Below are positions 1 through 58,899 of a stretch of 58,899 bases of DNA, piece after piece. Within the stretch, counting starts at the first letter, position 1; every line of letters starts with the position of its first letter. Location: the NCBI GenBank assembly GCA_900314215.1, contig OMUK01000099.1, positions 1 to 58,899 on the forward strand, given 5' to 3'. Under the pieces are notes generated by a model. It had not been told where the DNA came from, made no database searches, and worked only from the letters and a program-made list of their open reading frames with translations. Made by a program: the position numbers and the translations under genes. The DNA comes from an uncultured Prevotellaceae bacterium. GTDB lineage: Bacteria; Bacteroidota; Bacteroidia; Bacteroidales; Muribaculaceae.

Positions 1-263
1 TGAGCTTTGCCAATTTAAAGCGCTTCATGGCGCAGAAATGACAAATTTTTGAATTTTGACTCACATCTAAAGAACTGACACACAGGCTACACCACATCCG
101 CCTGCTCCCCTCGGAGCGGGCAGGGGGCACTATGGCCAGTTTTTTGATTTTAATGAAAGAGCCGTGTTGAGAGGGTGATTGGGGTGGGAACAGGGGGTGA
201 AGAGGATGGAAATGTGAAAAAAAGCGAAGAATGCGGGGGTTTAGGGCGATTTTGAGGGAAAGA
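1..263. other. Intergenic region, no gene seen
   Basis: No open frame in this stretch looks like a protein. It is low-complexity, purine-rich DNA. A short GC-rich inverted repeat (CCTGCTCC near 101-108 against GGAGCGGG near 113-121) has no T-run on either side, so I do not call it a terminator. The region leads into the promoter of the first gene. Confidence 0.5.
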
Positions 264-295
264 TTTGGGCAATTGGAGGGTTTGTTGTACCTTTA
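264..295 (+). promoter_or_regulatory. Bacteroidetes-type promoter for the DUF5106-DoxX-mnmA gene run
   Basis: TTTG at 264-267, a 20-base spacer and TACCTTTA at 288-295 match the Bacteroidetes primary sigma factor consensus (TTTG, about 19-21 bases, TAnnTTTG) except for the last base. Transcription would start near 300, about 35 bases before the start codon at 337. Confidence 0.6.
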
Positions 296-336
296 CTAGT
301 TAATTGTAGACATATAGATTTTTCACGAGGAAAAAC

Positions 337-1221
337 ATGAAAAAGTTTTTGACTTTATTCGTTCTATTGACGATTTCGCTGGCAGGACTCAAGGCGAGCG
401 CCGCCGGCTACACCACACTGTTTCAATACCCCACGGCACCCGACACGTGCAGCACGATGGAGTCGCGGTTTAACTACTGCACGCTGCACTTCTGGGACAA
501 CTTCGACGTGACGCGGCAACTCACAGCCGACAACGACAGCCTGCTGGTGACGGCGATGAACGACTTCATCAGCTTTATGAAGCAGGCCAACAGCAATGTG
601 GCGCTGGGAGCCATCAGGAGCCTGATGTTTAAGGCACAGGCCAACCAGCAGAATTTCATGAAGCTCATCAACGCGGCCAACTTGCTGCTCTATTTCAACA
701 ACTCGGGCACCAAGGACGAGGTGTATCTCACCTTCTTGCAAAGTGTGCTCGACGCCTCGTGGATGCCCAGCAAGGAGAAGGCGGTGTATAAGGACGTGTA
801 TAACCGCATCAATAGCTCGAAGCTGGGCGAGGCGATGCCCAATATCGACGTGACTGGCGTCGACGGCAAGCACAAGATCAACGAGCTGCCTATCGACACG
901 GCACAAATCGTGCTGCTCTTCTTCACGGGCGACGACAACGACAGCCCGCTCGAGCGCACGCGCCTGAGTGCCGACCTGGCCGTGAACAAGATGATAACGA
1001 GCGGCTTCATGAAGGTGATCAACGTGTATACCGGCAAAGACGGCAAGCAATTTCTGGCCGAGGCCTCGCAGTATCCCAACTGGACGCTGGTGACTGCCCC
1101 GGCAGTATATGAGCAAATCGACGTGCGCGGCGAGCCGTCGTTCTTCATTCTCGACCGCAACCACGTGATACAGACCAAGAATGTGACGGTCGACTTTATT
1201 AAATCAGCATTTTACAGGTAG
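337..1221 (+). CDS. DUF5106-type periplasmic protein with a thioredoxin-like C-terminus
   Basis: The 294-residue protein begins with a signal peptide (about residues 1-22), so it is probably periplasmic. Residues about 28-165 resemble the DUF5106 region of Bacteroidetes thioredoxin-family proteins, including the HFWDNFD stretch at 51-57. Residues about 165-290 look like a TlpA/thioredoxin fold, with the strand IVLLFF at 191-196 and the cis-proline segment GEPSFFILD at 265-273. Where redox-active relatives carry CxxC, this protein has TGDDNDSP (197-204) and no cysteine, so disulfide exchange is unlikely and a binding or structural role is more plausible. It is first in a plus-strand run, 27 bases before the DoxX gene. 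The family call is good; the substrate is unknown. Confidence 0.75.
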   Translation: MKKFLTLFVLLTISLAGLKASAAGYTTLFQYPTAPDTCSTMESRFNYCTLHFWDNFDVTRQLTADNDSLLVTAMNDFISFMKQANSNVALGAIRSLMFKAQANQQNFMKLINAANLLLYFNNSGTKDEVYLTFLQSVLDASWMPSKEKAVYKDVYNRINSSKLGEAMPNIDVTGVDGKHKINELPIDTAQIVLLFFTGDDNDSPLERTRLSADLAVNKMITSGFMKVINVYTGKDGKQFLAEASQYPNWTLVTAPAVYEQIDVRGEPSFFILDRNHVIQTKNVTVDFIKSAFYR

Positions 1222-1248
1222 ACTGAAAAAGCAAAACAACACAGAACT

Positions 1249-1737
1249 ATGGTTTCAACTAAAGTTAAGCAATTATTCCTATACAGCGCCGGGCACACCT
1301 ATAGCAACTTGTCGAGGCTGTTCTTGAGGCTGTTTACGGGCGTGATGTTTCTGCAATTTGGCTTGCGCCAAATCATGCACTTCGACGAGATAGCCCATGT
1401 GTTCTCGGGATTTTGCGGTCTCTCGCCCGAGGTGTCGATAGCCATTATCGTGGCTGTGGAGCTGCTGTGTGCCACGTGCATCATCCTGGGGCTCTTCATG
1501 CGCATCGCGCTCATTCCGTCGCTCGCCCTGATGGTCTACGTCACCTTCCTGCTCATGACGCCCAGCGGCGACCCAGCCGACCAGATCTTCATCTTCAAGC
1601 CGGGCTACCCCATCATGTTTTGCGGCATCTTCATCTACATGCTGCTGGCGGGCCCGGGCAAGATCTCGGTCGACTATGTGATAGCCGCCTTGCTCGACCG
1701 CGACAAGGAGGACGACGAGGTGCTCGACAAGGCGTGA
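1249..1737 (+). CDS. DoxX family inner-membrane protein
   Basis: The 162-residue protein has four hydrophobic segments (about residues 20-40, 58-80, 84-101 and 118-135) and the FLRLFTGVMFLQFG opening helix typical of DoxX/DoxD-like proteins. Members are small membrane proteins. Some act with thiol or sulfur redox partners, but most have no known reaction. It lies 27 bases after the DUF5106 protein, which suggests a joint envelope function, although that neighbour lacks a CxxC motif. The C-terminus is short, acidic and probably cytoplasmic. Confidence 0.75.
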   Translation: MVSTKVKQLFLYSAGHTYSNLSRLFLRLFTGVMFLQFGLRQIMHFDEIAHVFSGFCGLSPEVSIAIIVAVELLCATCIILGLFMRIALIPSLALMVYVTFLLMTPSGDPADQIFIFKPGYPIMFCGIFIYMLLAGPGKISVDYVIAALLDRDKEDDEVLDKA

Positions 1738-1795
1738 GCACACACACACGCAGAGAGCAACACAATCAAACCAAGAGAAAGGATAACAACCAACA

Positions 1796-2872
1796 ATGAA
1801 TATAGCAGTATTGATATCGGGTGGCGTCGACAGCGCCGTTGTGGTACACAAGCTGGTGGAGGAGGGCAAGCACGACTTGCACCTCTTCTACATCCAGATT
1901 GGCATGGACGACGACGAGGGCGACTGCAGTGCCGAGGAAGACATTGAGATGTGCACCTTGATAGCTAAGAAATACGGACTCCCCCTCGACGTGGTGTCGC
2001 TGCACCAGGAGTACTGGGACAACGTGATGGCCTATGCCCTGAAGACGGTGAAGGAAGGCCTCACGCCCAACCCCGACATGATGTGCAACCTCATGATCAA
2101 GTTTGGCTACTTTGAGCAGCGCTGGGGCAAGGACTTCGACATGACCGCCACAGGCCACTATGCCACCACCTGCGAGATCGACGGCACCAAATATCTGGCC
2201 ACAGCCGTCGACCCGGTGAAGGACCAGACCGATTTTCTGGCTCAAATCACCTACCAGCAATTGCAGCACGTGATGTTCCCCATCGGCGGCCTGCCCAAGA
2301 GCGAGGTGCGCCGCATCGCCCAAGAGGCGGCCCTGCCCAACGCCTACCGCAAGGACAGCCAGGGCATATGCTTCCTGGGACAAATCAACTACAACGACTT
2401 CATACGCCGTCACCTGGGCGTGAAGCGCGGTCCCATCATCGAGATAGAAACAGGACGCAAGCTGGGCGAGCACAACGGCTACTGGTTCCACACCATAGGG
2501 CAACGCAAGGGCCTGGGATTGAGCGGCGGGCCGTGGTATGTGGTGAAGAAGAACATAGCCGACAACGCCATCTATGTGAGCAACGGCTATGGCACGGCCA
2601 AGCAATATGGCCGCGTGCTGCACCTCGACGAGATGCACTTCATCTCGGGCAACCCCTGGGAGGGCCAGGAGGGGCCCATCGACATCACGTTTAAAAATCG
2701 GCACACGCCCGTATTCATGCCCGCCAAGCTCACTCACCTGCACGATAGCGAGTGGGTGATCGAGAGCGAGCGCGACGTGCAGGGCATCGCCCCCGGCCAG
2801 TTTGCCGTGATCTACGACGCCAGCCACCACCTGTGCTATGGCAGCGGCGTGATCACGGGGCAGAAGGTGTGA
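1796..2872 (+). CDS. mnmA: tRNA-specific 2-thiouridylase MnmA
   Basis: MnmA uses ATP and a protein persulfide to put sulfur on position 2 of wobble uridine 34 in Lys, Glu and Gln tRNAs. The PP-loop SGGVDS at residues 8-13 binds ATP. The two catalytic cysteines are visible: Cys97 in NPDMMCN and Cys192 in DSQGICFLG. The motif ATGHYA lies at 118-123. At 358 residues the length is normal for the family, and the form with an acidic insert after FYIQIGM (MDDDEGD, 37-43) is the Bacteroidales type. It is cytosolic. The start at 1796 gives the usual short N-terminus directly before the PP-loop strand. Confidence 0.95.
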
Positions 2873-2940
2873 CACACACACTGCCGCAGGCAAAACTTAA
2901 TAGCTTATTAAAAAAGAAAAAAAGGAGAATATAAGATATT

Positions 2941-3555
2941 ATGGCAGAAAAAATTGAGCTTAAAGTGATGGGCATCACCTACAACCCCGTGCAGACCGGC
3001 GCCTACGCGCTGCTGCTGCGCGAGGTCGGCGGGCCCTATCGCATACCCATCGTGGTGGGCCTTGCCGAGGCGCAGGCAATAGCCATGCGCCTGGAGAACA
3101 TCGTGCCGCCACGCCCCATGTCGCACGACCTGATGGTGAGCATGATGCACGCCTATGGCATCTCGCTCGACGAGGTGTTTATCTACAAGTTTAGCGACGG
3201 CGTGTTTATGAGCGAACTCAAGCTCAACGACGGCGAGCGGCAAATCACGCTCGACTCGCGCACGAGCGACGCTGTGGCGCTGGCCCTTCGCACCGGGTCG
3301 CCCATCTTCACCACGCCCGAGATTATCGACAAGACGGGCATCCTGATGGAGGCCAAGGAGGCCGACGGCACCCCAGTGGCCCGCCAGGCCCACAAGCCGC
3401 TCGAGGAGCAACCCATCGAGGTGCTGCAGCGCCGCATGGCAAAATATGTGGAGGACGAGGAATATGAGCGCGCTGCCGAGATACAGAAAATCATCAAGGC
3501 ACGCACCCAGCACCAGGGGCCGCAAAGCAACGAGAACGGAACTACAAAAAAATAA
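2941..3555 (+). CDS. DUF151 bifunctional nuclease-like protein with a UVR motif
   Basis: Residues about 1-130 match the DUF151/BFN family, with segments such as IPIVVGLAEAQAIA (about 36-49) and SRTSDAVALALR (about 107-118). The C-terminus (about 160-190, with RRMAKYVEDEEYERAAEIQK) is a UVR-type helical hairpin like that of UvrB and UvrC, used for protein contact. BFN homologues in other organisms have been reported to have DNase/RNase activity, but the role in Bacteroidetes is not settled. No signal peptide is seen, so it is cytosolic. It sits 68 bases after mnmA and 23 bases before the transporter gene. Confidence 0.85.
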   Translation: MAEKIELKVMGITYNPVQTGAYALLLREVGGPYRIPIVVGLAEAQAIAMRLENIVPPRPMSHDLMVSMMHAYGISLDEVFIYKFSDGVFMSELKLNDGERQITLDSRTSDAVALALRTGSPIFTTPEIIDKTGILMEAKEADGTPVARQAHKPLEEQPIEVLQRRMAKYVEDEEYERAAEIQKIIKARTQHQGPQSNENGTTKK

Positions 3556-3578
3556 AACCAAAACATATAAACTTGACA

Positions 3579-4910
3579 ATGAAACATATAAAAGTAAGAC
3601 TTACTGTGATGAACTTTCTGGAGTTCGCAGTATGGGGCGCCTACCTCACGTGCATGGGCAACTACCTGGGAAAAGCAGGCATGGGCACCGAAATCTCGTG
3701 GTTCTATGCCCTGCAAGGCATCGTGTCGATCTTCATGCCAACGCTCATGGGCATCGTGGCCGACAAGTGGGTGCAACCGCAGCGCCTGCTGGGCCTGTGC
3801 CACCTGTGCGCCGGCATCGCCATGATAGCGCTGTGCTACATGGGCTATGAGGCAGCAGCCGCGGGAGTGAATCCCAACGAGGCGGCATTTATCGCCGTCT
3901 ACACCGTGAGTGTGGCCTTCTACATGCCCACACTGGCCCTGTCGAACACCGCGGCATTCACCATCCTCAAGGACAACGGCTACGACACGGTGAAGGACTT
4001 CCCGCCCATCCGTGTGTTTGGCACCGTGGGCTTCATTGCCACCATGTGGTTTGTCAACTGCGCCACAATCGACAATGGCAGCTTCGGCTTCACGCTGGGC
4101 TCGAGCGAGGGCAAGTTCCAGTACACCTATATGCAATTTCTGGTGTCGGGCCTGCTGAGTGTGCTCCTGTTTCTGTACTGCTTCACCCTGCCGCAGTGCA
4201 AGCTGGTGAAAAAGCCACAACAGACTCTGTCGCAACTCTTCGGCCTCGATGCCTTCAAGCTCTTCAAGGAGCGCAAGATGGCCCTGTTCTTCATCTTCTC
4301 GATGCTGCTGGGCATGTCGCTGCAGGTGACCAACGGCTTTGCAACGCCATTTATCACCAGCTTCAAGGGCAGCACCGACCCAGCCATTGCCAACTCGTTT
4401 GGCGCCAACAATGCCACCATGCTCATCTCGCTCTCGCAGGTGGCCGAGGCATTGTGCATCCTGCTCATCCCGTTCTTCCTCAAGCGCTACGGCATCAAGG
4501 TGGTGATGCTCATCGCCATGTTTGCCTGGGTGCTGCGCTTCGGCTTCTTCGGCCTGGGCAACCCAGCCTTCCCGGGCGTGATACTCTTCATCCTGTCGTG
4601 CATCGTCTACGGCGTGGCCTTCGACTTCTTCAACGTGTCGGGCGGCCTCTTTGTCGACAAGGAGTGCGACCCCAGCGTGCGTGCCTCGGGCCAGGGCCTG
4701 TTTATGCTCATGACCAACGGCATGGGTGCCACCATAGGCACACTGGCAGCTGGCAAGATCGTGAACCACTACTGCCATTACAACGACGGCGGCTACCTGG
4801 TGGGCGACTGGTCGAGCGCCTGGTTTATCTTCGCAGGATTTGCCCTGGTGGTAGCACTGGCCTTCATGGTGTGCTTCCGCTACAAGCACGTGCCTGAGCA
4901 ACAGCAGTAA
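3579..4910 (+). CDS. NupG-like nucleoside/H+ symporter (MFS)
   Basis: The 443-residue protein has about twelve hydrophobic segments. Its start, with LTVMNFLEFAVWGAYLTCMG, is typical of the Bacteroidetes branch of the nucleoside:H+ symporter family (E. coli NupG/XapB). The first-loop MFS signature is present as GIVADKW. Probable function: uptake of nucleosides across the inner membrane driven by protons. I chose the ATG at 3579; an in-frame TTG lies two codons upstream (3573). The gene follows the DUF151 gene by 23 bases and precedes rsmE by 24, so it is probably co-transcribed. The substrate is inferred from family only. Confidence 0.85.
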   Translation: MKHIKVRLTVMNFLEFAVWGAYLTCMGNYLGKAGMGTEISWFYALQGIVSIFMPTLMGIVADKWVQPQRLLGLCHLCAGIAMIALCYMGYEAAAAGVNPNEAAFIAVYTVSVAFYMPTLALSNTAAFTILKDNGYDTVKDFPPIRVFGTVGFIATMWFVNCATIDNGSFGFTLGSSEGKFQYTYMQFLVSGLLSVLLFLYCFTLPQCKLVKKPQQTLSQLFGLDAFKLFKERKMALFFIFSMLLGMSLQVTNGFATPFITSFKGSTDPAIANSFGANNATMLISLSQVAEALCILLIPFFLKRYGIKVVMLIAMFAWVLRFGFFGLGNPAFPGVILFILSCIVYGVAFDFFNVSGGLFVDKECDPSVRASGQGLFMLMTNGMGATIGTLAAGKIVNHYCHYNDGGYLVGDWSSAWFIFAGFALVVALAFMVCFRYKHVPEQQQ

Positions 4911-4934
4911 AACGAAAACAACACAAATTGCCAC

Positions 4935-5660
4935 ATGCATCGTTTCTACAATCCCGATATAGCCGCCACGCTCACCCTCACCGAGGAGGAGTCGAAGCAC
5001 TGCGTGCGCGTGCTGCGCCTGAGCGAGGGCGACTGCATCGAGGTCGTCGACGGCCGTGGCAACCTGTATACCTGCCGCATCACGCTGGCTCACCCCAAGC
5101 GGTGCGGCGTTGAGATTGTGAGCATCGAGCACAAGCCGCCCCACTGGGGCCACAAGATTGTGCTGTGCGTGGCTCCCACCAAACTCATGGAGCGCATGGA
5201 GGACATGGCCGACCGCGTCACCGAAATGGGCATCGACCGCCTGGTGCCCATCTTGTGCCAGAACAGCGAGCGCCGTCAGCTCAAGACGACCCGCCTGGCC
5301 AAGATCATGGTCTCGGCCATGAAGCAGTCGCTCAAGGCCACCCTGCCCCAGCTCGACGAGATGACGCCCCTCGGGCAACTGCTCGACGAGCCCTTTGCCG
5401 GCAACAAGTATATCGCCTACATCGACCCTGTCCTGCCCCGCGAGCAGCGCAAGAGCTTTGCCCAGGCCTACGAGCCGGAGCGCGACACGATGATCGTGAT
5501 AGGCCCCGAGGGCGACTTCAGCCCGGCCGAGGTGCAGGCAGCGCTGGCTGCGGGATTCATGCCCGTGTCGCTGGGCGAGAGCCGCCTGCGCACCGAGACG
5601 GCCGCCATGTGGGCCGTGGCAGCGTGCCACGCCATCGACCAGAGAGAAAGCAAAACTTAA
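4935..5660 (+). CDS. rsmE: 16S rRNA (uracil-1498-N3)-methyltransferase RsmE
   Basis: RsmE methylates N3 of U1498 in 16S rRNA using S-adenosylmethionine. The 241-residue protein has the family layout: an N-terminal PUA-like RNA-binding part (about 1-70) and a SPOUT knot domain (about 73-240). The SAM-binding knot is visible as VIGPEGDFS at 188-196 and LGESRLRTETA at 213-223. Length is normal and no residue of the knot is missing. It is cytosolic. It lies between the nucleoside transporter and kdsA with short gaps on both sides. Confidence 0.93.
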   Translation: MHRFYNPDIAATLTLTEEESKHCVRVLRLSEGDCIEVVDGRGNLYTCRITLAHPKRCGVEIVSIEHKPPHWGHKIVLCVAPTKLMERMEDMADRVTEMGIDRLVPILCQNSERRQLKTTRLAKIMVSAMKQSLKATLPQLDEMTPLGQLLDEPFAGNKYIAYIDPVLPREQRKSFAQAYEPERDTMIVIGPEGDFSPAEVQAALAAGFMPVSLGESRLRTETAAMWAVAACHAIDQRESKT

Positions 5661-5713
5661 TAGTCACCAGTCCCTGGACTCTGTGCCCAGCGGCTAAAAT
5701 TGATAAAAAAGAA

Positions 5714-6535
5714 ATGATAAAAGAATTGATGTCGTCGCCTACCGGCAATTTCTTCCTGCTTGCCGGCCCATGTGTGATCGAGGGCGAAGCAATGGCCCTC
5801 GACATCGCCGAGAAGGCGCTCACCATAACCCAGCGCCTGGGCATCCCCTACGTGTTCAAGGGCAGCTACCGCAAGGCCAACCGCTCGCGCCTCGACTCCT
5901 TCACCGGCATAGGCGACGAGAAGGCGCTCAAGATACTGCGCAAGGTGCACGATACCTTCCACATTCCCGTGGTGACCGATATCCACACCCCCGGCGAGGC
6001 CGCCATGGCAGCCGAATATGTCGACGTGCTGCAAATCCCCGCATTCCTGTGCCGGCAGACCGACCTGCTCGTGGCAGCCGCCAAGACCGGCAAGATGGTG
6101 AATGTGAAAAAGGGGCAATTCCTCTCGCCCGAGGCCATGCAATATGCCGTGCAGAAGGTGCGCGACGCTGGCAACGACGACGTGGCCATCACCGAGCGCG
6201 GCACCACATTTGGCTACCAAGACCTCATCGTCGACTACCGCGGCATACCAGTGATGCGCCAGTATGCCCCCGTGATCGTCGACATCACCCACTCGCTGCA
6301 ACAGCCCAACCAGAGCAAGGGCGTGACCGGCGGCCGCCCCGAGCTCATCGAGACCATAGCCCGCGCTGCCATCGCAACGGGTGCCGACGGCATCTTCCTG
6401 GAAACCCACCAGAACCCCGCCGTGGCCAAGAGCGACGGCGCCAACATGCTGCGCCTCGACCTGCTCGAGGGTCTGCTCGAGCGACTCACGCAGCTGCGCA
6501 TGGCAATCAACAAAATCAATGAAAATATCAAATAA
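5714..6535 (+). CDS. kdsA: 3-deoxy-8-phosphooctulonate synthase KdsA
   Basis: KdsA condenses phosphoenolpyruvate with arabinose-5-phosphate to Kdo-8-phosphate, the first dedicated step to Kdo for lipid A inner core. Residues 16-24 (LAGPCVIEG), 49-58 (KGSYRKANRS) and the TDIHTPGEA segment are the substrate-binding signatures. Cys20 in GPC is the ligand of the metal-dependent class; the metal-free class has Asn there. The frame is open far upstream inside rsmE, but homology begins here, so I chose the ATG at 5714 (273 residues, normal length). A second ATG at 5729 is possible. The gap to the TPR gene is 16 bases. Confidence 0.93.
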   Translation: MIKELMSSPTGNFFLLAGPCVIEGEAMALDIAEKALTITQRLGIPYVFKGSYRKANRSRLDSFTGIGDEKALKILRKVHDTFHIPVVTDIHTPGEAAMAAEYVDVLQIPAFLCRQTDLLVAAAKTGKMVNVKKGQFLSPEAMQYAVQKVRDAGNDDVAITERGTTFGYQDLIVDYRGIPVMRQYAPVIVDITHSLQQPNQSKGVTGGRPELIETIARAAIATGADGIFLETHQNPAVAKSDGANMLRLDLLEGLLERLTQLRMAINKINENIK

Positions 6536-6551
6536 CATTTTTTATATCAAG

Positions 6552-8168
6552 ATGAAAATCAAGTATCTCATCCTCGTCGTGGCAATCGCCTTGAGCGGAG
6601 CCATCACTCAGGCACAAGCTGCCAACGACGACGACTCTACAGCAATCAAAATCAAAGCTGCCGTCATGAAGGTCTACGACGACCAACTGGCACTCACCCC
6701 CGATGCCTACGACGTGCGCTACGCCCGCGCCATGCAGCTCTACTTCAACGGCGACTACGACCGCTCGCTCGCCGACGTGAACAAGGTCATTGAGCAATGC
6801 CCCGAGAAAGAGGCCGACCAGCTCTACGACGCCTTGATACTGCGTGCCAAGCTCTACGACCTGAAAGAGAACTACCTGGCCGAGGCCGCCGACCTGAAAC
6901 GCGCCACCGCGCTCAATCCCCGCAGCCTCAACGGTGTGGACCTGAGCGCCAAGCTCGCCCTCAAGCAAGGCAACCTGCCCGAGGCCGAGAATGGCTTCAA
7001 CACCATCCTGCGCCAGAGCCCGCAAAACTACGACGCCTTCTACGGCCTGGCCCAGGTAGAGGCCAAGCGCGGCAACAACGACAAGGCCATCGAGTATTGC
7101 GACCGCGCCGTGAAGCTCTTCCCGCAAGAGCCCAATGTGTATTACAACCGCGCCAACGTGTACAAGATGACCAACGCCTATGAGAACGCCGCCGAAGACT
7201 ACATCATAGCCATGAGTCTGAGTTCAAGCGGCAACAAGGGCATCTCGGAACTGTGGACGCTGAGCGAGACCCACTACGACGCTGTGATGAACGCCCTGCA
7301 ACGCGCCATCGACAACGCTCCACGCCAGGGCAATTTCTACTACCTGCGCGCGCAGATTGCCAAGAACTACCTGCACTACGGCCAGGCTCTCAACGACTTC
7401 AACATCATCATCAGCAACAACTTCTACGACGACTACTCGGTCTATGAGGACGCCGCCCGTTGCCAGTTTGAGCTCACGCTCTACGACGACGCCTTGCAAA
7501 ACATCAACAAGGCCCTTCAGCGCAATCCCAACGACGTAGACGCCTATGTGCTCAAGGCCCAAATCACTCGCTACCAGGGCACGGGCAACAACTTTGCCCT
7601 GGCCTACAACGTGCTCAAGCAAGGCGAGGCACTCAAACCCAACTACGGCCCCATCCTGCTGGCCGAGGCCCGCATCCTCTATGCCCTGGGGCAAAAGAAC
7701 GAGGCTATGGATTGCCTCAACAAGCTCATCGCTGCCGAGCCCAAAAACAACGAGGCCCTGCTGCTGCGCGGCTTCATCAATAAGTATCGCCTCAGGAAAC
7801 CCGACGCCGCCATCACCGACTTCACCGCCATGCTCAGCAATGGCGACGACATGGCCAGCCTGCGCGGCTTTGCCCTGCACGAGATTGGCAAGGACGACGA
7901 GGCCAAGGAGTGGGCACGCAAAATCATAGGCGACAACCCGCTGCCCGGCGGCGAGGCCTACTACTATGCCTCGGCCCTGCTGAGCGACATCAACGTCGAC
8001 GACGAGCAAGCCCTCAAGTATCTCGAGAACGCCCTGGCCAATGGCTTTGGCAGCAAATTCCTCACCGAGGTGAGCGAGGAGTACTATGTGAACCTCAAGC
8101 TCGTGCGCCGCAACCCCAATTTCGCAACCACCGTGAGCCGCTATGCCGACAACTTCGCCGTGAAGTAG
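6552..8168 (+). CDS. Exported tetratricopeptide repeat protein
   Basis: The 538-residue protein starts with a signal peptide (about 1-22, ending AQA) and consists of TPR helices to the end. Repeats are seen with spacing near 34 residues, for example AYDVRYARAMQLYFNGDYDR and NYDAFYGLAQVEAKRGNNDK. TPR arrays mediate protein contacts, so a periplasmic scaffold or adaptor role is likely, but no partner can be named. I chose the ATG at 6552 because it gives a clean signal peptide; the open frame extends upstream into kdsA. It is the last gene of the plus-strand run, followed by a strong terminator. Confidence 0.8.
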   Translation: MKIKYLILVVAIALSGAITQAQAANDDDSTAIKIKAAVMKVYDDQLALTPDAYDVRYARAMQLYFNGDYDRSLADVNKVIEQCPEKEADQLYDALILRAKLYDLKENYLAEAADLKRATALNPRSLNGVDLSAKLALKQGNLPEAENGFNTILRQSPQNYDAFYGLAQVEAKRGNNDKAIEYCDRAVKLFPQEPNVYYNRANVYKMTNAYENAAEDYIIAMSLSSSGNKGISELWTLSETHYDAVMNALQRAIDNAPRQGNFYYLRAQIAKNYLHYGQALNDFNIIISNNFYDDYSVYEDAARCQFELTLYDDALQNINKALQRNPNDVDAYVLKAQITRYQGTGNNFALAYNVLKQGEALKPNYGPILLAEARILYALGQKNEAMDCLNKLIAAEPKNNEALLLRGFINKYRLRKPDAAITDFTAMLSNGDDMASLRGFALHEIGKDDEAKEWARKIIGDNPLPGGEAYYYASALLSDINVDDEQALKYLENALANGFGSKFLTEVSEEYYVNLKLVRRNPNFATTVSRYADNFAVK

Positions 8169-8204
8169 CACAGCCCGCCTGTTGTTGCAACTCAATCCTA
8201 TCAC

Positions 8205-8244
8205 AGCCACAGCCCATGCCATCGTAGAAGGGCTGTGGCTTTTT
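8205..8244 (+). terminator. Rho-independent terminator after the TPR gene
   Basis: The perfect 11-bp inverted repeat AGCCACAGCCC (8205-8215) and GGGCTGTGGCT (8230-8240) encloses a 14-base loop and is followed by a T-run (8240-8244). It closes the plus-strand run that starts at 337. Confidence 0.88.
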
Positions 8245-8353
8245 AGTGGCAGGCGGGTAGCAGGCGGGCAAATGGCAGGGTGCCCCCACGGTACCAGCAC
8301 ACTTATTGCGATGGATGCAGATTGGTTGCTAATAAAATTTCGAGCCGACAGGC

Positions 8354-8384
8354 GTTGAGATTACGTTTTTTAGTAGTAACTTTG
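8354..8384 (+). promoter_or_regulatory. Promoter for the polysaccharide deacetylase gene
   Basis: TAACTTTG at 8377-8384 matches the Bacteroidetes -7 element TAnnTTTG exactly. GTTG at 8354-8357, 19 bases upstream, is a near match to the -33 TTTG. The predicted start is near 8390, about 28 bases before the ATG at 8418. Confidence 0.6.
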
Positions 8385-8417
8385 TGGTGTTGTGTAACCA
8401 TTAAATAAACCATCGAT

Positions 8418-9347
8418 ATGAGATTTCCTTTTGAAATGCACCCACTGGCAAAAGCCACTGCTGCCCACTACGTCGCAATAGGCCTTGTGATGCTGCTATG
8501 CACCGCCTGCCACACTGCAGGTAGCAACACCGAGAAGCAAGGCCAAGCCTCGGGACTCGCCCTGGTGGTAGATCAGCAAGGCGTGGCCCGCAAAATCAAC
8601 CCGAAGCAGAAAGCCGTCTACCTCGTGTTTACCGCCCACTACAGCAGTGCCGACAGCGGCCGCTTTGAGAACTTCGACGGCGTGGTACCTGTGCTCGACA
8701 TCCTGAAGCAGAAGGGCGTGAAAGGCTCGTTCTTCCCCACAGGCGTGTGCTTCGACCAGCCCAAGTATAAGGCGGCCATCAAGCGCATTGTGGCCGACGG
8801 GCACTACCTCTCGGCCCACTCCTATGCCCACCTGCTCATGAGCGAGGGCGGCAAGAGCTTGGTTACAACCGACTCTATCGACAAGGATATCAAGCTCATG
8901 GAGCAAAAGCTCAACGAGGTGGGCCTCAAGAAGAGCCAATACTGCTGGATGATACCGCCCTATGAGACCTACAACCAGGAGAACGTTGACGAGCTGCACC
9001 GCCTGGGCTACCACCTCATCAGCCCCACTGCAGGCATCAATACCGACATGGACTGGACGGCACCCGGCGACAAGAACTACACATCGGCCCACGACATCAT
9101 GCAGACGTTGTGGCGCTATGAGGCACAGCACGGCATGAACGGCGTGATACTGCTTGTGCATGCCATGAACTATCCCGGCCGCACCGTGTCCGACCGCGTC
9201 TACACCCATCTGGGCGAAATCATCGACGGCCTGCGCGCCCGCGGCTACACCTTCAAGACCATGACCGACGTCATCGCCGCCAGCAAGGCCGGCAAGACCA
9301 CCTACCAGCAAATCAACTCAAGCACCGAGACCGACCATGTGAAATGA
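8418..9347 (+). CDS. Polysaccharide deacetylase family (NodB-like) exported protein, likely lipoprotein
   Basis: The N-terminus has a hydrophobic segment ending LLCTAC (Cys31), which may be a lipobox, so the protein is probably anchored in the envelope. The NodB-like fold covers about residues 65-295. The metal-binding HxxxH motif is seen in AHSYAHLL (133-140), and IPPYETY corresponds to the third family motif. The usual first motif TFDDG is replaced by VFTAHYSSAD (70-79), a variant that also occurs in Bacteroidetes relatives. Family members remove acetyl groups from amino-sugar polymers such as peptidoglycan or chitin-like glycans. The true substrate is unknown. It has its own promoter and faces murQ convergently across a shared terminator. 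Confidence 0.8.
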   Translation: MRFPFEMHPLAKATAAHYVAIGLVMLLCTACHTAGSNTEKQGQASGLALVVDQQGVARKINPKQKAVYLVFTAHYSSADSGRFENFDGVVPVLDILKQKGVKGSFFPTGVCFDQPKYKAAIKRIVADGHYLSAHSYAHLLMSEGGKSLVTTDSIDKDIKLMEQKLNEVGLKKSQYCWMIPPYETYNQENVDELHRLGYHLISPTAGINTDMDWTAPGDKNYTSAHDIMQTLWRYEAQHGMNGVILLVHAMNYPGRTVSDRVYTHLGEIIDGLRARGYTFKTMTDVIAASKAGKTTYQQINSSTETDHVK

Positions 9348-9387
9348 CAGTCCAGAGAAAGATTATTGTGACTGCAAGAGAATAGCA

Positions 9388-9421
9388 AAGCCTGCTCCCC
9401 CCAATTGCGGGAAGCAGGCTT
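9388..9421. terminator. Shared hairpin between the convergent deacetylase and murQ genes
   Basis: The stem AAGCCTGCT (9388-9396) pairs with AGCAGGCTT (9413-9421). A C-run and a G-run inside can extend the stem. A short T-rich tail follows on both strands, so it can end transcription from both sides. Confidence 0.7.
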
Positions 9422-9492
9422 CATTGTGCTGTGTTGTAATGCCTTGCGGGCTAGTTGCCCTGTCGCAAGGGCAAGCGCGGCGCGCACGCGCT

Positions 9493-10314
9493 CTACTTGG
9501 AGTCTTCGCGGTAGGCGTCGCAGGCTTTCTTGACCGAGCCGTGCAGCAGGAGCAGGCGCTTGGCGTCGTCGTAGGGCAGGCCCAGCTCCTCGACCACCAT
9601 GCGGGTGCCGCGGTCGATGAGCTTCTTATTGGTGAGCTGCATGTTGACCATCTTGTTGCCCTTCACGCGGCCCATCTTGATCATCACACTGGTCGAGATC
9701 ATGTTGCATATCAACTTTTGACCCGTGCCCGACTTCATGCGGCTGCTGCCAGTCACATACTCGGGACCCACAATCATCTCCATGGCAATCTCGGCGGCCT
9801 CGCTGATGGGAGCGTCGGGGTTGCTGGTGATGGCGCCAGTGAGGCAGCCATGGGCGCGAGCGGCCTTGAGGGCGCCTATCACATAGGGTGTGGTGCCCGA
9901 GGCGGCGATGCCCACCACGGTGTCTTTCTCGTTGATGTTGTATTTCAGCAAGTCTTTCCAGCCCTGCTCGGTGTCGTCCTCGGCATTCTCAACGGCATTG
10001 CGCAGCGCGGTGTCGCCGCCAGCGATGATGCCGATAATCCAGCCCGGGTCCATGCCGAAGGTGGGCGGTATCTCGCTTGCGTCGAGCACACCCAGCCGGC
10101 CCGATGTGCCAGCGCCCATGTAGAAGAGGCGTCCGCCCTTCTTCATGCGTGCCACGATGCCGGTCACGAGTTTCTCGATTTGAGGAATGGTCTTTTCGAC
10201 GGCGTCGGCCACCTTGTGATCCTCGTGATTGATCTCGGTGAGGATTTCATGCACCGATTTCTTCTCCAGATCATTGTAGAGCGAGTCTTGCTCGCTTATT
10301 TTCACAAAAGCCAT
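9493..10314 (-). CDS. murQ: N-acetylmuramic acid 6-phosphate etherase MurQ
   Basis: MurQ breaks the lactyl ether of MurNAc-6-phosphate, giving GlcNAc-6-phosphate and D-lactate in the cytosol. The SIS-fold phosphosugar loop is visible as GAGTSGRLG (67-75), followed by DASEIPPTFG with the catalytic Glu81, and ASGTTPYVIGAL further on. At 273 residues it is slightly shorter than E. coli MurQ but all key segments are present. It is the last gene of the minus-strand salvage run, 57 bases after the kinase gene. In Tannerella forsythia, murT-murK-murQ occur in the same order, which supports the function. Confidence 0.95.
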   Translation of the reverse strand: MAFVKISEQDSLYNDLEKKSVHEILTEINHEDHKVADAVEKTIPQIEKLVTGIVARMKKGGRLFYMGAGTSGRLGVLDASEIPPTFGMDPGWIIGIIAGGDTALRNAVENAEDDTEQGWKDLLKYNINEKDTVVGIAASGTTPYVIGALKAARAHGCLTGAITSNPDAPISEAAEIAMEMIVGPEYVTGSSRMKSGTGQKLICNMISTSVMIKMGRVKGNKMVNMQLTNKKLIDRGTRMVVEELGLPYDDAKRLLLLHGSVKKACDAYREDSK

Positions 10315-10371
10315 ATATCAATTAGTATTATATATAAAATGTTTCGATATTGAGTGCCTCACTCGCCGCCC

Positions 10372-11223
10372 TTAGTCTTGCTGCGAGTGGAACTTGATGA
10401 GGCCCTCCATGGGGTCTTGAATGATGTTGCCCACGGTGATGTCTTGCGACTGGGCAGCCTCGATGAGGGTGGCCTTCTCAAGCACAGCTATGCTGCCCAC
10501 AAAGTTGCAAGGCAACTTCTTGTAGTCCTTGTAGCTCTCGACGTTGCGCACAAAGAAGTCGATAAATGAGTGCAGCACGATGCGGTGTATCGAGGGCTCC
10601 TCGATGTTGTGCTCCAGGAAGGGGGCAAACTGGGCCAGGAAGCGGTTGGCAGCCGGCTTGCGATACACGTGGTCGATAATGGTGTTGCGGTCGAGGTTGT
10701 ACTCCTTGAGAAACTTCTCGCACAGGTGCTCGGGAAGCTGGTGCTTGAGCACGTCGCCCACGAGCAGCTTGCCCAGCACGGCACCGCTGCCCTCGTCGCC
10801 CAGGATGTAGCCCAGCGGCGACACGTTGTCGACCACCTTCTCGCCATCGTAGTAGCACGAGTTGCTGCCAGTGCCCAGGATGCAGGCGATGCCAGGCTTG
10901 TGGCCACACAGGGCACGAGCGGCGGCCAGCAGGTCGGTCTCGACCTCGATATTGGTGGCATGAGGCATATTGGCCTTGAGGGCGTTGACCACATGCGACT
11001 TGATGTCGTCGCTGATGATGCCAGCGCCGTAGAAGTGTATCTCGTCAACCTGATAGCCACTGATGTGAGGCATCAATTCCTTCTTAATGCACGCAGTCAT
11101 TTCTTCCTCGGTCATGAGCAAGGCGTTCATGCCGGTGGTGAAAATTTGTGCTACTTTTTCTTTTCCATTGAGCAAGCACCAGTCAATCTTGGTGGAGCCG
11201 CAATCTGCAATTAAAATCATCAT
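10372..11223 (-). CDS. murK: BadF/BadG-type N-acetyl amino sugar kinase, MurK-like
   Basis: The 283-residue protein belongs to the BadF/BadG/BcrA/BcrD ATPase family of the actin-like fold. The phosphate-1 loop is ADCGSTKIDW (6-15), and a second nucleotide loop lies in CILGTGSNS. Members linked to murQ phosphorylate MurNAc or GlcNAc with ATP. Here it would make MurNAc-6-phosphate for MurQ. It starts only 6 bases after the stop of the MurT-like gene. In Tannerella the kinase and MurT together are needed for MurNAc uptake, so coupling of transport and phosphorylation is likely. The precise sugar preference cannot be read from the sequence. Confidence 0.88.
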   Translation of the reverse strand: MMILIADCGSTKIDWCLLNGKEKVAQIFTTGMNALLMTEEEMTACIKKELMPHISGYQVDEIHFYGAGIISDDIKSHVVNALKANMPHATNIEVETDLLAAARALCGHKPGIACILGTGSNSCYYDGEKVVDNVSPLGYILGDEGSGAVLGKLLVGDVLKHQLPEHLCEKFLKEYNLDRNTIIDHVYRKPAANRFLAQFAPFLEHNIEEPSIHRIVLHSFIDFFVRNVESYKDYKKLPCNFVGSIAVLEKATLIEAAQSQDITVGNIIQDPMEGLIKFHSQQD

Positions 11224-11229
11224 AGTAAT

Positions 11230-12960
11230 TTATATTTTTATAATTATTTTTTTCTTGTAAAGGATGTAACCAAATATCCAGTTGAAGAGGATAAAGAGTA
11301 TCGCATAGAGGCACGAGGCCATGGTCTCGTCGAGCGTCACCATCTTGCAGAAGTCGAAGACGGCGCTGTGCACCGTGGTGCGCTCGCCGGCGCCCTTGGC
11401 GGCTGCCACGCCGCTATTGTATTGCACCTGGGTGGGCGTGAGCTGCTGGCCGGCGATGGAGTCGCAAGCGGCCATGTCGGTGATGAAGAGGTCGCCAAAG
11501 GTGTTGTGGGCAGTCACGCCCAGCGTGTCGGCATAACTCTTGTCGCAAGCCACTTGAGCGCGGCGCAGGCCTTGCTGGGCGGCCAGGCTATAGAGCGCGG
11601 CGGCACGCTTGTGGTCGACGGCCAGACCGCCCTTGCCGTAGTCGTAGCACAGGCCCAGGTTGAATTGAGCCTCCTGCATGGCCGAGTCGGCAGCGGCGGT
11701 GAGCAGCGGGATGGCTTGCGCGTCGTTGGCCTCATTGTCGTCTTGAAGCAGAGCCAGCGCCAGGTTGTAGCGGGGTTGCGTGAGTGTGGAGTCGGCGGCG
11801 ACTGCTTTTTGCAGCAGCTGCACAGCTTGCGTCTTGTTCTCATCCACGCCAGTGCCGCCATAGTAGGCAATGGCGAGGTTGTTTTGCGCTTGGGGCAGGC
11901 CCTTGGCGGCAGCCTGGCTATAGAGCGTGGCAGCAGCGGCCGGGTCGGGATTCTTGAAGTCGGCACTGGAGTGCAGCGTCACTGCGCCAAACACGATCGA
12001 GAAGATGCTGCCCAGCAGGTAGAGCGTCAAGGGGTTGATGCCGAAGGCCTGGAAGAAGTGGCACCACTTCTTGTGCCCCTTCACGTCGATGACCAGGATG
12101 AGCAGTGCCAGCACGCTCATGGCCAGGCCTGTGGTGATGAGCACATAGCTCGAGGTCCACACCTTCTTGGCACACGGTATGCCATAGTGCAGCAGCCAGC
12201 CCAGCAGGATGAAGGCGAAGCCCACCTCGAGCAGGCGCGCCATGCGGAACTTGTTGTCCTTGTGCTCCACAATCATCTTGCCCACCAGGAAGCCTATGAG
12301 CGTGTGAGCGATGCAGGGCAACGTGCTCAGTATGCCCTCGGGGTCGAGTGCGATCGAGATGCCGCCAGCAGCCTCGTGATACATGTGGTTGGGCCCCATC
12401 ACGGCATTGTCGACGCGGGCTACGATGTTGTTGATCGAGAAGTCGTAGCCGTGGCCCACGCCCAGAATGATGGCATAGACCACAAGGATGCCGCCCACCA
12501 CCCAAGGCAAGGCCTTGTGCCTGATGAAGATGGCACACAGCGAGCCGAAGAAGTAGCACAGTGCCAGGCGCTGGAACACGCCCAATATGCGCAACGAGTC
12601 GAGGTTGTTGAGCGCCACGGCCCACGAGTTGCCACGCACCAGGCCATAGAGCAAGTGGCTGAACCAGTGCACAGCCCACCCTATCAAAAAGAGCAGCACG
12701 GTGCGGCGCACGATTTTGATCGCCAACTTGGGCGAGAGTTTGAACTCAAACTTGCGCAGCGAGAAATACATGGCCACACCCATGCAGAACATGAAGAAGG
12801 GAAACACCAAGTCGGTGGGTGTGAGACCTATCCACTCGGCATGGTCAAGCGGAGCATAGATGTGGCTCCACGTGCCTGGGTTGTTGACCAGCAGCATGCC
12901 CGCAATGGTGATACCCCGCAGGATATCGAGTGATACAAGTCGTTTTGATTGTTCGACCAT
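11230..12960 (-). CDS. murT: MurT-like (DUF5009/NagX-type) membrane protein with an inserted Sel1-repeat domain
   Basis: Residues 1-327 and 528-576 together form a DUF5009/heparan-alpha-glucosaminide acetyltransferase-like membrane protein: SLDILRGITIAGMLLVN at 10-26, many hydrophobic helices, AFGINPLTLYLLGS at 305-318 and the last helix with LFNWIFGYILYKKK at 558-571. In Tannerella the gene next to murK and murQ encodes the inner-membrane MurNAc transporter MurT. Between the last two helices lies an extra stretch of about 200 residues (328-527) with Sel1-type repeats, for example AAKGLPQAQNNLAIAYYGG (351-369) and AQFNLGLCYDYGKGG (431-445). Positive charges at both ends put the termini in the cytosol and this insert in the periplasm. 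The frame is open throughout. It is 16 bases from the upstream dehydrogenase gene. Confidence 0.82.
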   Translation of the reverse strand: MVEQSKRLVSLDILRGITIAGMLLVNNPGTWSHIYAPLDHAEWIGLTPTDLVFPFFMFCMGVAMYFSLRKFEFKLSPKLAIKIVRRTVLLFLIGWAVHWFSHLLYGLVRGNSWAVALNNLDSLRILGVFQRLALCYFFGSLCAIFIRHKALPWVVGGILVVYAIILGVGHGYDFSINNIVARVDNAVMGPNHMYHEAAGGISIALDPEGILSTLPCIAHTLIGFLVGKMIVEHKDNKFRMARLLEVGFAFILLGWLLHYGIPCAKKVWTSSYVLITTGLAMSVLALLILVIDVKGHKKWCHFFQAFGINPLTLYLLGSIFSIVFGAVTLHSSADFKNPDPAAAATLYSQAAAKGLPQAQNNLAIAYYGGTGVDENKTQAVQLLQKAVAADSTLTQPRYNLALALLQDDNEANDAQAIPLLTAAADSAMQEAQFNLGLCYDYGKGGLAVDHKRAAALYSLAAQQGLRRAQVACDKSYADTLGVTAHNTFGDLFITDMAACDSIAGQQLTPTQVQYNSGVAAAKGAGERTTVHSAVFDFCKMVTLDETMASCLYAILFILFNWIFGYILYKKKIIIKI

Positions 12961-12976
12961 AAAACTTTTTCTATTT

Positions 12977-15766
12977 TTATTTATTCTTTACTGTGGTGCA
13001 CTCGTCGATCAAGTAGATGAGCGACTGATAAGGCACACCGCTATTGGTTGTGAGGCCTATCTCGCAAGTGCGGCTGTTGGAGAAGCCCCGCTTGATGCCG
13101 GCTTTCTCGATTTGCGGGCGCAACTTGCGCAAGGCGTAACGGTTCAATTCTGGATGGGTGAAACCCTTGTCGCCGGCAAAGCCGCAGCAACCCACGCCAT
13201 CGGGCACGAGCACGCTGCTCGAGCAGCGGCGTGCCAGGTCGAGCATCTTGTCGTTGAGGCCCATCAGGCGGGTAGAGCAAGTGAGGTGCACGGCGATGGG
13301 CTCGTGGGTCTGGTGGAATTCCAGGTCATCGGCCACATAGTCGTGGATAAACTCCATGAGCTCGAGCGGCTTCACGCGGGTCATGTGCTGGAGCATGCGG
13401 TGCAGGCAGGGACTCTGGTCGCACACCACCGGGTACTTGCCACCTTCGCTGGCCTCGAGCAGAGCGGTCTCGAGCTGGGCCGTCATGCGGTCGGCAATGT
13501 CGGGCATGCCCTTGCTTTCCCATATCATGCCGCAGCACAATTTCTTCATGTCGCGTGGATATATCACTTGCCAGCCGCATTTCTTCAAGAAGGCCACCAC
13601 CTCGTCGATGAGGTCGACCTTGGGTCCCTTGCTGGCCTTGCCCATCGTCTGGTTGAGGCAGCTTGGGAAGTACACCACCTTCTTGTCGCTCTCGGCAGTG
13701 TCGAGCGGCTTCTGGCTGTGAGCCTTGGGCAGCGAGGGTGTCCACAGCGGCAGACCCATCTTGTTCAATCCCTTGCCCACGGCGCTCACCAGCGAGTCGC
13801 CCATCACGGCATGAGCCGCGCTGGCAGCGGTGAGGGCCGCCTTGGCCTGCTCGCGGGCGCCATTCAGGTGACGGGCGCAGTAGTCGCCCACCTTGTAGCC
13901 CATGCTCGTGGCCGGGCGCAGGGCGGTGCGAATGTCGTGGGTCATGTCGCCTGTATTGATCTTCATGGGGCACGAGGTGCTGCACAAGCCATCGGCAGCG
14001 CAGGTGTAGTTGCCATAGTAGCGGTAGAGCTTCTCCATGCGATGCAGGCGGGCAGGATTCTCGCCGCTCTGGCGCAGGCGGGTGATTTCGCGCTGCGTGA
14101 CGATGCGCTGGCGCGAACTCAGGGTGAAGCCACAGCTCAGGCAGTTCACCTCGCAGAAGCCGCACTCCATGCACTTGTCGACGTGCTCGTTGACACGAGG
14201 CAGCGGCTTGATGTTCTGCACAAAGCTGTTGGGGTCCTCATTGAAGATTACGCCGGGATTCAAAATATTGTCGGGGTCGAAGAGGTGCTTCACCTGCTTC
14301 ATGATTTCATAGGCCTTGTCGCCCCACTCCTTGCGCACAAAGGGAGCCATGTTGCGGCCCGTGCCGTGCTCGGCCTTGAGCGAGCCGTCGTACTTGTCGA
14401 CCACGAGCTTCACAATCTCGCGCATGAGTTCCTGATACTGCTCCACGTCGGCCTTGGTCTCAAACGACTGGCATATCACAAAGTGATAGTTGCCCTCGAG
14501 CGCGTGGCCATAGATGCAACTGTCGGGGTAGCCATGCTCATTGAGCATCTTGGCCAGGTCGACCGTGGCATTGGGCAGGTCCTGGATGTGGAAGGCGATG
14601 TCCTCGATAATCACCGTGGTGCCTATGGGGCGCGTGCCGGCCACGATGGGGAATATGCCCGAGCGTATCTGCCAGTATTTGCCATACTCCTTGGGGTCGC
14701 TGGTGAAGCGGGCGGGCACATAGAGCTTGTAGTTGTCGACCACACGCATGATGTGGGCTATGTTCTTCTGCAAGTCGTCCTCGCTGTCGGCCGACGTGCG
14801 CACCAGGATGGCGGTGAGGCCCTCACCGGTAGTGTCCTCGGCTGCCGAGAGCGACTTCTTGTCGAGTATCTCGGCACACTCCACAGGACTGTTCTTCAGG
14901 TCGACCACACACTCGCAGGCCTTGCGCATGTCCTCAAAATAGAGCATCGCGCTGGCCGTGTGGCTGTAGAGGTGACCCGTGGCCATCGTGAACTGGCTGG
15001 CAAAGCCCAGGGTGCCCTCGCTGCCCACCATGCAGTGGGTGATGATGTCGAAGGGGTCGGTAAAGCGCACAAAGGGATAGATGTTCAATCCCGTCACATT
15101 CTTGATTTGGTACTTATACTTGATGCGCTTCACCAGCTCGGGATCGGCCATAATCTTGTCGCGCAGGTCCTCGATGCCGCGTATCAGCTCGGGGCGCTTG
15201 GCCTTGAAGGCGGCGCGGCTGTGGGCGTCGCCCGTGTCGAGCACGGTGCCGTCGGCAAAGACGATGCGCATCGATTTCATGATTTTGTCGCTATTGGCAT
15301 GCGTGCCACAGCTCATGCCCGAGGCGTTGTTGATGACAATGCCACCCACCATGGCCGAGTTTTTCGACGCCGGGTCGGGCGAGAACACGCGGCCGTAGGG
15401 CTTCAATATCTCATCCACCTTGTGGCCCACCAGGCCAGGTTGCATGGTGATGGTGCTGGCATCGTCGCTCACCTTGTATTTCTCCCAGTTCTTGCCAGCC
15501 ACGATGAGGATGGAGTCGGTGTTGGTCTGGCCCGAGAGGCTCGTGCCGGCAGCCCTGAAAGTGACTGGCAGCTTGAGCTTGCTGGCCTCTTGCAGGAGTT
15601 TCGACACTTCCTCCTCATTCTTGGAGCGCACCACGACCTTGGGCACGTGGCGATAGAAGCTGGCATCGGTGCCCCACGCCAGGCAGCGCAGGTCGTCGGT
15701 GTAGATGCGATCTTTTGGTATGAACCACGAGATATTTCTTACAAAGGTATGATATCTACTGTCCAT
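12977..15766 (-). CDS. FAD- and Fe-S-binding dehydrogenase, D-lactate dehydrogenase type
   Basis: The 929-residue protein fuses a GlcD/Dld-like flavoprotein to an iron-sulfur part. The FAD-binding PCMH region covers about residues 40-270 (FRAAGTSLSGQTNTD, KNSAMVGGIVINNASG), with a FAD-oxidase C-terminal region to about 530. A ferredoxin-like cluster begins with CMECGFCEVNCLSC, a second with CSTSCP, and two CCG segments follow (CCGMIWESKG and CCGFAGDKGF). Such proteins oxidise D-2-hydroxyacids such as D-lactate and pass electrons to quinone or a redox carrier. Because MurQ releases D-lactate, D-lactate is the most likely substrate here. Its ATG overlaps the namZ stop by one base (TAATG), so the two are translationally coupled. 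Confidence 0.85.
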   Translation of the reverse strand: MDSRYHTFVRNISWFIPKDRIYTDDLRCLAWGTDASFYRHVPKVVVRSKNEEEVSKLLQEASKLKLPVTFRAAGTSLSGQTNTDSILIVAGKNWEKYKVSDDASTITMQPGLVGHKVDEILKPYGRVFSPDPASKNSAMVGGIVINNASGMSCGTHANSDKIMKSMRIVFADGTVLDTGDAHSRAAFKAKRPELIRGIEDLRDKIMADPELVKRIKYKYQIKNVTGLNIYPFVRFTDPFDIITHCMVGSEGTLGFASQFTMATGHLYSHTASAMLYFEDMRKACECVVDLKNSPVECAEILDKKSLSAAEDTTGEGLTAILVRTSADSEDDLQKNIAHIMRVVDNYKLYVPARFTSDPKEYGKYWQIRSGIFPIVAGTRPIGTTVIIEDIAFHIQDLPNATVDLAKMLNEHGYPDSCIYGHALEGNYHFVICQSFETKADVEQYQELMREIVKLVVDKYDGSLKAEHGTGRNMAPFVRKEWGDKAYEIMKQVKHLFDPDNILNPGVIFNEDPNSFVQNIKPLPRVNEHVDKCMECGFCEVNCLSCGFTLSSRQRIVTQREITRLRQSGENPARLHRMEKLYRYYGNYTCAADGLCSTSCPMKINTGDMTHDIRTALRPATSMGYKVGDYCARHLNGAREQAKAALTAASAAHAVMGDSLVSAVGKGLNKMGLPLWTPSLPKAHSQKPLDTAESDKKVVYFPSCLNQTMGKASKGPKVDLIDEVVAFLKKCGWQVIYPRDMKKLCCGMIWESKGMPDIADRMTAQLETALLEASEGGKYPVVCDQSPCLHRMLQHMTRVKPLELMEFIHDYVADDLEFHQTHEPIAVHLTCSTRLMGLNDKMLDLARRCSSSVLVPDGVGCCGFAGDKGFTHPELNRYALRKLRPQIEKAGIKRGFSNSRTCEIGLTTNSGVPYQSLIYLIDECTTVKNK

Positions 15767-17004
15767 TATTTATAAAGATAATATTTACTTGATTTTGATT
15801 TAAATGCTTCTACATCTTTGTTGAAGTAGTCGGCGATGTCGGCCACCTTGTAGTTCTTGGTAAACAAGAGCCGTATTTGGTTGGTGCCCATCACCTTGTC
15901 AAACATGCCATAGCCGCGCTTGGCGTTGGCGTCAAATATCTTGGCATCGGGATAGAGCTCGTGCAGCACCTGCATGAAGTAGAACTGGCACAGGGTGAGA
16001 TTGGCCTTGTCGAGGTCGGTGATGTAGGTCTGCACACCGTGCATCTCCTTCATAGCATCGTCGGTTTCAGGCCCTACCTTGAAGAAAGGCTTGTAGTTGA
16101 TGGGGCGGAAACGGAAGCCGGGCAGGTTGAGGGCGTTCATGGCGTCGCACAACTTGTCGGCATCGATATAGGGAGCGGCAAAGCACTGGAACGGCAGTGT
16201 GTAGCCAATGCCCGTGTTGAAGGCATAGAGCTCGCCCACCACGCCGCTCACGGCATAGAAGGCAGCGTGCTCGGGCGTAGGAATTTGTGGCGAGGGTGCC
16301 ACCCAGGGCAGACCCGTGTCGGCAAACTTCATGCTGCGCTTCCAGCCCTGCATAGGTATCACGGTGAGCTTGGCCTTCTTGGCCGTCACATGCTCCTCGT
16401 TGAGATAGGTGGCGAGCTCGCCGGGAGTGAGGCCGTAGAGATAAGGGATGGCATACTTGCTCACCATCGAGAAGTAGCCCTTCTCCACCAGGTTGCCCTC
16501 CACCTTGTTGCCGCCCAGCGGATTGGGGCGGTCGAGCACCATGAATTCCTTGCCATTCTCGGCGCAGGCCTCCATGCACATGCCCATGGTGGCATAGAAG
16601 GTGTAGCTGCGGCAGCCTATGTCCTGGATGTCGTAGACCAGCACGTCGATGTCCTTGAGCATCTGGGGGGTGGGCTTGTGGGTCTTGCCAAAGAGCGAAT
16701 ACATCTTCACGCCCGTCTTGGCATCGACTGCGTCGCCCACAGCGTCGCCGGCATGGGCATTGCCGCGCACGCCGTGCTCGGGGCCGTAGAGGGCCACAAG
16801 CTTCACGCCAGGAGCGTTGTAGAGGATGTCGACTGTCGACACCAGGTTGTGGTCAACGCCGCTGGGGTTGGTCACCAGCCCCACGCGCTTGCCCTGCAAC
16901 GGGGCGAAACCCTCGTCGCGCAGCACCTCGATGCCGGTCTTCACCTGCGCAGTGGCTGCCAGCGACACGATTGCAACAGCAATCAGTAAAAATATCTTTT
17001 TCAT
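15766..17004 (-). CDS. namZ: Secreted exo-beta-N-acetylmuramidase NamZ (DUF1343)
   Basis: The protein has a signal peptide (about residues 1-19) and matches the DUF1343 family over its whole length of 412 residues, with hallmark segments RVGLVTNPSGVD, LYGPEHGVRG, DVLVYDIQDIGCRSYTF and LDRPNPLGG. Characterised members (NamZ, glycoside hydrolase family 171) release single MurNAc residues from non-reducing ends of peptidoglycan glycan. It would supply MurNAc in the periplasm to the MurT-like transporter two genes downstream. The stop overlaps the next start by one base. Confidence 0.92.
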   Translation of the reverse strand: MKKIFLLIAVAIVSLAATAQVKTGIEVLRDEGFAPLQGKRVGLVTNPSGVDHNLVSTVDILYNAPGVKLVALYGPEHGVRGNAHAGDAVGDAVDAKTGVKMYSLFGKTHKPTPQMLKDIDVLVYDIQDIGCRSYTFYATMGMCMEACAENGKEFMVLDRPNPLGGNKVEGNLVEKGYFSMVSKYAIPYLYGLTPGELATYLNEEHVTAKKAKLTVIPMQGWKRSMKFADTGLPWVAPSPQIPTPEHAAFYAVSGVVGELYAFNTGIGYTLPFQCFAAPYIDADKLCDAMNALNLPGFRFRPINYKPFFKVGPETDDAMKEMHGVQTYITDLDKANLTLCQFYFMQVLHELYPDAKIFDANAKRGYGMFDKVMGTNQIRLLFTKNYKVADIADYFNKDVEAFKSKSSKYYLYK

Positions 17005-17048
17005 CTTTTCAGTATCTTATAGGGGTTATTTTTTTCAAGTCGTTGAAA

Positions 17049-18428
17049 TCACTCGGCTTCCTTGCGGCCATACTCGGGGTCGATCTTGCGGTCGGCCAGG
17101 AAGGTGACAAAGAGCGTGGCGATGCAGCACACAATCACCATCCAGAAGAAGCCCTCGTAGCCCAGTGCCTCTTGGATGTAGCCGGCAAACATGCCAGGTA
17201 TCATCATCGAGAGCGCCATGAAGGCGGTGCAGATGGCATAGTGCGATGTCTTGAACTCGCCCTCCGACGAGTAGATCATGTAGAGCATATAGGCCGTGAA
17301 ACCAAAGCCGTAGCCAAATTGCTCAACGGCGATTGCCACACATATCACCACGATGTTGCTGGGCAGGTAGGTAGAGAGGTACACAAAGGTGAGGCACGGC
17401 AGCGTCATGCAGGCGGCCATCACCCAGAGCGACTTCTTCAAGCCCACCTTGGAGGCCCACACGCCGCCCAGGATGCCGCCTATGGTGAGCGCAAGCACGC
17501 CCACGGTGCCATAGGCCAGACCCACGGCCTCGGTGCTCATGCCCAGGCCGCCCACATTCTTGGATGCCACCAGGAATGGGGTGCACATCTTGATGAGGAA
17601 TGCCTCGGGCAAGCGATAGAGAAGCATAAACACGATGGCCAGCCATATGCCTTTCTTGGTGAAGAAGGTGACAAACGTGCGGCCAAACTCTCTGAAAATC
17701 TCGCCAGCAGTGGGCTTGGCAGCCACCGCGCTGGCATCGCCGCCCTCAGCGGCATTCTTGGCGTCGAGCGACGAGTGGTCGCTCTTGGGTGCCGGCAAGA
17801 AGAAGGTGTGATAGAGCGTGACGCAGGCAAAAATCGCTGCCGTGACGAGCATGGTGAGCTGCCACGACAAGGGGATGTTGCCAGTGGTGCTCTCGATGTG
17901 GCCGGCTATCCACACCAGCACGCCCTGGCCAAAGATCGACGAGATGCGGTAGAATGTGGAACGGATGCCCACAAACTCGGCCTGCTTATTTTGCGTGAGT
18001 GCCAGCATGTAGAAGCCATCGGCGGCAATATCGTGGGTTGCCGAGGCAAAGGCTGTGACCACAAAGAGGATGAGCGTGATGTAGAACATGCTGATGGGCG
18101 TCTTGCCCGATGCGATGAGGGCAGCGTCGGGGTGCGGCATGAGCAGCGTGAGCAGGATGAATGCGGCCGTCATGAGAATCTGCATGGTGAGTATCCACCA
18201 GCGCTTGGTCTTGATGATGTCGACAAAGGGGCTCCAAAATGGCTTGATGGTCCATGGCAGGTAGAGCAGGCTCGTGAAGAGTGCCATCTCACCATTGGGC
18301 ACACCCATCTTGGCCAGCATGAGCACACTGATGTTGTTGACAACAAAATAGGGTATTCCCTCGGCAAAATACAGGGTGGGTACCCAGAACCAAGGGTTTC
18401 TATAATCTTTTATCAAATTTTTCAACAT
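17049..18428 (-). CDS. AmpG-like muropeptide permease (MFS)
   Basis: The 459-residue membrane protein has about twelve to fourteen hydrophobic segments and the AmpG-type opening FWVPTLYFAEGIPYFVV, with LYLPWTIKPFWSPFVD and SATHDIAADGFY further on. AmpG proteins import GlcNAc-anhydroMurNAc muropeptides through the inner membrane by proton symport. An acidic, alanine-rich cytoplasmic loop (about residues 210-240) joins the halves. It sits between the SpoIID-like gene and namZ with gaps of 42 and 44 bases. It probably gives the operon a second import route besides the MurT-like protein. Confidence 0.85.
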   Translation of the reverse strand: MLKNLIKDYRNPWFWVPTLYFAEGIPYFVVNNISVLMLAKMGVPNGEMALFTSLLYLPWTIKPFWSPFVDIIKTKRWWILTMQILMTAAFILLTLLMPHPDAALIASGKTPISMFYITLILFVVTAFASATHDIAADGFYMLALTQNKQAEFVGIRSTFYRISSIFGQGVLVWIAGHIESTTGNIPLSWQLTMLVTAAIFACVTLYHTFFLPAPKSDHSSLDAKNAAEGGDASAVAAKPTAGEIFREFGRTFVTFFTKKGIWLAIVFMLLYRLPEAFLIKMCTPFLVASKNVGGLGMSTEAVGLAYGTVGVLALTIGGILGGVWASKVGLKKSLWVMAACMTLPCLTFVYLSTYLPSNIVVICVAIAVEQFGYGFGFTAYMLYMIYSSEGEFKTSHYAICTAFMALSMMIPGMFAGYIQEALGYEGFFWMVIVCCIATLFVTFLADRKIDPEYGRKEAE

Positions 18429-18470
18429 AGTATTTTTTTGATCGTTAGTTTACACTGATTTCTCAGAAAG

Positions 18471-19796
18471 TTAATACAGTTCCTTGATGCTGGCGCCTAT
18501 GAAGTAGTGCAAGAGTATCTCCTTGTAGTTGTAGCCCTTGGCGCCCATCACGGCGGCACCTATCTGGCACAGGCCCACTCCGTGGCCCCAGCCGGCACCG
18601 CGCAGCACAAACTTCTGCGGGTAGCCATCGGCATCCACGTCGTGGCGCTCGACGATGAAGGCCGAGCTGTAGAGGGCACTCTCGCTCAAAGCATACCTGA
18701 TAGCGAGCTCCTTGCCTATGACCTTGGTGAGCTTCTCGCCCACGATGCGCATCTTGTAGAGGCGGCCGCTGGTGCCGCGAGCCACGGGCTGCAAGTCCTT
18801 GATGCGGCCGTAGTCGTCGCCGGTGCGGCGATGGATGAGGTCGGCAATCTGCTCTTGGGTGTACTCCACCTTCCAGCGGTAGAAGTCCTTGGTCTCCTGG
18901 TCGTAGTCGTTGAGCACTTGCGAGAGTATCTCGGGGTCCTTGGTGTTGCAGAAGGCCTCGGGGCTCGAGAGTATCCACTCGGCCGCGTTGTCTTCGCGCG
19001 TGAGGTCGGGGAAGTTCATCTCGTCCTTGCTGTCGCGGCGGGCCTCCAGGTAGTCGTAGTGCTTGGGCTCCCAGCAGTTTTCAAACTCCTCGAGCACGCC
19101 GCCGCAACTCTTGGAGAAGCGGGCGTCGCACAGTTCGCCGTCGTACATGAGCACCTGGCCCCAAGTGGCCTTGATGGCCTGGCGCACGGTGGGCGTCGAC
19201 TCGCGAGTGATACCCTGGTAGCGCTGGCAGTGGTCGTCGGCACACACGTCGAAGTTCACGTGGTCGTCGCGGTCCCACCACTTGATGTCCTCAAGCTGCG
19301 ATGCGGCGTCGGCGTCGGCAGCCTTTTCCACATCGTGGTTCTTGTCGGCATCGCTCTTGTTGATTTGTGCCAGCAGCCAGCTGCGCGAGATCACCGCGTG
19401 GGCCTTGAGCAACTCGAGCGAGGCCTTGGCGCTCATCTCGCTCGATATCACGCTCAGCAGGTACTCCTCGACCGAGAGCACATTGATGGGCGTGACTTTG
19501 CCGTCTTCTACAATAAAATGCAAAGCGCCCTTGAAGGTTTGGTCCTCCTTGCGACGCCAGTGGAAGCTCACGCCTATCGTCACCGCCTTCAAGGTAAAGG
19601 AGTCGCTCTCCTCGTTGCTGGGCGAGAAGAACAAATCGCGGTAGAGGGCGCCATTCCACTCTATCTTGCCGTCGGTGCAACGCACCTGTTGAGGCCCAGT
19701 GGCCACAACGTCGCCTGCCTGGTAGTTGCCGTTGAGCACGAAATCTACCACAGGCTCATTCATTATGCCTACTCGCACCAGGGGAATTTGACTCAT
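18471..19796 (-). CDS. SpoIID/LytB domain protein without a signal peptide
   Basis: The SpoIID domain covers about residues 105-440. The catalytic stretch is LLSVISSEMSAKASLELLKAHAVIS in part (113-137, Glu120 the expected acid), and the end carries GWGHGVGLCQIGA and the LLHYF repeat tail typical of the family. SpoIID of Bacillus is a lytic transglycosylase that cuts glycan strands free of peptides. Here no signal peptide is present, and an in-frame stop lies shortly before the ATG at 19796, so a longer N-terminus is excluded. The protein may therefore act in the cytosol on imported fragments, or leave the cell by another route. It is 22 bases downstream of the DUF4922 gene. Confidence 0.85.
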   Translation of the reverse strand: MSQIPLVRVGIMNEPVVDFVLNGNYQAGDVVATGPQQVRCTDGKIEWNGALYRDLFFSPSNEESDSFTLKAVTIGVSFHWRRKEDQTFKGALHFIVEDGKVTPINVLSVEEYLLSVISSEMSAKASLELLKAHAVISRSWLLAQINKSDADKNHDVEKAADADAASQLEDIKWWDRDDHVNFDVCADDHCQRYQGITRESTPTVRQAIKATWGQVLMYDGELCDARFSKSCGGVLEEFENCWEPKHYDYLEARRDSKDEMNFPDLTREDNAAEWILSSPEAFCNTKDPEILSQVLNDYDQETKDFYRWKVEYTQEQIADLIHRRTGDDYGRIKDLQPVARGTSGRLYKMRIVGEKLTKVIGKELAIRYALSESALYSSAFIVERHDVDADGYPQKFVLRGAGWGHGVGLCQIGAAVMGAKGYNYKEILLHYFIGASIKELY

Positions 19797-19818
19797 ATCT
19801 TGTGTAATTTAAAATATT

Positions 19819-20757
19819 CTACTTTAATCGTTGTATTATGTTTATCGCATCGTCGGTGGTCATGCACAGCTCGTCGAGCATGCTTTGCACATCGCCGGCG
19901 GTGAGTGCATTGAAGTCTTTCTCGACCGGCACTGCCCACACGCCGCCCATGTCGACCGAGGCGGGGCTGAGCAAGAACTGGCCCTCGCCCGAGCCATAGC
20001 AGGCCGGGCGGTGCTTGCGGCGCGGAAATACCGCGATGTAGTAGCGTCCTTGCTGCCACCAGCACAATATGTTGTGCATGGGCTCGGGATCGCCCTCCTT
20101 AGTGGGCATGGCCCGATACAAGGCGTCGTAGAGCTGCTGTGCCCTGCTGGCCGTCGTGGCCGTGATCAAGAACGACAATCGGCCCAAGCCCTGGCTGAGC
20201 GCCAGGCTGCCATAGGCGTTGTTGTCGATAACCGACAACTTGCTGCCGAGCACCTCGTCGCAATAGGGCATGAAGCCCTTGTTGCCGGCCTGGAAGTGCA
20301 TGTGGTCGGGAGCCGACGCGCCGCACTTGGGCCCGTTGTAGAAGAGCACAAAATCGGGCAGGTCGTGGGCCAAGTCAAGCATGTGGCCCATGCGGCCCTC
20401 GATGCGCTGGGCAGTGTGCCGCAGCTCCGAGATGGTGAGGTGCAAGGGAAATATGGGATAGGGGTTGAGCTGTATCTTGTATTTCCCGTTCCACACGATT
20501 TTCTCCTGCTCGACAGGCTGATTCTCACTGCACAAGAAGCACTTGCGGGCCTTGAGGCTGGCAGCGTCGACCTTGGCAGCGCTCGAGCGGATGCGCTCGG
20601 GATTGAATTGCAGCACAATCGACGACTGCCCCACCCTGAGCGAGCGCAGCCGGCAGCGGCTCAGGGCGCCGTAGTTTTTCTTAGCCACGTCCCAGCCGGT
20701 CAGCTGCCGCTCGATGAGCGCATTCACCAGTTTGCTATAGTCAACGCTTTCAGCCAT
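19819..20757 (-). CDS. DUF4922 protein with a HIT-type HxHxQ motif
   Basis: The 312-residue protein matches the DUF4922 family as seen next to Bacteroidetes peptidoglycan genes. A likely nucleotidyl-transfer centre is visible: DHMHFQAGN at 151-159 gives H152-x-H154-x-Q156, the HIT/GalT-class pattern also found in GDP-galactose phosphorylase and ATP adenylyltransferase. A CFLC pair (73-76) and NPYPIFPLHLTI (98-109) also fit the GalT-type fold. No signal peptide is present, so it is cytosolic. A plausible reaction is phosphorolysis or transfer on a nucleotide or nucleotide sugar, but no substrate can be named. It begins 5 bases after the glycosyltransferase stop. Confidence 0.75.
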   Translation of the reverse strand: MAESVDYSKLVNALIERQLTGWDVAKKNYGALSRCRLRSLRVGQSSIVLQFNPERIRSSAAKVDAASLKARKCFLCSENQPVEQEKIVWNGKYKIQLNPYPIFPLHLTISELRHTAQRIEGRMGHMLDLAHDLPDFVLFYNGPKCGASAPDHMHFQAGNKGFMPYCDEVLGSKLSVIDNNAYGSLALSQGLGRLSFLITATTASRAQQLYDALYRAMPTKEGDPEPMHNILCWWQQGRYYIAVFPRRKHRPACYGSGEGQFLLSPASVDMGGVWAVPVEKDFNALTAGDVQSMLDELCMTTDDAINIIQRLK

Positions 20758-20762
20758 CGTCG

Positions 20763-22244
20763 TTAAGCCTTCTTGTTCATCGCAATGCGAGCCTGGAGCT
20801 CCCAGGTGCGTATGCGGTCCTTATACAGGTTGTTGTTGTTCATCTTCACCACGTCGAGCGAGGCATCGCTGTTGTCGTCCCAGCGGCGGCACATGTACAC
20901 GGGAGTGTACACACGTCCTATCTGGTAGTAACGCGAGATGTTCAGGCCCAGAGCGTAGTCCTCGCCATAGCTGGTGTTGGGCAGCATCACCTCGCGCAGC
21001 ACGGGAGTGTAGAATGCGCGGGGAGCACCCAGACCGTTGATGCGCAGGGCATTGTTGCGGCCGTTCTCGGGAGTCCACTCCTTGTGGTCGATGATGCCTG
21101 GGGCAATCATGTTGCCGTCGAAGTCGGTCATCATGTAGGTACCCACAACCATAGCCACATTTTGCTCATAGAAGGCGTTGACCATGGTAGTGAGGGTGTT
21201 CTCGTCCTTATACATGTCGTCGCTGTCGAGTTGCACGATAAACTTGCCGGCCTTCTCGTGGTGGGCAGCCAGGTTCCAGTAGCCGCCAATGCCCATGTCG
21301 TAGTAGTCGGCGATGATGTGTATCACGCGGGGATCGTCCTTAAACTCGTCGATGGCCTCGCGGGTGCCGTCGGTCGAGAAGTTGTCGACGACCATGAGGT
21401 TGAACTTGAAGTCGGTCTTCTGCATGAGCACGCTCTTGATGGCGTCGCGAATGGTGCGAATGCGGTTGCGCACGGGTATCATCACGGTGGCTTCTACATC
21501 AAAGTTGCCCTGGTTGAACTCGATGTGGCGCACGTTGAGGCTGCCGTCGGCCTTCTTGTAGGGCAGGTAGCCGCCTATCTCCTTCAAGTGCTCGGTCACG
21601 GCCTGCTCCATCTCGATCTGGCGGCCGCGGTTCTTGGGATCGACATAGTCGAAGATCTTCTCGCCGCTCTTGCGGGTGTCGAGCTCCACGTCGCTGTAGA
21701 GGTACTCATTGATGTGGGTGATGGCGGCATGCTGCGAGAGCTTGAGGCGCAGGTCGTAGAGGCCGGCCCACTCATAGTCGGCCTTCATGGCAGCGGCGGC
21801 CTGCTTGAAGCACTGGGCGCAGAAGAAGAGCACCGAGCCAAAGTCAAAGTCGTCGCGCAGGCTGCCCATCTGGTAGTCGATCACGGGAGCCTTGTCGGCG
21901 CCCTTCTCGGTCACGTTGTAGTGGTCGGCATAGAGCATGCCGCTCTGGCTGTCGTCGGCAATCTTCACCAGGCGCTCAATGGCATAGGGGGCAAACTTGA
22001 GGGTGTTGTATTTGGTGTAAAGCATCACATAGTCGGCATCGGCCTTCTCTGCGATGGCTTTGATGGTGGCACTGGCATAGAGGCCTTTCACGTTGATTAC
22101 CGTGCAGCCCTCAACGGTGCCCGTTGCTTCGGCGCCTGCAAGCAGATAGATCTTGCCCACAAGGCTGCAAGCCTTGAGGCCGTCGATGGTTTTTTGTACT
22201 TGTTCGGGCGATGAAAATGGAATGAAGCAGTTAATTCTTGTCAT
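20763..22244 (-). CDS. Family 2-type glycosyltransferase, first of a tandem pair (downstream copy)
   Basis: The 493-residue protein has two GT-A-like parts. The N-terminal part (about 1-210) is divergent. The C-terminal part (about 250-480) is a standard GT2 domain with ATVMIPVRNRIRTI, the VDNFSTDGT loop and QLDSDDMY as the metal-binding acidic motif. NPLG-type transmembrane anchors and a signal peptide are absent, so it is cytosolic. It is clearly paralogous to the gene just upstream; both share KAPVIDYQ, GSLRDDFDFGSVLFF, GRNNALR/H and YKDRIRTWE. Donor and acceptor are unknown. Its place in a peptidoglycan salvage run suggests a glycan made from or coupled to amino sugars, but this is inference. 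Confidence 0.8.
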   Translation of the reverse strand: MTRINCFIPFSSPEQVQKTIDGLKACSLVGKIYLLAGAEATGTVEGCTVINVKGLYASATIKAIAEKADADYVMLYTKYNTLKFAPYAIERLVKIADDSQSGMLYADHYNVTEKGADKAPVIDYQMGSLRDDFDFGSVLFFCAQCFKQAAAAMKADYEWAGLYDLRLKLSQHAAITHINEYLYSDVELDTRKSGEKIFDYVDPKNRGRQIEMEQAVTEHLKEIGGYLPYKKADGSLNVRHIEFNQGNFDVEATVMIPVRNRIRTIRDAIKSVLMQKTDFKFNLMVVDNFSTDGTREAIDEFKDDPRVIHIIADYYDMGIGGYWNLAAHHEKAGKFIVQLDSDDMYKDENTLTTMVNAFYEQNVAMVVGTYMMTDFDGNMIAPGIIDHKEWTPENGRNNALRINGLGAPRAFYTPVLREVMLPNTSYGEDYALGLNISRYYQIGRVYTPVYMCRRWDDNSDASLDVVKMNNNNLYKDRIRTWELQARIAMNKKA

Positions 22245-22266
22245 AGCTGTGTATATTTTTTATTAT

Positions 22267-23733
22267 TTATTTTTTAGCTGTTTTATTTTTCAAAATTCTT
22301 GCCTTCACCTCCCAGGTGCGTATGCGGTCCTTGTAGAGGTTGTTGGCATTCTCTTTCACGATGTCGAGGTTGGCGTCGGTGTTGTCGTCCCAGCGGCGGG
22401 CGCAGGTCATCACCGTCCACACGCGCCCTATGCGGTAGTCGCGCGAGATGCGCAAGCCCATGGCGTAGTCCTCGCCATAGTTGGTGTTGGGCAGATTGAT
22501 GGCGCGGTAGATGGGGGTGAAGAAAGCGCGCGGGCCGCCCAGGCCGTTCACGTGCAGGGCATTGTTGCGGCCGTTGTCGGGCGTCCACTCGTGGTGGTCG
22601 ATGACGCCGGGGGCTATCTCGTGCAGGTCAGCGTCGGTCACCATGTAGGTGCCGCACACCATGGCAGCGTTCTCCTTGTAGAACTCGGCAATCATCGTGG
22701 CCAGGGTGTCGGGCGTGGCATACACGTCGTCGCTGTCGAGGCCTATGGCAAACTTGCCGCAGCGCTCGTCGTTGATGGCGAGGTTCCAGCAGCCGCCTAT
22801 GCCCAGGTCGTCGCGCTCGGGGATGATGTGTATCACGCGCGGGTCGGCCTTGGCGGCCTCGTCGATGGCCTGGGTGGTGCCGTCGGTCGAGTGGTTGTCG
22901 ACAATGATGAGGTTGAACTTGAAGTCGGCCTTCTGCATGAGCACGCTCTTGATGGCGTCGCCTATCACGCGCACGCGGTTGAGCACCGGTATCACCACGG
23001 TGGCCTCGACCGGGAATTGCTCGACGTCGAAGTCTACGTCGCGGTAGTCGCCGGGCTGCAAGTAGGCGTCTATGCGCTTCAAGTGGGCGGTGCAGGCTGC
23101 TTCCATCTCCTTCTGCGAGTCGGCATTCTTGGGGTCGCAGTAGTCAAATATCTTCTCGCCGCTCGAGCGCTGGTCTTGCTCGACGTCGGTGTAGAGATAC
23201 TCATTCACGTGCTCAATGCCATAGCGCTCCGAGAGCAGCAGGCGCAGGTCGTAGAAGCCTGCGGCGCGGTAGCTCTCGCTCATGCGCGAGGCGGCCTCCT
23301 TGAGATACCGGGTGTTGAAGAAGAGCACCGAGCCAAAGTCGAAGTCGTCGCGCAGGCTGCCCAGCTGGTAATCGATCACCGGAGCCTTGTCGCGCTTGTC
23401 GCCGCTCTTGTGATAGTGGTCGGCATAGAGCATGCCGGCATCGGTGTCGCGGGCTATGCCCACCAGCCGCTGCATGGCCTTGTAGTTGAGGCGCAGCGTG
23501 TCGTATTTGTTATATAAGAATGTAAAGTCACTCTTGGCGGCATCGGCAATGGCCTTCATCGTCGTGGTCGAGGTCAAGTCGGGCACCACCAGGCAGTGGC
23601 AATCGGTGTACTGGGAGGTGACTGGCGTGGCCGACAGGAAGAAGACCTGGTCGACAAGTGGCTCGGCAAGCAATTCCTTCAGGGTATTGCTCACCTGCTC
23701 GTCGCTCGTGTAAGGAATGAAGCAATCAATCAT
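22267..23733 (-). CDS. Family 2-type glycosyltransferase, second of a tandem pair (upstream copy)
   Basis: The 488-residue paralogue of the neighbouring gene has the same two-part layout. The C-terminal GT2 domain shows ATVVIPVLNRVRVIGD, VDNHSTDGTT and GLDSDDVY. The conserved N-terminal block APVIDYQLGSLRDDFDFGS is shared with its partner. Differences are spread along the whole length, so the duplication is not recent. Start at 23733 lies 28 bases downstream of the golvesin-amidase stop. It lacks a signal peptide and membrane anchor. Function beyond glycosyl transfer is not known. Confidence 0.8.
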   Translation of the reverse strand: MIDCFIPYTSDEQVSNTLKELLAEPLVDQVFFLSATPVTSQYTDCHCLVVPDLTSTTTMKAIADAAKSDFTFLYNKYDTLRLNYKAMQRLVGIARDTDAGMLYADHYHKSGDKRDKAPVIDYQLGSLRDDFDFGSVLFFNTRYLKEAASRMSESYRAAGFYDLRLLLSERYGIEHVNEYLYTDVEQDQRSSGEKIFDYCDPKNADSQKEMEAACTAHLKRIDAYLQPGDYRDVDFDVEQFPVEATVVIPVLNRVRVIGDAIKSVLMQKADFKFNLIIVDNHSTDGTTQAIDEAAKADPRVIHIIPERDDLGIGGCWNLAINDERCGKFAIGLDSDDVYATPDTLATMIAEFYKENAAMVCGTYMVTDADLHEIAPGVIDHHEWTPDNGRNNALHVNGLGGPRAFFTPIYRAINLPNTNYGEDYAMGLRISRDYRIGRVWTVMTCARRWDDNTDANLDIVKENANNLYKDRIRTWEVKARILKNKTAKK

Positions 23734-23761
23734 TGTGATGATATATATTTTTTTGTGAATA

Positions 23762-26700
23762 TTATTGTTTCTGGAAGAAGTTCATCACATCGCCCACAAT
23801 CGCGCCACGCGCGCTGGCGTCGGTCACCGTCTCAAGCGGGAAGCCCATCACCACGGTGCGATAGGTGCCATGGTCGCTGGCCACAGCGGCGGGCTTGCGG
23901 TTCTCGGCATAGCGCATGTAGGTCTCGCTGCCGTTGCCGGCAGGCATGATGGCGTCGGGCGACTCCACGGCGTAGGTCTTGCTGTTGAGCTGCTGCGTGA
24001 AGGTAGCGGTGCGCTTGCCCGAGAGAGCCTTGTAGCTGGTGGGCACCGTCTCCACCTTGCCCGTGGTGCAGGCGCGGGTGGCCCGCAGCTTGTAGCCCAG
24101 CACATTTTGAGCAAAGGCCTGCTCGGCCTGGGTGGCACTGGCGTTTTTCCAGATGTCGCTGCCCACATAGGCGCCGCTCATGAGCACGTTGCCGCCAGCG
24201 GTGGTGAAGCTGGTGATGGCTTGCATCATTGCGGGGGTGAATATCTTGTAGCGGTCGGGGAATGCGCCTCGGCCGTTCTTGGTGGTCTTCTGCTTGCCCA
24301 GGATGATGTCGACGGCGGTGTAGCCTTGGTTGGCGGCCTTGCCGGCAGTGAAGGCATCGGCGCTCATCGAGATGAAGGAGTAGCCTGCATCCATCAGCGC
24401 CTGGCCGTGAATGCCGGTGTAGTCAAAGGTGTTGCCGGCCACTGGCTCGGTCTCGTGGTCGCTGCGGCTGTCGCCGAAGCCCGTGTCGTCGTCGTCCTTC
24501 CAGTCGAGGCTGCGGTCAAACTCAATCTGCTTGCCCACATAGTTGATTTGCTGCACGTAGTCCACACCGTGGTCCACCTCGTCGAGGAAGCCGGCATGCT
24601 TGTCGCCGTCAATCCAGTCGGGGGCGCTCAGGCGGGTGAAGTCGTTGACCACAGCCACGGTGCCTTTGCTATTCTTGGCCACGCCCACCGAGAGCACCTC
24701 GCTGGGGAAGCTGCGGCCGCCGTCGTTCATAGCCACAATCTTGTAGCTGTGCACGAGGTTGTCGGTCACATAGGTCACATATTTCGTGTCCTTGGTCACG
24801 GCTATCTGCTTGAAGCCGCCGTCGGCCACGCGCTCGAGCACGATATATTTCTTGGCATCGGCATTCTCGCTCAGGGAGTCGGGCGTGGGCTTCCAGTTCA
24901 GGATGTAGCAGCCGTCGCTCACTCGGTCGATGGCAAAGCTGTTGACGGGCAGTGGCTGCACCACATAGGGGCGGTGGTCGCGCTGGGCGATAAACTTGAG
25001 GATACCCTTATAGATGGCGCGGCTCACGTCGAAGCGGAAGTTGGGGTCGAGACCATATTTCATGTCGGCCAGATTCTGGTGCGAGAGCAGCTCCATGAGC
25101 AGGGCAGGCACCTCGGGCACGCGGGCCTCGTAGTAGCTGGCGTCGCGCATGCCGCGGCGGGTCCAGTTGGGCTCATACTTGGCACGGATGTCGTTCACGA
25201 CCTGGCTGGTGACCAGGTTGGCAAACTTGCGGGAGAGTTCGCGCGGGGTGCCGTCTTCATATTTACCAAAGTTCTTGCCGTTCTTGCGGGTGCAATAGAT
25301 GATGAGGGTGCCTATGATATCGTCGTTCTTGGTCACGCCGGCATCGGTGTGCAGGCAGAATGAGACGTCGACGGGCACTTTCAGACCCGGCTGGGTGGGG
25401 AGCGACGACGATCCGCCGGCCAGGTGGTTCACCCACAGGCCTCGGCAGCGGTAGTCGTCGGTATAATCGTTGATTCCATGCGTGGGTGAGTACACACTGT
25501 CGGGGAAGCCGGCCCACTGCAGGTAGTAGCGGCTGCCGACCTCAAAGAGCGGATAATCGGTGCTGCTCACATAGTCGTAGTCGATGCCCTCCTTGCCCAG
25601 TTTCTTCTCGCTTTCCTGAGCGGCGGCAAGGGCCTTGTTCTCGGGAGTGGGCAATGCCACGCGGCGGGCCACCATGTTGGTGCCACCGCCCACCTTGATT
25701 GCGTCGGCGGTGACCACCTGGTCCTCACTCTTGGAGAGGTTGCTCAGGGTCACCACATTCTTGTTCAAGCCTTTTTGCAGCTGGAAGGTGCCCAGATACA
25801 CCCACACGCCGCCGGCCATGGTCTGGTCGACCACAAACTCCTCGCTGCCGGCCTGGCTATTGACGGTGTAGCGGGCATCGTGAGCGCTGTTGGGCAAGCT
25901 CTTGTAGCTCACATAGATGGCATAGTTGCCAGCCTCGGGCATCGTCACGTCCCAGCGGGCGGTCGAGAGTTTCTTCTTATCCTTGGTGGTGGCCACCTGG
26001 CGATAGGTGCCCTGGGTGAAGGGGTTCTCAAAGTCGCGGTACTGGTCGTGCAGGTAGGCGAAACCGGCGCCGTCGCCCTTGCTCCAGGCCATCTTGCCGT
26101 TTTGCTCGCTGTAGCTGCCGGTGGCCAGGCCGCCATCGTTGTCGGCCACGACAGCCACCTTGTGGGTGTCGCGCTCGCGGGCGTCCCACACATAGGCGCC
26201 GGCATTCTCAAGCATAGGCATCAAGAAGGGTATCACATAGCTGTGGGTATACATGTCCTCAACGGTCTGCAGCAGGCGTCCGCGCTGCCACTCCCAGCGG
26301 TTGAGTGAGTTCTCAAAATACAAGCCATGGCTGGGCCACAGGGCCACAATGTTGCCGTCGAGGGCCTTGCTGTAGTGGCGGTCCTTGTCGACGGGGGTTA
26401 CAAAGGGCTCGTGCTTGCGCTTGTAGCTGCTGTCGAAGTCGATGAAGTACTCATCCACATCGGTGCCGGCGATGGTGAGTTTCACCGGGTTGTCGCGATA
26501 CTGGCTGCCCAGCGACTGGCGCACGTCGGCCTTCATCGCGCTTATCGACGCCTGAGTGAAAGGCAGGTCGCTGAAGTTCTCGCTCATGTCGACCACCACC
26601 GTGTCGCCGCTCATGGCCAGGCTGCGGGCCTTGACGGCGCCAATGCCCATGTTTTGCGGCACATTCTTGCTCACTATGGCTTGCACACGTGCCAAGTCGG

Positions 26701-26824
26701 CATCGGTGAAGGTGGTTTGTCCCGAGGCATTCACGGCCCCGGCGGGGGTTTGCGCCATGGCATTGCTCACACCAAGAAACGTTGTAGCAGCCGCAATGGC
26801 TATCGTAAGGATTTTAGTTCTCAT
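23762..26824 (-). CDS. Secreted golvesin-domain protein with a split Amidase_3-type catalytic core, copy 1
   Basis: The 1020-residue protein has a signal peptide (about 1-24). Relatives are often labelled xanthan lyase, but the residues needed for an Amidase_3-type zinc amidase are visible: H166 in WPSHG, E178 in RWEWQ, H492 in FCLHTDAG and E578 in LLMELLSHQN. A golvesin-like carbohydrate-binding region (about 240-380, ending MAGGVWVYLGTF and VVTADAIKVGG) sits between the second and third of these. A fibronectin III-like part (about 625-715) and an alpha/beta C-terminal region follow. I infer cleavage of the MurNAc-L-Ala bond of peptidoglycan. The ATG at 26824 was chosen for the signal peptide; the frame is open further upstream. 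It leads the salvage run and has a paralogue at 33487-36495. Confidence 0.75.
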   Translation of the reverse strand: MRTKILTIAIAAATTFLGVSNAMAQTPAGAVNASGQTTFTDADLARVQAIVSKNVPQNMGIGAVKARSLAMSGDTVVVDMSENFSDLPFTQASISAMKADVRQSLGSQYRDNPVKLTIAGTDVDEYFIDFDSSYKRKHEPFVTPVDKDRHYSKALDGNIVALWPSHGLYFENSLNRWEWQRGRLLQTVEDMYTHSYVIPFLMPMLENAGAYVWDARERDTHKVAVVADNDGGLATGSYSEQNGKMAWSKGDGAGFAYLHDQYRDFENPFTQGTYRQVATTKDKKKLSTARWDVTMPEAGNYAIYVSYKSLPNSAHDARYTVNSQAGSEEFVVDQTMAGGVWVYLGTFQLQKGLNKNVVTLSNLSKSEDQVVTADAIKVGGGTNMVARRVALPTPENKALAAAQESEKKLGKEGIDYDYVSSTDYPLFEVGSRYYLQWAGFPDSVYSPTHGINDYTDDYRCRGLWVNHLAGGSSSLPTQPGLKVPVDVSFCLHTDAGVTKNDDIIGTLIIYCTRKNGKNFGKYEDGTPRELSRKFANLVTSQVVNDIRAKYEPNWTRRGMRDASYYEARVPEVPALLMELLSHQNLADMKYGLDPNFRFDVSRAIYKGILKFIAQRDHRPYVVQPLPVNSFAIDRVSDGCYILNWKPTPDSLSENADAKKYIVLERVADGGFKQIAVTKDTKYVTYVTDNLVHSYKIVAMNDGGRSFPSEVLSVGVAKNSKGTVAVVNDFTRLSAPDWIDGDKHAGFLDEVDHGVDYVQQINYVGKQIEFDRSLDWKDDDDTGFGDSRSDHETEPVAGNTFDYTGIHGQALMDAGYSFISMSADAFTAGKAANQGYTAVDIILGKQKTTKNGRGAFPDRYKIFTPAMMQAITSFTTAGGNVLMSGAYVGSDIWKNASATQAEQAFAQNVLGYKLRATRACTTGKVETVPTSYKALSGKRTATFTQQLNSKTYAVESPDAIMPAGNGSETYMRYAENRKPAAVASDHGTYRTVVMGFPLETVTDASARGAIVGDVMNFFQKQ

Positions 26825-27230
26825 CAATCTGTACAATTTTTTATAGAAAAATGTGCATGGTGCGCAAGCGCACACCAATTCTATTCTACAAAAATACTAT
26901 AAACATTCGGTTTAATTGGCCTAATTTCAAGTAAAATTGCCCTTTTTCACAAGATTTGTGATTTAACAACAATATTTTAGAATTTCGCGTTCCCCAGCCC
27001 CGAAATCGGCGCAAAAACACCCCCACTTGGTGCACCCCAACCCACCGCTCCGCCTCACACAGAAAACCATTTCCCCAATCATTTAATCCCGCCAAGGGCT
27101 ACACATTTGTTGTGGGCCGGCACAAGACCGGCGCCCTACAGGTGGATATAATCAACGCGGCGGTGTGTCGCATTTAAACGACAACCCTGATTTGCACCCG
27201 CTCCCACAATAAGATGCCTGGCATGGTGAA
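26825..27230. other. Intergenic region upstream of the salvage run
   Basis: No gene is supported. On the minus strand TATTTTTG (26889-26896) is a perfect -7 element, but no good TTTG lies at the proper distance, so this is only a candidate promoter for the golvesin-amidase and the genes after it. The leader also holds the short palindrome TGCGCAAGCGCA near 26860. The segment 26900-27230 holds imperfect GC-rich inverted repeats of no clear use. Confidence 0.4.
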
Positions 27231-27231
27231 A

Positions 27232-27267
27232 AAGAATAGGCCTCCTTGTGCAAGGAAGCCTATTCTT
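27232..27267 (-). terminator. Terminator after the split surface-protein gene
   Basis: On the minus strand the long stem AAGAATAGGCTTCCTTG pairs with CAAGGAGGCCTATTCTT around a 2-base loop and runs into TTTTTC. It lies about 30 bases after the stop at 27299. Confidence 0.88.
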
Positions 27268-27298
27268 GGAAATTGCAGTTATCTGCTATAATAGGGGC

Positions 27299-29299
27299 TT
27301 AAGGAATTGCAACTTTCTTGGTGCCGGTGGGGCTGGTCACAATCCACAAGCCGCTAGGCAGGTGCATGTCGCGGCTGTCGCCATCGTAGATCATGCGGCC
27401 ATCGATACCGAAGACCTTCACGTGGCTTGCTTGTGGAGCGGCATTCACATCCTCAACGCCGGTGACAGTGTTGTTGCTAAAGGTCACGGTGACGCTACTC
27501 TCGGCTATGGTGTAGCGGCTGGTATCGGCGCTCTCGGCCTTGCGGGGCGAGCTCGACACGCTGCTGCTGGCAGTCTTATTCTTCATGTAGACGTGCATCA
27601 CATATTGCACTTTCAGGGAATCGCCATTGGCGAGCCAGGGAGTGTCGTAGGTGTCGCGCTGCGTCCAATCCCATTGCCAGCCGTCTTTCACACTAGTGCT
27701 GGCATTGGCGCCTGCTTTCTCATTGTTCCACTCGTCGGATGCCTTCAGATTGATCAGCTCCCAGTCCTTGTCGCCAATCTTGCGCCACATGCGGTAGCCG
27801 TTGTCGCCCACTGCGGTGGCCACCTCGCCAGTGTTGCTAGAAAGCGTCACGAGCACATCTTTTATCACGCCACGATACACGTCGCGGTGATGCGAGCGCG
27901 GATACTGGCCTGCCTCAGTCACGGTGAGCTTGAGGTCGATGTGCTCGCGGTCTTGCTGCAGGGTGCCGAAGGTGCTGGTGAGCGAGTCGGTCGCATTCTT
28001 GCGCACGATTTCGATCCACCACTTGTTGGTCTCCACCACGGGGTTGAGTGCAATGCTCACGGTGATTGTGCCGTTGTTGCTATCTCCAGTGTTCACCCAG
28101 TCGCCCAGGCTGTCGAGGCCGAAGCCGGTGTAGGTGCCATCGAGGTTGCGCTGGGCATAGCCCACGCGATCGCCGTTGCGCATGAGGTTGTAGTACAAGA
28201 TATTGCTGTTGTTTTGCACGCCGAAGGTCACCTCGTCGTGGTCGCCCGCCTCAAGGGTGGGCTTGTTGCCGTTCTCGCCATCCACATCGGCACGGGTGTA
28301 AACCCGGGCAGCCACAATGGTGGGCGTGGTCTTGAGCACGAGCACAGCGTCCTCGTTGCTCTCTATCGATGCCAGCGTGTTGTCGCTGGCCTTGGTATAG
28401 GTATAGTCAACCGTGTAGACGTAGCCCGAGGGCTGGGCGTTGAGCTCGGTGCTGGCCGAGAATATGTCATCAAACTTCACGGTGCGCAGGTCGTAGCCTT
28501 TCTCTGAGTAATACACCTTGCCCGTCGTGCTGGCATCGGCCTGGTCGGGATAGGTGATGGTGTAGTCAACCGTCGACCAAGCCTCACCATCGGCATCGGT
28601 CGAGTCACTCTTCTCGGTGGTGTTGGCAAGGGTCATCACGGCCACCGTGTGCTTGGTGGCAGTATCGAGGGTGCCGTCGCTGTTGCGGTTGTAGCGGTAG
28701 AGGGTGAACTTTTTCTCCTTGGTCATGTCGTTGCCGGGGTTGAAGTCGGCTGCAGGATCGTTGGTCATCACCACAGGCACAGTGTAGTTGTTCACCTGCT
28801 TCTCGCTGTCGTAGGTGCTGTTAAGGTTGGCCTCGATTTTAAAAGCAGCTTTAGTGCCGGGGATGTATACCCTAGCATTGTTGCTCCACACCACCATGCC
28901 GGTGCTGGTGGTGGCTTTCACCACATAGGTGATGAAATATCCCTTGGCCTGACGGGGCTCGTCGTAGCTGTAGCTTTGTTTAGGACCTGTGTAAATGGGG
29001 TCACCCGTTGGCTCGCCATTGGCATCCACCTTGTAGAGCTCGAATGTCTCGCCCAGCACCGTTGTGTCGCCAGCAATGCTGTTGGTCCACTGCGGCGTGC
29101 ACGTGTAGTAGTTGGCCGCATCCTGCGTGGTGCTAGGCACTGCCTTGGCCTCAAGCGGAACGGTGTAGAGGCACACCTCGGGAGCATAGTCGGGATTGTA
29201 ATTGAAATAGTCCCAAACTTTTTTACCATCCTTGGTTATTGCATAGCGGTGTTTCCAATAATACCATCTCTTATCCGGAACAATTAAACACAGATTCAT
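27299..29299 (-). CDS. Large C-terminal part of a surface protein, separated by an apparent frameshift
   Basis: These 666 residues have no signal peptide of their own and begin in the middle of a fold (NLCLIVPDKRWYYWKHRY). The body shows beta-rich, Ig/FnIII-like stretches. The last 45 residues (KVFGIDGRMIYDG to GTKKVAIP) resemble a type IX secretion C-terminal signal, which means the protein is meant for the cell surface and needs an N-terminal signal. That signal is on the upstream frame (29296-30261), whose TGA overlaps this ATG as ATGA. One frame slip at this point would give a single exported protein of roughly 985 residues. Function is unknown. I think this is one broken or frameshifted gene, although coupled translation of two chains cannot be excluded. 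Confidence 0.6.
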   Translation of the reverse strand: MNLCLIVPDKRWYYWKHRYAITKDGKKVWDYFNYNPDYAPEVCLYTVPLEAKAVPSTTQDAANYYTCTPQWTNSIAGDTTVLGETFELYKVDANGEPTGDPIYTGPKQSYSYDEPRQAKGYFITYVVKATTSTGMVVWSNNARVYIPGTKAAFKIEANLNSTYDSEKQVNNYTVPVVMTNDPAADFNPGNDMTKEKKFTLYRYNRNSDGTLDTATKHTVAVMTLANTTEKSDSTDADGEAWSTVDYTITYPDQADASTTGKVYYSEKGYDLRTVKFDDIFSASTELNAQPSGYVYTVDYTYTKASDNTLASIESNEDAVLVLKTTPTIVAARVYTRADVDGENGNKPTLEAGDHDEVTFGVQNNSNILYYNLMRNGDRVGYAQRNLDGTYTGFGLDSLGDWVNTGDSNNGTITVSIALNPVVETNKWWIEIVRKNATDSLTSTFGTLQQDREHIDLKLTVTEAGQYPRSHHRDVYRGVIKDVLVTLSSNTGEVATAVGDNGYRMWRKIGDKDWELINLKASDEWNNEKAGANASTSVKDGWQWDWTQRDTYDTPWLANGDSLKVQYVMHVYMKNKTASSSVSSSPRKAESADTSRYTIAESSVTVTFSNNTVTGVEDVNAAPQASHVKVFGIDGRMIYDGDSRDMHLPSGLWIVTSPTGTKKVAIP

Positions 29300-30261
29300 G
29301 TGCTTGGCCTCTTTACATTCTTTCCTGAGATTGAGAAATAGTGCTCGTTGTACATCACATCATCGCAATCGTGAATGGTTTTATAGTGCACACCTTCAAT
29401 CAATTTTGCATAGAAGTCGGTGACTTGGGTGTCATAGGCCTGTTGTGATGGACTGATTTCCTCAAAAAGCATATCAGGCCCCAAGTTGTCACGGAATTTT
29501 CCTTTGGCCAAAAAGTAGAACCGATTGTAGTCGCCCGGAGCGGTAAAAATGGTGCGAGGATTGCCATCGCCATTATCAATGCGAGTACCTGTGATGAGTT
29601 GAACACTTTTCATCGCATTAAGTACGCCCTTAAAGGTATAGTCTGAATAACTTTTAAATCCATTAAAGTCATTTTTCACTTCAACGAGCAGTACGGTCAA
29701 GCCGTCATTAATTGGGGAAATGAAATGTCTATCCCACACAGTGCTATCTTCATTCCATCTAAGTGGATCGTCACGCCAGCATTTCACATATCTGACAGTA
29801 TCTCCCTGATAATGAAAATTATAATTCACATTAATAACACTATCGGGGCTGTCGGCAGTCGGCAGCTGTTTTGTGCCAGGAATTGAGTCATTGGTGTAAA
29901 TTTCCTTAAGCAAGGCCCTGATTTGTTTGGGCTGTGTTGCCTTCTCGGTGATGTTGTTGGTGTGTTTCACACCAGCCGAGTCGGTCCAAGTGTAGGTAAA
30001 TTTCTCGTAGTCGGCCTTGGTCCACACGGTGGTGGGGACACGGCGGGCAGGCCCTTTGGCGGGAGATTGAGCGGTTGCATCAACCATCGGAGTGGCAACG
30101 GTGGGCAGTTTCACATCGCCACCTTCCTCCATTTGCGCGTTCATCACTAGGCTGCCCAGTATCAGGGCAGAGGCGAGCACCAGCAATCGAGCGGAGCTCT
30201 TTGCCGCAATAGCAGCAATTCGAGAGACGCCATTTGTCCCTCTAAATGTTTTAGCAATCAT
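29296..30261 (-). CDS. Signal-peptide-bearing N-terminal part of the same split surface protein
   Basis: The 321-residue frame has an extended signal region (hydrophobic about 24-42, ending MNAQ) and a proline- and charge-rich linker. The conserved-looking globular part contains TYTWTDSAGVKHTNN and LLKEIYTNDSIPG. It stops right after HYFSISGKNVKRPST, where the sequence continues without a break in the other frame. The segment is AT-richer than its neighbours. I do not recognise a function; related two-part sequences occur as single surface proteins in Bacteroidales, to my knowledge. Its promoter is not clear. Confidence 0.6.
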   Translation of the reverse strand: MIAKTFRGTNGVSRIAAIAAKSSARLLVLASALILGSLVMNAQMEEGGDVKLPTVATPMVDATAQSPAKGPARRVPTTVWTKADYEKFTYTWTDSAGVKHTNNITEKATQPKQIRALLKEIYTNDSIPGTKQLPTADSPDSVINVNYNFHYQGDTVRYVKCWRDDPLRWNEDSTVWDRHFISPINDGLTVLLVEVKNDFNGFKSYSDYTFKGVLNAMKSVQLITGTRIDNGDGNPRTIFTAPGDYNRFYFLAKGKFRDNLGPDMLFEEISPSQQAYDTQVTDFYAKLIEGVHYKTIHDCDDVMYNEHYFSISGKNVKRPST

Positions 30262-30665
30262 TTTATTATTACTTTTCCTTGCCCGGCAAGGTCACACTTG
30301 TGGCTATTGCACAAGCAAAACGTTAACTTTCAATTGATTCCAATGTACGTTAGTAGTGCATTCAAATACCTAAAAATGAAGCACATACATGTAACTCAAG
30401 CGTTAACCATGTATCTGCCTTTAATCAAATGGAAAACTCATTCCCTAAATGTTGTCCTCCATTTACGCCCAGAAAACCAAAGATTCAATAGTAGTAAAAT
30501 TATATAGTATCAAACATCTCCCTTCAAATTTTCGCGCAAAGATAGTAAAAATTAAGGAATCTAAGAAAAAAATTAAGTTAAATTTCTGCCATCACAGCAA
30601 AATTTTACACTATTGTTACAAGTAGCGTTTCAACTCGTCAATCTAAGTCAATGCAAGACGCAAAT
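30262..30665. other. AT-rich intergenic region, no gene seen
   Basis: The region is much richer in A and T than the coding DNA around it. No frame looks like a real protein. It probably holds the promoter of the split surface-protein gene (minus strand), but I cannot find a full TTTG plus TAnnTTTG pair. Confidence 0.45.
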
Positions 30666-30694
30666 GAGGCTGTGCCGATACTGGGCACAGCCTC
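30666..30694 (-). terminator. Terminator after the alpha-L-rhamnosidase gene
   Basis: The 11-bp perfect inverted repeat GAGGCTGTGCC / GGCACAGCCTC has a 7-base loop. It lies about 40 bases after the stop at 30736. The tail is short (ATTTG on the minus strand), so efficiency may be moderate. Confidence 0.7.
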
Positions 30695-30735
30695 ATTGTG
30701 TGAGTGAGTGATATTAACCTTGAGGACCGCGGCGG

Positions 30736-33423
30736 CTAGCGGGCTACGGCGAAGTGGTAGCGACCTGAGCCCAGGTGGAAGCTGGCGTAGCCGTCGGCCT
30801 GGCTGTCGGGCTTAGCCTGCTTGCCGTCGCAGGTGATGGTCGCGCCCTCGTGGGCGGGCACATCGACCACGGCAGTGGTGTTGAAGGGAATCTCGACGTC
30901 GAGCAGCACTGCCCCACCCTCGATCTTCCAGCTGGCACTCACGGTGCCGTAGGGCGTACCTTGCTTGGCGCTCATGTGGGTGAAACCGCCACCCAAGTGC
31001 GGACGCACCCTGATGGTCTTGAAGCCGGGCGAGGTCTCCTGGATGCCCACGGCGTCGCGGTAGAGCCAGTCGCCTATGGCGCCATAGGAGTAGTGGTTGA
31101 AGGAGTTCATGCCGTTGTCGGGGATGGTGTGGTCGGGCATCATCGAGTTCCAGCGCTCCCATATCGTGGTGGCGCCCATGGTCACAGGATAGAGCCAGCC
31201 TGGGTAGCCCTTGTGCAGGAGCAACTTATAGGCAAGGCTGTCGTAGCCGTTCTGGGTGAGCACGTCGCATATGTAGGGCGTGCCCAGGAAGCCGGTGGTG
31301 ATGTGGCCATATTGCTTCACGAGCTCGGCCAGGCGGCGGGCAGCATAGGGGCGCACGTCGGCAGGCAGCATGTCGAAGTGCAGGGCGAGCACATAGGCCG
31401 TCTGGGTGTCCGACATCAAGTTGCCACGTTTTGTCAAGTAAGCGTCGCAGAAGGCTTGCCGTGCCTTGTCGCGCAACTGGGCGTAGCGCGCGGCGTCGGT
31501 CATGTTGCCCAGCACAGCGGCAGCCTGCGATACGATATCGGCCGAGTGGGCGAAAAACACCTGCTGGATGAGGCGCTTCGAGGTCACGGCCGAGGTGCCG
31601 TCGGGGTCGTTGGGCTTGCTGTAGAAGAGCCAGTCGCCATAGTGCCAGCCCTTGTCCCACAGGTAATCATGGGCCTCGCTGGCCATGAAGTCGACCCACT
31701 TGCGCATACTCTCATACTGGTCGGCGAGCACTTGCTTGTCGCCATAGGCCATGTAGTGCTGCCAGGGGATGATGGTGGCGGCGTCGGCCCAACCGGTGTG
31801 GCCCCAGTTGCTACGCGTGAGCACATTGGGGGTCACGTCCTGCACACTGCCGTCGGCACGCTGGTCGGCAGCCACGTCCTTGAGCCACTTGGTGAAGAAA
31901 TTCTGGACACGGCCGTTGAAGGTGGCGGTGCGGAAGAACACCTGGGCATCGCCCATCCAGCCCAGTCGCTCGTCGCGCTGGGGGCAGTCGGTGGGCACGT
32001 CGAGATAGTTGCCGTGCATGCCCCACCTGAGGTTGCTTTGCAGCTGGTTCACCGTGTCGTTGGAGCAGGTGAACGAGCCATTGTCGTCGAAGCCCGAGTA
32101 GCACACGGCCACCTGATAGTCGGCCGGATTGAGCTCGCCCTCGAGGCCCTCTACCTTGAGGTAGCGGAAGCCGTAGAAGGTGAATGTGGGCTCAAACTTG
32201 TCGACACCACCGCTGAGCACATAGGTGCTCGTGGCCTTGGCCGAACGCAGGTTGTGGGTGTAGAAGTTGCCCTTCTCGTCGAGCACCTCGGCGTGCTTGA
32301 TGGTCACCACCTGGCCGGGCTTGCCCTTGAGGGTGACGATCTCGCGGCCCACCATGTTTTGCCCGAAGTCGATCACCTTCTCGCCCTTGGGCGTGGTGAG
32401 TACCTTCACGGGCTTCATGAGCTGGCGGGTGACGACGGGCTCATTCTCGCAGGCGATGAGGTTGCCGTTGTCGTAGCTGGCCACATGCACGGGTTTCCAA
32501 GCCGAGTCGTCGTAGCCGGCAGTGTTCCAGCCGGGCAGAGCCTTGCGGGCATCGACGGTCTCGCCGTCGTAGATGGTCGACTCCTGCACCTGGGCGGTGG
32601 CATAACGCCACGTGCCGTCGGTAGTCACCACTTGCTGGGTGCCGTCGGTATAGGTGATCACAATCTGGGCCAGGGCGCCCACCGTCGAGGAGATATTCTT
32701 ATAGACGTAGTTGCTGTACCAGCCCAGCGAACTCATCATCCACCCCTTGCCCAGCATCAGGCCAAAGGCGTTGCGGCCCTTGTGCACCATGCTGGTGACG
32801 TCGTGGGTGTAGTATTGCAGGCGTTTGCCATAGGAGGTCCAACCCGGGGCATAGTGGTAGTTGCCCACCTTGGCGCCATTCAGGTAGACCTCGTTCATGC
32901 CATGCGAGGTGACATAGGCGATTGCCGATTTCACGGGTTTGCTCACCGTGAACTCGTGGCGCATCACCGGGCAGGGAGCGGCATGGCAGGCGGCCGAGTC
33001 GGCAGGTTGCGGCTCAATCCACTGCGCCTGCCACGAGGAGCCCCTCATGCCGGTCACAAAGGTGGAGCTTGCCGTCTTGCTGCCCTCGCCGCGCTTGTTC
33101 CACACCCGCACGGTCCAGCTGTAGCGCGAGGCAGGCGCAAGGGCCTTGCCCTGGTAGGGCACGCCAGTCGACACGTCGCCCGGCACCTTGCCGGTGGCCC
33201 ACACGACGGTGCCGCCAGCGTTTTTCACTTCAATCTCATAGGCACTCTGGCCGTCGCCGCGGCGGTCGCTGGTCGCTATCCAGCTGAATACCGGGCGCTC
33301 ACTGTCGATGCCGGCAGGCTGCGAGAGGTGATTCACCCGCAGCTCGCCCACAGTGACACTGCCCTGCATGGCCGAGGCCGCGCACAGCAGCGCCGCTGCT
33401 ATCATCACAATTTTTTTCATCAT
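30736..33423 (-). CDS. Alpha-L-rhamnosidase, glycoside hydrolase family 78
   Basis: The 895-residue protein has a signal peptide (about 1-21) and the full GH78 layout. An N-terminal Ig-like region with LRVNHLSQPAGIDSERPVFSW (first 20 residues typical) is followed by a beta-sandwich region (about 150-320), a second beta domain (about 330-430) and an alpha/alpha-barrel catalytic domain (about 435-785). The acid residue sits in DCPQRDERLGWMGDAQ near residues 480-500. It releases terminal alpha-L-rhamnose from glycans or plant glycosides in the periplasm. The start follows the golvesin-amidase stop by 63 bases, so the two may share a transcript, an unusual pairing because peptidoglycan has no rhamnose. 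Confidence 0.92.
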   Translation of the reverse strand: MMKKIVMIAAALLCAASAMQGSVTVGELRVNHLSQPAGIDSERPVFSWIATSDRRGDGQSAYEIEVKNAGGTVVWATGKVPGDVSTGVPYQGKALAPASRYSWTVRVWNKRGEGSKTASSTFVTGMRGSSWQAQWIEPQPADSAACHAAPCPVMRHEFTVSKPVKSAIAYVTSHGMNEVYLNGAKVGNYHYAPGWTSYGKRLQYYTHDVTSMVHKGRNAFGLMLGKGWMMSSLGWYSNYVYKNISSTVGALAQIVITYTDGTQQVVTTDGTWRYATAQVQESTIYDGETVDARKALPGWNTAGYDDSAWKPVHVASYDNGNLIACENEPVVTRQLMKPVKVLTTPKGEKVIDFGQNMVGREIVTLKGKPGQVVTIKHAEVLDEKGNFYTHNLRSAKATSTYVLSGGVDKFEPTFTFYGFRYLKVEGLEGELNPADYQVAVCYSGFDDNGSFTCSNDTVNQLQSNLRWGMHGNYLDVPTDCPQRDERLGWMGDAQVFFRTATFNGRVQNFFTKWLKDVAADQRADGSVQDVTPNVLTRSNWGHTGWADAATIIPWQHYMAYGDKQVLADQYESMRKWVDFMASEAHDYLWDKGWHYGDWLFYSKPNDPDGTSAVTSKRLIQQVFFAHSADIVSQAAAVLGNMTDAARYAQLRDKARQAFCDAYLTKRGNLMSDTQTAYVLALHFDMLPADVRPYAARRLAELVKQYGHITTGFLGTPYICDVLTQNGYDSLAYKLLLHKGYPGWLYPVTMGATTIWERWNSMMPDHTIPDNGMNSFNHYSYGAIGDWLYRDAVGIQETSPGFKTIRVRPHLGGGFTHMSAKQGTPYGTVSASWKIEGGAVLLDVEIPFNTTAVVDVPAHEGATITCDGKQAKPDSQADGYASFHLGSGRYHFAVAR

Positions 33424-33486
33424 AGATATATCAGTTTTCTGTTTATGTTATTGTCGGCATTCAATGTCAATTCCGCGCCACCCCGC

Positions 33487-36400
33487 TCACTTGGCCAGGT
33501 ATTGCAGCAGGCTGGCGATGAGGCGGGAACGGGTGGCGGCGTCGGTGATCGACTCGAGGGGGAAACCTATCACGGCTGTGCGATAGGTGCCCTTGTCGCT
33601 CACGATGGCAGCCTGCTTGTTGTTCTCGGCATAGCGCATGAAGCCCGTGCTGCCCTTGGCCGAATAGATGGCATCGGGCGACTCCACACAGTAGAACTTG
33701 TCGCTCAACTGCTGGTTGAAGTCGATGCTGTCGCCCTCGGGCAGCATCTTGTAGACGGTGGGCAGCACATAGGCCCGGCCGGTGACGGTGGCCTGACTAC
33801 AGCCCCAGCGGTAGCCCAGCACCTGCTGGGTGAAGTTGACCTCGGCCGTGTCGGGGTGAGCCTTGTCGTAGACGTCGCTACCCACATAGCTGCCCGAGAG
33901 CAGCACGCTGCCGCCGCCGTTGCAGTAAGCCTTGAGGGCGCTGCGCAGGGCGGGAGTGAATATCTTGTAGCGGCTGGGATAGTAGCCGCGGCCGTTGGGG
34001 GTCTCCTTCTGTTTGCCAGCAATATAGTCGAGCAACTTGAACGAAGCGAGGCTGGCCTGGCCGTTCTCGACGGCCTGCACGCTGGCCGAGACAAAGGCAT
34101 AGCCGGCCTGCATGATGGCGGCGCCATGCACGGCAGGGAAGTCGAAGGTGTTGCCAGCCACCACCTTGCCCTCATAGTCGCTGTGGCTGCTGCCCCAGCC
34201 GCCCGAGTCGTCGTCGCGCCACCGCTTGCTGCGCAGGCGCTCATATTGCTGACCGATGTAGTTGATGCCCTGCACGTAGGGCACGCCGTGGTCGGTCTCG
34301 CCAGTAAAGCCGCAGTAGTCGCCATAGTCGGCCCAGTCGGGGGCACTCAGGCGGGTGAAGCCGTTCACCACCATCACCATGCCCTTGCTGCCAGCAGGCA
34401 CGCCAAGCGAGAGGATCTCGCTGGGGAAGCTGCGGCCGCCGTCGTTGAGGGCAATCACCTTGTAGCTGTGCATGAGGTTGTCGGTCACCGTCACGGTGTA
34501 TTCACACTTGTCGACCACGGCAATCTCGGCAAAACCATTGGTGGCATCGCCCACCCGCTCGGCCACGATGTAGCGCTTGGGCATGGCGGTAGACTCCAGC
34601 GAGTCGACCGTGGGCCGCCACGTGAGTTTGAACTGGCCGCCTTGCAGCGGAGTGATGGCAAATGACTGCACAGGCAGGGGCTGCACCACCACATCGCGGT
34701 GGTCGCGGGCAGCAATCCAGCGCAGTATGCCCTTGTAGATGGCGCGGCTCGAGGCGAAGATGAAGTTGGGGTCGAGGCCATAGCGCATGTCGGCAAAGTT
34801 CTGGTGCGAGAGGTACTCGAGCAACATGCCCGGCACCTGCGGCACACGTATCTCGTAGAGGTTTTCCTGCGTGAGGCCGCGGTTGGTCCAGTTGGGCTCA
34901 AAGAGGGCGCGGGCGTCGTTCACAAGCTGGGTATTGACCATCTCGGCCAGGCGGCGCGAGATGATGCGCGGCGTGCCGTCGGCATAGCGGCCGAAGCCGT
35001 TGCTGCGGTAGATGCTCTGGGTGCCCACAATCGTGTTGTCGGGCGTCACGCCGGCATCGGTGTGGAAGGCAAACGAGAGGTCGAGGGGCACCTTGAGGCC
35101 GATAGTCTGCGTGGGATTGGCGCTGCTGCCGCCCGAGAGATAGTTGACCCACTCGCTGCGACTGCGGAAGTCGTCGGCATAGTCGGTGAGGCCGCGCGAC
35201 ACGGTGTAGACGCTGTCGGGGAAGCCCGACCACTGCAGGAAGTAGCGCGAACCCTCCACATAGCGGGGCATGCCGCTCACCACAGGGGTGTAGTCGACGC
35301 CGTCGCGCTGCAGGGTGTGGCGCCAGTTGTAGCTATCGGCCCAAGCACGGTTCTCGGGGGTGTTGGGCAGGGCGGTGCGGGCTATATTGCCCATGCCGCC
35401 GCCTATCTTGACGGCATCGGCCGTGACCACGCCGCCCTTGCATTTCGATTTGTTGGAGAGTGTGACCAGGTCGCGGTTCTCGCCCTTCTTGAGCGGGAAA
35501 GTGCCCAGGTATACCCACACGCCGCCAGCCATGCGCTGGTTCACAGTGAATGTACGGCTCATGCCCGAGGCATTGACGGTGTATTGCGCGTCGTCGACGC
35601 TGCCGTCAAGCGTCTTGTAGGAGATATACACGGCATAGTCGCCGGCCTCGGGCATGGTGGCGCTCCACGAGGCCGCAGCCCCGCCCTTCTTATCGGCGGC
35701 TATCTGGCGGGCGCTGCCGTCGGCAAATGGGTTGTGGAAGTCGAGATAGGTCTTCTGCTTATAGGCAAAGCCTGCGCCGGCATCGCTCCACTGCTGCTTG
35801 CCGCCCTGCTCGCTGTAGCCGCTCTGCGCCAGCTGGCCGTCGTTGTCGACGATCACCTCGGTGCGGTGGGTGTCGCGCTCACGCGGGTTCCACACATAGG
35901 CGCCCGCATTCTCGAGCATGGGCATGACGAAGGGTATCACATAGCTCATGGGATACAGGTCCTCGTGGGTCTCAAAGAGGCGCGGACGCTGCCACTCCCA
36001 GTGGTTGATGGCGGCCTCGTAGTAGAAGCCGTGGCTCTGCCAGAAGGCGATGAGGTTGCCGTCGAGGCCCTTGCTGTAGTGCCGCGTGGGGCTGTTCTCG
36101 CTGATGAAGGCCTCGTGCTTTCTGGCCCACTTCTTATCGAAGTCAAAGAAATACTTGCCTATGTCGTCGCCGGCAATGGTGAGTTTCACTTCCTTGCCGG
36201 TGAATTGCGGCCCAGCAGCCTGGCGCAGGTCGGTCTTGAGCCGCTCTACCTGCTCGGGGGTGAACTGGTTGTAGGCATAATTGGCGCCCACGTCGACCAG
36301 CAGCGTGTCGCCGCTCACGGCCACCTGGTTCACCTTCACGCCGCCCGTCTTCACATTGGGGCCTATGGCGGCCAGCAGCACCCCTTTCACCTTGCTCTTG

Positions 36401-36495
36401 CAATTCTCGTCGAGGGTCGTCGCCTCCATGGTGTTGTTGCCGACAGCCAGCACGGCAAGGGACAACAATGCAATCTTGAAAAGTTGATTCATCAT
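33487..36495 (-). CDS. Secreted golvesin-domain protein with a split Amidase_3-type core, copy 2
   Basis: This 1002-residue paralogue of the protein at 23762-26824 has a signal peptide and the same order of parts. It keeps the presumed zinc and catalytic residues: His in FWQSHGFYYE, Glu in HWEWQRPRL, His in FAFHTDAGVT and Glu in MLLEYLSHQNFAD. The golvesin-like region lies between the first pair and the third residue. FnIII-like and alpha/beta C-terminal parts follow. Only the pattern, not the activity, is certain; peptidoglycan amidase is my inference. It precedes the GH78 gene and is about 250 bases downstream of the second sugar kinase. Confidence 0.75.
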   Translation of the reverse strand: MMNQLFKIALLSLAVLAVGNNTMEATTLDENCKSKVKGVLLAAIGPNVKTGGVKVNQVAVSGDTLLVDVGANYAYNQFTPEQVERLKTDLRQAAGPQFTGKEVKLTIAGDDIGKYFFDFDKKWARKHEAFISENSPTRHYSKGLDGNLIAFWQSHGFYYEAAINHWEWQRPRLFETHEDLYPMSYVIPFVMPMLENAGAYVWNPRERDTHRTEVIVDNDGQLAQSGYSEQGGKQQWSDAGAGFAYKQKTYLDFHNPFADGSARQIAADKKGGAAASWSATMPEAGDYAVYISYKTLDGSVDDAQYTVNASGMSRTFTVNQRMAGGVWVYLGTFPLKKGENRDLVTLSNKSKCKGGVVTADAVKIGGGMGNIARTALPNTPENRAWADSYNWRHTLQRDGVDYTPVVSGMPRYVEGSRYFLQWSGFPDSVYTVSRGLTDYADDFRSRSEWVNYLSGGSSANPTQTIGLKVPLDLSFAFHTDAGVTPDNTIVGTQSIYRSNGFGRYADGTPRIISRRLAEMVNTQLVNDARALFEPNWTNRGLTQENLYEIRVPQVPGMLLEYLSHQNFADMRYGLDPNFIFASSRAIYKGILRWIAARDHRDVVVQPLPVQSFAITPLQGGQFKLTWRPTVDSLESTAMPKRYIVAERVGDATNGFAEIAVVDKCEYTVTVTDNLMHSYKVIALNDGGRSFPSEILSLGVPAGSKGMVMVVNGFTRLSAPDWADYGDYCGFTGETDHGVPYVQGINYIGQQYERLRSKRWRDDDSGGWGSSHSDYEGKVVAGNTFDFPAVHGAAIMQAGYAFVSASVQAVENGQASLASFKLLDYIAGKQKETPNGRGYYPSRYKIFTPALRSALKAYCNGGGSVLLSGSYVGSDVYDKAHPDTAEVNFTQQVLGYRWGCSQATVTGRAYVLPTVYKMLPEGDSIDFNQQLSDKFYCVESPDAIYSAKGSTGFMRYAENNKQAAIVSDKGTYRTAVIGFPLESITDAATRSRLIASLLQYLAK

Positions 36496-36741
36496 AAAAA
36501 TAATAAGTCCTTAAATATTACAAACAAAAATGATAAAGTCGAAATCGATAATCCTGCAGGGGCCTGCGCCTGCACACAACGATGCCGCATCCTATTTCAT
36601 GGGCAAAATCACACATTTACTTGAAAAATAGGCTGCTGCATTGTATTATTCTTCTATTGAGGCCGGTTTAGCTCAGCAGCTTCCTCTCGGCATTGCAAGT
36701 CACTGCCAAGCCACCTGGCCAATTGTGGTGAAAATCAAATG

Positions 36742-37593
36742 TTAATCGTCGCGGTGATAGGCCACCAAGCCCGGCATGGAGTTGAGCACAATCTTCTTGA
36801 TAGTGGCGCCGAAGCGGTTGGCTACCGAGAGCAGTATCTCGCTATAGGTGCAAGCCACCTGACCCACAAAGCACACGGGATAGTGCTTGTAGTCGTACTG
36901 GCTGATGTTGCGCTCAAAGAAGCGCATGAACTCGTGCTCGACGATGCCGCGCACATAGTCGTTGTCGAGGTGCTTGGCCAGGAAGAAGCTATAGGTGCGC
37001 AGGTTGTGGTTGGCCATGGGATTGGAATACACGGCATCCATGATGTCGTCGGGCGTCACCTTGTACTCGTCGAAGAAAGCCTGCGACACCTCTTGCGGAG
37101 CCACCTCCTTGAGCACATCGCTCAGGAAGATGCGGCCCAGCGCGCTGCCACTGCCCTCATCGCCCAGGATGAAGCCGGCAGGGCGCACGTTTTTCACGAT
37201 TTTCTCGCCATCATACTGGCAGGAGTTGGAGCCCGTGCCCAAGATGCAGGCCAGGCCGGCGTCGTGGATGAGCAGGCCGCGGGCCGCGCCCACCAGGTCG
37301 CTCTCCACGGTGACGGGCGTCTTGAACTGCGCCACCAGCGACACCTCCACTATCTTGTTCTTGTCGGGATTGGAGCAGCCGGCGCCGTAGTAGTACACAT
37401 GCTCCCACCTGCGCTTGAAAAAAGCCTGAGGCAACTCGAGGCGAATGATGTGGCTAATCTCGCGACGAGTTTGGAAAAACGGGTTCAAGCTGCCCGTGAA
37501 GGCATGCTCCAATATGTTGTCGCCGTCGACCAGCACCCACTCGGTGCGGGTTGAACTGCTCTCGGCTATCACTTTCACGCTTTGGTTATTCAT
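36742..37593 (-). CDS. Second BadF/BadG-type sugar kinase
   Basis: The 283-residue paralogue of the MurK-like protein shares CILGTGSNSCQYDGEK and FILGDEGSGSALGR. Its phosphate-1 loop reads AESSSTRTEW (10-19) where MurK has ADCGSTKIDW, so the usual Asp, Gly, Lys and second Asp are all replaced by similar residues (Glu, Ser, Arg, Glu). It may have altered metal or sugar preference, or regulate rather than catalyse. Likely substrates are GlcNAc, MurNAc or anhydroMurNAc. It has its own well-formed promoter (37652-37683) and so is controlled apart from the salvage run. Confidence 0.8.
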   Translation of the reverse strand: MNNQSVKVIAESSSTRTEWVLVDGDNILEHAFTGSLNPFFQTRREISHIIRLELPQAFFKRRWEHVYYYGAGCSNPDKNKIVEVSLVAQFKTPVTVESDLVGAARGLLIHDAGLACILGTGSNSCQYDGEKIVKNVRPAGFILGDEGSGSALGRIFLSDVLKEVAPQEVSQAFFDEYKVTPDDIMDAVYSNPMANHNLRTYSFFLAKHLDNDYVRGIVEHEFMRFFERNISQYDYKHYPVCFVGQVACTYSEILLSVANRFGATIKKIVLNSMPGLVAYHRDD

Positions 37594-37651
37594 CGCAATA
37601 ACGTTTTAAAAAATCAGGTAAGCTCTGACTGTAAAAATACTTAATTAATTA

Positions 37652-37683
37652 CAAAAATAACCAATTCATCCAAAATTACCAAA
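37652..37683 (-). promoter_or_regulatory. Promoter of the second sugar kinase
   Basis: On the minus strand TTTG (37680-37683), 20 bases, then TATTTTTG (37652-37659): a perfect Bacteroidetes promoter. The predicted start near 37646 leaves a leader of about 53 bases. Confidence 0.75.
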
Positions 37684-37770
37684 ACCAATGATGCTAAATG
37701 CCCAATAATAAAACATATTTTAACTACATGGAATATTTTTTAAGCCAAAATTACTGCAAAATAAAAATGC

Positions 37771-37796
37771 GTGAAGGTAATTTAAGTTACCTTCAC
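37771..37796. terminator. Bidirectional terminator after the amidase-a gene
   Basis: The 10-bp stem GTGAAGGTAA / TTACCTTCAC with a 6-base loop is followed by a T-rich tail on both strands (ACATTTTTAT on plus, GCATTTTTATTTT on minus). It lies about 85 bases after the stop at 37883. Confidence 0.85.
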
Positions 37797-37882
37797 ACAT
37801 TTTTATAATCGTAAAACACAATTTTATCATGTCGCTGGCCGCCTCATGCTCGAGGCAAGGCGCAGCTCGGCCTGGGCACTGC

Positions 37883-40333
37883 TTAGTGTTGCACAGCCAC
37901 CTTGTGGGTAGTGGCGGTGCCGGCCACATACACGCGCAGCAGGTACACGCCCGCAGCCACATCGCTCACGTTCACATAGTTGCCGGCGTTGCGCTTCACC
38001 ACCTGGCCACTGGTGCTCAGCAGCTCCACGCCGTCGATAAAGCCGTCGGCGCTGGCCACGATGTAGTCGCTGGCAGGCACGGGACCCACCTTGACGGTGG
38101 AGTTGGTATTCACCTTATCCACGCCCGAGGGATAGAGCTTGAGCAGGTTGTCGATCTTGATGGCGCCCGAGTAGCCCATCTTGGAGTCGTTTTTCACGAG
38201 CTTGAAGCCCGCCACGCGATAGGTCACGCCTGCGTCGAGGCTGTCGAGCGACACGGTGGCATAGTGCCAGCCGTGATAGTCGATCTTGCTCAGCATCACG
38301 ATCTTCCACTCGGCGCCACCAGTAGCGCTGGTGGGCTCGAGCATGGCATAGAGGGTGTTGTAGCTCATGTCGCCGTTGATGTGGATGCCCAGCTGGTCGC
38401 CCTTGGTCAGGGTCACCGCGCTCGGGTTGTTAACCTGGAGCTCCAGCTGGGTGGCGTAGCAGGCGGTGGTGTCGGAATAGAACTGATAGCTCCACTGCAG
38501 CGACTTGCTGTCAAAGAGCTTGTCGGTCGATGCCTGCAGGGTGCCGGTGGGGCTGCCCACGCAGTCGGTCAGGGCCAACTCGTAGTCAGCGGCCGATTCA
38601 AAACCGTCGATGAGCGTGCCGCTCTTGGCTTCGCCGGCATCAACAGCGGTGAAGTTGTAGGTCTTCGAGCCATCGAGATGCAGACCGATGGTGTCGCACA
38701 GCGCCTGGTCGACCACGAGCTTGTAGCTCTCGCCGGGGGTGAGGGCCTTGAGCAGCGACAGGCGGGCATAGCCGTAGTCGTCGCCGCGCTTGTTGTACTT
38801 CACATTGCGCTTGTTGTAGCTCAGCTCGGCGCCATCCTTGTCGTAGACGTGGAAATAGGTGGCGATGTTGTAGGCATTGAGCAGCGAGTCGGTGCGGAAT
38901 TCCACATATTGGCCTGCCTTGTAGTGCACTTGGGCGCCCTCATAGGGGAACACAGCCAGCGGATAGATGTGGTTGCGGTCCTGCGTCTTGAACTGGAAGG
39001 TGAAGTCGCTGTCCATGGGCGTGCCGCCACCGTGCTGCGCCGTCTTCTTGAGGGTGACGGTGTAGAGTGTGTTCACATCGTAGGCATCGTTGGGGGTAAA
39101 CACCAAGCGGTAGTTGGTGTCCTCCCAGGTGAAGGTGCCCTCAACGGCAGGAGTGATGGTGAAGGCACTCTGAGTCGAAGCGCTGTCCATGTCCCAGTTG
39201 AATTGCAGCACGATGGGGGTGTTGCACTTCACAGCCGCGTCGCCCTGGGCCCACACGGGGCTGTAGCTCACGACCTTGGGCGGCGTGTTGCGCACGCGCT
39301 TGAGGTCGAAGTTGCAATAGGTGGGCGCATTGGCAGTCACGGTCACCTGCTTCGACTGCGAGAAATGCGACGAATCGCTCACCTCGATGGTATAGGTGCC
39401 TGGGGCGACATACTTGAAGAGGTAGATACCCGTCTCGAGCGAGTCGGTGGTGGTGGTCTGCACCACATTGCCAGCCTGGTCGAGGAGCCGCACTTGGGCG
39501 CCATCGACGGGCAGGCGCTTGTCGTCGCCCATCATCACATAGGTGCCGGTGCGTATCACGCGGTCGTCGCGAATGTTGCCAGTCACGATGCCTTGCCCAA
39601 ACTTGTCGAGGCGGTTGAAGTATTTGTCGGCTCCCAGCGAGAAGTTCCAGCCTTCTACCCAGCAGTAGTCGGGGTTGATGAGGCGCTCGGCCTCGGGAAT
39701 GTAGTCGTGGAATGAGCCCTCGTCGAGCATCGACACTGCGGTGTTGCCACGCAGCACGCCCAGACCCACATGGTAGCCCCACTGGGGATAGAAGGTCCAG
39801 TCGCCGTAGATGAAGTATTTCTCATTGCTCCACACGGTGCTGCGGTTGGCGAGGATATAGGGAGCCAGGCAGGCAACGAGCGAGTCGGAGCCGGCAATCA
39901 CGGGTTCGCCTGTGTTGCCGCGGTAGAAGCCCATGGGGTAATTGATGCGGTAGCCCTCGCCGGCGCCCGTGGCATTGCTGTGGATGGCGTAGAACACGTC
40001 GGCGCCGCTCTGGTTGCACAGGGCCACAATGGTAGAGAGGGCAAGGTCGCTCTCGGTGGTATTGGTGATGCGCGAGATGCTGGTGGTGTAGCCTTTCTTC
40101 TCCAGAATCTGCTTCAGGGCTATGCCCTTCTTCAAGCTGGCGTTAGACTCCCAGAAGCCGCTGGTGTCGCCCTGGGCAAAGTGCGGCGTGGCCACATTGC
40201 GGTCGTCGCTGTCGTGGCCGCCGTGGCCAGGATTGATATAGACGTGGGGCTTCTCGGTGCTGGCCGTGATATAGCTGGCACCCAATACTGCAGCAACGAA
40301 CTGCACAAATAAGATAAACAGGTATTTTTTCAT
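37883..40333 (-). CDS. Secreted N-acetylmuramoyl-L-alanine amidase with accessory domains and a T9SS sorting tail (amidase-a)
   Basis: The 816-residue protein has a signal peptide and an Amidase_3 domain (about 30-250) with zinc ligands H37 (NPGHGGHD), E62 (WESNASL) and H118 (AIHSNATG) and catalytic E205 (SMLDEGSFHD). It would cut the bond between MurNAc and L-alanine. After it come a carboxypeptidase-regulatory-like fold (about 262-345), a bacterial Ig-like domain (about 350-450) and a jelly-roll-like region (about 560-720). The last 80 residues, with PVPASDYI, SGQVVKRN and GVYLLRVY, look like a type A sorting domain of the type IX secretion system. It is the longest of three amidases here, 15 bases after its PD40 partner gene. 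Confidence 0.88.
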   Translation of the reverse strand: MKKYLFILFVQFVAAVLGASYITASTEKPHVYINPGHGGHDSDDRNVATPHFAQGDTSGFWESNASLKKGIALKQILEKKGYTTSISRITNTTESDLALSTIVALCNQSGADVFYAIHSNATGAGEGYRINYPMGFYRGNTGEPVIAGSDSLVACLAPYILANRSTVWSNEKYFIYGDWTFYPQWGYHVGLGVLRGNTAVSMLDEGSFHDYIPEAERLINPDYCWVEGWNFSLGADKYFNRLDKFGQGIVTGNIRDDRVIRTGTYVMMGDDKRLPVDGAQVRLLDQAGNVVQTTTTDSLETGIYLFKYVAPGTYTIEVSDSSHFSQSKQVTVTANAPTYCNFDLKRVRNTPPKVVSYSPVWAQGDAAVKCNTPIVLQFNWDMDSASTQSAFTITPAVEGTFTWEDTNYRLVFTPNDAYDVNTLYTVTLKKTAQHGGGTPMDSDFTFQFKTQDRNHIYPLAVFPYEGAQVHYKAGQYVEFRTDSLLNAYNIATYFHVYDKDGAELSYNKRNVKYNKRGDDYGYARLSLLKALTPGESYKLVVDQALCDTIGLHLDGSKTYNFTAVDAGEAKSGTLIDGFESAADYELALTDCVGSPTGTLQASTDKLFDSKSLQWSYQFYSDTTACYATQLELQVNNPSAVTLTKGDQLGIHINGDMSYNTLYAMLEPTSATGGAEWKIVMLSKIDYHGWHYATVSLDSLDAGVTYRVAGFKLVKNDSKMGYSGAIKIDNLLKLYPSGVDKVNTNSTVKVGPVPASDYIVASADGFIDGVELLSTSGQVVKRNAGNYVNVSDVAAGVYLLRVYVAGTATTHKVAVQH

Positions 40334-40348
40334 CGTTACGCTTCAGTT

Positions 40349-41239
40349 TTATGGGTTAATAGCTATTTTCATCTCATGCAGCATGCCATCGATGGTGGTA
40401 TACACAATCTTGCCGGCAGCGCTGGTGGGCTGCATCGTCATGGTAGAGGGAGCCGTGAGGCTGGTGGCAAAGGTGCCGTCGGCCTTGAGCAGCATGATTT
40501 GCGACGAGGTGAACTGATGGCCGTCGTCGGTGGCATGCTGCGCCACGATGTAGTCGTTGTCGTACCAGGCAGGCATCTCATACTTGCCGAGCATCGCCAG
40601 CACATTTCCCTTCAGGTCGATGACCACGATACCCTTCTCGGCAGCGACAAACGCTACCTTCTTGCCATCGGGCGACAAAGTGGGCCATATATAGCCGGCC
40701 CACGACTCAACGGGGCTGTAGCTGGCCGTCTTGTCCGCCGTGGTAATGTAAATTCTGGAGCCCTCGGTGTAGACCGAAGTGCCCAGGTTGGCAGCCGAGG
40801 CATAGCGCTTCTTGCTGCCCTTCAGGGCCACGCCGCGCATGCCCATAGCCACGTGCATGGCGCCATGCTGCGGCTCGAGCACCACCTGGTCGCTGCCGCC
40901 AGCCACATTGTAGCGGTGACCGGTGCGGTACACCAGGTTGCCCTCGGTCACGGCCTGCGTCACATAGTACACATTGCCGTCGGGGCCAAATTTAGCGTCC
41001 ATGCCGGCGCCGCGGCCGGTGCTGATGGTGGTGGCCGCCTTGCCAGTAGTGAAATCATAGAGTTTCAACCCCTGGGCGTCGCCAGCCGAGTAAAGCAGCT
41101 GGGTGCCCGCCTTGTTGAGCTGGGGATAGAATGCCGGCTCGGTGATGCCTTGCACGCGCTCGTCGCTCGTAACGGTGACCACTTGAGCGCCAGCAATCAG
41201 GGCACATGAGCCCAGCATGAATAGTAGAACTTTTCTCAT
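40349..41239 (-). CDS. Secreted PD40/TolB-like beta-propeller protein, partner of amidase-a
   Basis: The 296-residue protein has a signal peptide (about 1-18) and PD40-type propeller strands such as YPQLNKAGTQLLYS, AKFGPDGNVYYVT and PTLSPDGKKVAFVA. It lacks a catalytic motif, so a binding role is likely. The block EPQHGAMH is shared with two paralogues at 43844 and 48421 (as QHGAV). Each of the three lies directly upstream of an Amidase_3 gene, here with 15 bases between. I infer that it works with the amidase, for example as a substrate-binding or localisation partner in the envelope. Confidence 0.78.
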   Translation of the reverse strand: MRKVLLFMLGSCALIAGAQVVTVTSDERVQGITEPAFYPQLNKAGTQLLYSAGDAQGLKLYDFTTGKAATTISTGRGAGMDAKFGPDGNVYYVTQAVTEGNLVYRTGHRYNVAGGSDQVVLEPQHGAMHVAMGMRGVALKGSKKRYASAANLGTSVYTEGSRIYITTADKTASYSPVESWAGYIWPTLSPDGKKVAFVAAEKGIVVIDLKGNVLAMLGKYEMPAWYDNDYIVAQHATDDGHQFTSSQIMLLKADGTFATSLTAPSTMTMQPTSAAGKIVYTTIDGMLHEMKIAINP

Positions 41240-41298
41240 TTCAATAAAAAATAGTATAAGTAATTAATTAGTTATAAGCACATGAAATACTTCACCCA

Positions 41299-41306
41299 CA
41301 AAATTA
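41299..41306 (-). promoter_or_regulatory. Candidate promoter for the PD40-a/amidase-a pair
   Basis: TAATTTTG on the minus strand is a perfect -7 element about 60 bases before the start codon. Twenty bases further up is TTTT instead of TTTG. It lies just after the terminator of the preceding gene, which supports an independent unit. Confidence 0.5.
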
Positions 41307-41335
41307 CTCAAAATCACGGGAAAGTAAAAAAAAAA

Positions 41336-41388
41336 TTGCAGCAAATCGAGGCGGACCCTGCTACGGCCACAGCGCCAATTTGCTGCAA
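41336..41388 (-). terminator. Terminator after the phytase-like gene
   Basis: The 11-bp stem TTGCAGCAAAT / ATTTGCTGCAA encloses a 31-base loop and is followed on the minus strand by about ten T residues. It lies just after the stop at 41417. Confidence 0.75.
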
Positions 41389-41416
41389 TGTTGCTCACCA
41401 CGAGGGTGTTTCAAAA

Positions 41417-42751
41417 TCACCTCATGATATACTTCTTTCCATCCTTGATATAGATCTCCTTGTAGGCGGGATGTGCCACGCGGCGGCCATTCAGGTCGTA
41501 GACGGGGCTGGAGGCTTTCTCCTGCACGGGTGCGATGGGTGAGTCGACGCCAGTGGGCTCGACCGGTGCCACCACATTGAGCGTGTAGCTGGCCGTGTCG
41601 GCAGGATAACCCGATGTGGCGGGGTCGCAGGTTGCTGTGATGGTGGTGGTGCCCTCGTTGAGCAGGGTCAAATTGCCACTTTGGTCGATGGTGGCCACAG
41701 TCTCGTCGCTTGAGCTATAAGTCACAGGCACACTGTGGGGGTTGTGCAGGCGCTGGGCCTTGAAGGGCTGGTTGAGGGGCACCTCGCACACCGAGTCGGG
41801 ATATTCCAGCTCGGCAGCCATGGTGTAGCTCAACTTGGCACTTTTGAGCCAGTCGTGTAGCATGCCGTGATAACGGTTCTGCGAGTCGGCAATGAAAAGC
41901 AGCGCGCGCGACCCGTCCTTGAGGCGAGGTCCAAGGCACATGCCCTCATAGTTGGCCCACGTGTTCGCCAAGAGTTTGAATTGGGTGCTCCAGTTCAGCA
42001 GCAAGTGCTTGTGCGAGCTCAACTCGGGCCAAATGCGATAGAGCTTGCAGTTCACCGCCTTGGTGCTGAGCAGCGTCACCAGCGCCTCGCGCTCGAGCAA
42101 GAGCAGCGAGCCATCGTCGAGGGCGCACACCGTGCCTATGCCGTGGGCATAGACCAGCGCCGAGGAAGTGTTGTAGATAGGATCATCGATGGTGTAGGGA
42201 TACTCGCCCACATCTTGCAAGTCGTTGTCGTCGAAGGCGGTGATAGTCACAGGGGTGGTCTCGTTGCACGTCCACAAGCGGCGTGTGCTGTCGTTGTAGC
42301 TCAAGGCCTCGAAGCCGGCATTCTCGGGCAGCGAGTCGTAGACTGGCGGCAGGGGCACCACGCGGCCAGTGCGCTTGCCATCGATAGTGTATTCACGTAT
42401 CTGGTTGTCACCCTCGCCGCTGATGAAGAGGCGGCCGGTGTGGGGCACATAGGCTATGCCCTCGTCGTCGCGAGCCTCAAAGCCGCTGGAGTGGAAGCCC
42501 TCGTTGCTCACCGAGAGGATGGCTCCGCTCACCGAGTCGAGTTGAATACGGAAGATATAGAAACCATCGGTTTCCGATTTGTCGCTCACCACGGCATAGC
42601 GGTCGCCGCCGAGCCAGGTGATGCCGCTGTAGTTGCCGGCGGGCACGCTGTCGGAAGCATCAAACTGCGGATTTTCGGTCACCGTGTATTGTGCTTGTGC
42701 GGCCAGGGCCGTAACCAGCAAAAGTAAAAGCAAGAATATATTTTTCCTCAT
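41417..42751 (-). CDS. Secreted phytase-like (esterase-like) protein with a bacterial Ig-like domain
   Basis: The 444-residue protein has a signal peptide (about 1-20). Residues about 25-320 match the esterase-like/phytase-like propeller family (SGITWLGGDRYAVVSD, ARDDEGIAYVPHTGRLFISGEGDN, PENAGFEALSYN). A Big_2-type Ig domain (about 335-400, VPVTYSSSDETVATID) follows. The tail with VYDLNGRRVAHP and IYIKDGKKYIMR resembles a short sorting signal. True activity in this family is rarely known; a phosphoesterase or esterase is possible. It lies 38 bases after amidase-b and is probably the last gene of that transcript. Confidence 0.78.
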   Translation of the reverse strand: MRKNIFLLLLLLVTALAAQAQYTVTENPQFDASDSVPAGNYSGITWLGGDRYAVVSDKSETDGFYIFRIQLDSVSGAILSVSNEGFHSSGFEARDDEGIAYVPHTGRLFISGEGDNQIREYTIDGKRTGRVVPLPPVYDSLPENAGFEALSYNDSTRRLWTCNETTPVTITAFDDNDLQDVGEYPYTIDDPIYNTSSALVYAHGIGTVCALDDGSLLLLEREALVTLLSTKAVNCKLYRIWPELSSHKHLLLNWSTQFKLLANTWANYEGMCLGPRLKDGSRALLFIADSQNRYHGMLHDWLKSAKLSYTMAAELEYPDSVCEVPLNQPFKAQRLHNPHSVPVTYSSSDETVATIDQSGNLTLLNEGTTTITATCDPATSGYPADTASYTLNVVAPVEPTGVDSPIAPVQEKASSPVYDLNGRRVAHPAYKEIYIKDGKKYIMR

Positions 42752-42789
42752 TTTATCTGAAAATATAAGTCAAAAAAAAGTACAGCACA

Positions 42790-43830
42790 TTAATAGCTGA
42801 CGTTGCAGTAGGTCGAGCCGTTGGCGACCACGGTCACAGGATAGCTGCGGGTGGCTGCGCCGTCGACGGTGACGGTGTAGTTGCCGGGCTCCAGGTCGCG
42901 AAACACGTAGTAGCCATTGTTGAGGTGGTCGGTGACATACTGCCGCAGCTCGCGTCCCTTGCCGTCGAGCAGGTGCACGCGGGCGCCGCTCACCGGCTGA
43001 TGGGCGTCGTCGCCATAGGTCTTGGTCTCGGCCGAGTCTACGCGCAGCTGCTGGCTGTAGCGCACGATGCCGGCTATGGCTCCCTTGCCATAGTTGCCCA
43101 GGCGGCCGAAATACTCATCGATAGCCTGGCTGTGAAGCCAACCCTCGAGCCAGTTGTAGTCCTTGTTGAGCAAGCGCTCGCGCTCGGGCAAGTAGTCGTG
43201 ATACACAGCCTCGCTGAGCATGCCGGGCAGCTTGTTGTAGCGCAGCACGCCCAGGCCGGTGCGATAGCCCCAGTGGGGATAGAAAGTCCAGTCGCCCGAG
43301 ATCATGGGCACGCGCGACCAGCACGTTGCCTTGCTGGCATAGAGACGGCGCATCACATAGCTGGCAATGCTGTCGCTGCCAGGCGTAACGGGCCGGCCGG
43401 TCCAACCGTGGTAGAGGGCGAGGGGGAAATTGACGCGGGCGTCGGTGCCGGTGTCGTTGCTGTGAATGCAGAAGAACATGTCGGCGCCGCTGTCCTCGGC
43501 CAGCTGGCATATCTCGAAGAGGTCGAGGTCGTCGCAGGTGCCATTGTTCACCCTCGAGGTGTACACATCGTAGCCTTTTTTCTTGAGGATGTCGACAAGG
43601 GCGTTGCCCACGCCCAAGTTGCTGTCGCTCTCATAGTAGGCCACGGTGTCGCGGGCAGCCTGGTTGTAGAAGGGCTCGTAGCGGTCGTCGTCGTCATGGC
43701 CGCCATGACCAGGATTGACGTAGACACGCGGTTTCTCGCCAGTGAGCTTGTGGCGTGCTGCAGCAGTGCCAACACACATTGCAGCCAGGGCAAAAATCAG
43801 TAAGTATCGAGTGATCGTTTTCATTTTCAA
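42790..43830 (-). CDS. Secreted N-acetylmuramoyl-L-alanine amidase (amidase-b)
   Basis: The 346-residue protein has a signal peptide (about 1-25) and an Amidase_3 domain (about 35-255). Zinc ligands are H42 (NPGHGGHD), E67 (YYESDSNL) and H123 (CIHSNDTG), with catalytic E207 (GMLSEAVYHD). The C-terminal part (about 262-345, HLLDGKGRELRQYVTDHLNN start) is a carboxypeptidase-regulatory-like beta domain. It lacks the Ig, jelly-roll and T9SS parts of amidase-a, so it probably stays periplasmic. The start at 43830 is 13 bases after its PD40 partner; a second ATG two codons later is also possible. Confidence 0.9.
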   Translation of the reverse strand: MKMKTITRYLLIFALAAMCVGTAAARHKLTGEKPRVYVNPGHGGHDDDDRYEPFYNQAARDTVAYYESDSNLGVGNALVDILKKKGYDVYTSRVNNGTCDDLDLFEICQLAEDSGADMFFCIHSNDTGTDARVNFPLALYHGWTGRPVTPGSDSIASYVMRRLYASKATCWSRVPMISGDWTFYPHWGYRTGLGVLRYNKLPGMLSEAVYHDYLPERERLLNKDYNWLEGWLHSQAIDEYFGRLGNYGKGAIAGIVRYSQQLRVDSAETKTYGDDAHQPVSGARVHLLDGKGRELRQYVTDHLNNGYYVFRDLEPGNYTVTVDGAATRSYPVTVVANGSTYCNVSY

Positions 43831-43843
43831 GTTCCTCCCCTAT

Positions 43844-44734
43844 CTATTTGTCATTATCAACATTCACTTTGAGCCAGTGCACCTGGCCCTCGCGTGTGGT
43901 GTAGACCACGGTGTTGCCCACGGTAGCGGGCTGGATGGCACGGGCATTGTCGACCAGGATGTCGAGGCGCTTGCCATCGACGGTCATCATGTAGATGCGC
44001 GAGCCCGTGAGGCGTATGTTGCCGCTGTTGCTCATGGCCACAATGTGGTTGTTGCCCAACCAGCAGGGCATGAGGAAGAGGCCTAGCTCTGAGATGACCT
44101 TGCCATTCAAGTCGCACACATAGAGGCCCTTGCCAGCTGCCACAAAGGCAATCTTGCTGCCGTCGGGCGAGATGCTCGACCACAAGTAGCCCGTGACACC
44201 GCTCACCGGGTGCAGCGTGCGCACCTTGCCGTCGCGTGCCACATAGAGGTTGGGACCTTGCGTCCAGCACAGCAGGCCGGCCTTCTTGAGGTTCCACGAC
44301 TTCTTCTCGCCCACAATGGCCACGCCCTTGCTGCCCACGATGGCCTTGACGGCGCCATGCTGGGGCTTGAGCACCACCTTGTCGCGGCCCGTAGCCGGGT
44401 CAAAGAGATGCCCCGTGCGGTAGATGAGGTTGCCCTCACCGCGCTGCATCGTCACATAGCACACTTTGCCATCGGGAGTGAAACGCCCCGAGAAGCCTGG
44501 GAAGCCAGTGTCGCTCACCACCTGGGCGCTGCCAGTGCCGTCGAGCGGCTTGAGCATGAGCCGCGCTGCCTCGTAGGATGAATACAGGAGCATGTGTCGG
44601 GGTGCACCCAAGTAGAGCTGCGGGAAAAATGCATCGCTGTCGGTCACAGCCACTTGGCTTGCGACAGCCTCGGTCACCTGTGCCCTTGCAGCTATCGCAA
44701 GCAAGGCGGTGATGACAAATAGAAGTTTTTTCAT
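43844..44734 (-). CDS. Secreted PD40/TolB-like beta-propeller protein, partner of amidase-b
   Basis: The 296-residue protein has a signal peptide (about 1-18) and the propeller repeats FPQLYLGAPRHMLLYS, GRFTPDGKVCYVT and SSISPDGSKIAFVAAGKG. The family-specific block KPQHGAVKAIVGSKG matches those of the two sister proteins. It is the first gene of a unit with amidase-b and the phytase-like gene. Its upstream region shares a 67-bp identical stretch with the upstream region of the LRR gene. Confidence 0.78.
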   Translation of the reverse strand: MKKLLFVITALLAIAARAQVTEAVASQVAVTDSDAFFPQLYLGAPRHMLLYSSYEAARLMLKPLDGTGSAQVVSDTGFPGFSGRFTPDGKVCYVTMQRGEGNLIYRTGHLFDPATGRDKVVLKPQHGAVKAIVGSKGVAIVGEKKSWNLKKAGLLCWTQGPNLYVARDGKVRTLHPVSGVTGYLWSSISPDGSKIAFVAAGKGLYVCDLNGKVISELGLFLMPCWLGNNHIVAMSNSGNIRLTGSRIYMMTVDGKRLDILVDNARAIQPATVGNTVVYTTREGQVHWLKVNVDNDK

Positions 44735-45071
44735 TTTCTATGTTATGGTTTACATTGAATCCTTAATTCCGCACCACGTTTGTTTCATATTTTTAAATCA
44801 CTGAGCCACAACATGTTGCCCAGTATCTTGCCGTGTCACACATTTCACTTCACTCAGTGGTGCTATAAAAAAGCAAATAAAATACTGGCACGGCACGGCA
44901 AAATTAGCTATAAAATCTAAGAATCGAGCACCTTTAGGTGAGGAAATTATCCATTGATAGTGCATTTTACCTCAAAATTGGCTCCTGCCATGCCACACAT
45001 CGTGCATAGCAGGGGCTGGCCCCTGCTGCAGGAGTCAGCCCCAATTGTTTCTCTTCTGTCCTCAAGCGGGG
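44735..45071. other. Intergenic region with shared leader and a GC-rich double hairpin
   Basis: No gene is seen. It contains the 67-bp repeat at 44842-44908, the -7 element TAATTTTG (minus strand, 44899-44906) and, at about 45008-45042, two overlapping GC-rich inverted repeats (AGCAGGGGC/GCCCCTGCT and GGGGCTG/CAGCCCC) just after the LRR stop. These have no T-run on the minus strand, so termination there is uncertain. Confidence 0.5.
44842..44908. repeat. 67-bp direct repeat, copy 1 (upstream of PD40-b)
   Basis: This stretch is identical over all 67 bases to 47169-47235. It includes the -7 element TAATTTTG on the minus strand (44899-44906). The following bases toward the gene are related but diverged between the two copies, so the whole leader of about 155 bases was probably duplicated. 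Confidence 0.95.
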
Positions 45072-47081
45072 TTATTTCACCAGCACTTTGCGGCTTTGCC
45101 CGCCGGCTTGCACGATCACCACCTGGCCACGGCTTGCGGCTACACTGATGTTGCCCTTGCCTGAGCCCAGCAGCCCACCGGTGATGGAATAGACACGCAC
45201 AGGCATGCCATCGGGCACATTGCTCAATGCCAGCGTGCCATTGTCACAGGTGATTTCTACCTCGTCGTTGCTCACGCTATTGACGCCCGAAGTACTCAGT
45301 GGCAAAATCTTGCCAAAGTTGAGCCACGGTCTTGCAGATTGATAGTAGACAATAGAGACCTCGGGCACATAGAGCGTCTTGGTTGACTTGTGCTCAAAAA
45401 ATTCAAGTTTGTACTCCGATGAATATGGAGGATCAGTAGCAAGGCAGTAAACTGTCTTGATGCTGTCGCAGGAGAAAAAGCAAGATGCTCCCACCTCTTG
45501 CACGGCACTCCCGATGGTGACGCTTGTCAAGCCCGTGCAACCATAAAAGCAAGACACTCCTAGCAAAGTCACTGAGTTGGGGATGGTGATGCTCGTAAGG
45601 CCCGTGCAACCCTCAAAGCATTCATAACCTAGCGAAGTCACTGAGTTGGGGATGGTGACACTTGTCAGGCCCGTGCAACCCTTAAAGCAAGATTCGCCCA
45701 GCGAAGTCACTGAGTTGGGGATGGCGATGCTTGTCAGGCCCGTGCAATCATAAAAGCAGTTCTTTTCCAGCGAAGTCACAGAGTTGGGGATAAACGTGTT
45801 TCTACATCCAAACATCATTTTATTTGAACCTTTTTCAATGATGGCATTGCAGTTGTTTCTTGAGTCAAATGTGCTATTATTGTCAGAAACGATGATACTC
45901 GACAGGTTGTCACAATTACTGAAACAGCCAACGCCTATTGAATTCACCGAGCCAGGGATGGTGATGCCCGTCAAGCTCTTGCAACCTGCAAAGCAATATT
46001 CGCCCAGCGAAGCCACTGAGTTGGGAATATCAATGGTTGTCAAGCTCTTGCAACCTGCAAAGCAAGACTGTCCCAGCGCAGCCACTGAGCTAGGAATGGT
46101 GATGCTTGCCAAGCTCGTGCAACCAGCAAAGCATGCTGTGCTCAACTTAGTCACTGAGCTAGGTATGGTGATGCTCGTCAGACTCGTGCAACCCTCAAAG
46201 CAAGATTCGCCCAGTGAAGTCAAGGAGCCAGGAATGGTGACACTCGCCAGACTCTTGCAGCCCTCAAAGCAAGATTTTCCCAGCGAAGTCAAGGAGCCAG
46301 GAATGCTGGCGGTTGCCAGGCTCGTGCAACCATAAAAGCATTTTGTGCTCAGCTTAGTCACTGAATCCCCGACGACCACGCTCGCCAGGCCCGTGCAACC
46401 TGCAAAGCATGCTGCACCCACCTCAGTCACTGAGCTAGGCATGGTAATGCTCGTCAGGCTCGTGCAACCCTCAAAGCAAGATTCTCCCAGCGAAGTCAAG
46501 GAACTAGGCATGTTGATGCTCGCCAGGCTCGTGCACCAAGAAAAGCAATTCTCTCCCAGTGAAGTCAAGGAGCTGGGCAAGGTGATACTCTCCAAGCTCG
46601 TGCAACCCTCAAAGCAGCCAAGACAAGCGCCATCATTTGTAAAACATGGCGCTAAGTTGGTCACACTGGAGGGGATTGTAACCGACTTGAGGCTAGAGCA
46701 ATGATAGAATGCTCCTTTTAATTCCTTGATACCTTCGGGAAGTTTTACGGTAGTCAGACTTGAACACTCCCGAAAACAGCCAGTGCCTATTGAAGTCACC
46801 GAGTTCGGGATAGTGACATCGGTCAAGGTCGCACAATCCATAAAGCAATAGTCCTCGATCGAAGTCACGGGATAAGAAACGCCATCAGCCGTGATGCTTG
46901 CAGGAATTTTGATCTCAGGCCTAGTCTTATAGGTACCATAATTAACCACCTGTGCCGTACTATCGCCGGTATTGACGGCATAGCGAATGCCGTCGACCAC
47001 ATAATACAGCGTGCTTGCCTTGACTGTCGTGGCTGTCGATAACATGAGCAGTGCAAGGAAAATGCTTAAATGCTTTGTCAT
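45072..47081 (-). CDS. BspA-like leucine-rich repeat (LRR_5) surface protein
   Basis: The 669-residue protein has a signal peptide (about 1-22, ending VKA) and about nineteen repeats of 23 residues of the form SCFEGCTSLTSITIPSSVTSLG. One island without the pattern (VSDNNSTFDSRN) breaks the array, as in other BspA-type proteins. The last 45 residues, with VRVYSITGGLLGSG and RKVLVK, resemble a sorting tail. BspA-like proteins bind host matrix, other cells or glycans. The ATG at 47081 was chosen for the signal peptide; the frame is open 30 bases further. Repeats are also close to identical in DNA, so copy number can change by recombination. Confidence 0.88.
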   Translation of the reverse strand: MTKHLSIFLALLMLSTATTVKASTLYYVVDGIRYAVNTGDSTAQVVNYGTYKTRPEIKIPASITADGVSYPVTSIEDYCFMDCATLTDVTIPNSVTSIGTGCFRECSSLTTVKLPEGIKELKGAFYHCSSLKSVTIPSSVTNLAPCFTNDGACLGCFEGCTSLESITLPSSLTSLGENCFSWCTSLASINMPSSLTSLGESCFEGCTSLTSITMPSSVTEVGAACFAGCTGLASVVVGDSVTKLSTKCFYGCTSLATASIPGSLTSLGKSCFEGCKSLASVTIPGSLTSLGESCFEGCTSLTSITIPSSVTKLSTACFAGCTSLASITIPSSVAALGQSCFAGCKSLTTIDIPNSVASLGEYCFAGCKSLTGITIPGSVNSIGVGCFSNCDNLSSIIVSDNNSTFDSRNNCNAIIEKGSNKMMFGCRNTFIPNSVTSLEKNCFYDCTGLTSIAIPNSVTSLGESCFKGCTGLTSVTIPNSVTSLGYECFEGCTGLTSITIPNSVTLLGVSCFYGCTGLTSVTIGSAVQEVGASCFFSCDSIKTVYCLATDPPYSSEYKLEFFEHKSTKTLYVPEVSIVYYQSARPWLNFGKILPLSTSGVNSVSNDEVEITCDNGTLALSNVPDGMPVRVYSITGGLLGSGKGNISVAASRGQVVIVQAGGQSRKVLVK

Positions 47082-47168
47082 AATCCTCAATTCAGCACCA
47101 CCATTATTCAATATTTTTATAAGTTGTTGACCGTCAATGTATTGTCCATCACTTTTACCACGCCAGAA

Positions 47169-47235
47169 ATTTCACTTCACTCAGTGGTGCTATAAAAAAG
47201 CAAATAAAATACTGGCACGGCACGGCAAAATTAGC
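47169..47235. repeat. 67-bp direct repeat, copy 2 (upstream of the LRR gene)
   Basis: Identical to 44842-44908. The -7 element TAATTTTG lies at 47226-47233 on the minus strand, with TTG-containing sequence about 20 bases upstream. The leader to the LRR start at 47081 would be about 140 bases long. Confidence 0.95.
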
Positions 47236-47295
47236 AATTAGATTGGAAAATCAATCAGCTTTCAGGAAAATTTTCCCTATGGCGTGGAGCATTTG

Positions 47296-48405
47296 CTACT
47301 GGCCGTTGCCGGTGGCGGAAGAGTCGTTGACACTTATCGACTCGCCTTGCTGCTTGATTGTGGGGATGGTGATGTTGCAGCAGGTGCTTGAATTGGCCTT
47401 CACAGTCACCGGGTGGCTGGGGGCGCCGTCCACCTCAACGGTGTAGTTGCCAGGCTTGAGACCGGTGAACGAGTAGAAGCCGTTGTTGTAGCTGTCGGTC
47501 TGGTAGCTGGCTATCACGGTGCCATCGGGGGTGCACAACTCAACGGGCATATTGTTGACGGGCTGGTAGGCGTCGTCACCGAAGGTGGTGACACGGCTGC
47601 CCTTGCGGCGGTAGTCGTAGCGCACGATGCCGGCAATCACGCCCTTGGAGAAGCCGCTGCGGTTGAAGAACTCGTCGAGCGAGATGCTGTGCAGCCAGGC
47701 GTTGTTCCAACTGTAATCCTTGTTGAGGTAGCGCTCACGCTCGGGCACATAGTCGTGGAAGCCCGACTCCACAAGCATGCCAGGCACCTTGTTCCAGCGC
47801 AGCACGCCCAGACCCACGCCATAGCCCCAGTTGTAGAAGCTCCAGTCGCCGCGCACCTGGCTGCCGGCCGACCAAGAGGTGGCCTGATTGTTGTAGAGGT
47901 TTTTCACCACCAGCCGGCCCAGCTCCTTGCTGCCCTCGGCTGCCTCGCGGTCGGTGTAGCCGCGGAAGATGGCAAGCGGGAAATTGATGCGGCGCGACGT
48001 GCCCGTGCTGTTGCTGTGAACGGCAAAAAACACATCGGCCCCGTAGGCAAGAGCCATCTGACTGATTTCAAAGAGGTTGAGGTCGTCTTGCGTGGTGTTG
48101 TTGTAGCGCGAGGTAAACACCTCGTAGCCCTTGTTGCGCAATATGTCGTAGAGTGCCTGACCCTCGGCCAGGTTGCTGTCGCTCTCATAGAAAGTCACAC
48201 GCTGCTGCGCCCCCTCGTTGTAGAAGGGAATGGGGCGGTCGTCGCTGTCGTGGCCGCCGTGACCTGGGTTGATAAACACACGCGGACGTATCTTACTTGT
48301 AGATTGTGACTTGACTGTGCTTTGGGCACCAGCAGGCACAGCACACACCAGCGCCAAGCCTGCAAGTGCAAATATCTTGTTGATAAAATTCATTTTTCTT
48401 TGCAT
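47296..48405 (-). CDS. Secreted N-acetylmuramoyl-L-alanine amidase (amidase-c)
   Basis: The 369-residue protein has a signal peptide (about 1-27, ending AGA) and an Amidase_3 domain (about 40-260). Zinc ligands are H49 (NPGHGGHD), E74 (FYESDSNL) and H130 (AVHSNSTG), with catalytic E213 (MLVESGFHD). The C-terminal part (about 265-350) is a carboxypeptidase-regulatory-like beta domain, followed by a short serine-rich tail. It is close in layout to amidase-b. I chose the ATG at 48405, 15 bases after the PD40 partner; an ATG at 48393 is equally good for a signal peptide. Confidence 0.9.
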   Translation of the reverse strand: MQRKMNFINKIFALAGLALVCAVPAGAQSTVKSQSTSKIRPRVFINPGHGGHDSDDRPIPFYNEGAQQRVTFYESDSNLAEGQALYDILRNKGYEVFTSRYNNTTQDDLNLFEISQMALAYGADVFFAVHSNSTGTSRRINFPLAIFRGYTDREAAEGSKELGRLVVKNLYNNQATSWSAGSQVRGDWSFYNWGYGVGLGVLRWNKVPGMLVESGFHDYVPERERYLNKDYSWNNAWLHSISLDEFFNRSGFSKGVIAGIVRYDYRRKGSRVTTFGDDAYQPVNNMPVELCTPDGTVIASYQTDSYNNGFYSFTGLKPGNYTVEVDGAPSHPVTVKANSSTCCNITIPTIKQQGESISVNDSSATGNGQ

Positions 48406-48420
48406 CACTGCTTAAAAAAA

Positions 48421-49386
48421 TTACTGATCGTGGTCTTGCGAATCCTCCTCATTATTCTCACCGCCTGCATTGCCACCCGACGGCGACTGCTCGCTGCCAG
48501 CGGCAGGCTTGCTCACCTCGTAGCCTTCCTCACCCTTCAGAATGATGGTGATGAGGCGCACGGCACCGCCCTTGGTGGTGAATATGATGTTTTTGCCTGC
48601 AACCATGGGCATTGTGCAACTGCCGCTGGCAAGCGTCTGCGCGTCGCTGCAGTCGGCTGGAATGAGCACAATGCGGTAGCCACGGCTTTGGGCTACGATA
48701 TAGTCGTTGTTGTACCAGCTGGGCATCAAGTAGGATGTGTTGCTGTGGGCCAGCACCTCGCCAGTGGTGGTGCTGCACACATAGAGCCCCTTGGCCACGG
48801 CCTCAAAGGCCACCTTCTTGCCGTCGGGCGAAACCGCAGCCCACATGTAGCCGGCGCAATTGCGCACCGGGCTGTAGACCTTGACGCTGCCGCCGCGAGA
48901 GATGTAGAGCCGCGCGCCAAGCGTCCAGGCCACCACGCCAGCCTCGCGCTGGTGCCACTGCTTCGACTCGCCTATCACGGCTAAGTCCTTGTTGCCATTG
49001 ATGGCATGCACGGCGCCATGCTGGGCGCCCAGCACCACCTTGTCGTTGCCCGTAGCGGGGTCATACTCGTGGGCCGTGCGGAATATCAGGTGATCGGGGT
49101 TGATGGCCATGGTGATGTAGTAGATCTTGCCATTGGGGGCAAATCGGCCTTCAAAGCCTGGCATGCCTGTGCTGCTCACCGTCGTGCGGTTGCCGCTCGA
49201 CAAGTCGTAGAGGTAGAGGTAACGTGCCTCGGTATCGCTGTAGAGCACTTGCGTGCCCTGATAATTAATCTGAGGGAAATAGCCTCCGCTACTCGTGATC
49301 TGGCGCGACGAGGCTACACGGCAGTAGGTCTGTGCGCTACACAGCACAGCTGTCATCGCTATTAATAATGTGACTATTTTTTTCAT
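48421..49386 (-). CDS. Secreted PD40/TolB-like beta-propeller protein, partner of amidase-c
   Basis: The 321-residue protein has a signal peptide (about 1-19). Propeller strands include FPQINYQGTQVLYSD, GRFAPNGKIYYIT and AAVSPDGKKVAFEAVAKG. The shared block GAQHGAVHAINGNK is present. Unlike its sisters it ends in a polar, acidic tail (SEQSPSGGNAGGENNEEDS). The ATG at 49386 gives the signal peptide; the open frame extends 75 bases further upstream but would cover the promoter. It is 15 bases before amidase-c. Confidence 0.78.
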   Translation of the reverse strand: MKKIVTLLIAMTAVLCSAQTYCRVASSRQITSSGGYFPQINYQGTQVLYSDTEARYLYLYDLSSGNRTTVSSTGMPGFEGRFAPNGKIYYITMAINPDHLIFRTAHEYDPATGNDKVVLGAQHGAVHAINGNKDLAVIGESKQWHQREAGVVAWTLGARLYISRGGSVKVYSPVRNCAGYMWAAVSPDGKKVAFEAVAKGLYVCSTTTGEVLAHSNTSYLMPSWYNNDYIVAQSRGYRIVLIPADCSDAQTLASGSCTMPMVAGKNIIFTTKGGAVRLITIILKGEEGYEVSKPAAGSEQSPSGGNAGGENNEEDSQDHDQ

Positions 49387-49394
49387 TGAGACCA

Positions 49395-49426
49395 CAAAAT
49401 TAGTGCAAAAAGTCCACAACGGCAAA
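49395..49426 (-). promoter_or_regulatory. Promoter of the PD40-c/amidase-c pair, almost without leader
   Basis: On the minus strand TTTG (49423-49426), 20 bases, TAATTTTG (49395-49402): a perfect match to the Bacteroidetes consensus. The -7 element ends only 8 bases before the ATG at 49386, so the mRNA leader would be just a few bases. Confidence 0.75.
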
Positions 49427-49549
49427 TCGCCGCCGGCATCAAGTGGCATAGAATGCGCCATTTAACCCGCTGTGAGCATGGCGTTAGCCGTTTCCACAAG
49501 CAAGTTTTGGGCACTAACACAAATTAACCTTAAATTATATTGTAGTGTA

Positions 49550-49966
49550 TTAATTGGGGTTGATTTCCTCGATTTTGAAGTAGCGTTTCCTGATGAGCCA
49601 GATGCGCAACAGCCACACGACGAAGAAACCATTGCTCACCACCTCATAGATGGTGTCCCATGGCTCGCCGATGTGGATCACGCGCTTGGCAGCCCACAAT
49701 ATCAAGTCGACGTTGAAGAGGATGTTCCACCACCGCTCGTGGTCAGAGACCAGGCAAGTGAGCGCCTGGTCCTCCCCTATCGCGACGGTGGCCGAGCCCT
49801 CGATAAACTTATAGGTGCTGCGCACGGTCACCTTGTAGCTGCCTGCCGGCAGGTGAATGTGCACCGTCTGGCCCTTGACGATGCCCAGCAGCTGGTCGTT
49901 GATGAGCAGGTAGTGGGGCAAGTTGATGAGTTGCTTCTTGCGTGGCTTGATGTATAGATCGCTCAT
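49550..49966 (-). CDS. Small protein with a PEGA-like domain and a membrane segment, unknown function
   Basis: The 138-residue protein is not one I can place in a named family. The first about 80 residues form short beta strands with LPAGSYKVTVRSTYKFIEG, similar to PEGA-type or carboxypeptidase-regulatory-like domains. The rest contains one or two hydrophobic segments (about 85-93 and 110-125) followed by RIWLIRKRYFK, so it is probably in the inner membrane with the end in the cytosol. No signal peptide is seen. It starts 4 bases after the radical SAM gene stop and is probably co-transcribed with it. Confidence 0.6.
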   Translation of the reverse strand: MSDLYIKPRKKQLINLPHYLLINDQLLGIVKGQTVHIHLPAGSYKVTVRSTYKFIEGSATVAIGEDQALTCLVSDHERWWNILFNVDLILWAAKRVIHIGEPWDTIYEVVSNGFFVVWLLRIWLIRKRYFKIEEINPN

Positions 49967-49970
49967 GGGC

Positions 49971-50840
49971 TCAGATATTTCCTAAAAACACGTGCTCAAT
50001 GCCCGCCTCCTGGGCGATGTCGCGGGCCTGGAAGAGCGTGGACTTGGGGGTGGGGCGCGCCTCACTCATGCGGTAGCGGGGGAAGAAGCGGCTGAAATGC
50101 AGCGGGCAGCCGCCCAATCCGTTCTGCACCAGCCAGCGGCACATGGAGGCTATCATGGCCATGTCGTCGTTGATGCCGGGAATGAGCAGATTGGTGATCT
50201 CGAGGTGGGTGTCGGCGCGATGCAGGGCGAGCAAGGTGTCGAGCACGGGCTGCAAGTGCACACCGTTCACGCGGCTGTAAATCTCGTCGCTAAACGACTT
50301 CAAGTCAACATTGGCCGCATCGATGAGCGGGGCAAGCTGCTCGAGCGGCTCGGGGTTGATGTAGCCGGCCGATACCAGGATGTTGCGCAAGCCGCGCTCG
50401 TGGGCCAGGGTGGCGATGTCGCCGATATATTCATAATAGGTGAGCGGCTCGGTATAGGTGTAGGCTATCGAGGGCAAGTGGCGCTCGATGGCCATGTCGA
50501 CCATCTGGGCGGGGCTCACGTTGTAGCTCTCCACCTCGTGGGGCAAAGCCTGCGAAATCTCATAATTCTGGCAATTGAGGCAGCGCAGGTTGCAGCCTGT
50601 GCATGCCATCGAGAGGCACCACGTGCCAGGCATATACATGGCCAGGGGCTTCTTCTCGACGGGGTCGACCGCCAGCGCGCACGGGTGGCCATAGACGTCG
50701 CTCACCATCACGCCGCCAGCGTTGCGACGACTGCCGCACAGCCCGCGCTGGCCGTCGCGCAAGGTGCAGCCATGGGGGCACAAGCCGCACTTGAGGCGGC
50801 CATCGGCGAGCTTGCTATAGAATCTACACTCGACTGCCAT
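49971..50840 (-). CDS. amrS: AmmeMemoRadiSam system radical SAM enzyme
   Basis: The 289-residue protein has the radical SAM cluster motif C83-x3-C87-x2-C90 (CNLRCLNC) and an extra N-terminal cysteine group (CGLCPHGCTL and LCGSRR), as in pyruvate formate-lyase activase-like proteins. The family is defined by its link with AMMECR1 and Memo domain proteins, and here it directly follows a gene that carries both. The reaction is unknown; a radical-based modification of a protein or small molecule is expected. I chose the ATG at 50840, 7 bases after the upstream stop; a start at 50897 would overlap that gene. Confidence 0.88.
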   Translation of the reverse strand: MAVECRFYSKLADGRLKCGLCPHGCTLRDGQRGLCGSRRNAGGVMVSDVYGHPCALAVDPVEKKPLAMYMPGTWCLSMACTGCNLRCLNCQNYEISQALPHEVESYNVSPAQMVDMAIERHLPSIAYTYTEPLTYYEYIGDIATLAHERGLRNILVSAGYINPEPLEQLAPLIDAANVDLKSFSDEIYSRVNGVHLQPVLDTLLALHRADTHLEITNLLIPGINDDMAMIASMCRWLVQNGLGGCPLHFSRFFPRYRMSEARPTPKSTLFQARDIAQEAGIEHVFLGNI

Positions 50841-50847
50841 GGCGCTG

Positions 50848-52332
50848 CTAGAACACGATTGCTTGATAGGTATAGAGTTCGGCCGTCTTCCAGCCATCCC
50901 AACCCAGACCGGCCTTGTCTTGCGAGCAATGGCCCAGGAATTCCTCTTTGGTCCAGTTCACCTCGTCGGCCACCTGGGGCAGGAAGGTGCCCGAGCGGTA
51001 GCCCTTCTTGATGTAGATGCCGTCGCGGTGCAACTTAAACTGCGAGATGTCGTGGATGCGCTTCATGGGGGTGAGCACCGAGATTTCGATGTCGATGCTG
51101 TCGAGCTCGTCGCGGCGCAGCTTGTCGAAGCGCGGGTCGTCGAAGGCGGCAGCCTGGGCCATGCTTGCCACAATCTTGTAGAGGGGCACGTCGTCGCCAA
51201 AGTGGCCTATGCAGCCACGCAGGCGGCCATTCTCGTTGAGGGTGACAAAGGCACCGCAACGCCGCTGCAACGCCGGCGACAGGTGCTGCGGGTGATAGGC
51301 CGGGTAGCCAAATGCCGAGCGAATGCTCTCGCGGGCTATCTTCTTGAGCTCGGCCTTGTCGGCATCGGTGAGCGTGAAACCCGCCGCGGCACTGGCAGTG
51401 CGATGAAACACAAAGCCGTGGTAGCCCACCACGCGGTCGTGGCCGCCATAGGGCGAGTCGCCCGAGTTCTTGTAGAGGGTGTGCTTGATTGCAATGCCGG
51501 GGTCGTCCTCACTCATGAGCAGCAGCGTGGCAATGGCTGCCTCGCCACAGGCGCTGGTCACCAGCGAGTCGACGCCGCGATCGCGGTTGGCCACCAGGGC
51601 CTTGACAAAGGTGTCGATCCGGCCGCTCATCACGGCATCGCCCGTGGCCTTGTCGACCACTTGGGCATCTTTGTAGGAAGGATAGTGAGAGAAGTCGCTG
51701 CTTATCACAAAGAGGTTGCGCTCGTTGAAGTAGGGCTTGAGGGCCGCCGCCACCTGCTTGAGCTGCGAGAGGCGGTCGGTGGCAAGCACGATGGGCACGA
51801 TGGGCGGCATCGACTTGAGGCGCACCTGCAATAGGGGCAATTGCACCTCGAGGCAGTGCTCGCGGTCGTGGGCGCTCTCGTCGCTGGTGAAGACCTGACT
51901 CGAGGCCACAATCTCGTGGCACAGCGCCGTGTCGACATCGACGCGGCCCAGCGGCGTCTCATATTGGTCATACATGTCGCCCACCGAGGCCTTGTCCAAA
52001 TACACATTGTGGCTCGGGCCCAGCAGGAAGATGTGGTCGTAGTGAGCGGCTGGATCGATGGCTGCAATGGCCGAGGCTGCCACAGCGCCCGAAAACACAT
52101 AGCCGGCATGGGGCACAATCACTGCCTGCACCCGCTTAATGGGACGGGTGGCGGCAGCGTTGAAATACGACACCACAGTGCTCTTGAGCTGGCGGGCGTC
52201 GGCGGGGTAAAACTGCCCTGCCACCGCGGCGCGGCGCACCTGGTGATGGCCCGTCGACCACGGTTCATATACTTTAGCTTGCATAACTCCGAAAATTAAA
52301 GTCAACAATATGGCGAAAATAGGTCTTTTCAT
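50848..52332 (-). CDS. Fused Memo-AMMECR1 protein of the AmmeMemoRadiSam system
   Basis: The 494-residue protein joins a Memo-like domain (about residues 30-285, with VPHAGYVFSGAVAAS and LLGPSHNVY) and an AMMECR1 domain (about 315-490, with ARESIRSAFG, GCIGHFG and YRSGTFLPQVADE). Memo proteins share the fold of extradiol dioxygenases and AMMECR1 has no known activity. The ATG at 52332 gives a hydrophobic N-terminus (MKRPIFAILLTLIFGVMQA) like a signal peptide; the ATG at 52284 would remove it. Both are possible. It leads a unit with the radical SAM enzyme and the small membrane protein. Confidence 0.88.
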   Translation of the reverse strand: MKRPIFAILLTLIFGVMQAKVYEPWSTGHHQVRRAAVAGQFYPADARQLKSTVVSYFNAAATRPIKRVQAVIVPHAGYVFSGAVAASAIAAIDPAAHYDHIFLLGPSHNVYLDKASVGDMYDQYETPLGRVDVDTALCHEIVASSQVFTSDESAHDREHCLEVQLPLLQVRLKSMPPIVPIVLATDRLSQLKQVAAALKPYFNERNLFVISSDFSHYPSYKDAQVVDKATGDAVMSGRIDTFVKALVANRDRGVDSLVTSACGEAAIATLLLMSEDDPGIAIKHTLYKNSGDSPYGGHDRVVGYHGFVFHRTASAAAGFTLTDADKAELKKIARESIRSAFGYPAYHPQHLSPALQRRCGAFVTLNENGRLRGCIGHFGDDVPLYKIVASMAQAAAFDDPRFDKLRRDELDSIDIEISVLTPMKRIHDISQFKLHRDGIYIKKGYRSGTFLPQVADEVNWTKEEFLGHCSQDKAGLGWDGWKTAELYTYQAIVF

Positions 52333-52345
52333 GCCTCAAAACGCA

Positions 52346-52369
52346 GTGTGTGTGTGTGGGGGGGGGGGG
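52346..52369. repeat. Simple GT repeat followed by a run of twelve G
   Basis: GT units (52346-52357) pass directly into G12 (52358-52369). It lies between the methionine aminopeptidase stop and the Memo-AMMECR1 start, 14 bases before the ATG at 52332. Such tracts easily change length by slippage. The G-run can also pair with GGCCCCCC at 52382-52389. Confidence 0.9.
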
Positions 52370-52434
52370 CCAGCTGGTGCCGGCCCCCCGAAATAGGCCG
52401 AAGCCATCCTGCATATTGCCCTGTATCGCGATTT

Positions 52435-53295
52435 TTACTCGCTCAGTATCTCCACGCCAGTATCGGTCATGAGGAAGGTGTGCTCCCACTGGGCGCTGGG
52501 CTTCTCGTCGCCGCTTATCACCTCCCAGCCATAGGGGTCGTCGCTGTCGATAAACACGCGCCAGGTGCCCATGTTGATCATGGGCTCGATGGTGAACACC
52601 ATGCCGGGCACCATCACCATGCCGGTGCCGGGACGGCCGTAGTGCAGCACATCGGGCTCCTCGTGCATGGCCAGACCCACGCCATGACCGCACAGGTCGC
52701 GCACCACGCCATAGCCATATTTCTCGGCATGCTCTTGCACGGCGTGCCCTATGTCGCCCAGCGTGCAGAAGGGCTTGGCTGCTGCTGCACCCAGATCGAG
52801 GCACTCCTTGGTGACACGCACCAGTTGCTCCTTCTCGGGCGTGGTCTTGCCACCGATGATAAACATGCGCGAGGCATCGCCAAAGTAGCCGTCGACACTC
52901 AGCGTCATGTCTACATTCACAATGTCGCCCTCCTTGAGCACATCCTCTTTCTTGGGTATGCCGTGGCACACCACCTCGTTGATGCTGGTGCACACGCTCT
53001 TGGGGAAGCCCTCATAGTTGAGGCATGCGGGAATGGCGTTGTGATCCTTGCAATATTGCATGCATATATCGTCGATTTCCTGTGTGTTCATGCCCACGTG
53101 TATCTCGCGGGCCACAGCATCGAGGCAACCTGTGTTCACCTTGCCGGCGATGCGTATTCCCTCGATTTGCTCAGGAGTCTTCACCATGTCGCGGGTAGGC
53201 ACAAGCTTGCCCTCTCTTTCCAATTCCATGATTTTCAAGTCCAGCTCGGTGGGCTCTTGGCCATTTAAATGCCACCTGTATCTTTTTCTCGACAT
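52435..53295 (-). CDS. map: Methionine aminopeptidase, type I
   Basis: The enzyme removes the start methionine from new proteins in the cytosol. The 286-residue protein keeps the metal-binding set: Asp in VNVDMTLSVDG, Asp in FGDASRMF, His in GHGVGLAMHEEP, Glu in VFTIEPM and Glu in WEHTFLMT. The N-terminal 40 residues (SRKRYRWHLNGQEPTELD) extend beyond the E. coli enzyme, as is usual in Bacteroidetes. It lies downstream of dnaB with a gap of 66 bases and carries a long A-run before the start. Confidence 0.95.
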   Translation of the reverse strand: MSRKRYRWHLNGQEPTELDLKIMELEREGKLVPTRDMVKTPEQIEGIRIAGKVNTGCLDAVAREIHVGMNTQEIDDICMQYCKDHNAIPACLNYEGFPKSVCTSINEVVCHGIPKKEDVLKEGDIVNVDMTLSVDGYFGDASRMFIIGGKTTPEKEQLVRVTKECLDLGAAAAKPFCTLGDIGHAVQEHAEKYGYGVVRDLCGHGVGLAMHEEPDVLHYGRPGTGMVMVPGMVFTIEPMINMGTWRVFIDSDDPYGWEVISGDEKPSAQWEHTFLMTDTGVEILSE

Positions 53296-53361
53296 TTTAA
53301 GTAAAGTTTTTTTTTAATTGAATTCAAAATGATTGTTTCAAAGCCGCACGCGCGCCCCTCA

Positions 53362-54960
53362 TCAGAACGGGGGCTGCACATCGCCAGGGCCCGAGAGGAA
53401 GTCGACGTTGGCCGGCGGGGGCGGTATCGAGCCGTCGTCGGGGGCCGGGGTTGCGGCCGGCGGCAGGGTCGCCGCCGACGGGCCCATGTCGTCGTTCATC
53501 TTCGACTCATAGGTCTCGCTCGAGAGGTTGTACTGGTCGTCCCAGTTCTCAAAGCGGGCATACTTGGCCACAAAGCGCAGCTTCACGTCGCCCACCGAGC
53601 CACTACGGTGCTTGGCGATGATAAACTCGGCCAGACCGCGTATGTCGTTGTCCTCGGCATCGACGCTCGACTTGGTATAGTACTCGGGGCGGTGGATGAA
53701 GCACACGATATCGGCATCCTGCTCGATGGCACCCGACTCACGCAAGTCGCTCAGTTGCGGGCGCTTGCCGTTCTTGTCGTCGCCGCGCTGCTCCACGCTG
53801 CGGTTGAGCTGCGAGAGGGCGATGATGGGGATGTCGAGCTCCTTGGCCAGCTGCTTGAGCGAGCGCGAGATGGTGCTCACCTCCTGCTCGCGGCTGCCAA
53901 ACTTCATGCCCGTGGCATTCATGAGCTGCAGGTAGTCGATGATGATGATTTTCACACCATGCTCCTTGACCAGGCGGCGCGCCTTGGTGCGCAACTCAAA
54001 GATGGAGAGCGCTGGAGTGTCGTCGATATAGAGCGGAGCTGAATAGAGCGATTTCACGCGGGTGAGCAGATTGTTCCACTCGGCCTCGCTCAACTGTCCG
54101 CTCTTGATTTTCTCGCTCTCGAGGTTGCACACGTTGCTGATGAGGCGGTTCACCAGCTGCAGGTTCGACATCTCGAGCGAGAAGATGGCCACCGGTATGT
54201 TGTAGTCGACAGCCATGTTCTTGGCCATCGAGAGCACCAGTGCCGTCTTGCCCATGGCAGGGCGGGCGGCGATGATGATGAGGTCGCTGTTTTGCCATCC
54301 CGAGGTGATCTTGTCGAGGTCGTGGTAGCCGGTGGCGAGGCCGCTCAAGCCGCTCTCGCGGTTGGCAGCCTCCTCAATCTTCTTGAGGGCCTGCTTCACT
54401 ACAGGGTCGATTTGTATCACGTCGCGCTTCAGGGTGTTGCGCGATATCTCAAAGAGCTTGCTCTCGGCCTCCTGCATGAGGTCGTAGACGTCGATCGACT
54501 CGTCGAAGGCCAGGGTACCTATCTGGGAACTGAAGCTGATGAGCTCGCGAGCCAGGTACTTCTGCGCCACGATGCGGGCATGATACTCAATGTTGGCAGC
54601 GCTCGAGACGCGGCTGGTGAGCTCCGAGATGCGCACGGCGCCACCCACCTCGTCGAGGGTGCCATCGGCGCGCAACTGCTCGGTCACGGTGAGCAGGTCG
54701 ATAGGACGCTCGTTGACGGCCAACTTCTGGATGGCCTCAAATATCTTCTGGTTCTTGGGGTCGTAAAAACTCTGTGGAGTCAAGATGTCGCTCACCTGCG
54801 AGTAGGCGTCCTTCTCGAGCATGAGGGCTCCCAGCACAGCCTCTTCAATCTCGGTGTCCTGAGGCTGCTTCTTGCCCAGCTCGCTCCCTATCTCGCTCTG
54901 ATGCACGGGCGGGCGCCGGTTTTGGCGCTTGCTTGACTCTTTGGCTACTTGAAATTCCAT
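53362..54960 (-). CDS. dnaB: Replicative DNA helicase DnaB
   Basis: DnaB unwinds DNA at the replication fork as a hexamer with ATP. The N-terminal primase-binding domain covers about residues 35-140 and the RecA-like helicase domain about 200-480. Walker A is ARPAMGKT (232-239); SLEMSN and IIDYLQLM mark the following motifs. The C-terminus is a proline-rich tail that ends with PPPPANVDF, common in this phylum and probably disordered. Length (532 residues) is normal and no intein is present. The start lies 18 bases after the GH3 stop, so read-through from there is likely. Confidence 0.95.
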   Translation of the reverse strand: MEFQVAKESSKRQNRRPPVHQSEIGSELGKKQPQDTEIEEAVLGALMLEKDAYSQVSDILTPQSFYDPKNQKIFEAIQKLAVNERPIDLLTVTEQLRADGTLDEVGGAVRISELTSRVSSAANIEYHARIVAQKYLARELISFSSQIGTLAFDESIDVYDLMQEAESKLFEISRNTLKRDVIQIDPVVKQALKKIEEAANRESGLSGLATGYHDLDKITSGWQNSDLIIIAARPAMGKTALVLSMAKNMAVDYNIPVAIFSLEMSNLQLVNRLISNVCNLESEKIKSGQLSEAEWNNLLTRVKSLYSAPLYIDDTPALSIFELRTKARRLVKEHGVKIIIIDYLQLMNATGMKFGSREQEVSTISRSLKQLAKELDIPIIALSQLNRSVEQRGDDKNGKRPQLSDLRESGAIEQDADIVCFIHRPEYYTKSSVDAEDNDIRGLAEFIIAKHRSGSVGDVKLRFVAKYARFENWDDQYNLSSETYESKMNDDMGPSAATLPPAATPAPDDGSIPPPPANVDFLSGPGDVQPPF

Positions 54961-54978
54961 AGGTGTTAATAATCAAAT

Positions 54979-57486
54979 TTATCGGGCTGGCACATAGATC
55001 ACCTGGGGCTTGATCTCAATTTCCTTGGAGAGCGGCAGCTGTCGCGACGAGAAGCCCACCTTGATATTGTACTTGCCAGGACTGGGGGTGAAGGCCTTGC
55101 GGTGCACCTTGTAGGTCGAGAAGGCATTGTCGTCGAGGATGATGTCGACGGTCTTCTTCTGGCCGGGATTGAGCATCACCTTTTCAAAGCCGCGCAGCGT
55201 CTGGGCCGGCTCGCCGGCGGCTGCGTTCTGCGGTGCCACATACACCTGCACCACTTGCGCGCCGGCCATCTTGCCGGTGTTTTTCACATCGACGGTGACC
55301 TTGCACTCCTTGCTGCTCTTTTTCACCTTGAGGTTGCTCACGGCAAAGGTGGTGTAGCTCAAGCCGTAGCCAAATGGGAACTGCGGCTCGATGCCTTGCG
55401 TGTCAAATCCGCGGTAGCCCACAAGCAGGCGCTCGGTATAGTCGATGGCGTTCTCGCCCTTTTTCTCATAGAAGTTGTCGTGGCAGGGGTAATCCTCCCA
55501 GCGCTTGCCCCAGGTGGCAGTGAGGTGGCCGCTGGGGTTCACCTTGCCGGCGATAATCTGAGCCAGGGCCGTTCCGCCCTCTTGGCCGGGATAGCCAGCC
55601 CATATCACGCCTTTCACCTGGTCGATCCAGCTGCTCACGTCGACTGCGCCGCCAGTGTAGAGCACCACGATGGTGCTGGGGCAGGCAGCGGCGGCCTCCT
55701 TGATGAGGTCCACTTGCTCCTCGGGGAGTGCCCACGGGCGGTCTTTGCCCTCTTTCTCAATATCGCTGCCGAAGCCGGCAGTCACTATCACGGCATTGCA
55801 GCCCTTGGCCTCATCGGCAATCGTGCTGCCGCCCAGGTCGCCCTTGAGGTAGCCCAGCTGCAGCGAGGCGTCGCCGGTGCCCTCGTAGTACTCCACCTTG
55901 AGCTTGTAGTCGCGACCGCCCTGCAGGTTGAGTTCGGTGGCCTCGGTCTTGCTGGTGTGGTCATACCAGTTGTCGATCACCAGCTCGTCGTCGAGCCACA
56001 GGCGGCTGCCGTCGTCGCTGGTGAGTGCCAGCTGGTAGGTGCCCGACGAGGGCACTCTCAGGTAGCCCGTGTAGCGGGCCGAGTAGTAGTCGGTGCCCAG
56101 GATTTCCTCGTTGGGCGAACTCTTGCCCCAGTTGAAGTTGAGTCCCTTCACGGTCTCTTTCACGATGGCCGTGCCGCCCAGGTTCTGATTGTTGTAGTAC
56201 TCCACATTCAGTCCGGGATGGTTGCCGCCGCGGTCGATGTAGAGGTCGTGGCACACTGCGATGTTGGCGCCCGACTTGGGCACCGCCACCTTGGTGCCGC
56301 GCAGGGTATTTTTCATGCCCGCGAGCAGGCTCACCGAGCGCAGGGGCGTGACGTGCGAACTGCCGCCGCCATACACGTTGGCATCGGCAAAGGGACCCAG
56401 CACGAGCACCTTGCCGGCCTTCTTGAGAGGCAGCACATGGTTGTCGTTTTTCAGCAAGACGATGCCTTCCTGGGCCTCGCGCAGGGCCATCATGTCGCCA
56501 TCGGCGTTGTCGAGGTTGGCTTTCTTGCCGCTCGGCTTCTTGTCCCAGCCGAAGCGGTATATCACGCGCAAGATGTTGCGCACTTTATCGTTGATGGTTG
56601 CCTCGGTAATCTTGCCGGCAGCGAGGGCTGCCTGCAAGCTGTCGGGGTTGAAATATTTGGCTCTGTCCTTGCCGTCCATGTCGAGGTCGAGGCCCGAGTT
56701 GGCGGCGGCCACGGTGCTGTGGGTTGCGCCCCAGTCGCTCATGATGATGCCGTCGAAGCCCCACATCTTGCGGGCCACGCGCTGGTTGAGCCAGCCATTC
56801 TCGGTAGCATAGAAGCCGTTCACCAGGTTGTAGCTGTCCATGAGGGCTGCCACATCGGCTTTCTCCACAGCAGCCTTGAAGGCGGGGAAGTAAATCTCGT
56901 GGCACGTGCGCTCGTCGGCGCGCGAGTCGATGCGCTTGCGCCCCCACTCCATGTTGTTGAGGGCAAAGTGCTTGGCCACGGCTGCCACGCCATTCTCCTG
57001 CAGGCCATTGATGAAGCTCACGCCCATCTCGGCAGTGAGGTAGGGATCCTCGCTCAAGTACTCAAAGTTGCGGCCGCACACTGGCGCGCGCATGATGTTG
57101 AGGCCGGGACCGAGCAGCATCTGCACCCCGCGGGCCTTGCAGTCGGCTGCCAGCTGGGCTGCCACGTCGTGCATGAGGTCGCGGTTCCAGGTCGAGGCGC
57201 CCACCACCGAGGCGGCATATTGCGTCGACTTGCCGTAGTTGCGCACGCCTATCGAGGCATCGGCCATCTTGATTTCGGGTATGCCCAGCCGCGTGATGGG
57301 ATGGGTGCTGAAGCCTCCCTTGTACTCTCCCAGCAACTGCAGCTTCTCTTGCAGTTTCATCTTGGAGAGCGTGGCCTCGACGCGCTTCTCCACATTGCCG
57401 TCGCGCTTCTTCTCTTGCCCCTGCACTGGCGAGGCGACCAAGAGGGCCGCGGCAATAATCAATATCTTGAAGGTTGAGATTTTCAT
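54979..57486 (-). CDS. Exported glycoside hydrolase family 3 beta-glycosidase with a PA14 domain
   Basis: The 835-residue protein has a signal peptide (about 1-22). The GH3 N-terminal barrel (about 35-310) shows KHFALNN (172-178) and the nucleophile Asp251 in GIIMSDWGATHS. The second alpha/beta domain is interrupted by a PA14 carbohydrate-binding domain (about 420-560, SGTYQLALTSDDGSRLWLDD start), and an FnIII-like domain ends the protein. Probable activity is beta-glucosidase or a related beta-glycosidase in the periplasm. It is not the NagZ type, which lacks these later domains. A -7 element TAAATTTG lies at 57547-57554, about 60 bases upstream. Confidence 0.9.
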   Translation of the reverse strand: MKISTFKILIIAAALLVASPVQGQEKKRDGNVEKRVEATLSKMKLQEKLQLLGEYKGGFSTHPITRLGIPEIKMADASIGVRNYGKSTQYAASVVGASTWNRDLMHDVAAQLAADCKARGVQMLLGPGLNIMRAPVCGRNFEYLSEDPYLTAEMGVSFINGLQENGVAAVAKHFALNNMEWGRKRIDSRADERTCHEIYFPAFKAAVEKADVAALMDSYNLVNGFYATENGWLNQRVARKMWGFDGIIMSDWGATHSTVAAANSGLDLDMDGKDRAKYFNPDSLQAALAAGKITEATINDKVRNILRVIYRFGWDKKPSGKKANLDNADGDMMALREAQEGIVLLKNDNHVLPLKKAGKVLVLGPFADANVYGGGSSHVTPLRSVSLLAGMKNTLRGTKVAVPKSGANIAVCHDLYIDRGGNHPGLNVEYYNNQNLGGTAIVKETVKGLNFNWGKSSPNEEILGTDYYSARYTGYLRVPSSGTYQLALTSDDGSRLWLDDELVIDNWYDHTSKTEATELNLQGGRDYKLKVEYYEGTGDASLQLGYLKGDLGGSTIADEAKGCNAVIVTAGFGSDIEKEGKDRPWALPEEQVDLIKEAAAACPSTIVVLYTGGAVDVSSWIDQVKGVIWAGYPGQEGGTALAQIIAGKVNPSGHLTATWGKRWEDYPCHDNFYEKKGENAIDYTERLLVGYRGFDTQGIEPQFPFGYGLSYTTFAVSNLKVKKSSKECKVTVDVKNTGKMAGAQVVQVYVAPQNAAAGEPAQTLRGFEKVMLNPGQKKTVDIILDDNAFSTYKVHRKAFTPSPGKYNIKVGFSSRQLPLSKEIEIKPQVIYVPAR

Positions 57487-57672
57487 TGCAATATTGTGTT
57501 GTGAGGTCTATCACTGCGGTAACGAGCCGCAATTTCTAAGACCCCACAAATTTAGTGAAAATTTTCCATATCCCCACGCATGTGTGCCCACTGCTTAATA
57601 TCTTGTTGCTAATTTTAGCTATTGTTCACCCACCGCGCCGCGCGAGCCACGTGAAACAGGCGGCCAGGCGAC

Positions 57673-57709
57673 AAAAAAAAGGCACCAGCGCCGGTGGGGT
57701 GCTGATGCC
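57673..57709 (-). terminator. Terminator after the efp gene
   Basis: On the minus strand the stem GGCATCAGC / GCTGGTGCC (one G-T pair) is followed by eight T residues. It lies about 45 bases after the stop at 57754. Confidence 0.85.
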
Positions 57710-57753
57710 GATGGGTGTGTAAATGTGAATTCAGTGTTGTGTGAATGCGAGGT

Positions 57754-58317
57754 TTAGCGCACACGGCCCACGTAGCTGCCGTCGCGGGTGTCGACCTCGA
57801 TCTTCTCGCCCACGTTGATGAAGAGGGGCACGCGTATCTCGGCGCCGGTCTCCAGAGTGGCAGGCTTGAGGGTGTTGGTAGCTGTGTCGCCCTTCACACC
57901 AGGCTCGGTGTACTTGATCTCGAGCACAGTCTTGATGGGCATGTCGGCATAGAGCACTTGCTCGTTGCTGGCGTCGGTCACAACCTCAACCACATCGCCT
58001 TCCTTCATGTAGTCACCGCCGTTGACCAGCGACTTGGGGATAGGAATCTGGTCGTAGGTCTCCTGGTTCATGAAGATGGCATCGTTGCCATCCATGTAAA
58101 GGAACTGATAGGGGCGGCGCTCAACGCGAACGTCCTCAAGCTTCTCGCCGATGTTGAAACGGCGCTCCAGAACACGGCCGTCGACAACGTTTTTGAGCTT
58201 GGTGCGCATGAAGGTGTTGCCTTTGCCAGGCTTCACGTGCAAGAAGTCGATGCAGAAATAGAGCTGGTTGTCCATGCGGATGCATGTTCCGATTTTAATG
58301 TCTTGAGCGTTAATCAT
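57754..58317 (-). CDS. efp: Elongation factor P
   Basis: EF-P helps ribosomes through runs of proline. The 187-residue protein has the three-domain layout, with KOW-like domain I (about 1-65), domain II (about 67-126) and OB domain III (about 130-187, ending VDTRDGSYVGRVR). The loop tip that reaches the peptidyl-transfer centre is KPGKGNTF with Lys32, so a lysine-modified or unmodified form is expected, not the arginine type. The gene is divergent to rpmH; promoters of both fill the 195 bases between. Confidence 0.96.
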   Translation of the reverse strand: MINAQDIKIGTCIRMDNQLYFCIDFLHVKPGKGNTFMRTKLKNVVDGRVLERRFNIGEKLEDVRVERRPYQFLYMDGNDAIFMNQETYDQIPIPKSLVNGGDYMKEGDVVEVVTDASNEQVLYADMPIKTVLEIKYTEPGVKGDTATNTLKPATLETGAEIRVPLFINVGEKIEVDTRDGSYVGRVR

Positions 58318-58376
58318 AAATTTAAATAGCTATAATTTATATTGTTATTAATTGTGTTCTGCTTGCTATGCGAGTG

Positions 58377-58408
58377 CAAAATTACTCCAAATAGAGATAT
58401 TTTGCAAA
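58377..58408 (-). promoter_or_regulatory. Promoter of efp
   Basis: On the minus strand TTTG (58405-58408), 20 bases, TAATTTTG (58377-58384): a perfect Bacteroidetes promoter. The leader to the ATG at 58317 would be about 55 bases. Confidence 0.78.
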
Positions 58409-58435
58409 AATGTGTGGGTAAAAAATGATTTCTCA

Positions 58436-58467
58436 CTTGTTTAATTTCAAAAAAGTCAGTAATTTTG
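58436..58467 (+). promoter_or_regulatory. Promoter of rpmH
   Basis: CTTG (58436-58439), 20 bases, TAATTTTG (58460-58467) on the plus strand. The start would be near 58473, about 40 bases before the rpmH ATG. It is back to back with the efp promoter. Confidence 0.68.
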
Positions 58468-58512
58468 CACTCGCAATTCTAAAAAGCAGAAAATTACTAA
58501 AAATAAATAAAG

Positions 58513-58668
58513 ATGAAACGTACATTCCAACCATCCAACAGAAAGAAAGCTAACAAGCATGGTTTCCGTCATCGCATGGCTACCAGCGATGGCCGCAAGG
58601 TATTGGCACGCCGTCGCGCCAAGGGCCGCTACAGCCTGAGCGTGAGCGACACGGTTTACAAGGACTAA
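58513..58668 (+). CDS. rpmH: 50S ribosomal protein L34
   Basis: The 51-residue basic protein reads [20 protein letters not shown] and continues with [19 protein letters not shown], the universal L34 pattern, then a short tail ending VYKD. L34 is part of the large ribosomal subunit. The ATG at 58513 is fixed by the conserved first residues. A terminator follows after about 50 bases. Confidence 0.97.
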
Positions 58669-58720
58669 TTTTTCAGCTTGCTGGCGCCTGAGCGCGCCTG
58701 AGCTTTCACAGCAACTCACA

Positions 58721-58756
58721 GCCGCCATAATCACCGATGATTATGACGGCATTTGT
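58721..58756 (+). terminator. Terminator after rpmH
   Basis: The stem GCCGCCATAATCA / TGATTATGACGGC (one mismatch) with a 4-base loop is followed by ATTTGTTG. It lies about 50 bases after the rpmH stop. Confidence 0.75.
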
Positions 58757-58856
58757 TGTATATGCACATGGCATCTCACTGAAGGGCCACGAGGGCCGCA
58801 CCCTGCTGGTTGCATTCACCACATGAAAAACACATCCAGGGCTTGGACGGCCACCT

Positions 58857-58864
58857 TACCTTTG
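58857..58864 (+). promoter_or_regulatory. Candidate -7 element for a gene beyond the window
   Basis: TACCTTTG, followed by CAGTGG, is a perfect -7 element of the Bacteroidetes type. No clear TTTG is found 19-21 bases upstream. The DNA from 58757 to 58856 holds no gene that I can support. Confidence 0.4.
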
Positions 58865-58899
58865 CAGTGGAAGGAAAATAAGGGTAAAACCTTGTTGCT

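Follow-up and report, generated by a model that had tools for sequence, protein, structure and literature searches.

Three gene pairs, each consisting of a gene for a PD40 propeller protein followed by a gene for an Amidase_3 enzyme, were identified in the window, i.e., the whole 58,899-nucleotide stretch of DNA analysed here, which belongs to a Muribaculaceae-type draft genome, probably of Sodaliphilus. The ORFs of all three pairs were recovered, all on one strand (Table 1). A sequence-only reading had described this gene order as occurring three times, and the ORFs and the Amidase_3 profile matches agree on it. The intergenic gaps, given there as 13–15 bases, measure 12, 13, and 15 bases for pairs 1, 2, and 3, respectively. 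Amidase_3 scores 65, 49, and 41 bits in the three enzymes, all above the Pfam cut-off. PD40 passes its cut-off of 20.9 bits only in the pair 2 propeller (24.1 bits), with 17.5 and 19.6 bits in the other two. The pair 1 PD40 protein shares 43% and 39% identity with those of pairs 2 and 3, and the pair 1 amidase shares 54% and 41% identity with its counterparts. The description of these proteins as secreted is based on signal-peptide-like N termini, judged by eye. No Rfam match at gathering score and no tRNA was found in the window. A fourth pair is located elsewhere in the same genome, so that 4/4 such PD40 genes there are followed by an amidase; the amidase of the fourth pair scores 25.5 bits against a Pfam cut-off of 27, and its active-site residues align.

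Table 1. Positions of the paired genes and of the recognised sorting domain in the window.
Feature	Position	Strand	Remarks
PD40 propeller protein, pair 1	48421..49386	-	321 aa; longest frame from 49461
Amidase_3 + SdrD_B/CarboxypepD_reg-like domain, pair 1	47296..48408	-	370 aa; no recognised T9SS signal
PD40 propeller protein, pair 2	43844..44734	-	296 aa
Amidase_3 + CarboxypepD_reg, pair 2	42790..43830	-	346 aa; no recognised T9SS signal
PD40 propeller protein, pair 3	40349..41239	-	296 aa
Amidase_3 + CarboxypepD_reg + Big_5 + T9SS type A sorting domain, pair 3	37883..40333	-	816 aa
T9SS sorting domain of pair 3 amidase	37889..38083	-	TIGR04183

The AlphaFold2 model of the pair 2 propeller is an all-beta, propeller-like fold (pLDDT 93.2, pTM 0.87). 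Its best PDB match by Foldseek is TolB (2w8b, E 4e-8), with other propellers also matched, and TolB chains are among the profile matches of the propeller. Unlike TolB of the Tol-Pal system, the proteins described here are about 300 aa long and adjoin hydrolases, and the three window propellers score 29.8, 28.0, and 23.2 bits with the TolB equivalog TIGR02800, whose cut-off is 343. PF07676 (PD40) matches 52 of the 57 propellers at E 0.01. The 18 families matched by these 57 propellers include no carbohydrate-binding family. Two longer catches of the PD40 profile were considered as PorE candidates and discounted on their profile matches: L116 has propeller-type matches only, and L157 is a peptidase S9. 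The three window propellers contain the block QHGAV, QHGAV, and QHGAM, which the sequence-only reading took as a special feature common to the PD40 proteins. The block is real in the window, but a QHG[A/Q/V] motif occurs in only 66 of 187 propellers and is not found in the fourth pair of the window's genome; it is a clade feature, not a hallmark of the whole propeller family.

The partner amidases retain intact active-site residues. PF01520 matches 56/56 of them at E 0.01, and H37, E62, H118, and E205 are invariant in the alignment of all 56; we take these to be the three zinc ligands (H, E, H) and the catalytic E of the family. The same four residues are present in 54/54 amidase-bearing rows of a second alignment that includes fusions. 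Export signals are distributed asymmetrically between the two proteins. The T9SS type A signal TIGR04183 was detected in 53/56 partner amidases at E 0.01 (51/56 by Pfam), versus 0/57 propellers with the sorting domain PF18962 at E 0.01, and the NCBI T9SS sorting model matches none of the three window propellers. The pair 3 amidase is the only window amidase with a recognised T9SS sorting domain, which lies above the cut-off. The scan recognised no such signal in the other two window amidases (pairs 1 and 2), in that of the fourth pair, or in two propeller-amidase fusions (L172 and L106).

Adjacency of the two genes is conserved in the genus/order and phylum sets. Of the 107 PD40 genes in the genus/order set, 100 lie next to an Amidase_3 gene of their own or share an ORF with it. 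The script counted 101, from which L097 was removed since it merely follows a fusion; the downstream search there found just a C-terminal amidase fragment. Among the remaining seven, one precedes a GHL10 gene (presumably the family of Escherichia coli DigH), one has lost its amidase, and five lie at contig ends. Pairing recurs in the phylum set, where 50 PD40 regions (40, then 10 more) were examined: 40/44 PD40 genes are paired, 39 by script and one by eye (L301, where the longest amidase ORF overruns the PD40 gene). With the amidase as the query, PD40 is directly upstream or fused in 73/75 named loci, which are the best matches to the window's amidase and therefore biased to that subfamily; some are the same contigs as genomes of the other sets. 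The two others, L205 and L207, were not entered as upstream pairs, as PD40 there sits after the matched amidase and ahead of a second one (L205 is truncated by the start of its contig). The genome searches scored no more than 6, 5, or 2 candidates in each genome, and their counts are thus to be read as "at least". Across the three sets, the gap has a median of 7.5, 14, and 10 bases, and 30/84, 15/80, and 9/36 next-gene pairs overlap. For the solo/paired tally, 23 amidase-query rows were removed whose match was confined to the C-terminal Ig/sorting part or, in one case (G514), started within the amidase part at the edge of a contig, two G500 rows were merged, and 2/78 PD40 rows (window pairs 1 and 2) were left out.

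Exceptions to this arrangement are few on the propeller side. PD40 genes without an adjoining hydrolase were found at L291 (= L318) and L310 and, as weaker cases, at L312 and L313. With this recurrence and the 4/4 in the window's genome, chance adjacency can be ruled out, as can PD40 being a generic neighbour that often occurs alone. The amidase comes first at L117, L127, L128, L137, L140, L296, L308, and L311; the script's "amidase before" cases number six in the first set (one of them L097) and three in the phylum set (one of them L278, a second PD40 gene where one amidase is common to two PD40 genes). The proposal of an obligate unit of PD40 and Amidase_3 needs correction in two respects. 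Pairing is near-obligate from the propeller side, but solo amidases without PD40 exist, seven in L147-L153 (375–421 aa) and another in L319, and such amidases can therefore manage without the propeller. The partner is usually Amidase_3, but PD40 is followed by GHL10 instead in L077, and a more divergent PD40 is followed by Amidase_2 in L273. Both of these enzymes are T9SS-tagged and belong to wall-hydrolase families.

The two genes are co-inherited. Propeller and amidase trees, proposed earlier as a test of co-evolution, are congruent over 187 pairs (Mantel r 0.939), and they are so within genomes too: within-genome shuffles gave a mean of 0.34, with maxima of 0.51 and 0.53 in two runs. The shuffle has little power where multi-pair genomes are few, e.g., in cluster 2 without fusions (r 0.919 versus a shuffle maximum of 0.918) and cluster 5 (r 0.869 versus 0.869). 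Congruent trees are no proof of contact, because linkage gives adjacent genes a common history.

True single-ORF propeller-amidase fusions occur within one clade. Fusions without an internal signal-like stretch were found at ten loci in the first set and at 30 named loci, partly in the same genomes. The AlphaFold2 model of a natural fusion has a pLDDT of 92.9 and a pTM of 0.91, and the block means of pLDDT are 92–94 at residues 281–310, where the two halves meet. Its Foldseek amidase matches include the CwlD-GerS (7rag), AmiB-EnvC (8c0j), and LytH-ActH (7tj4) complexes. The fusions and the model suggest that propeller and amidase bind each other, and the predicted geometry points to more than a binding head on a tether. 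L121 (1,515 aa) was considered as a second independent fusion event and withdrawn: a signal-peptide-like stretch lies at the joint, the propeller match ends about 20 residues early, and the ORF is likely a frameshift or read-through.

Taken together, the idea of a two-part unit is partly supported, with adjacency, fusions, and congruent trees in its favour and the corrections on obligacy, partner, and the QHGAV/M block against its original form. The propeller and the amidase probably act together. In our best reading, the propeller is a dedicated amidase partner comparable to EnvC, GerS, or ActH but with a TolB-like fold, usually accompanying a T9SS-tagged amidase. The propeller, usually encoded first, would reach the periplasm via its own signal peptide and dock on the amidase. 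It would be an accessory subunit dedicated to this enzyme, which may rely on it for correct folding, activity, or placement on peptidoglycan. Over the larger part of the phylum sample, the amidase carries a type IX export signal, and this tagged form may be ancestral; Muribaculaceae-type genomes have short amidases that lack the signal but retain their propellers, and one clade has the two merged into a single protein. Binding of the propeller to the amidase is likely, and the balance tips slightly toward a positive role of the propeller. The explanation as a whole, a single peptidoglycan-cutting unit in which the propeller is a needed accessory subunit, has in our estimate an even chance of being right.

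The asymmetry of the export signals would also fit a custodial function, in which a periplasmic propeller acts as a holdase or inhibitor that keeps the T9SS-bound amidase off the producer's own wall until export and is then left behind. The propeller gene usually coming first, the T9SS-tagged GHL10 and Amidase_2 partners, and the SprA gene in the window's genome are consistent with this. However, the propeller is kept without a recognised signal on the amidase in pairs 1 and 2 and in the fusions L172 and L106, the reverse gene order exists at the eight loci listed above, and an inhibitor permanently joined to its enzyme would be expected to shut it down, yet the fusions retain the active-site residues. 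We consider this function rather unlikely, and equally so its broader form, in which periplasmic propellers throughout the phylum accompany T9SS-bound peptidoglycan hydrolases, bind the cognate enzyme within the producer's periplasm, hold it folded and off the home wall, and either stay at the outer membrane or pass piggyback through the T9SS pore by means of the enzyme's signal. If true, type IX secretion would have in these propellers a chaperone or co-cargo specific to its cargo.

Ligand binding is common among propeller folds, and the propeller might instead bind peptidoglycan or another glycan and deliver the amidase there with catalysis unchanged. PorE, as described in the available parts of its sources, is a T9SS component that offers a precedent, since it combines a putative peptidoglycan-binding domain with a TolB-like propeller and with a CarboxypepD_reg-like fold (PMC5053529, PMC7192894). 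The absence of carbohydrate-binding families among the propeller matches and the confidently predicted fusion geometry argue against such targeting, which we regard as improbable. Least probable is that the two are operon neighbours that stay together through linkage and through selection for co-expression, their products never in contact. Linkage alone could produce the congruent trees and the common order, but it fits poorly with the fusion clade and its confidently packed model, the existence of both gene orders, and retention across the phylum sample.

A propeller partner conserved in the phylum would add another kind of amidase partner, and ready material for testing it exists in the natural fusions, the relatives that occur solo, and the pairs that have or lack the export signal. 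The pairs also raise the question of how T9SS exporters of wall-cutting enzymes spare their own wall, which we did not find addressed in a literature search. To our knowledge, few kinds of protein partner are known for the Amidase_3 family, namely LytM proteins, GerS, and ActH. CwlD-GerS of Clostridioides difficile resembles the pairs in combining Amidase_3 with a dedicated secreted partner, and chain B of 7rag is among the matches of the fusion model. According to the available part of PMC8496864, GerS binds CwlD at a distance from the active site and helps it to bind zinc; unlike the propeller, it is a Peptostreptococcaceae lipoprotein, and that part of the source mentions no propeller or T9SS. 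The same text describes LytH of Staphylococcus aureus, also matched by the fusion model, as partner-dependent, but its partner ActH is a transmembrane protein (PMC8496864). In AmiA, AmiB, and AmiC, Amidase_3 enzymes are likewise switched by separate partners (EnvC, NlpD, and ActS), as far as the sources at hand describe them (PMC10268282, PMC8496864). EnvC, in contrast, activates through a LytM domain, by which an autoinhibitory helix is displaced, as stated in the available text (PMC10268282). The profile alignment to AmiA gives no support for an EnvC-style release of such a helix here, and in this alignment AmiA has an extra segment absent from the present amidase family.

PorE/PG1058 shares with the pairs a predicted TolB-like propeller, a CarboxypepD_reg-like fold, and a T9SS context, but is a single protein with TPR and OmpA_C-like domains, for which the available part of PMC5053529 lists no amidase domain. 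DigH is a glycosidase in cells that accumulate amidase-made denuded glycans, and the accessible part of its description mentions no propeller partner (PMC12288456). GHL10 proteins occur here at L077 and at L283, where one is encoded upstream of a PD40-amidase pair.

The PD40 protein (propeller; TolB-like fold predicted) and the Amidase_3 enzyme encoded beside it point to a two-part hydrolase unit. Their genes form three pairs on the minus strand of the window, which is an entire contig (G000:C93, 58.9 kb) from a draft genome of 2.88 Mb and 90% completeness. ORFs and profile matches bear out the PD40-then-amidase order described in the sequence-only reading; the short spacing also holds, but with gaps of 12, 13 and 15 bases rather than 13-15. 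All three enzymes match Amidase_3 clearly in the profile search, and in each this domain is followed by a CarboxypepD_reg or SdrD_B-like domain, with an additional Big_5 and type IX secretion system (T9SS) type A sorting domain in pair 3. A fourth pair, whose genes overlap by 4 bases, lies on another contig of this genome, and its amidase scores under Pfam's cut-off for Amidase_3. These four enzymes and two Golvesin_C proteins of the window are the six Amidase_3 matches of the genome; no PD40 gene adjoins the two Golvesin_C genes. The relatives of this genome are Muribaculaceae-type metagenome genomes, many of ruminant origin. Many same-genus genomes have weak Amidase_3 matches in frames of ~1,000-1,055 aa on a contig that also carries a pair. 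The window protein at 36742-37593 has no Pfam match at E 0.01 and by eye resembles a BadF/BadG-type sugar kinase.

Features of the window and of fetched loci (L-numbers)
Location	Coordinates	Strand	Feature	Basis
Window	48421-49386 / 47296-48408	-	Pair 1, PD40 / Amidase_3	
Window	45072-47111	-	BspA-type LRR protein, between pairs 1 and 2	profile matches
Window	43844-44734 / 42790-43830	-	Pair 2, PD40 / Amidase_3	
Window	41417-42751	-	Phytase-like + Big_2 protein, between pairs 2 and 3	profile matches
Window	40349-41239 / 37883-40333	-	Pair 3, PD40 / Amidase_3	
Window	33487-36495	-	Golvesin_C + Amidase_3 protein, ~1,000 aa, without PD40 partner	profile matches
Window	30736-33423	-	Alpha-L-rhamnosidase-type glycosidase	profile matches
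Window	23762-26878	-	Golvesin_C + Amidase_3 protein, ~1,000 aa, without PD40 partner	profile matches
Window	36742-37593	-	Protein resembling a sugar kinase	by eye
L077	5298-8927		GHL10 protein with T9SS signal match, directly behind a PD40 gene having no amidase	
L283	8827-11217		GHL10 protein with T9SS signal match, directly upstream of a pair	
L097	6371-7273		PD40 gene; own amidase seemingly gone except a C-terminal fragment	
L121	2955-7502		1,515-aa frame, probably a read-through of propeller and amidase	

The PD40 profile at E 0.001 matched in 27/41 genomes, a count to which the source genome and weak hits to long, unrelated frames contribute. At E 1e-8 it matched in 20/393 genomes of the order sample, and a broader PD40 profile at E 1e-12 in 60/392 of the phylum sample, the source genome included in both. 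Neighbourhoods were fetched, ORFs called and profiles of both partners applied; at most 6 (order), 5 (phylum PD40) and 2 (phylum amidase) candidates per genome were scored, so the counts are lower bounds. For the 107 PD40 genes of the genus/order set, the script placed an amidase next in 84, before in 6, in the same ORF in 11 and nowhere in 6. The L097 gene, counted as 'before', merely lies behind a fusion, its own amidase apparently having been lost; with it removed, 100/107 have their own Amidase_3 partner. PD40 genes are thus not commonly found alone; solitary PD40 genes as the common case were named in the sequence-only reading as telling against the pair. Among the six partnerless genes, that of L077 precedes a GHL10 protein with a T9SS signal, and contig ends truncate the other five. 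In two of the five, L132 and L138, the truncated piece ahead of the propeller matches the C-terminal region of amidases from reversed-order pairs (best matches at 75-82% identity).

In the phylum set (44 PD40 genes, 40 loci), the amidase is next in 36, before in 3 and absent in 5. L301, unpaired by script, is a pair on inspection. The extra propeller of L273 lies upstream of an Amidase_2 + T9SS protein, the unpaired gene of L282 is the first in a PD40-PD40-amidase run, and that of L299 is within the cluster, not adjacent; no hydrolase adjoins the L291 gene in the fetched region. In ten further regions, L311, L314 and L317 hold more pairs; the PD40 gene of L310 and the weak-scoring ones of L312 and L313 lack a partner. 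Five loci (L273, L278, L282, L314 and L317) have, within the pair or next to it, another PD40 protein that is more divergent (64-106 bits) and whose N terminus, judged by eye, looks like that of a lipoprotein.

Searched from the amidase side, 73 of 75 named-genome loci have PD40 either fused to the matched amidase or immediately upstream of it; the PD40 of L205 and of L207 lies behind the matched amidase and ahead of another. At phylum level, 61/63 amidase matches have a same-strand PD40 no more than 1.6 kb away. This count omits 23 rows that hold only the C-terminal Ig/sorting part or, in one case (G514), start inside the amidase part at a contig edge; two G500 rows were merged, and two of 78 PD40 rows (window pairs 1 and 2) were set aside. 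One of the two exceptions, G480:C15 (L314), has a weak-scoring PD40 next to the amidase after all; the amidase of G763:C9 (L319) has no PD40 neighbour in the fetched region. Seven short genus amidases of the same subfamily (375-421 aa; L147-L153) lack a PD40 neighbour, and L147, the one scanned, has no T9SS match. These solo enzymes speak against obligate pairing: the unit is close to obligate for the propeller, which is nearly always paired, but not for the amidase.

Distances in the PD40 and amidase trees are strongly correlated (r=0.939, 187 unique pairs). The value reached at most 0.106 in 1,000 free partner shuffles, and two runs of within-genome shuffles gave means of 0.337 and 0.335 with maxima of 0.513 and 0.531; the discordant trees that might have spoken against the pair were not found. 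Within-genome paralogue distances also agree (r=0.901, n=140), and the best-matching paralogue is concordant in 9,279/10,142 comparisons versus ~43% by chance. The pattern persists when single-ORF cases are left out (r 0.938 versus a shuffle maximum of 0.576); two smaller subsets had too little power for the within-genome shuffle. Because neighbouring genes are co-inherited, this congruence shows a unit of inheritance only, not physical contact.

Both halves occur in one ORF in 11 loci of the genus/order set and 30 named loci. All but one of these are 633-713 aa long and based on the short amidase. At the joint, at most 7-12 of any 15 residues are apolar, versus 13-15 in 87/100 unfused amidase N-termini, which suggests loss of the internal signal peptide. 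In both trees the fusions fall into three groups without unfused members, of 27, 5 and 2 tips, within a clade that also holds unfused tips (8 in the PD40 tree, 18 in the amidase tree), indicating one to three fusion events, or later splits. The exception, the 1,515-aa L121 frame, was rejected as a fusion: its joint retains a signal-like stretch and its propeller match ends early.

AlphaFold2 predicted the pair 2 propeller with pLDDT 93.2 and pTM 0.87, and its first structural match is TolB. A natural 643-residue fusion, modelled from 82 rows (29 fusions plus propellers alone or amidase parts alone), gave pLDDT 92.9 and pTM 0.91. For two rigid halves without a fixed orientation, a markedly lower pTM would be expected; the halves are thus predicted with confidence to pack together. 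The amidase half matches the structures of AmiC2, CwlV, CwlD-GerS, AmiC, AmiB-EnvC and LytH-ActH.

We propose that the propeller is a dedicated accessory subunit that would dock on the amidase and may be required for folding, activity or placement of the enzyme. Binding is quite probable; a positive role for the amidase is only slightly favoured. In the strongest rival reading, the propeller would act in the periplasm as custodian of hydrolases bound for T9SS; this reading accounts best for the asymmetry in export. At E 0.01, 56 partner amidases across the phylum sample carry Amidase_3 in 56/56, CarboxypepD_reg in 48/56 and a T9SS sorting domain in 51/56 (Pfam's model) or 53/56 (NCBI's), whereas Pfam's sorting domain is found on 0/57 propellers. 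The fusions weigh against a custodian, since their propeller cannot be released and their active-site residues are kept. PGH and HSN motifs are retained in 35/35 unique single-ORF cases, and in alignment A5 every one of the 54 rows that include an amidase preserves the active-site columns; misaligned letters fill the HSN column of its PD40-only rows. The four active-site residues are also invariant in the 56 phylum-wide partner amidases. The source genome has SprA and 13 sorting-domain matches, and its pair 1, pair 2 and fourth-pair amidases have no recognised T9SS signal; pairing is therefore independent of that signal.

No published account of such a pair was found among the papers listed in the literature searches, which covered few subscription papers, in line with the sequence-only reading, which knew of none. 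Amidase_3 enzymes with a dedicated partner are a known kind, as described for EnvC/NlpD/ActS, GerS and ActH (PMC10268282, PMC8496864). Compared with the systems covered there, the partner's fold, a propeller, and its tie to T9SS differ. GHL10, Amidase_2 and GH18 genes also occur as neighbours in some loci, most with a T9SS signal match, which suggests a wider wall-degrading set.
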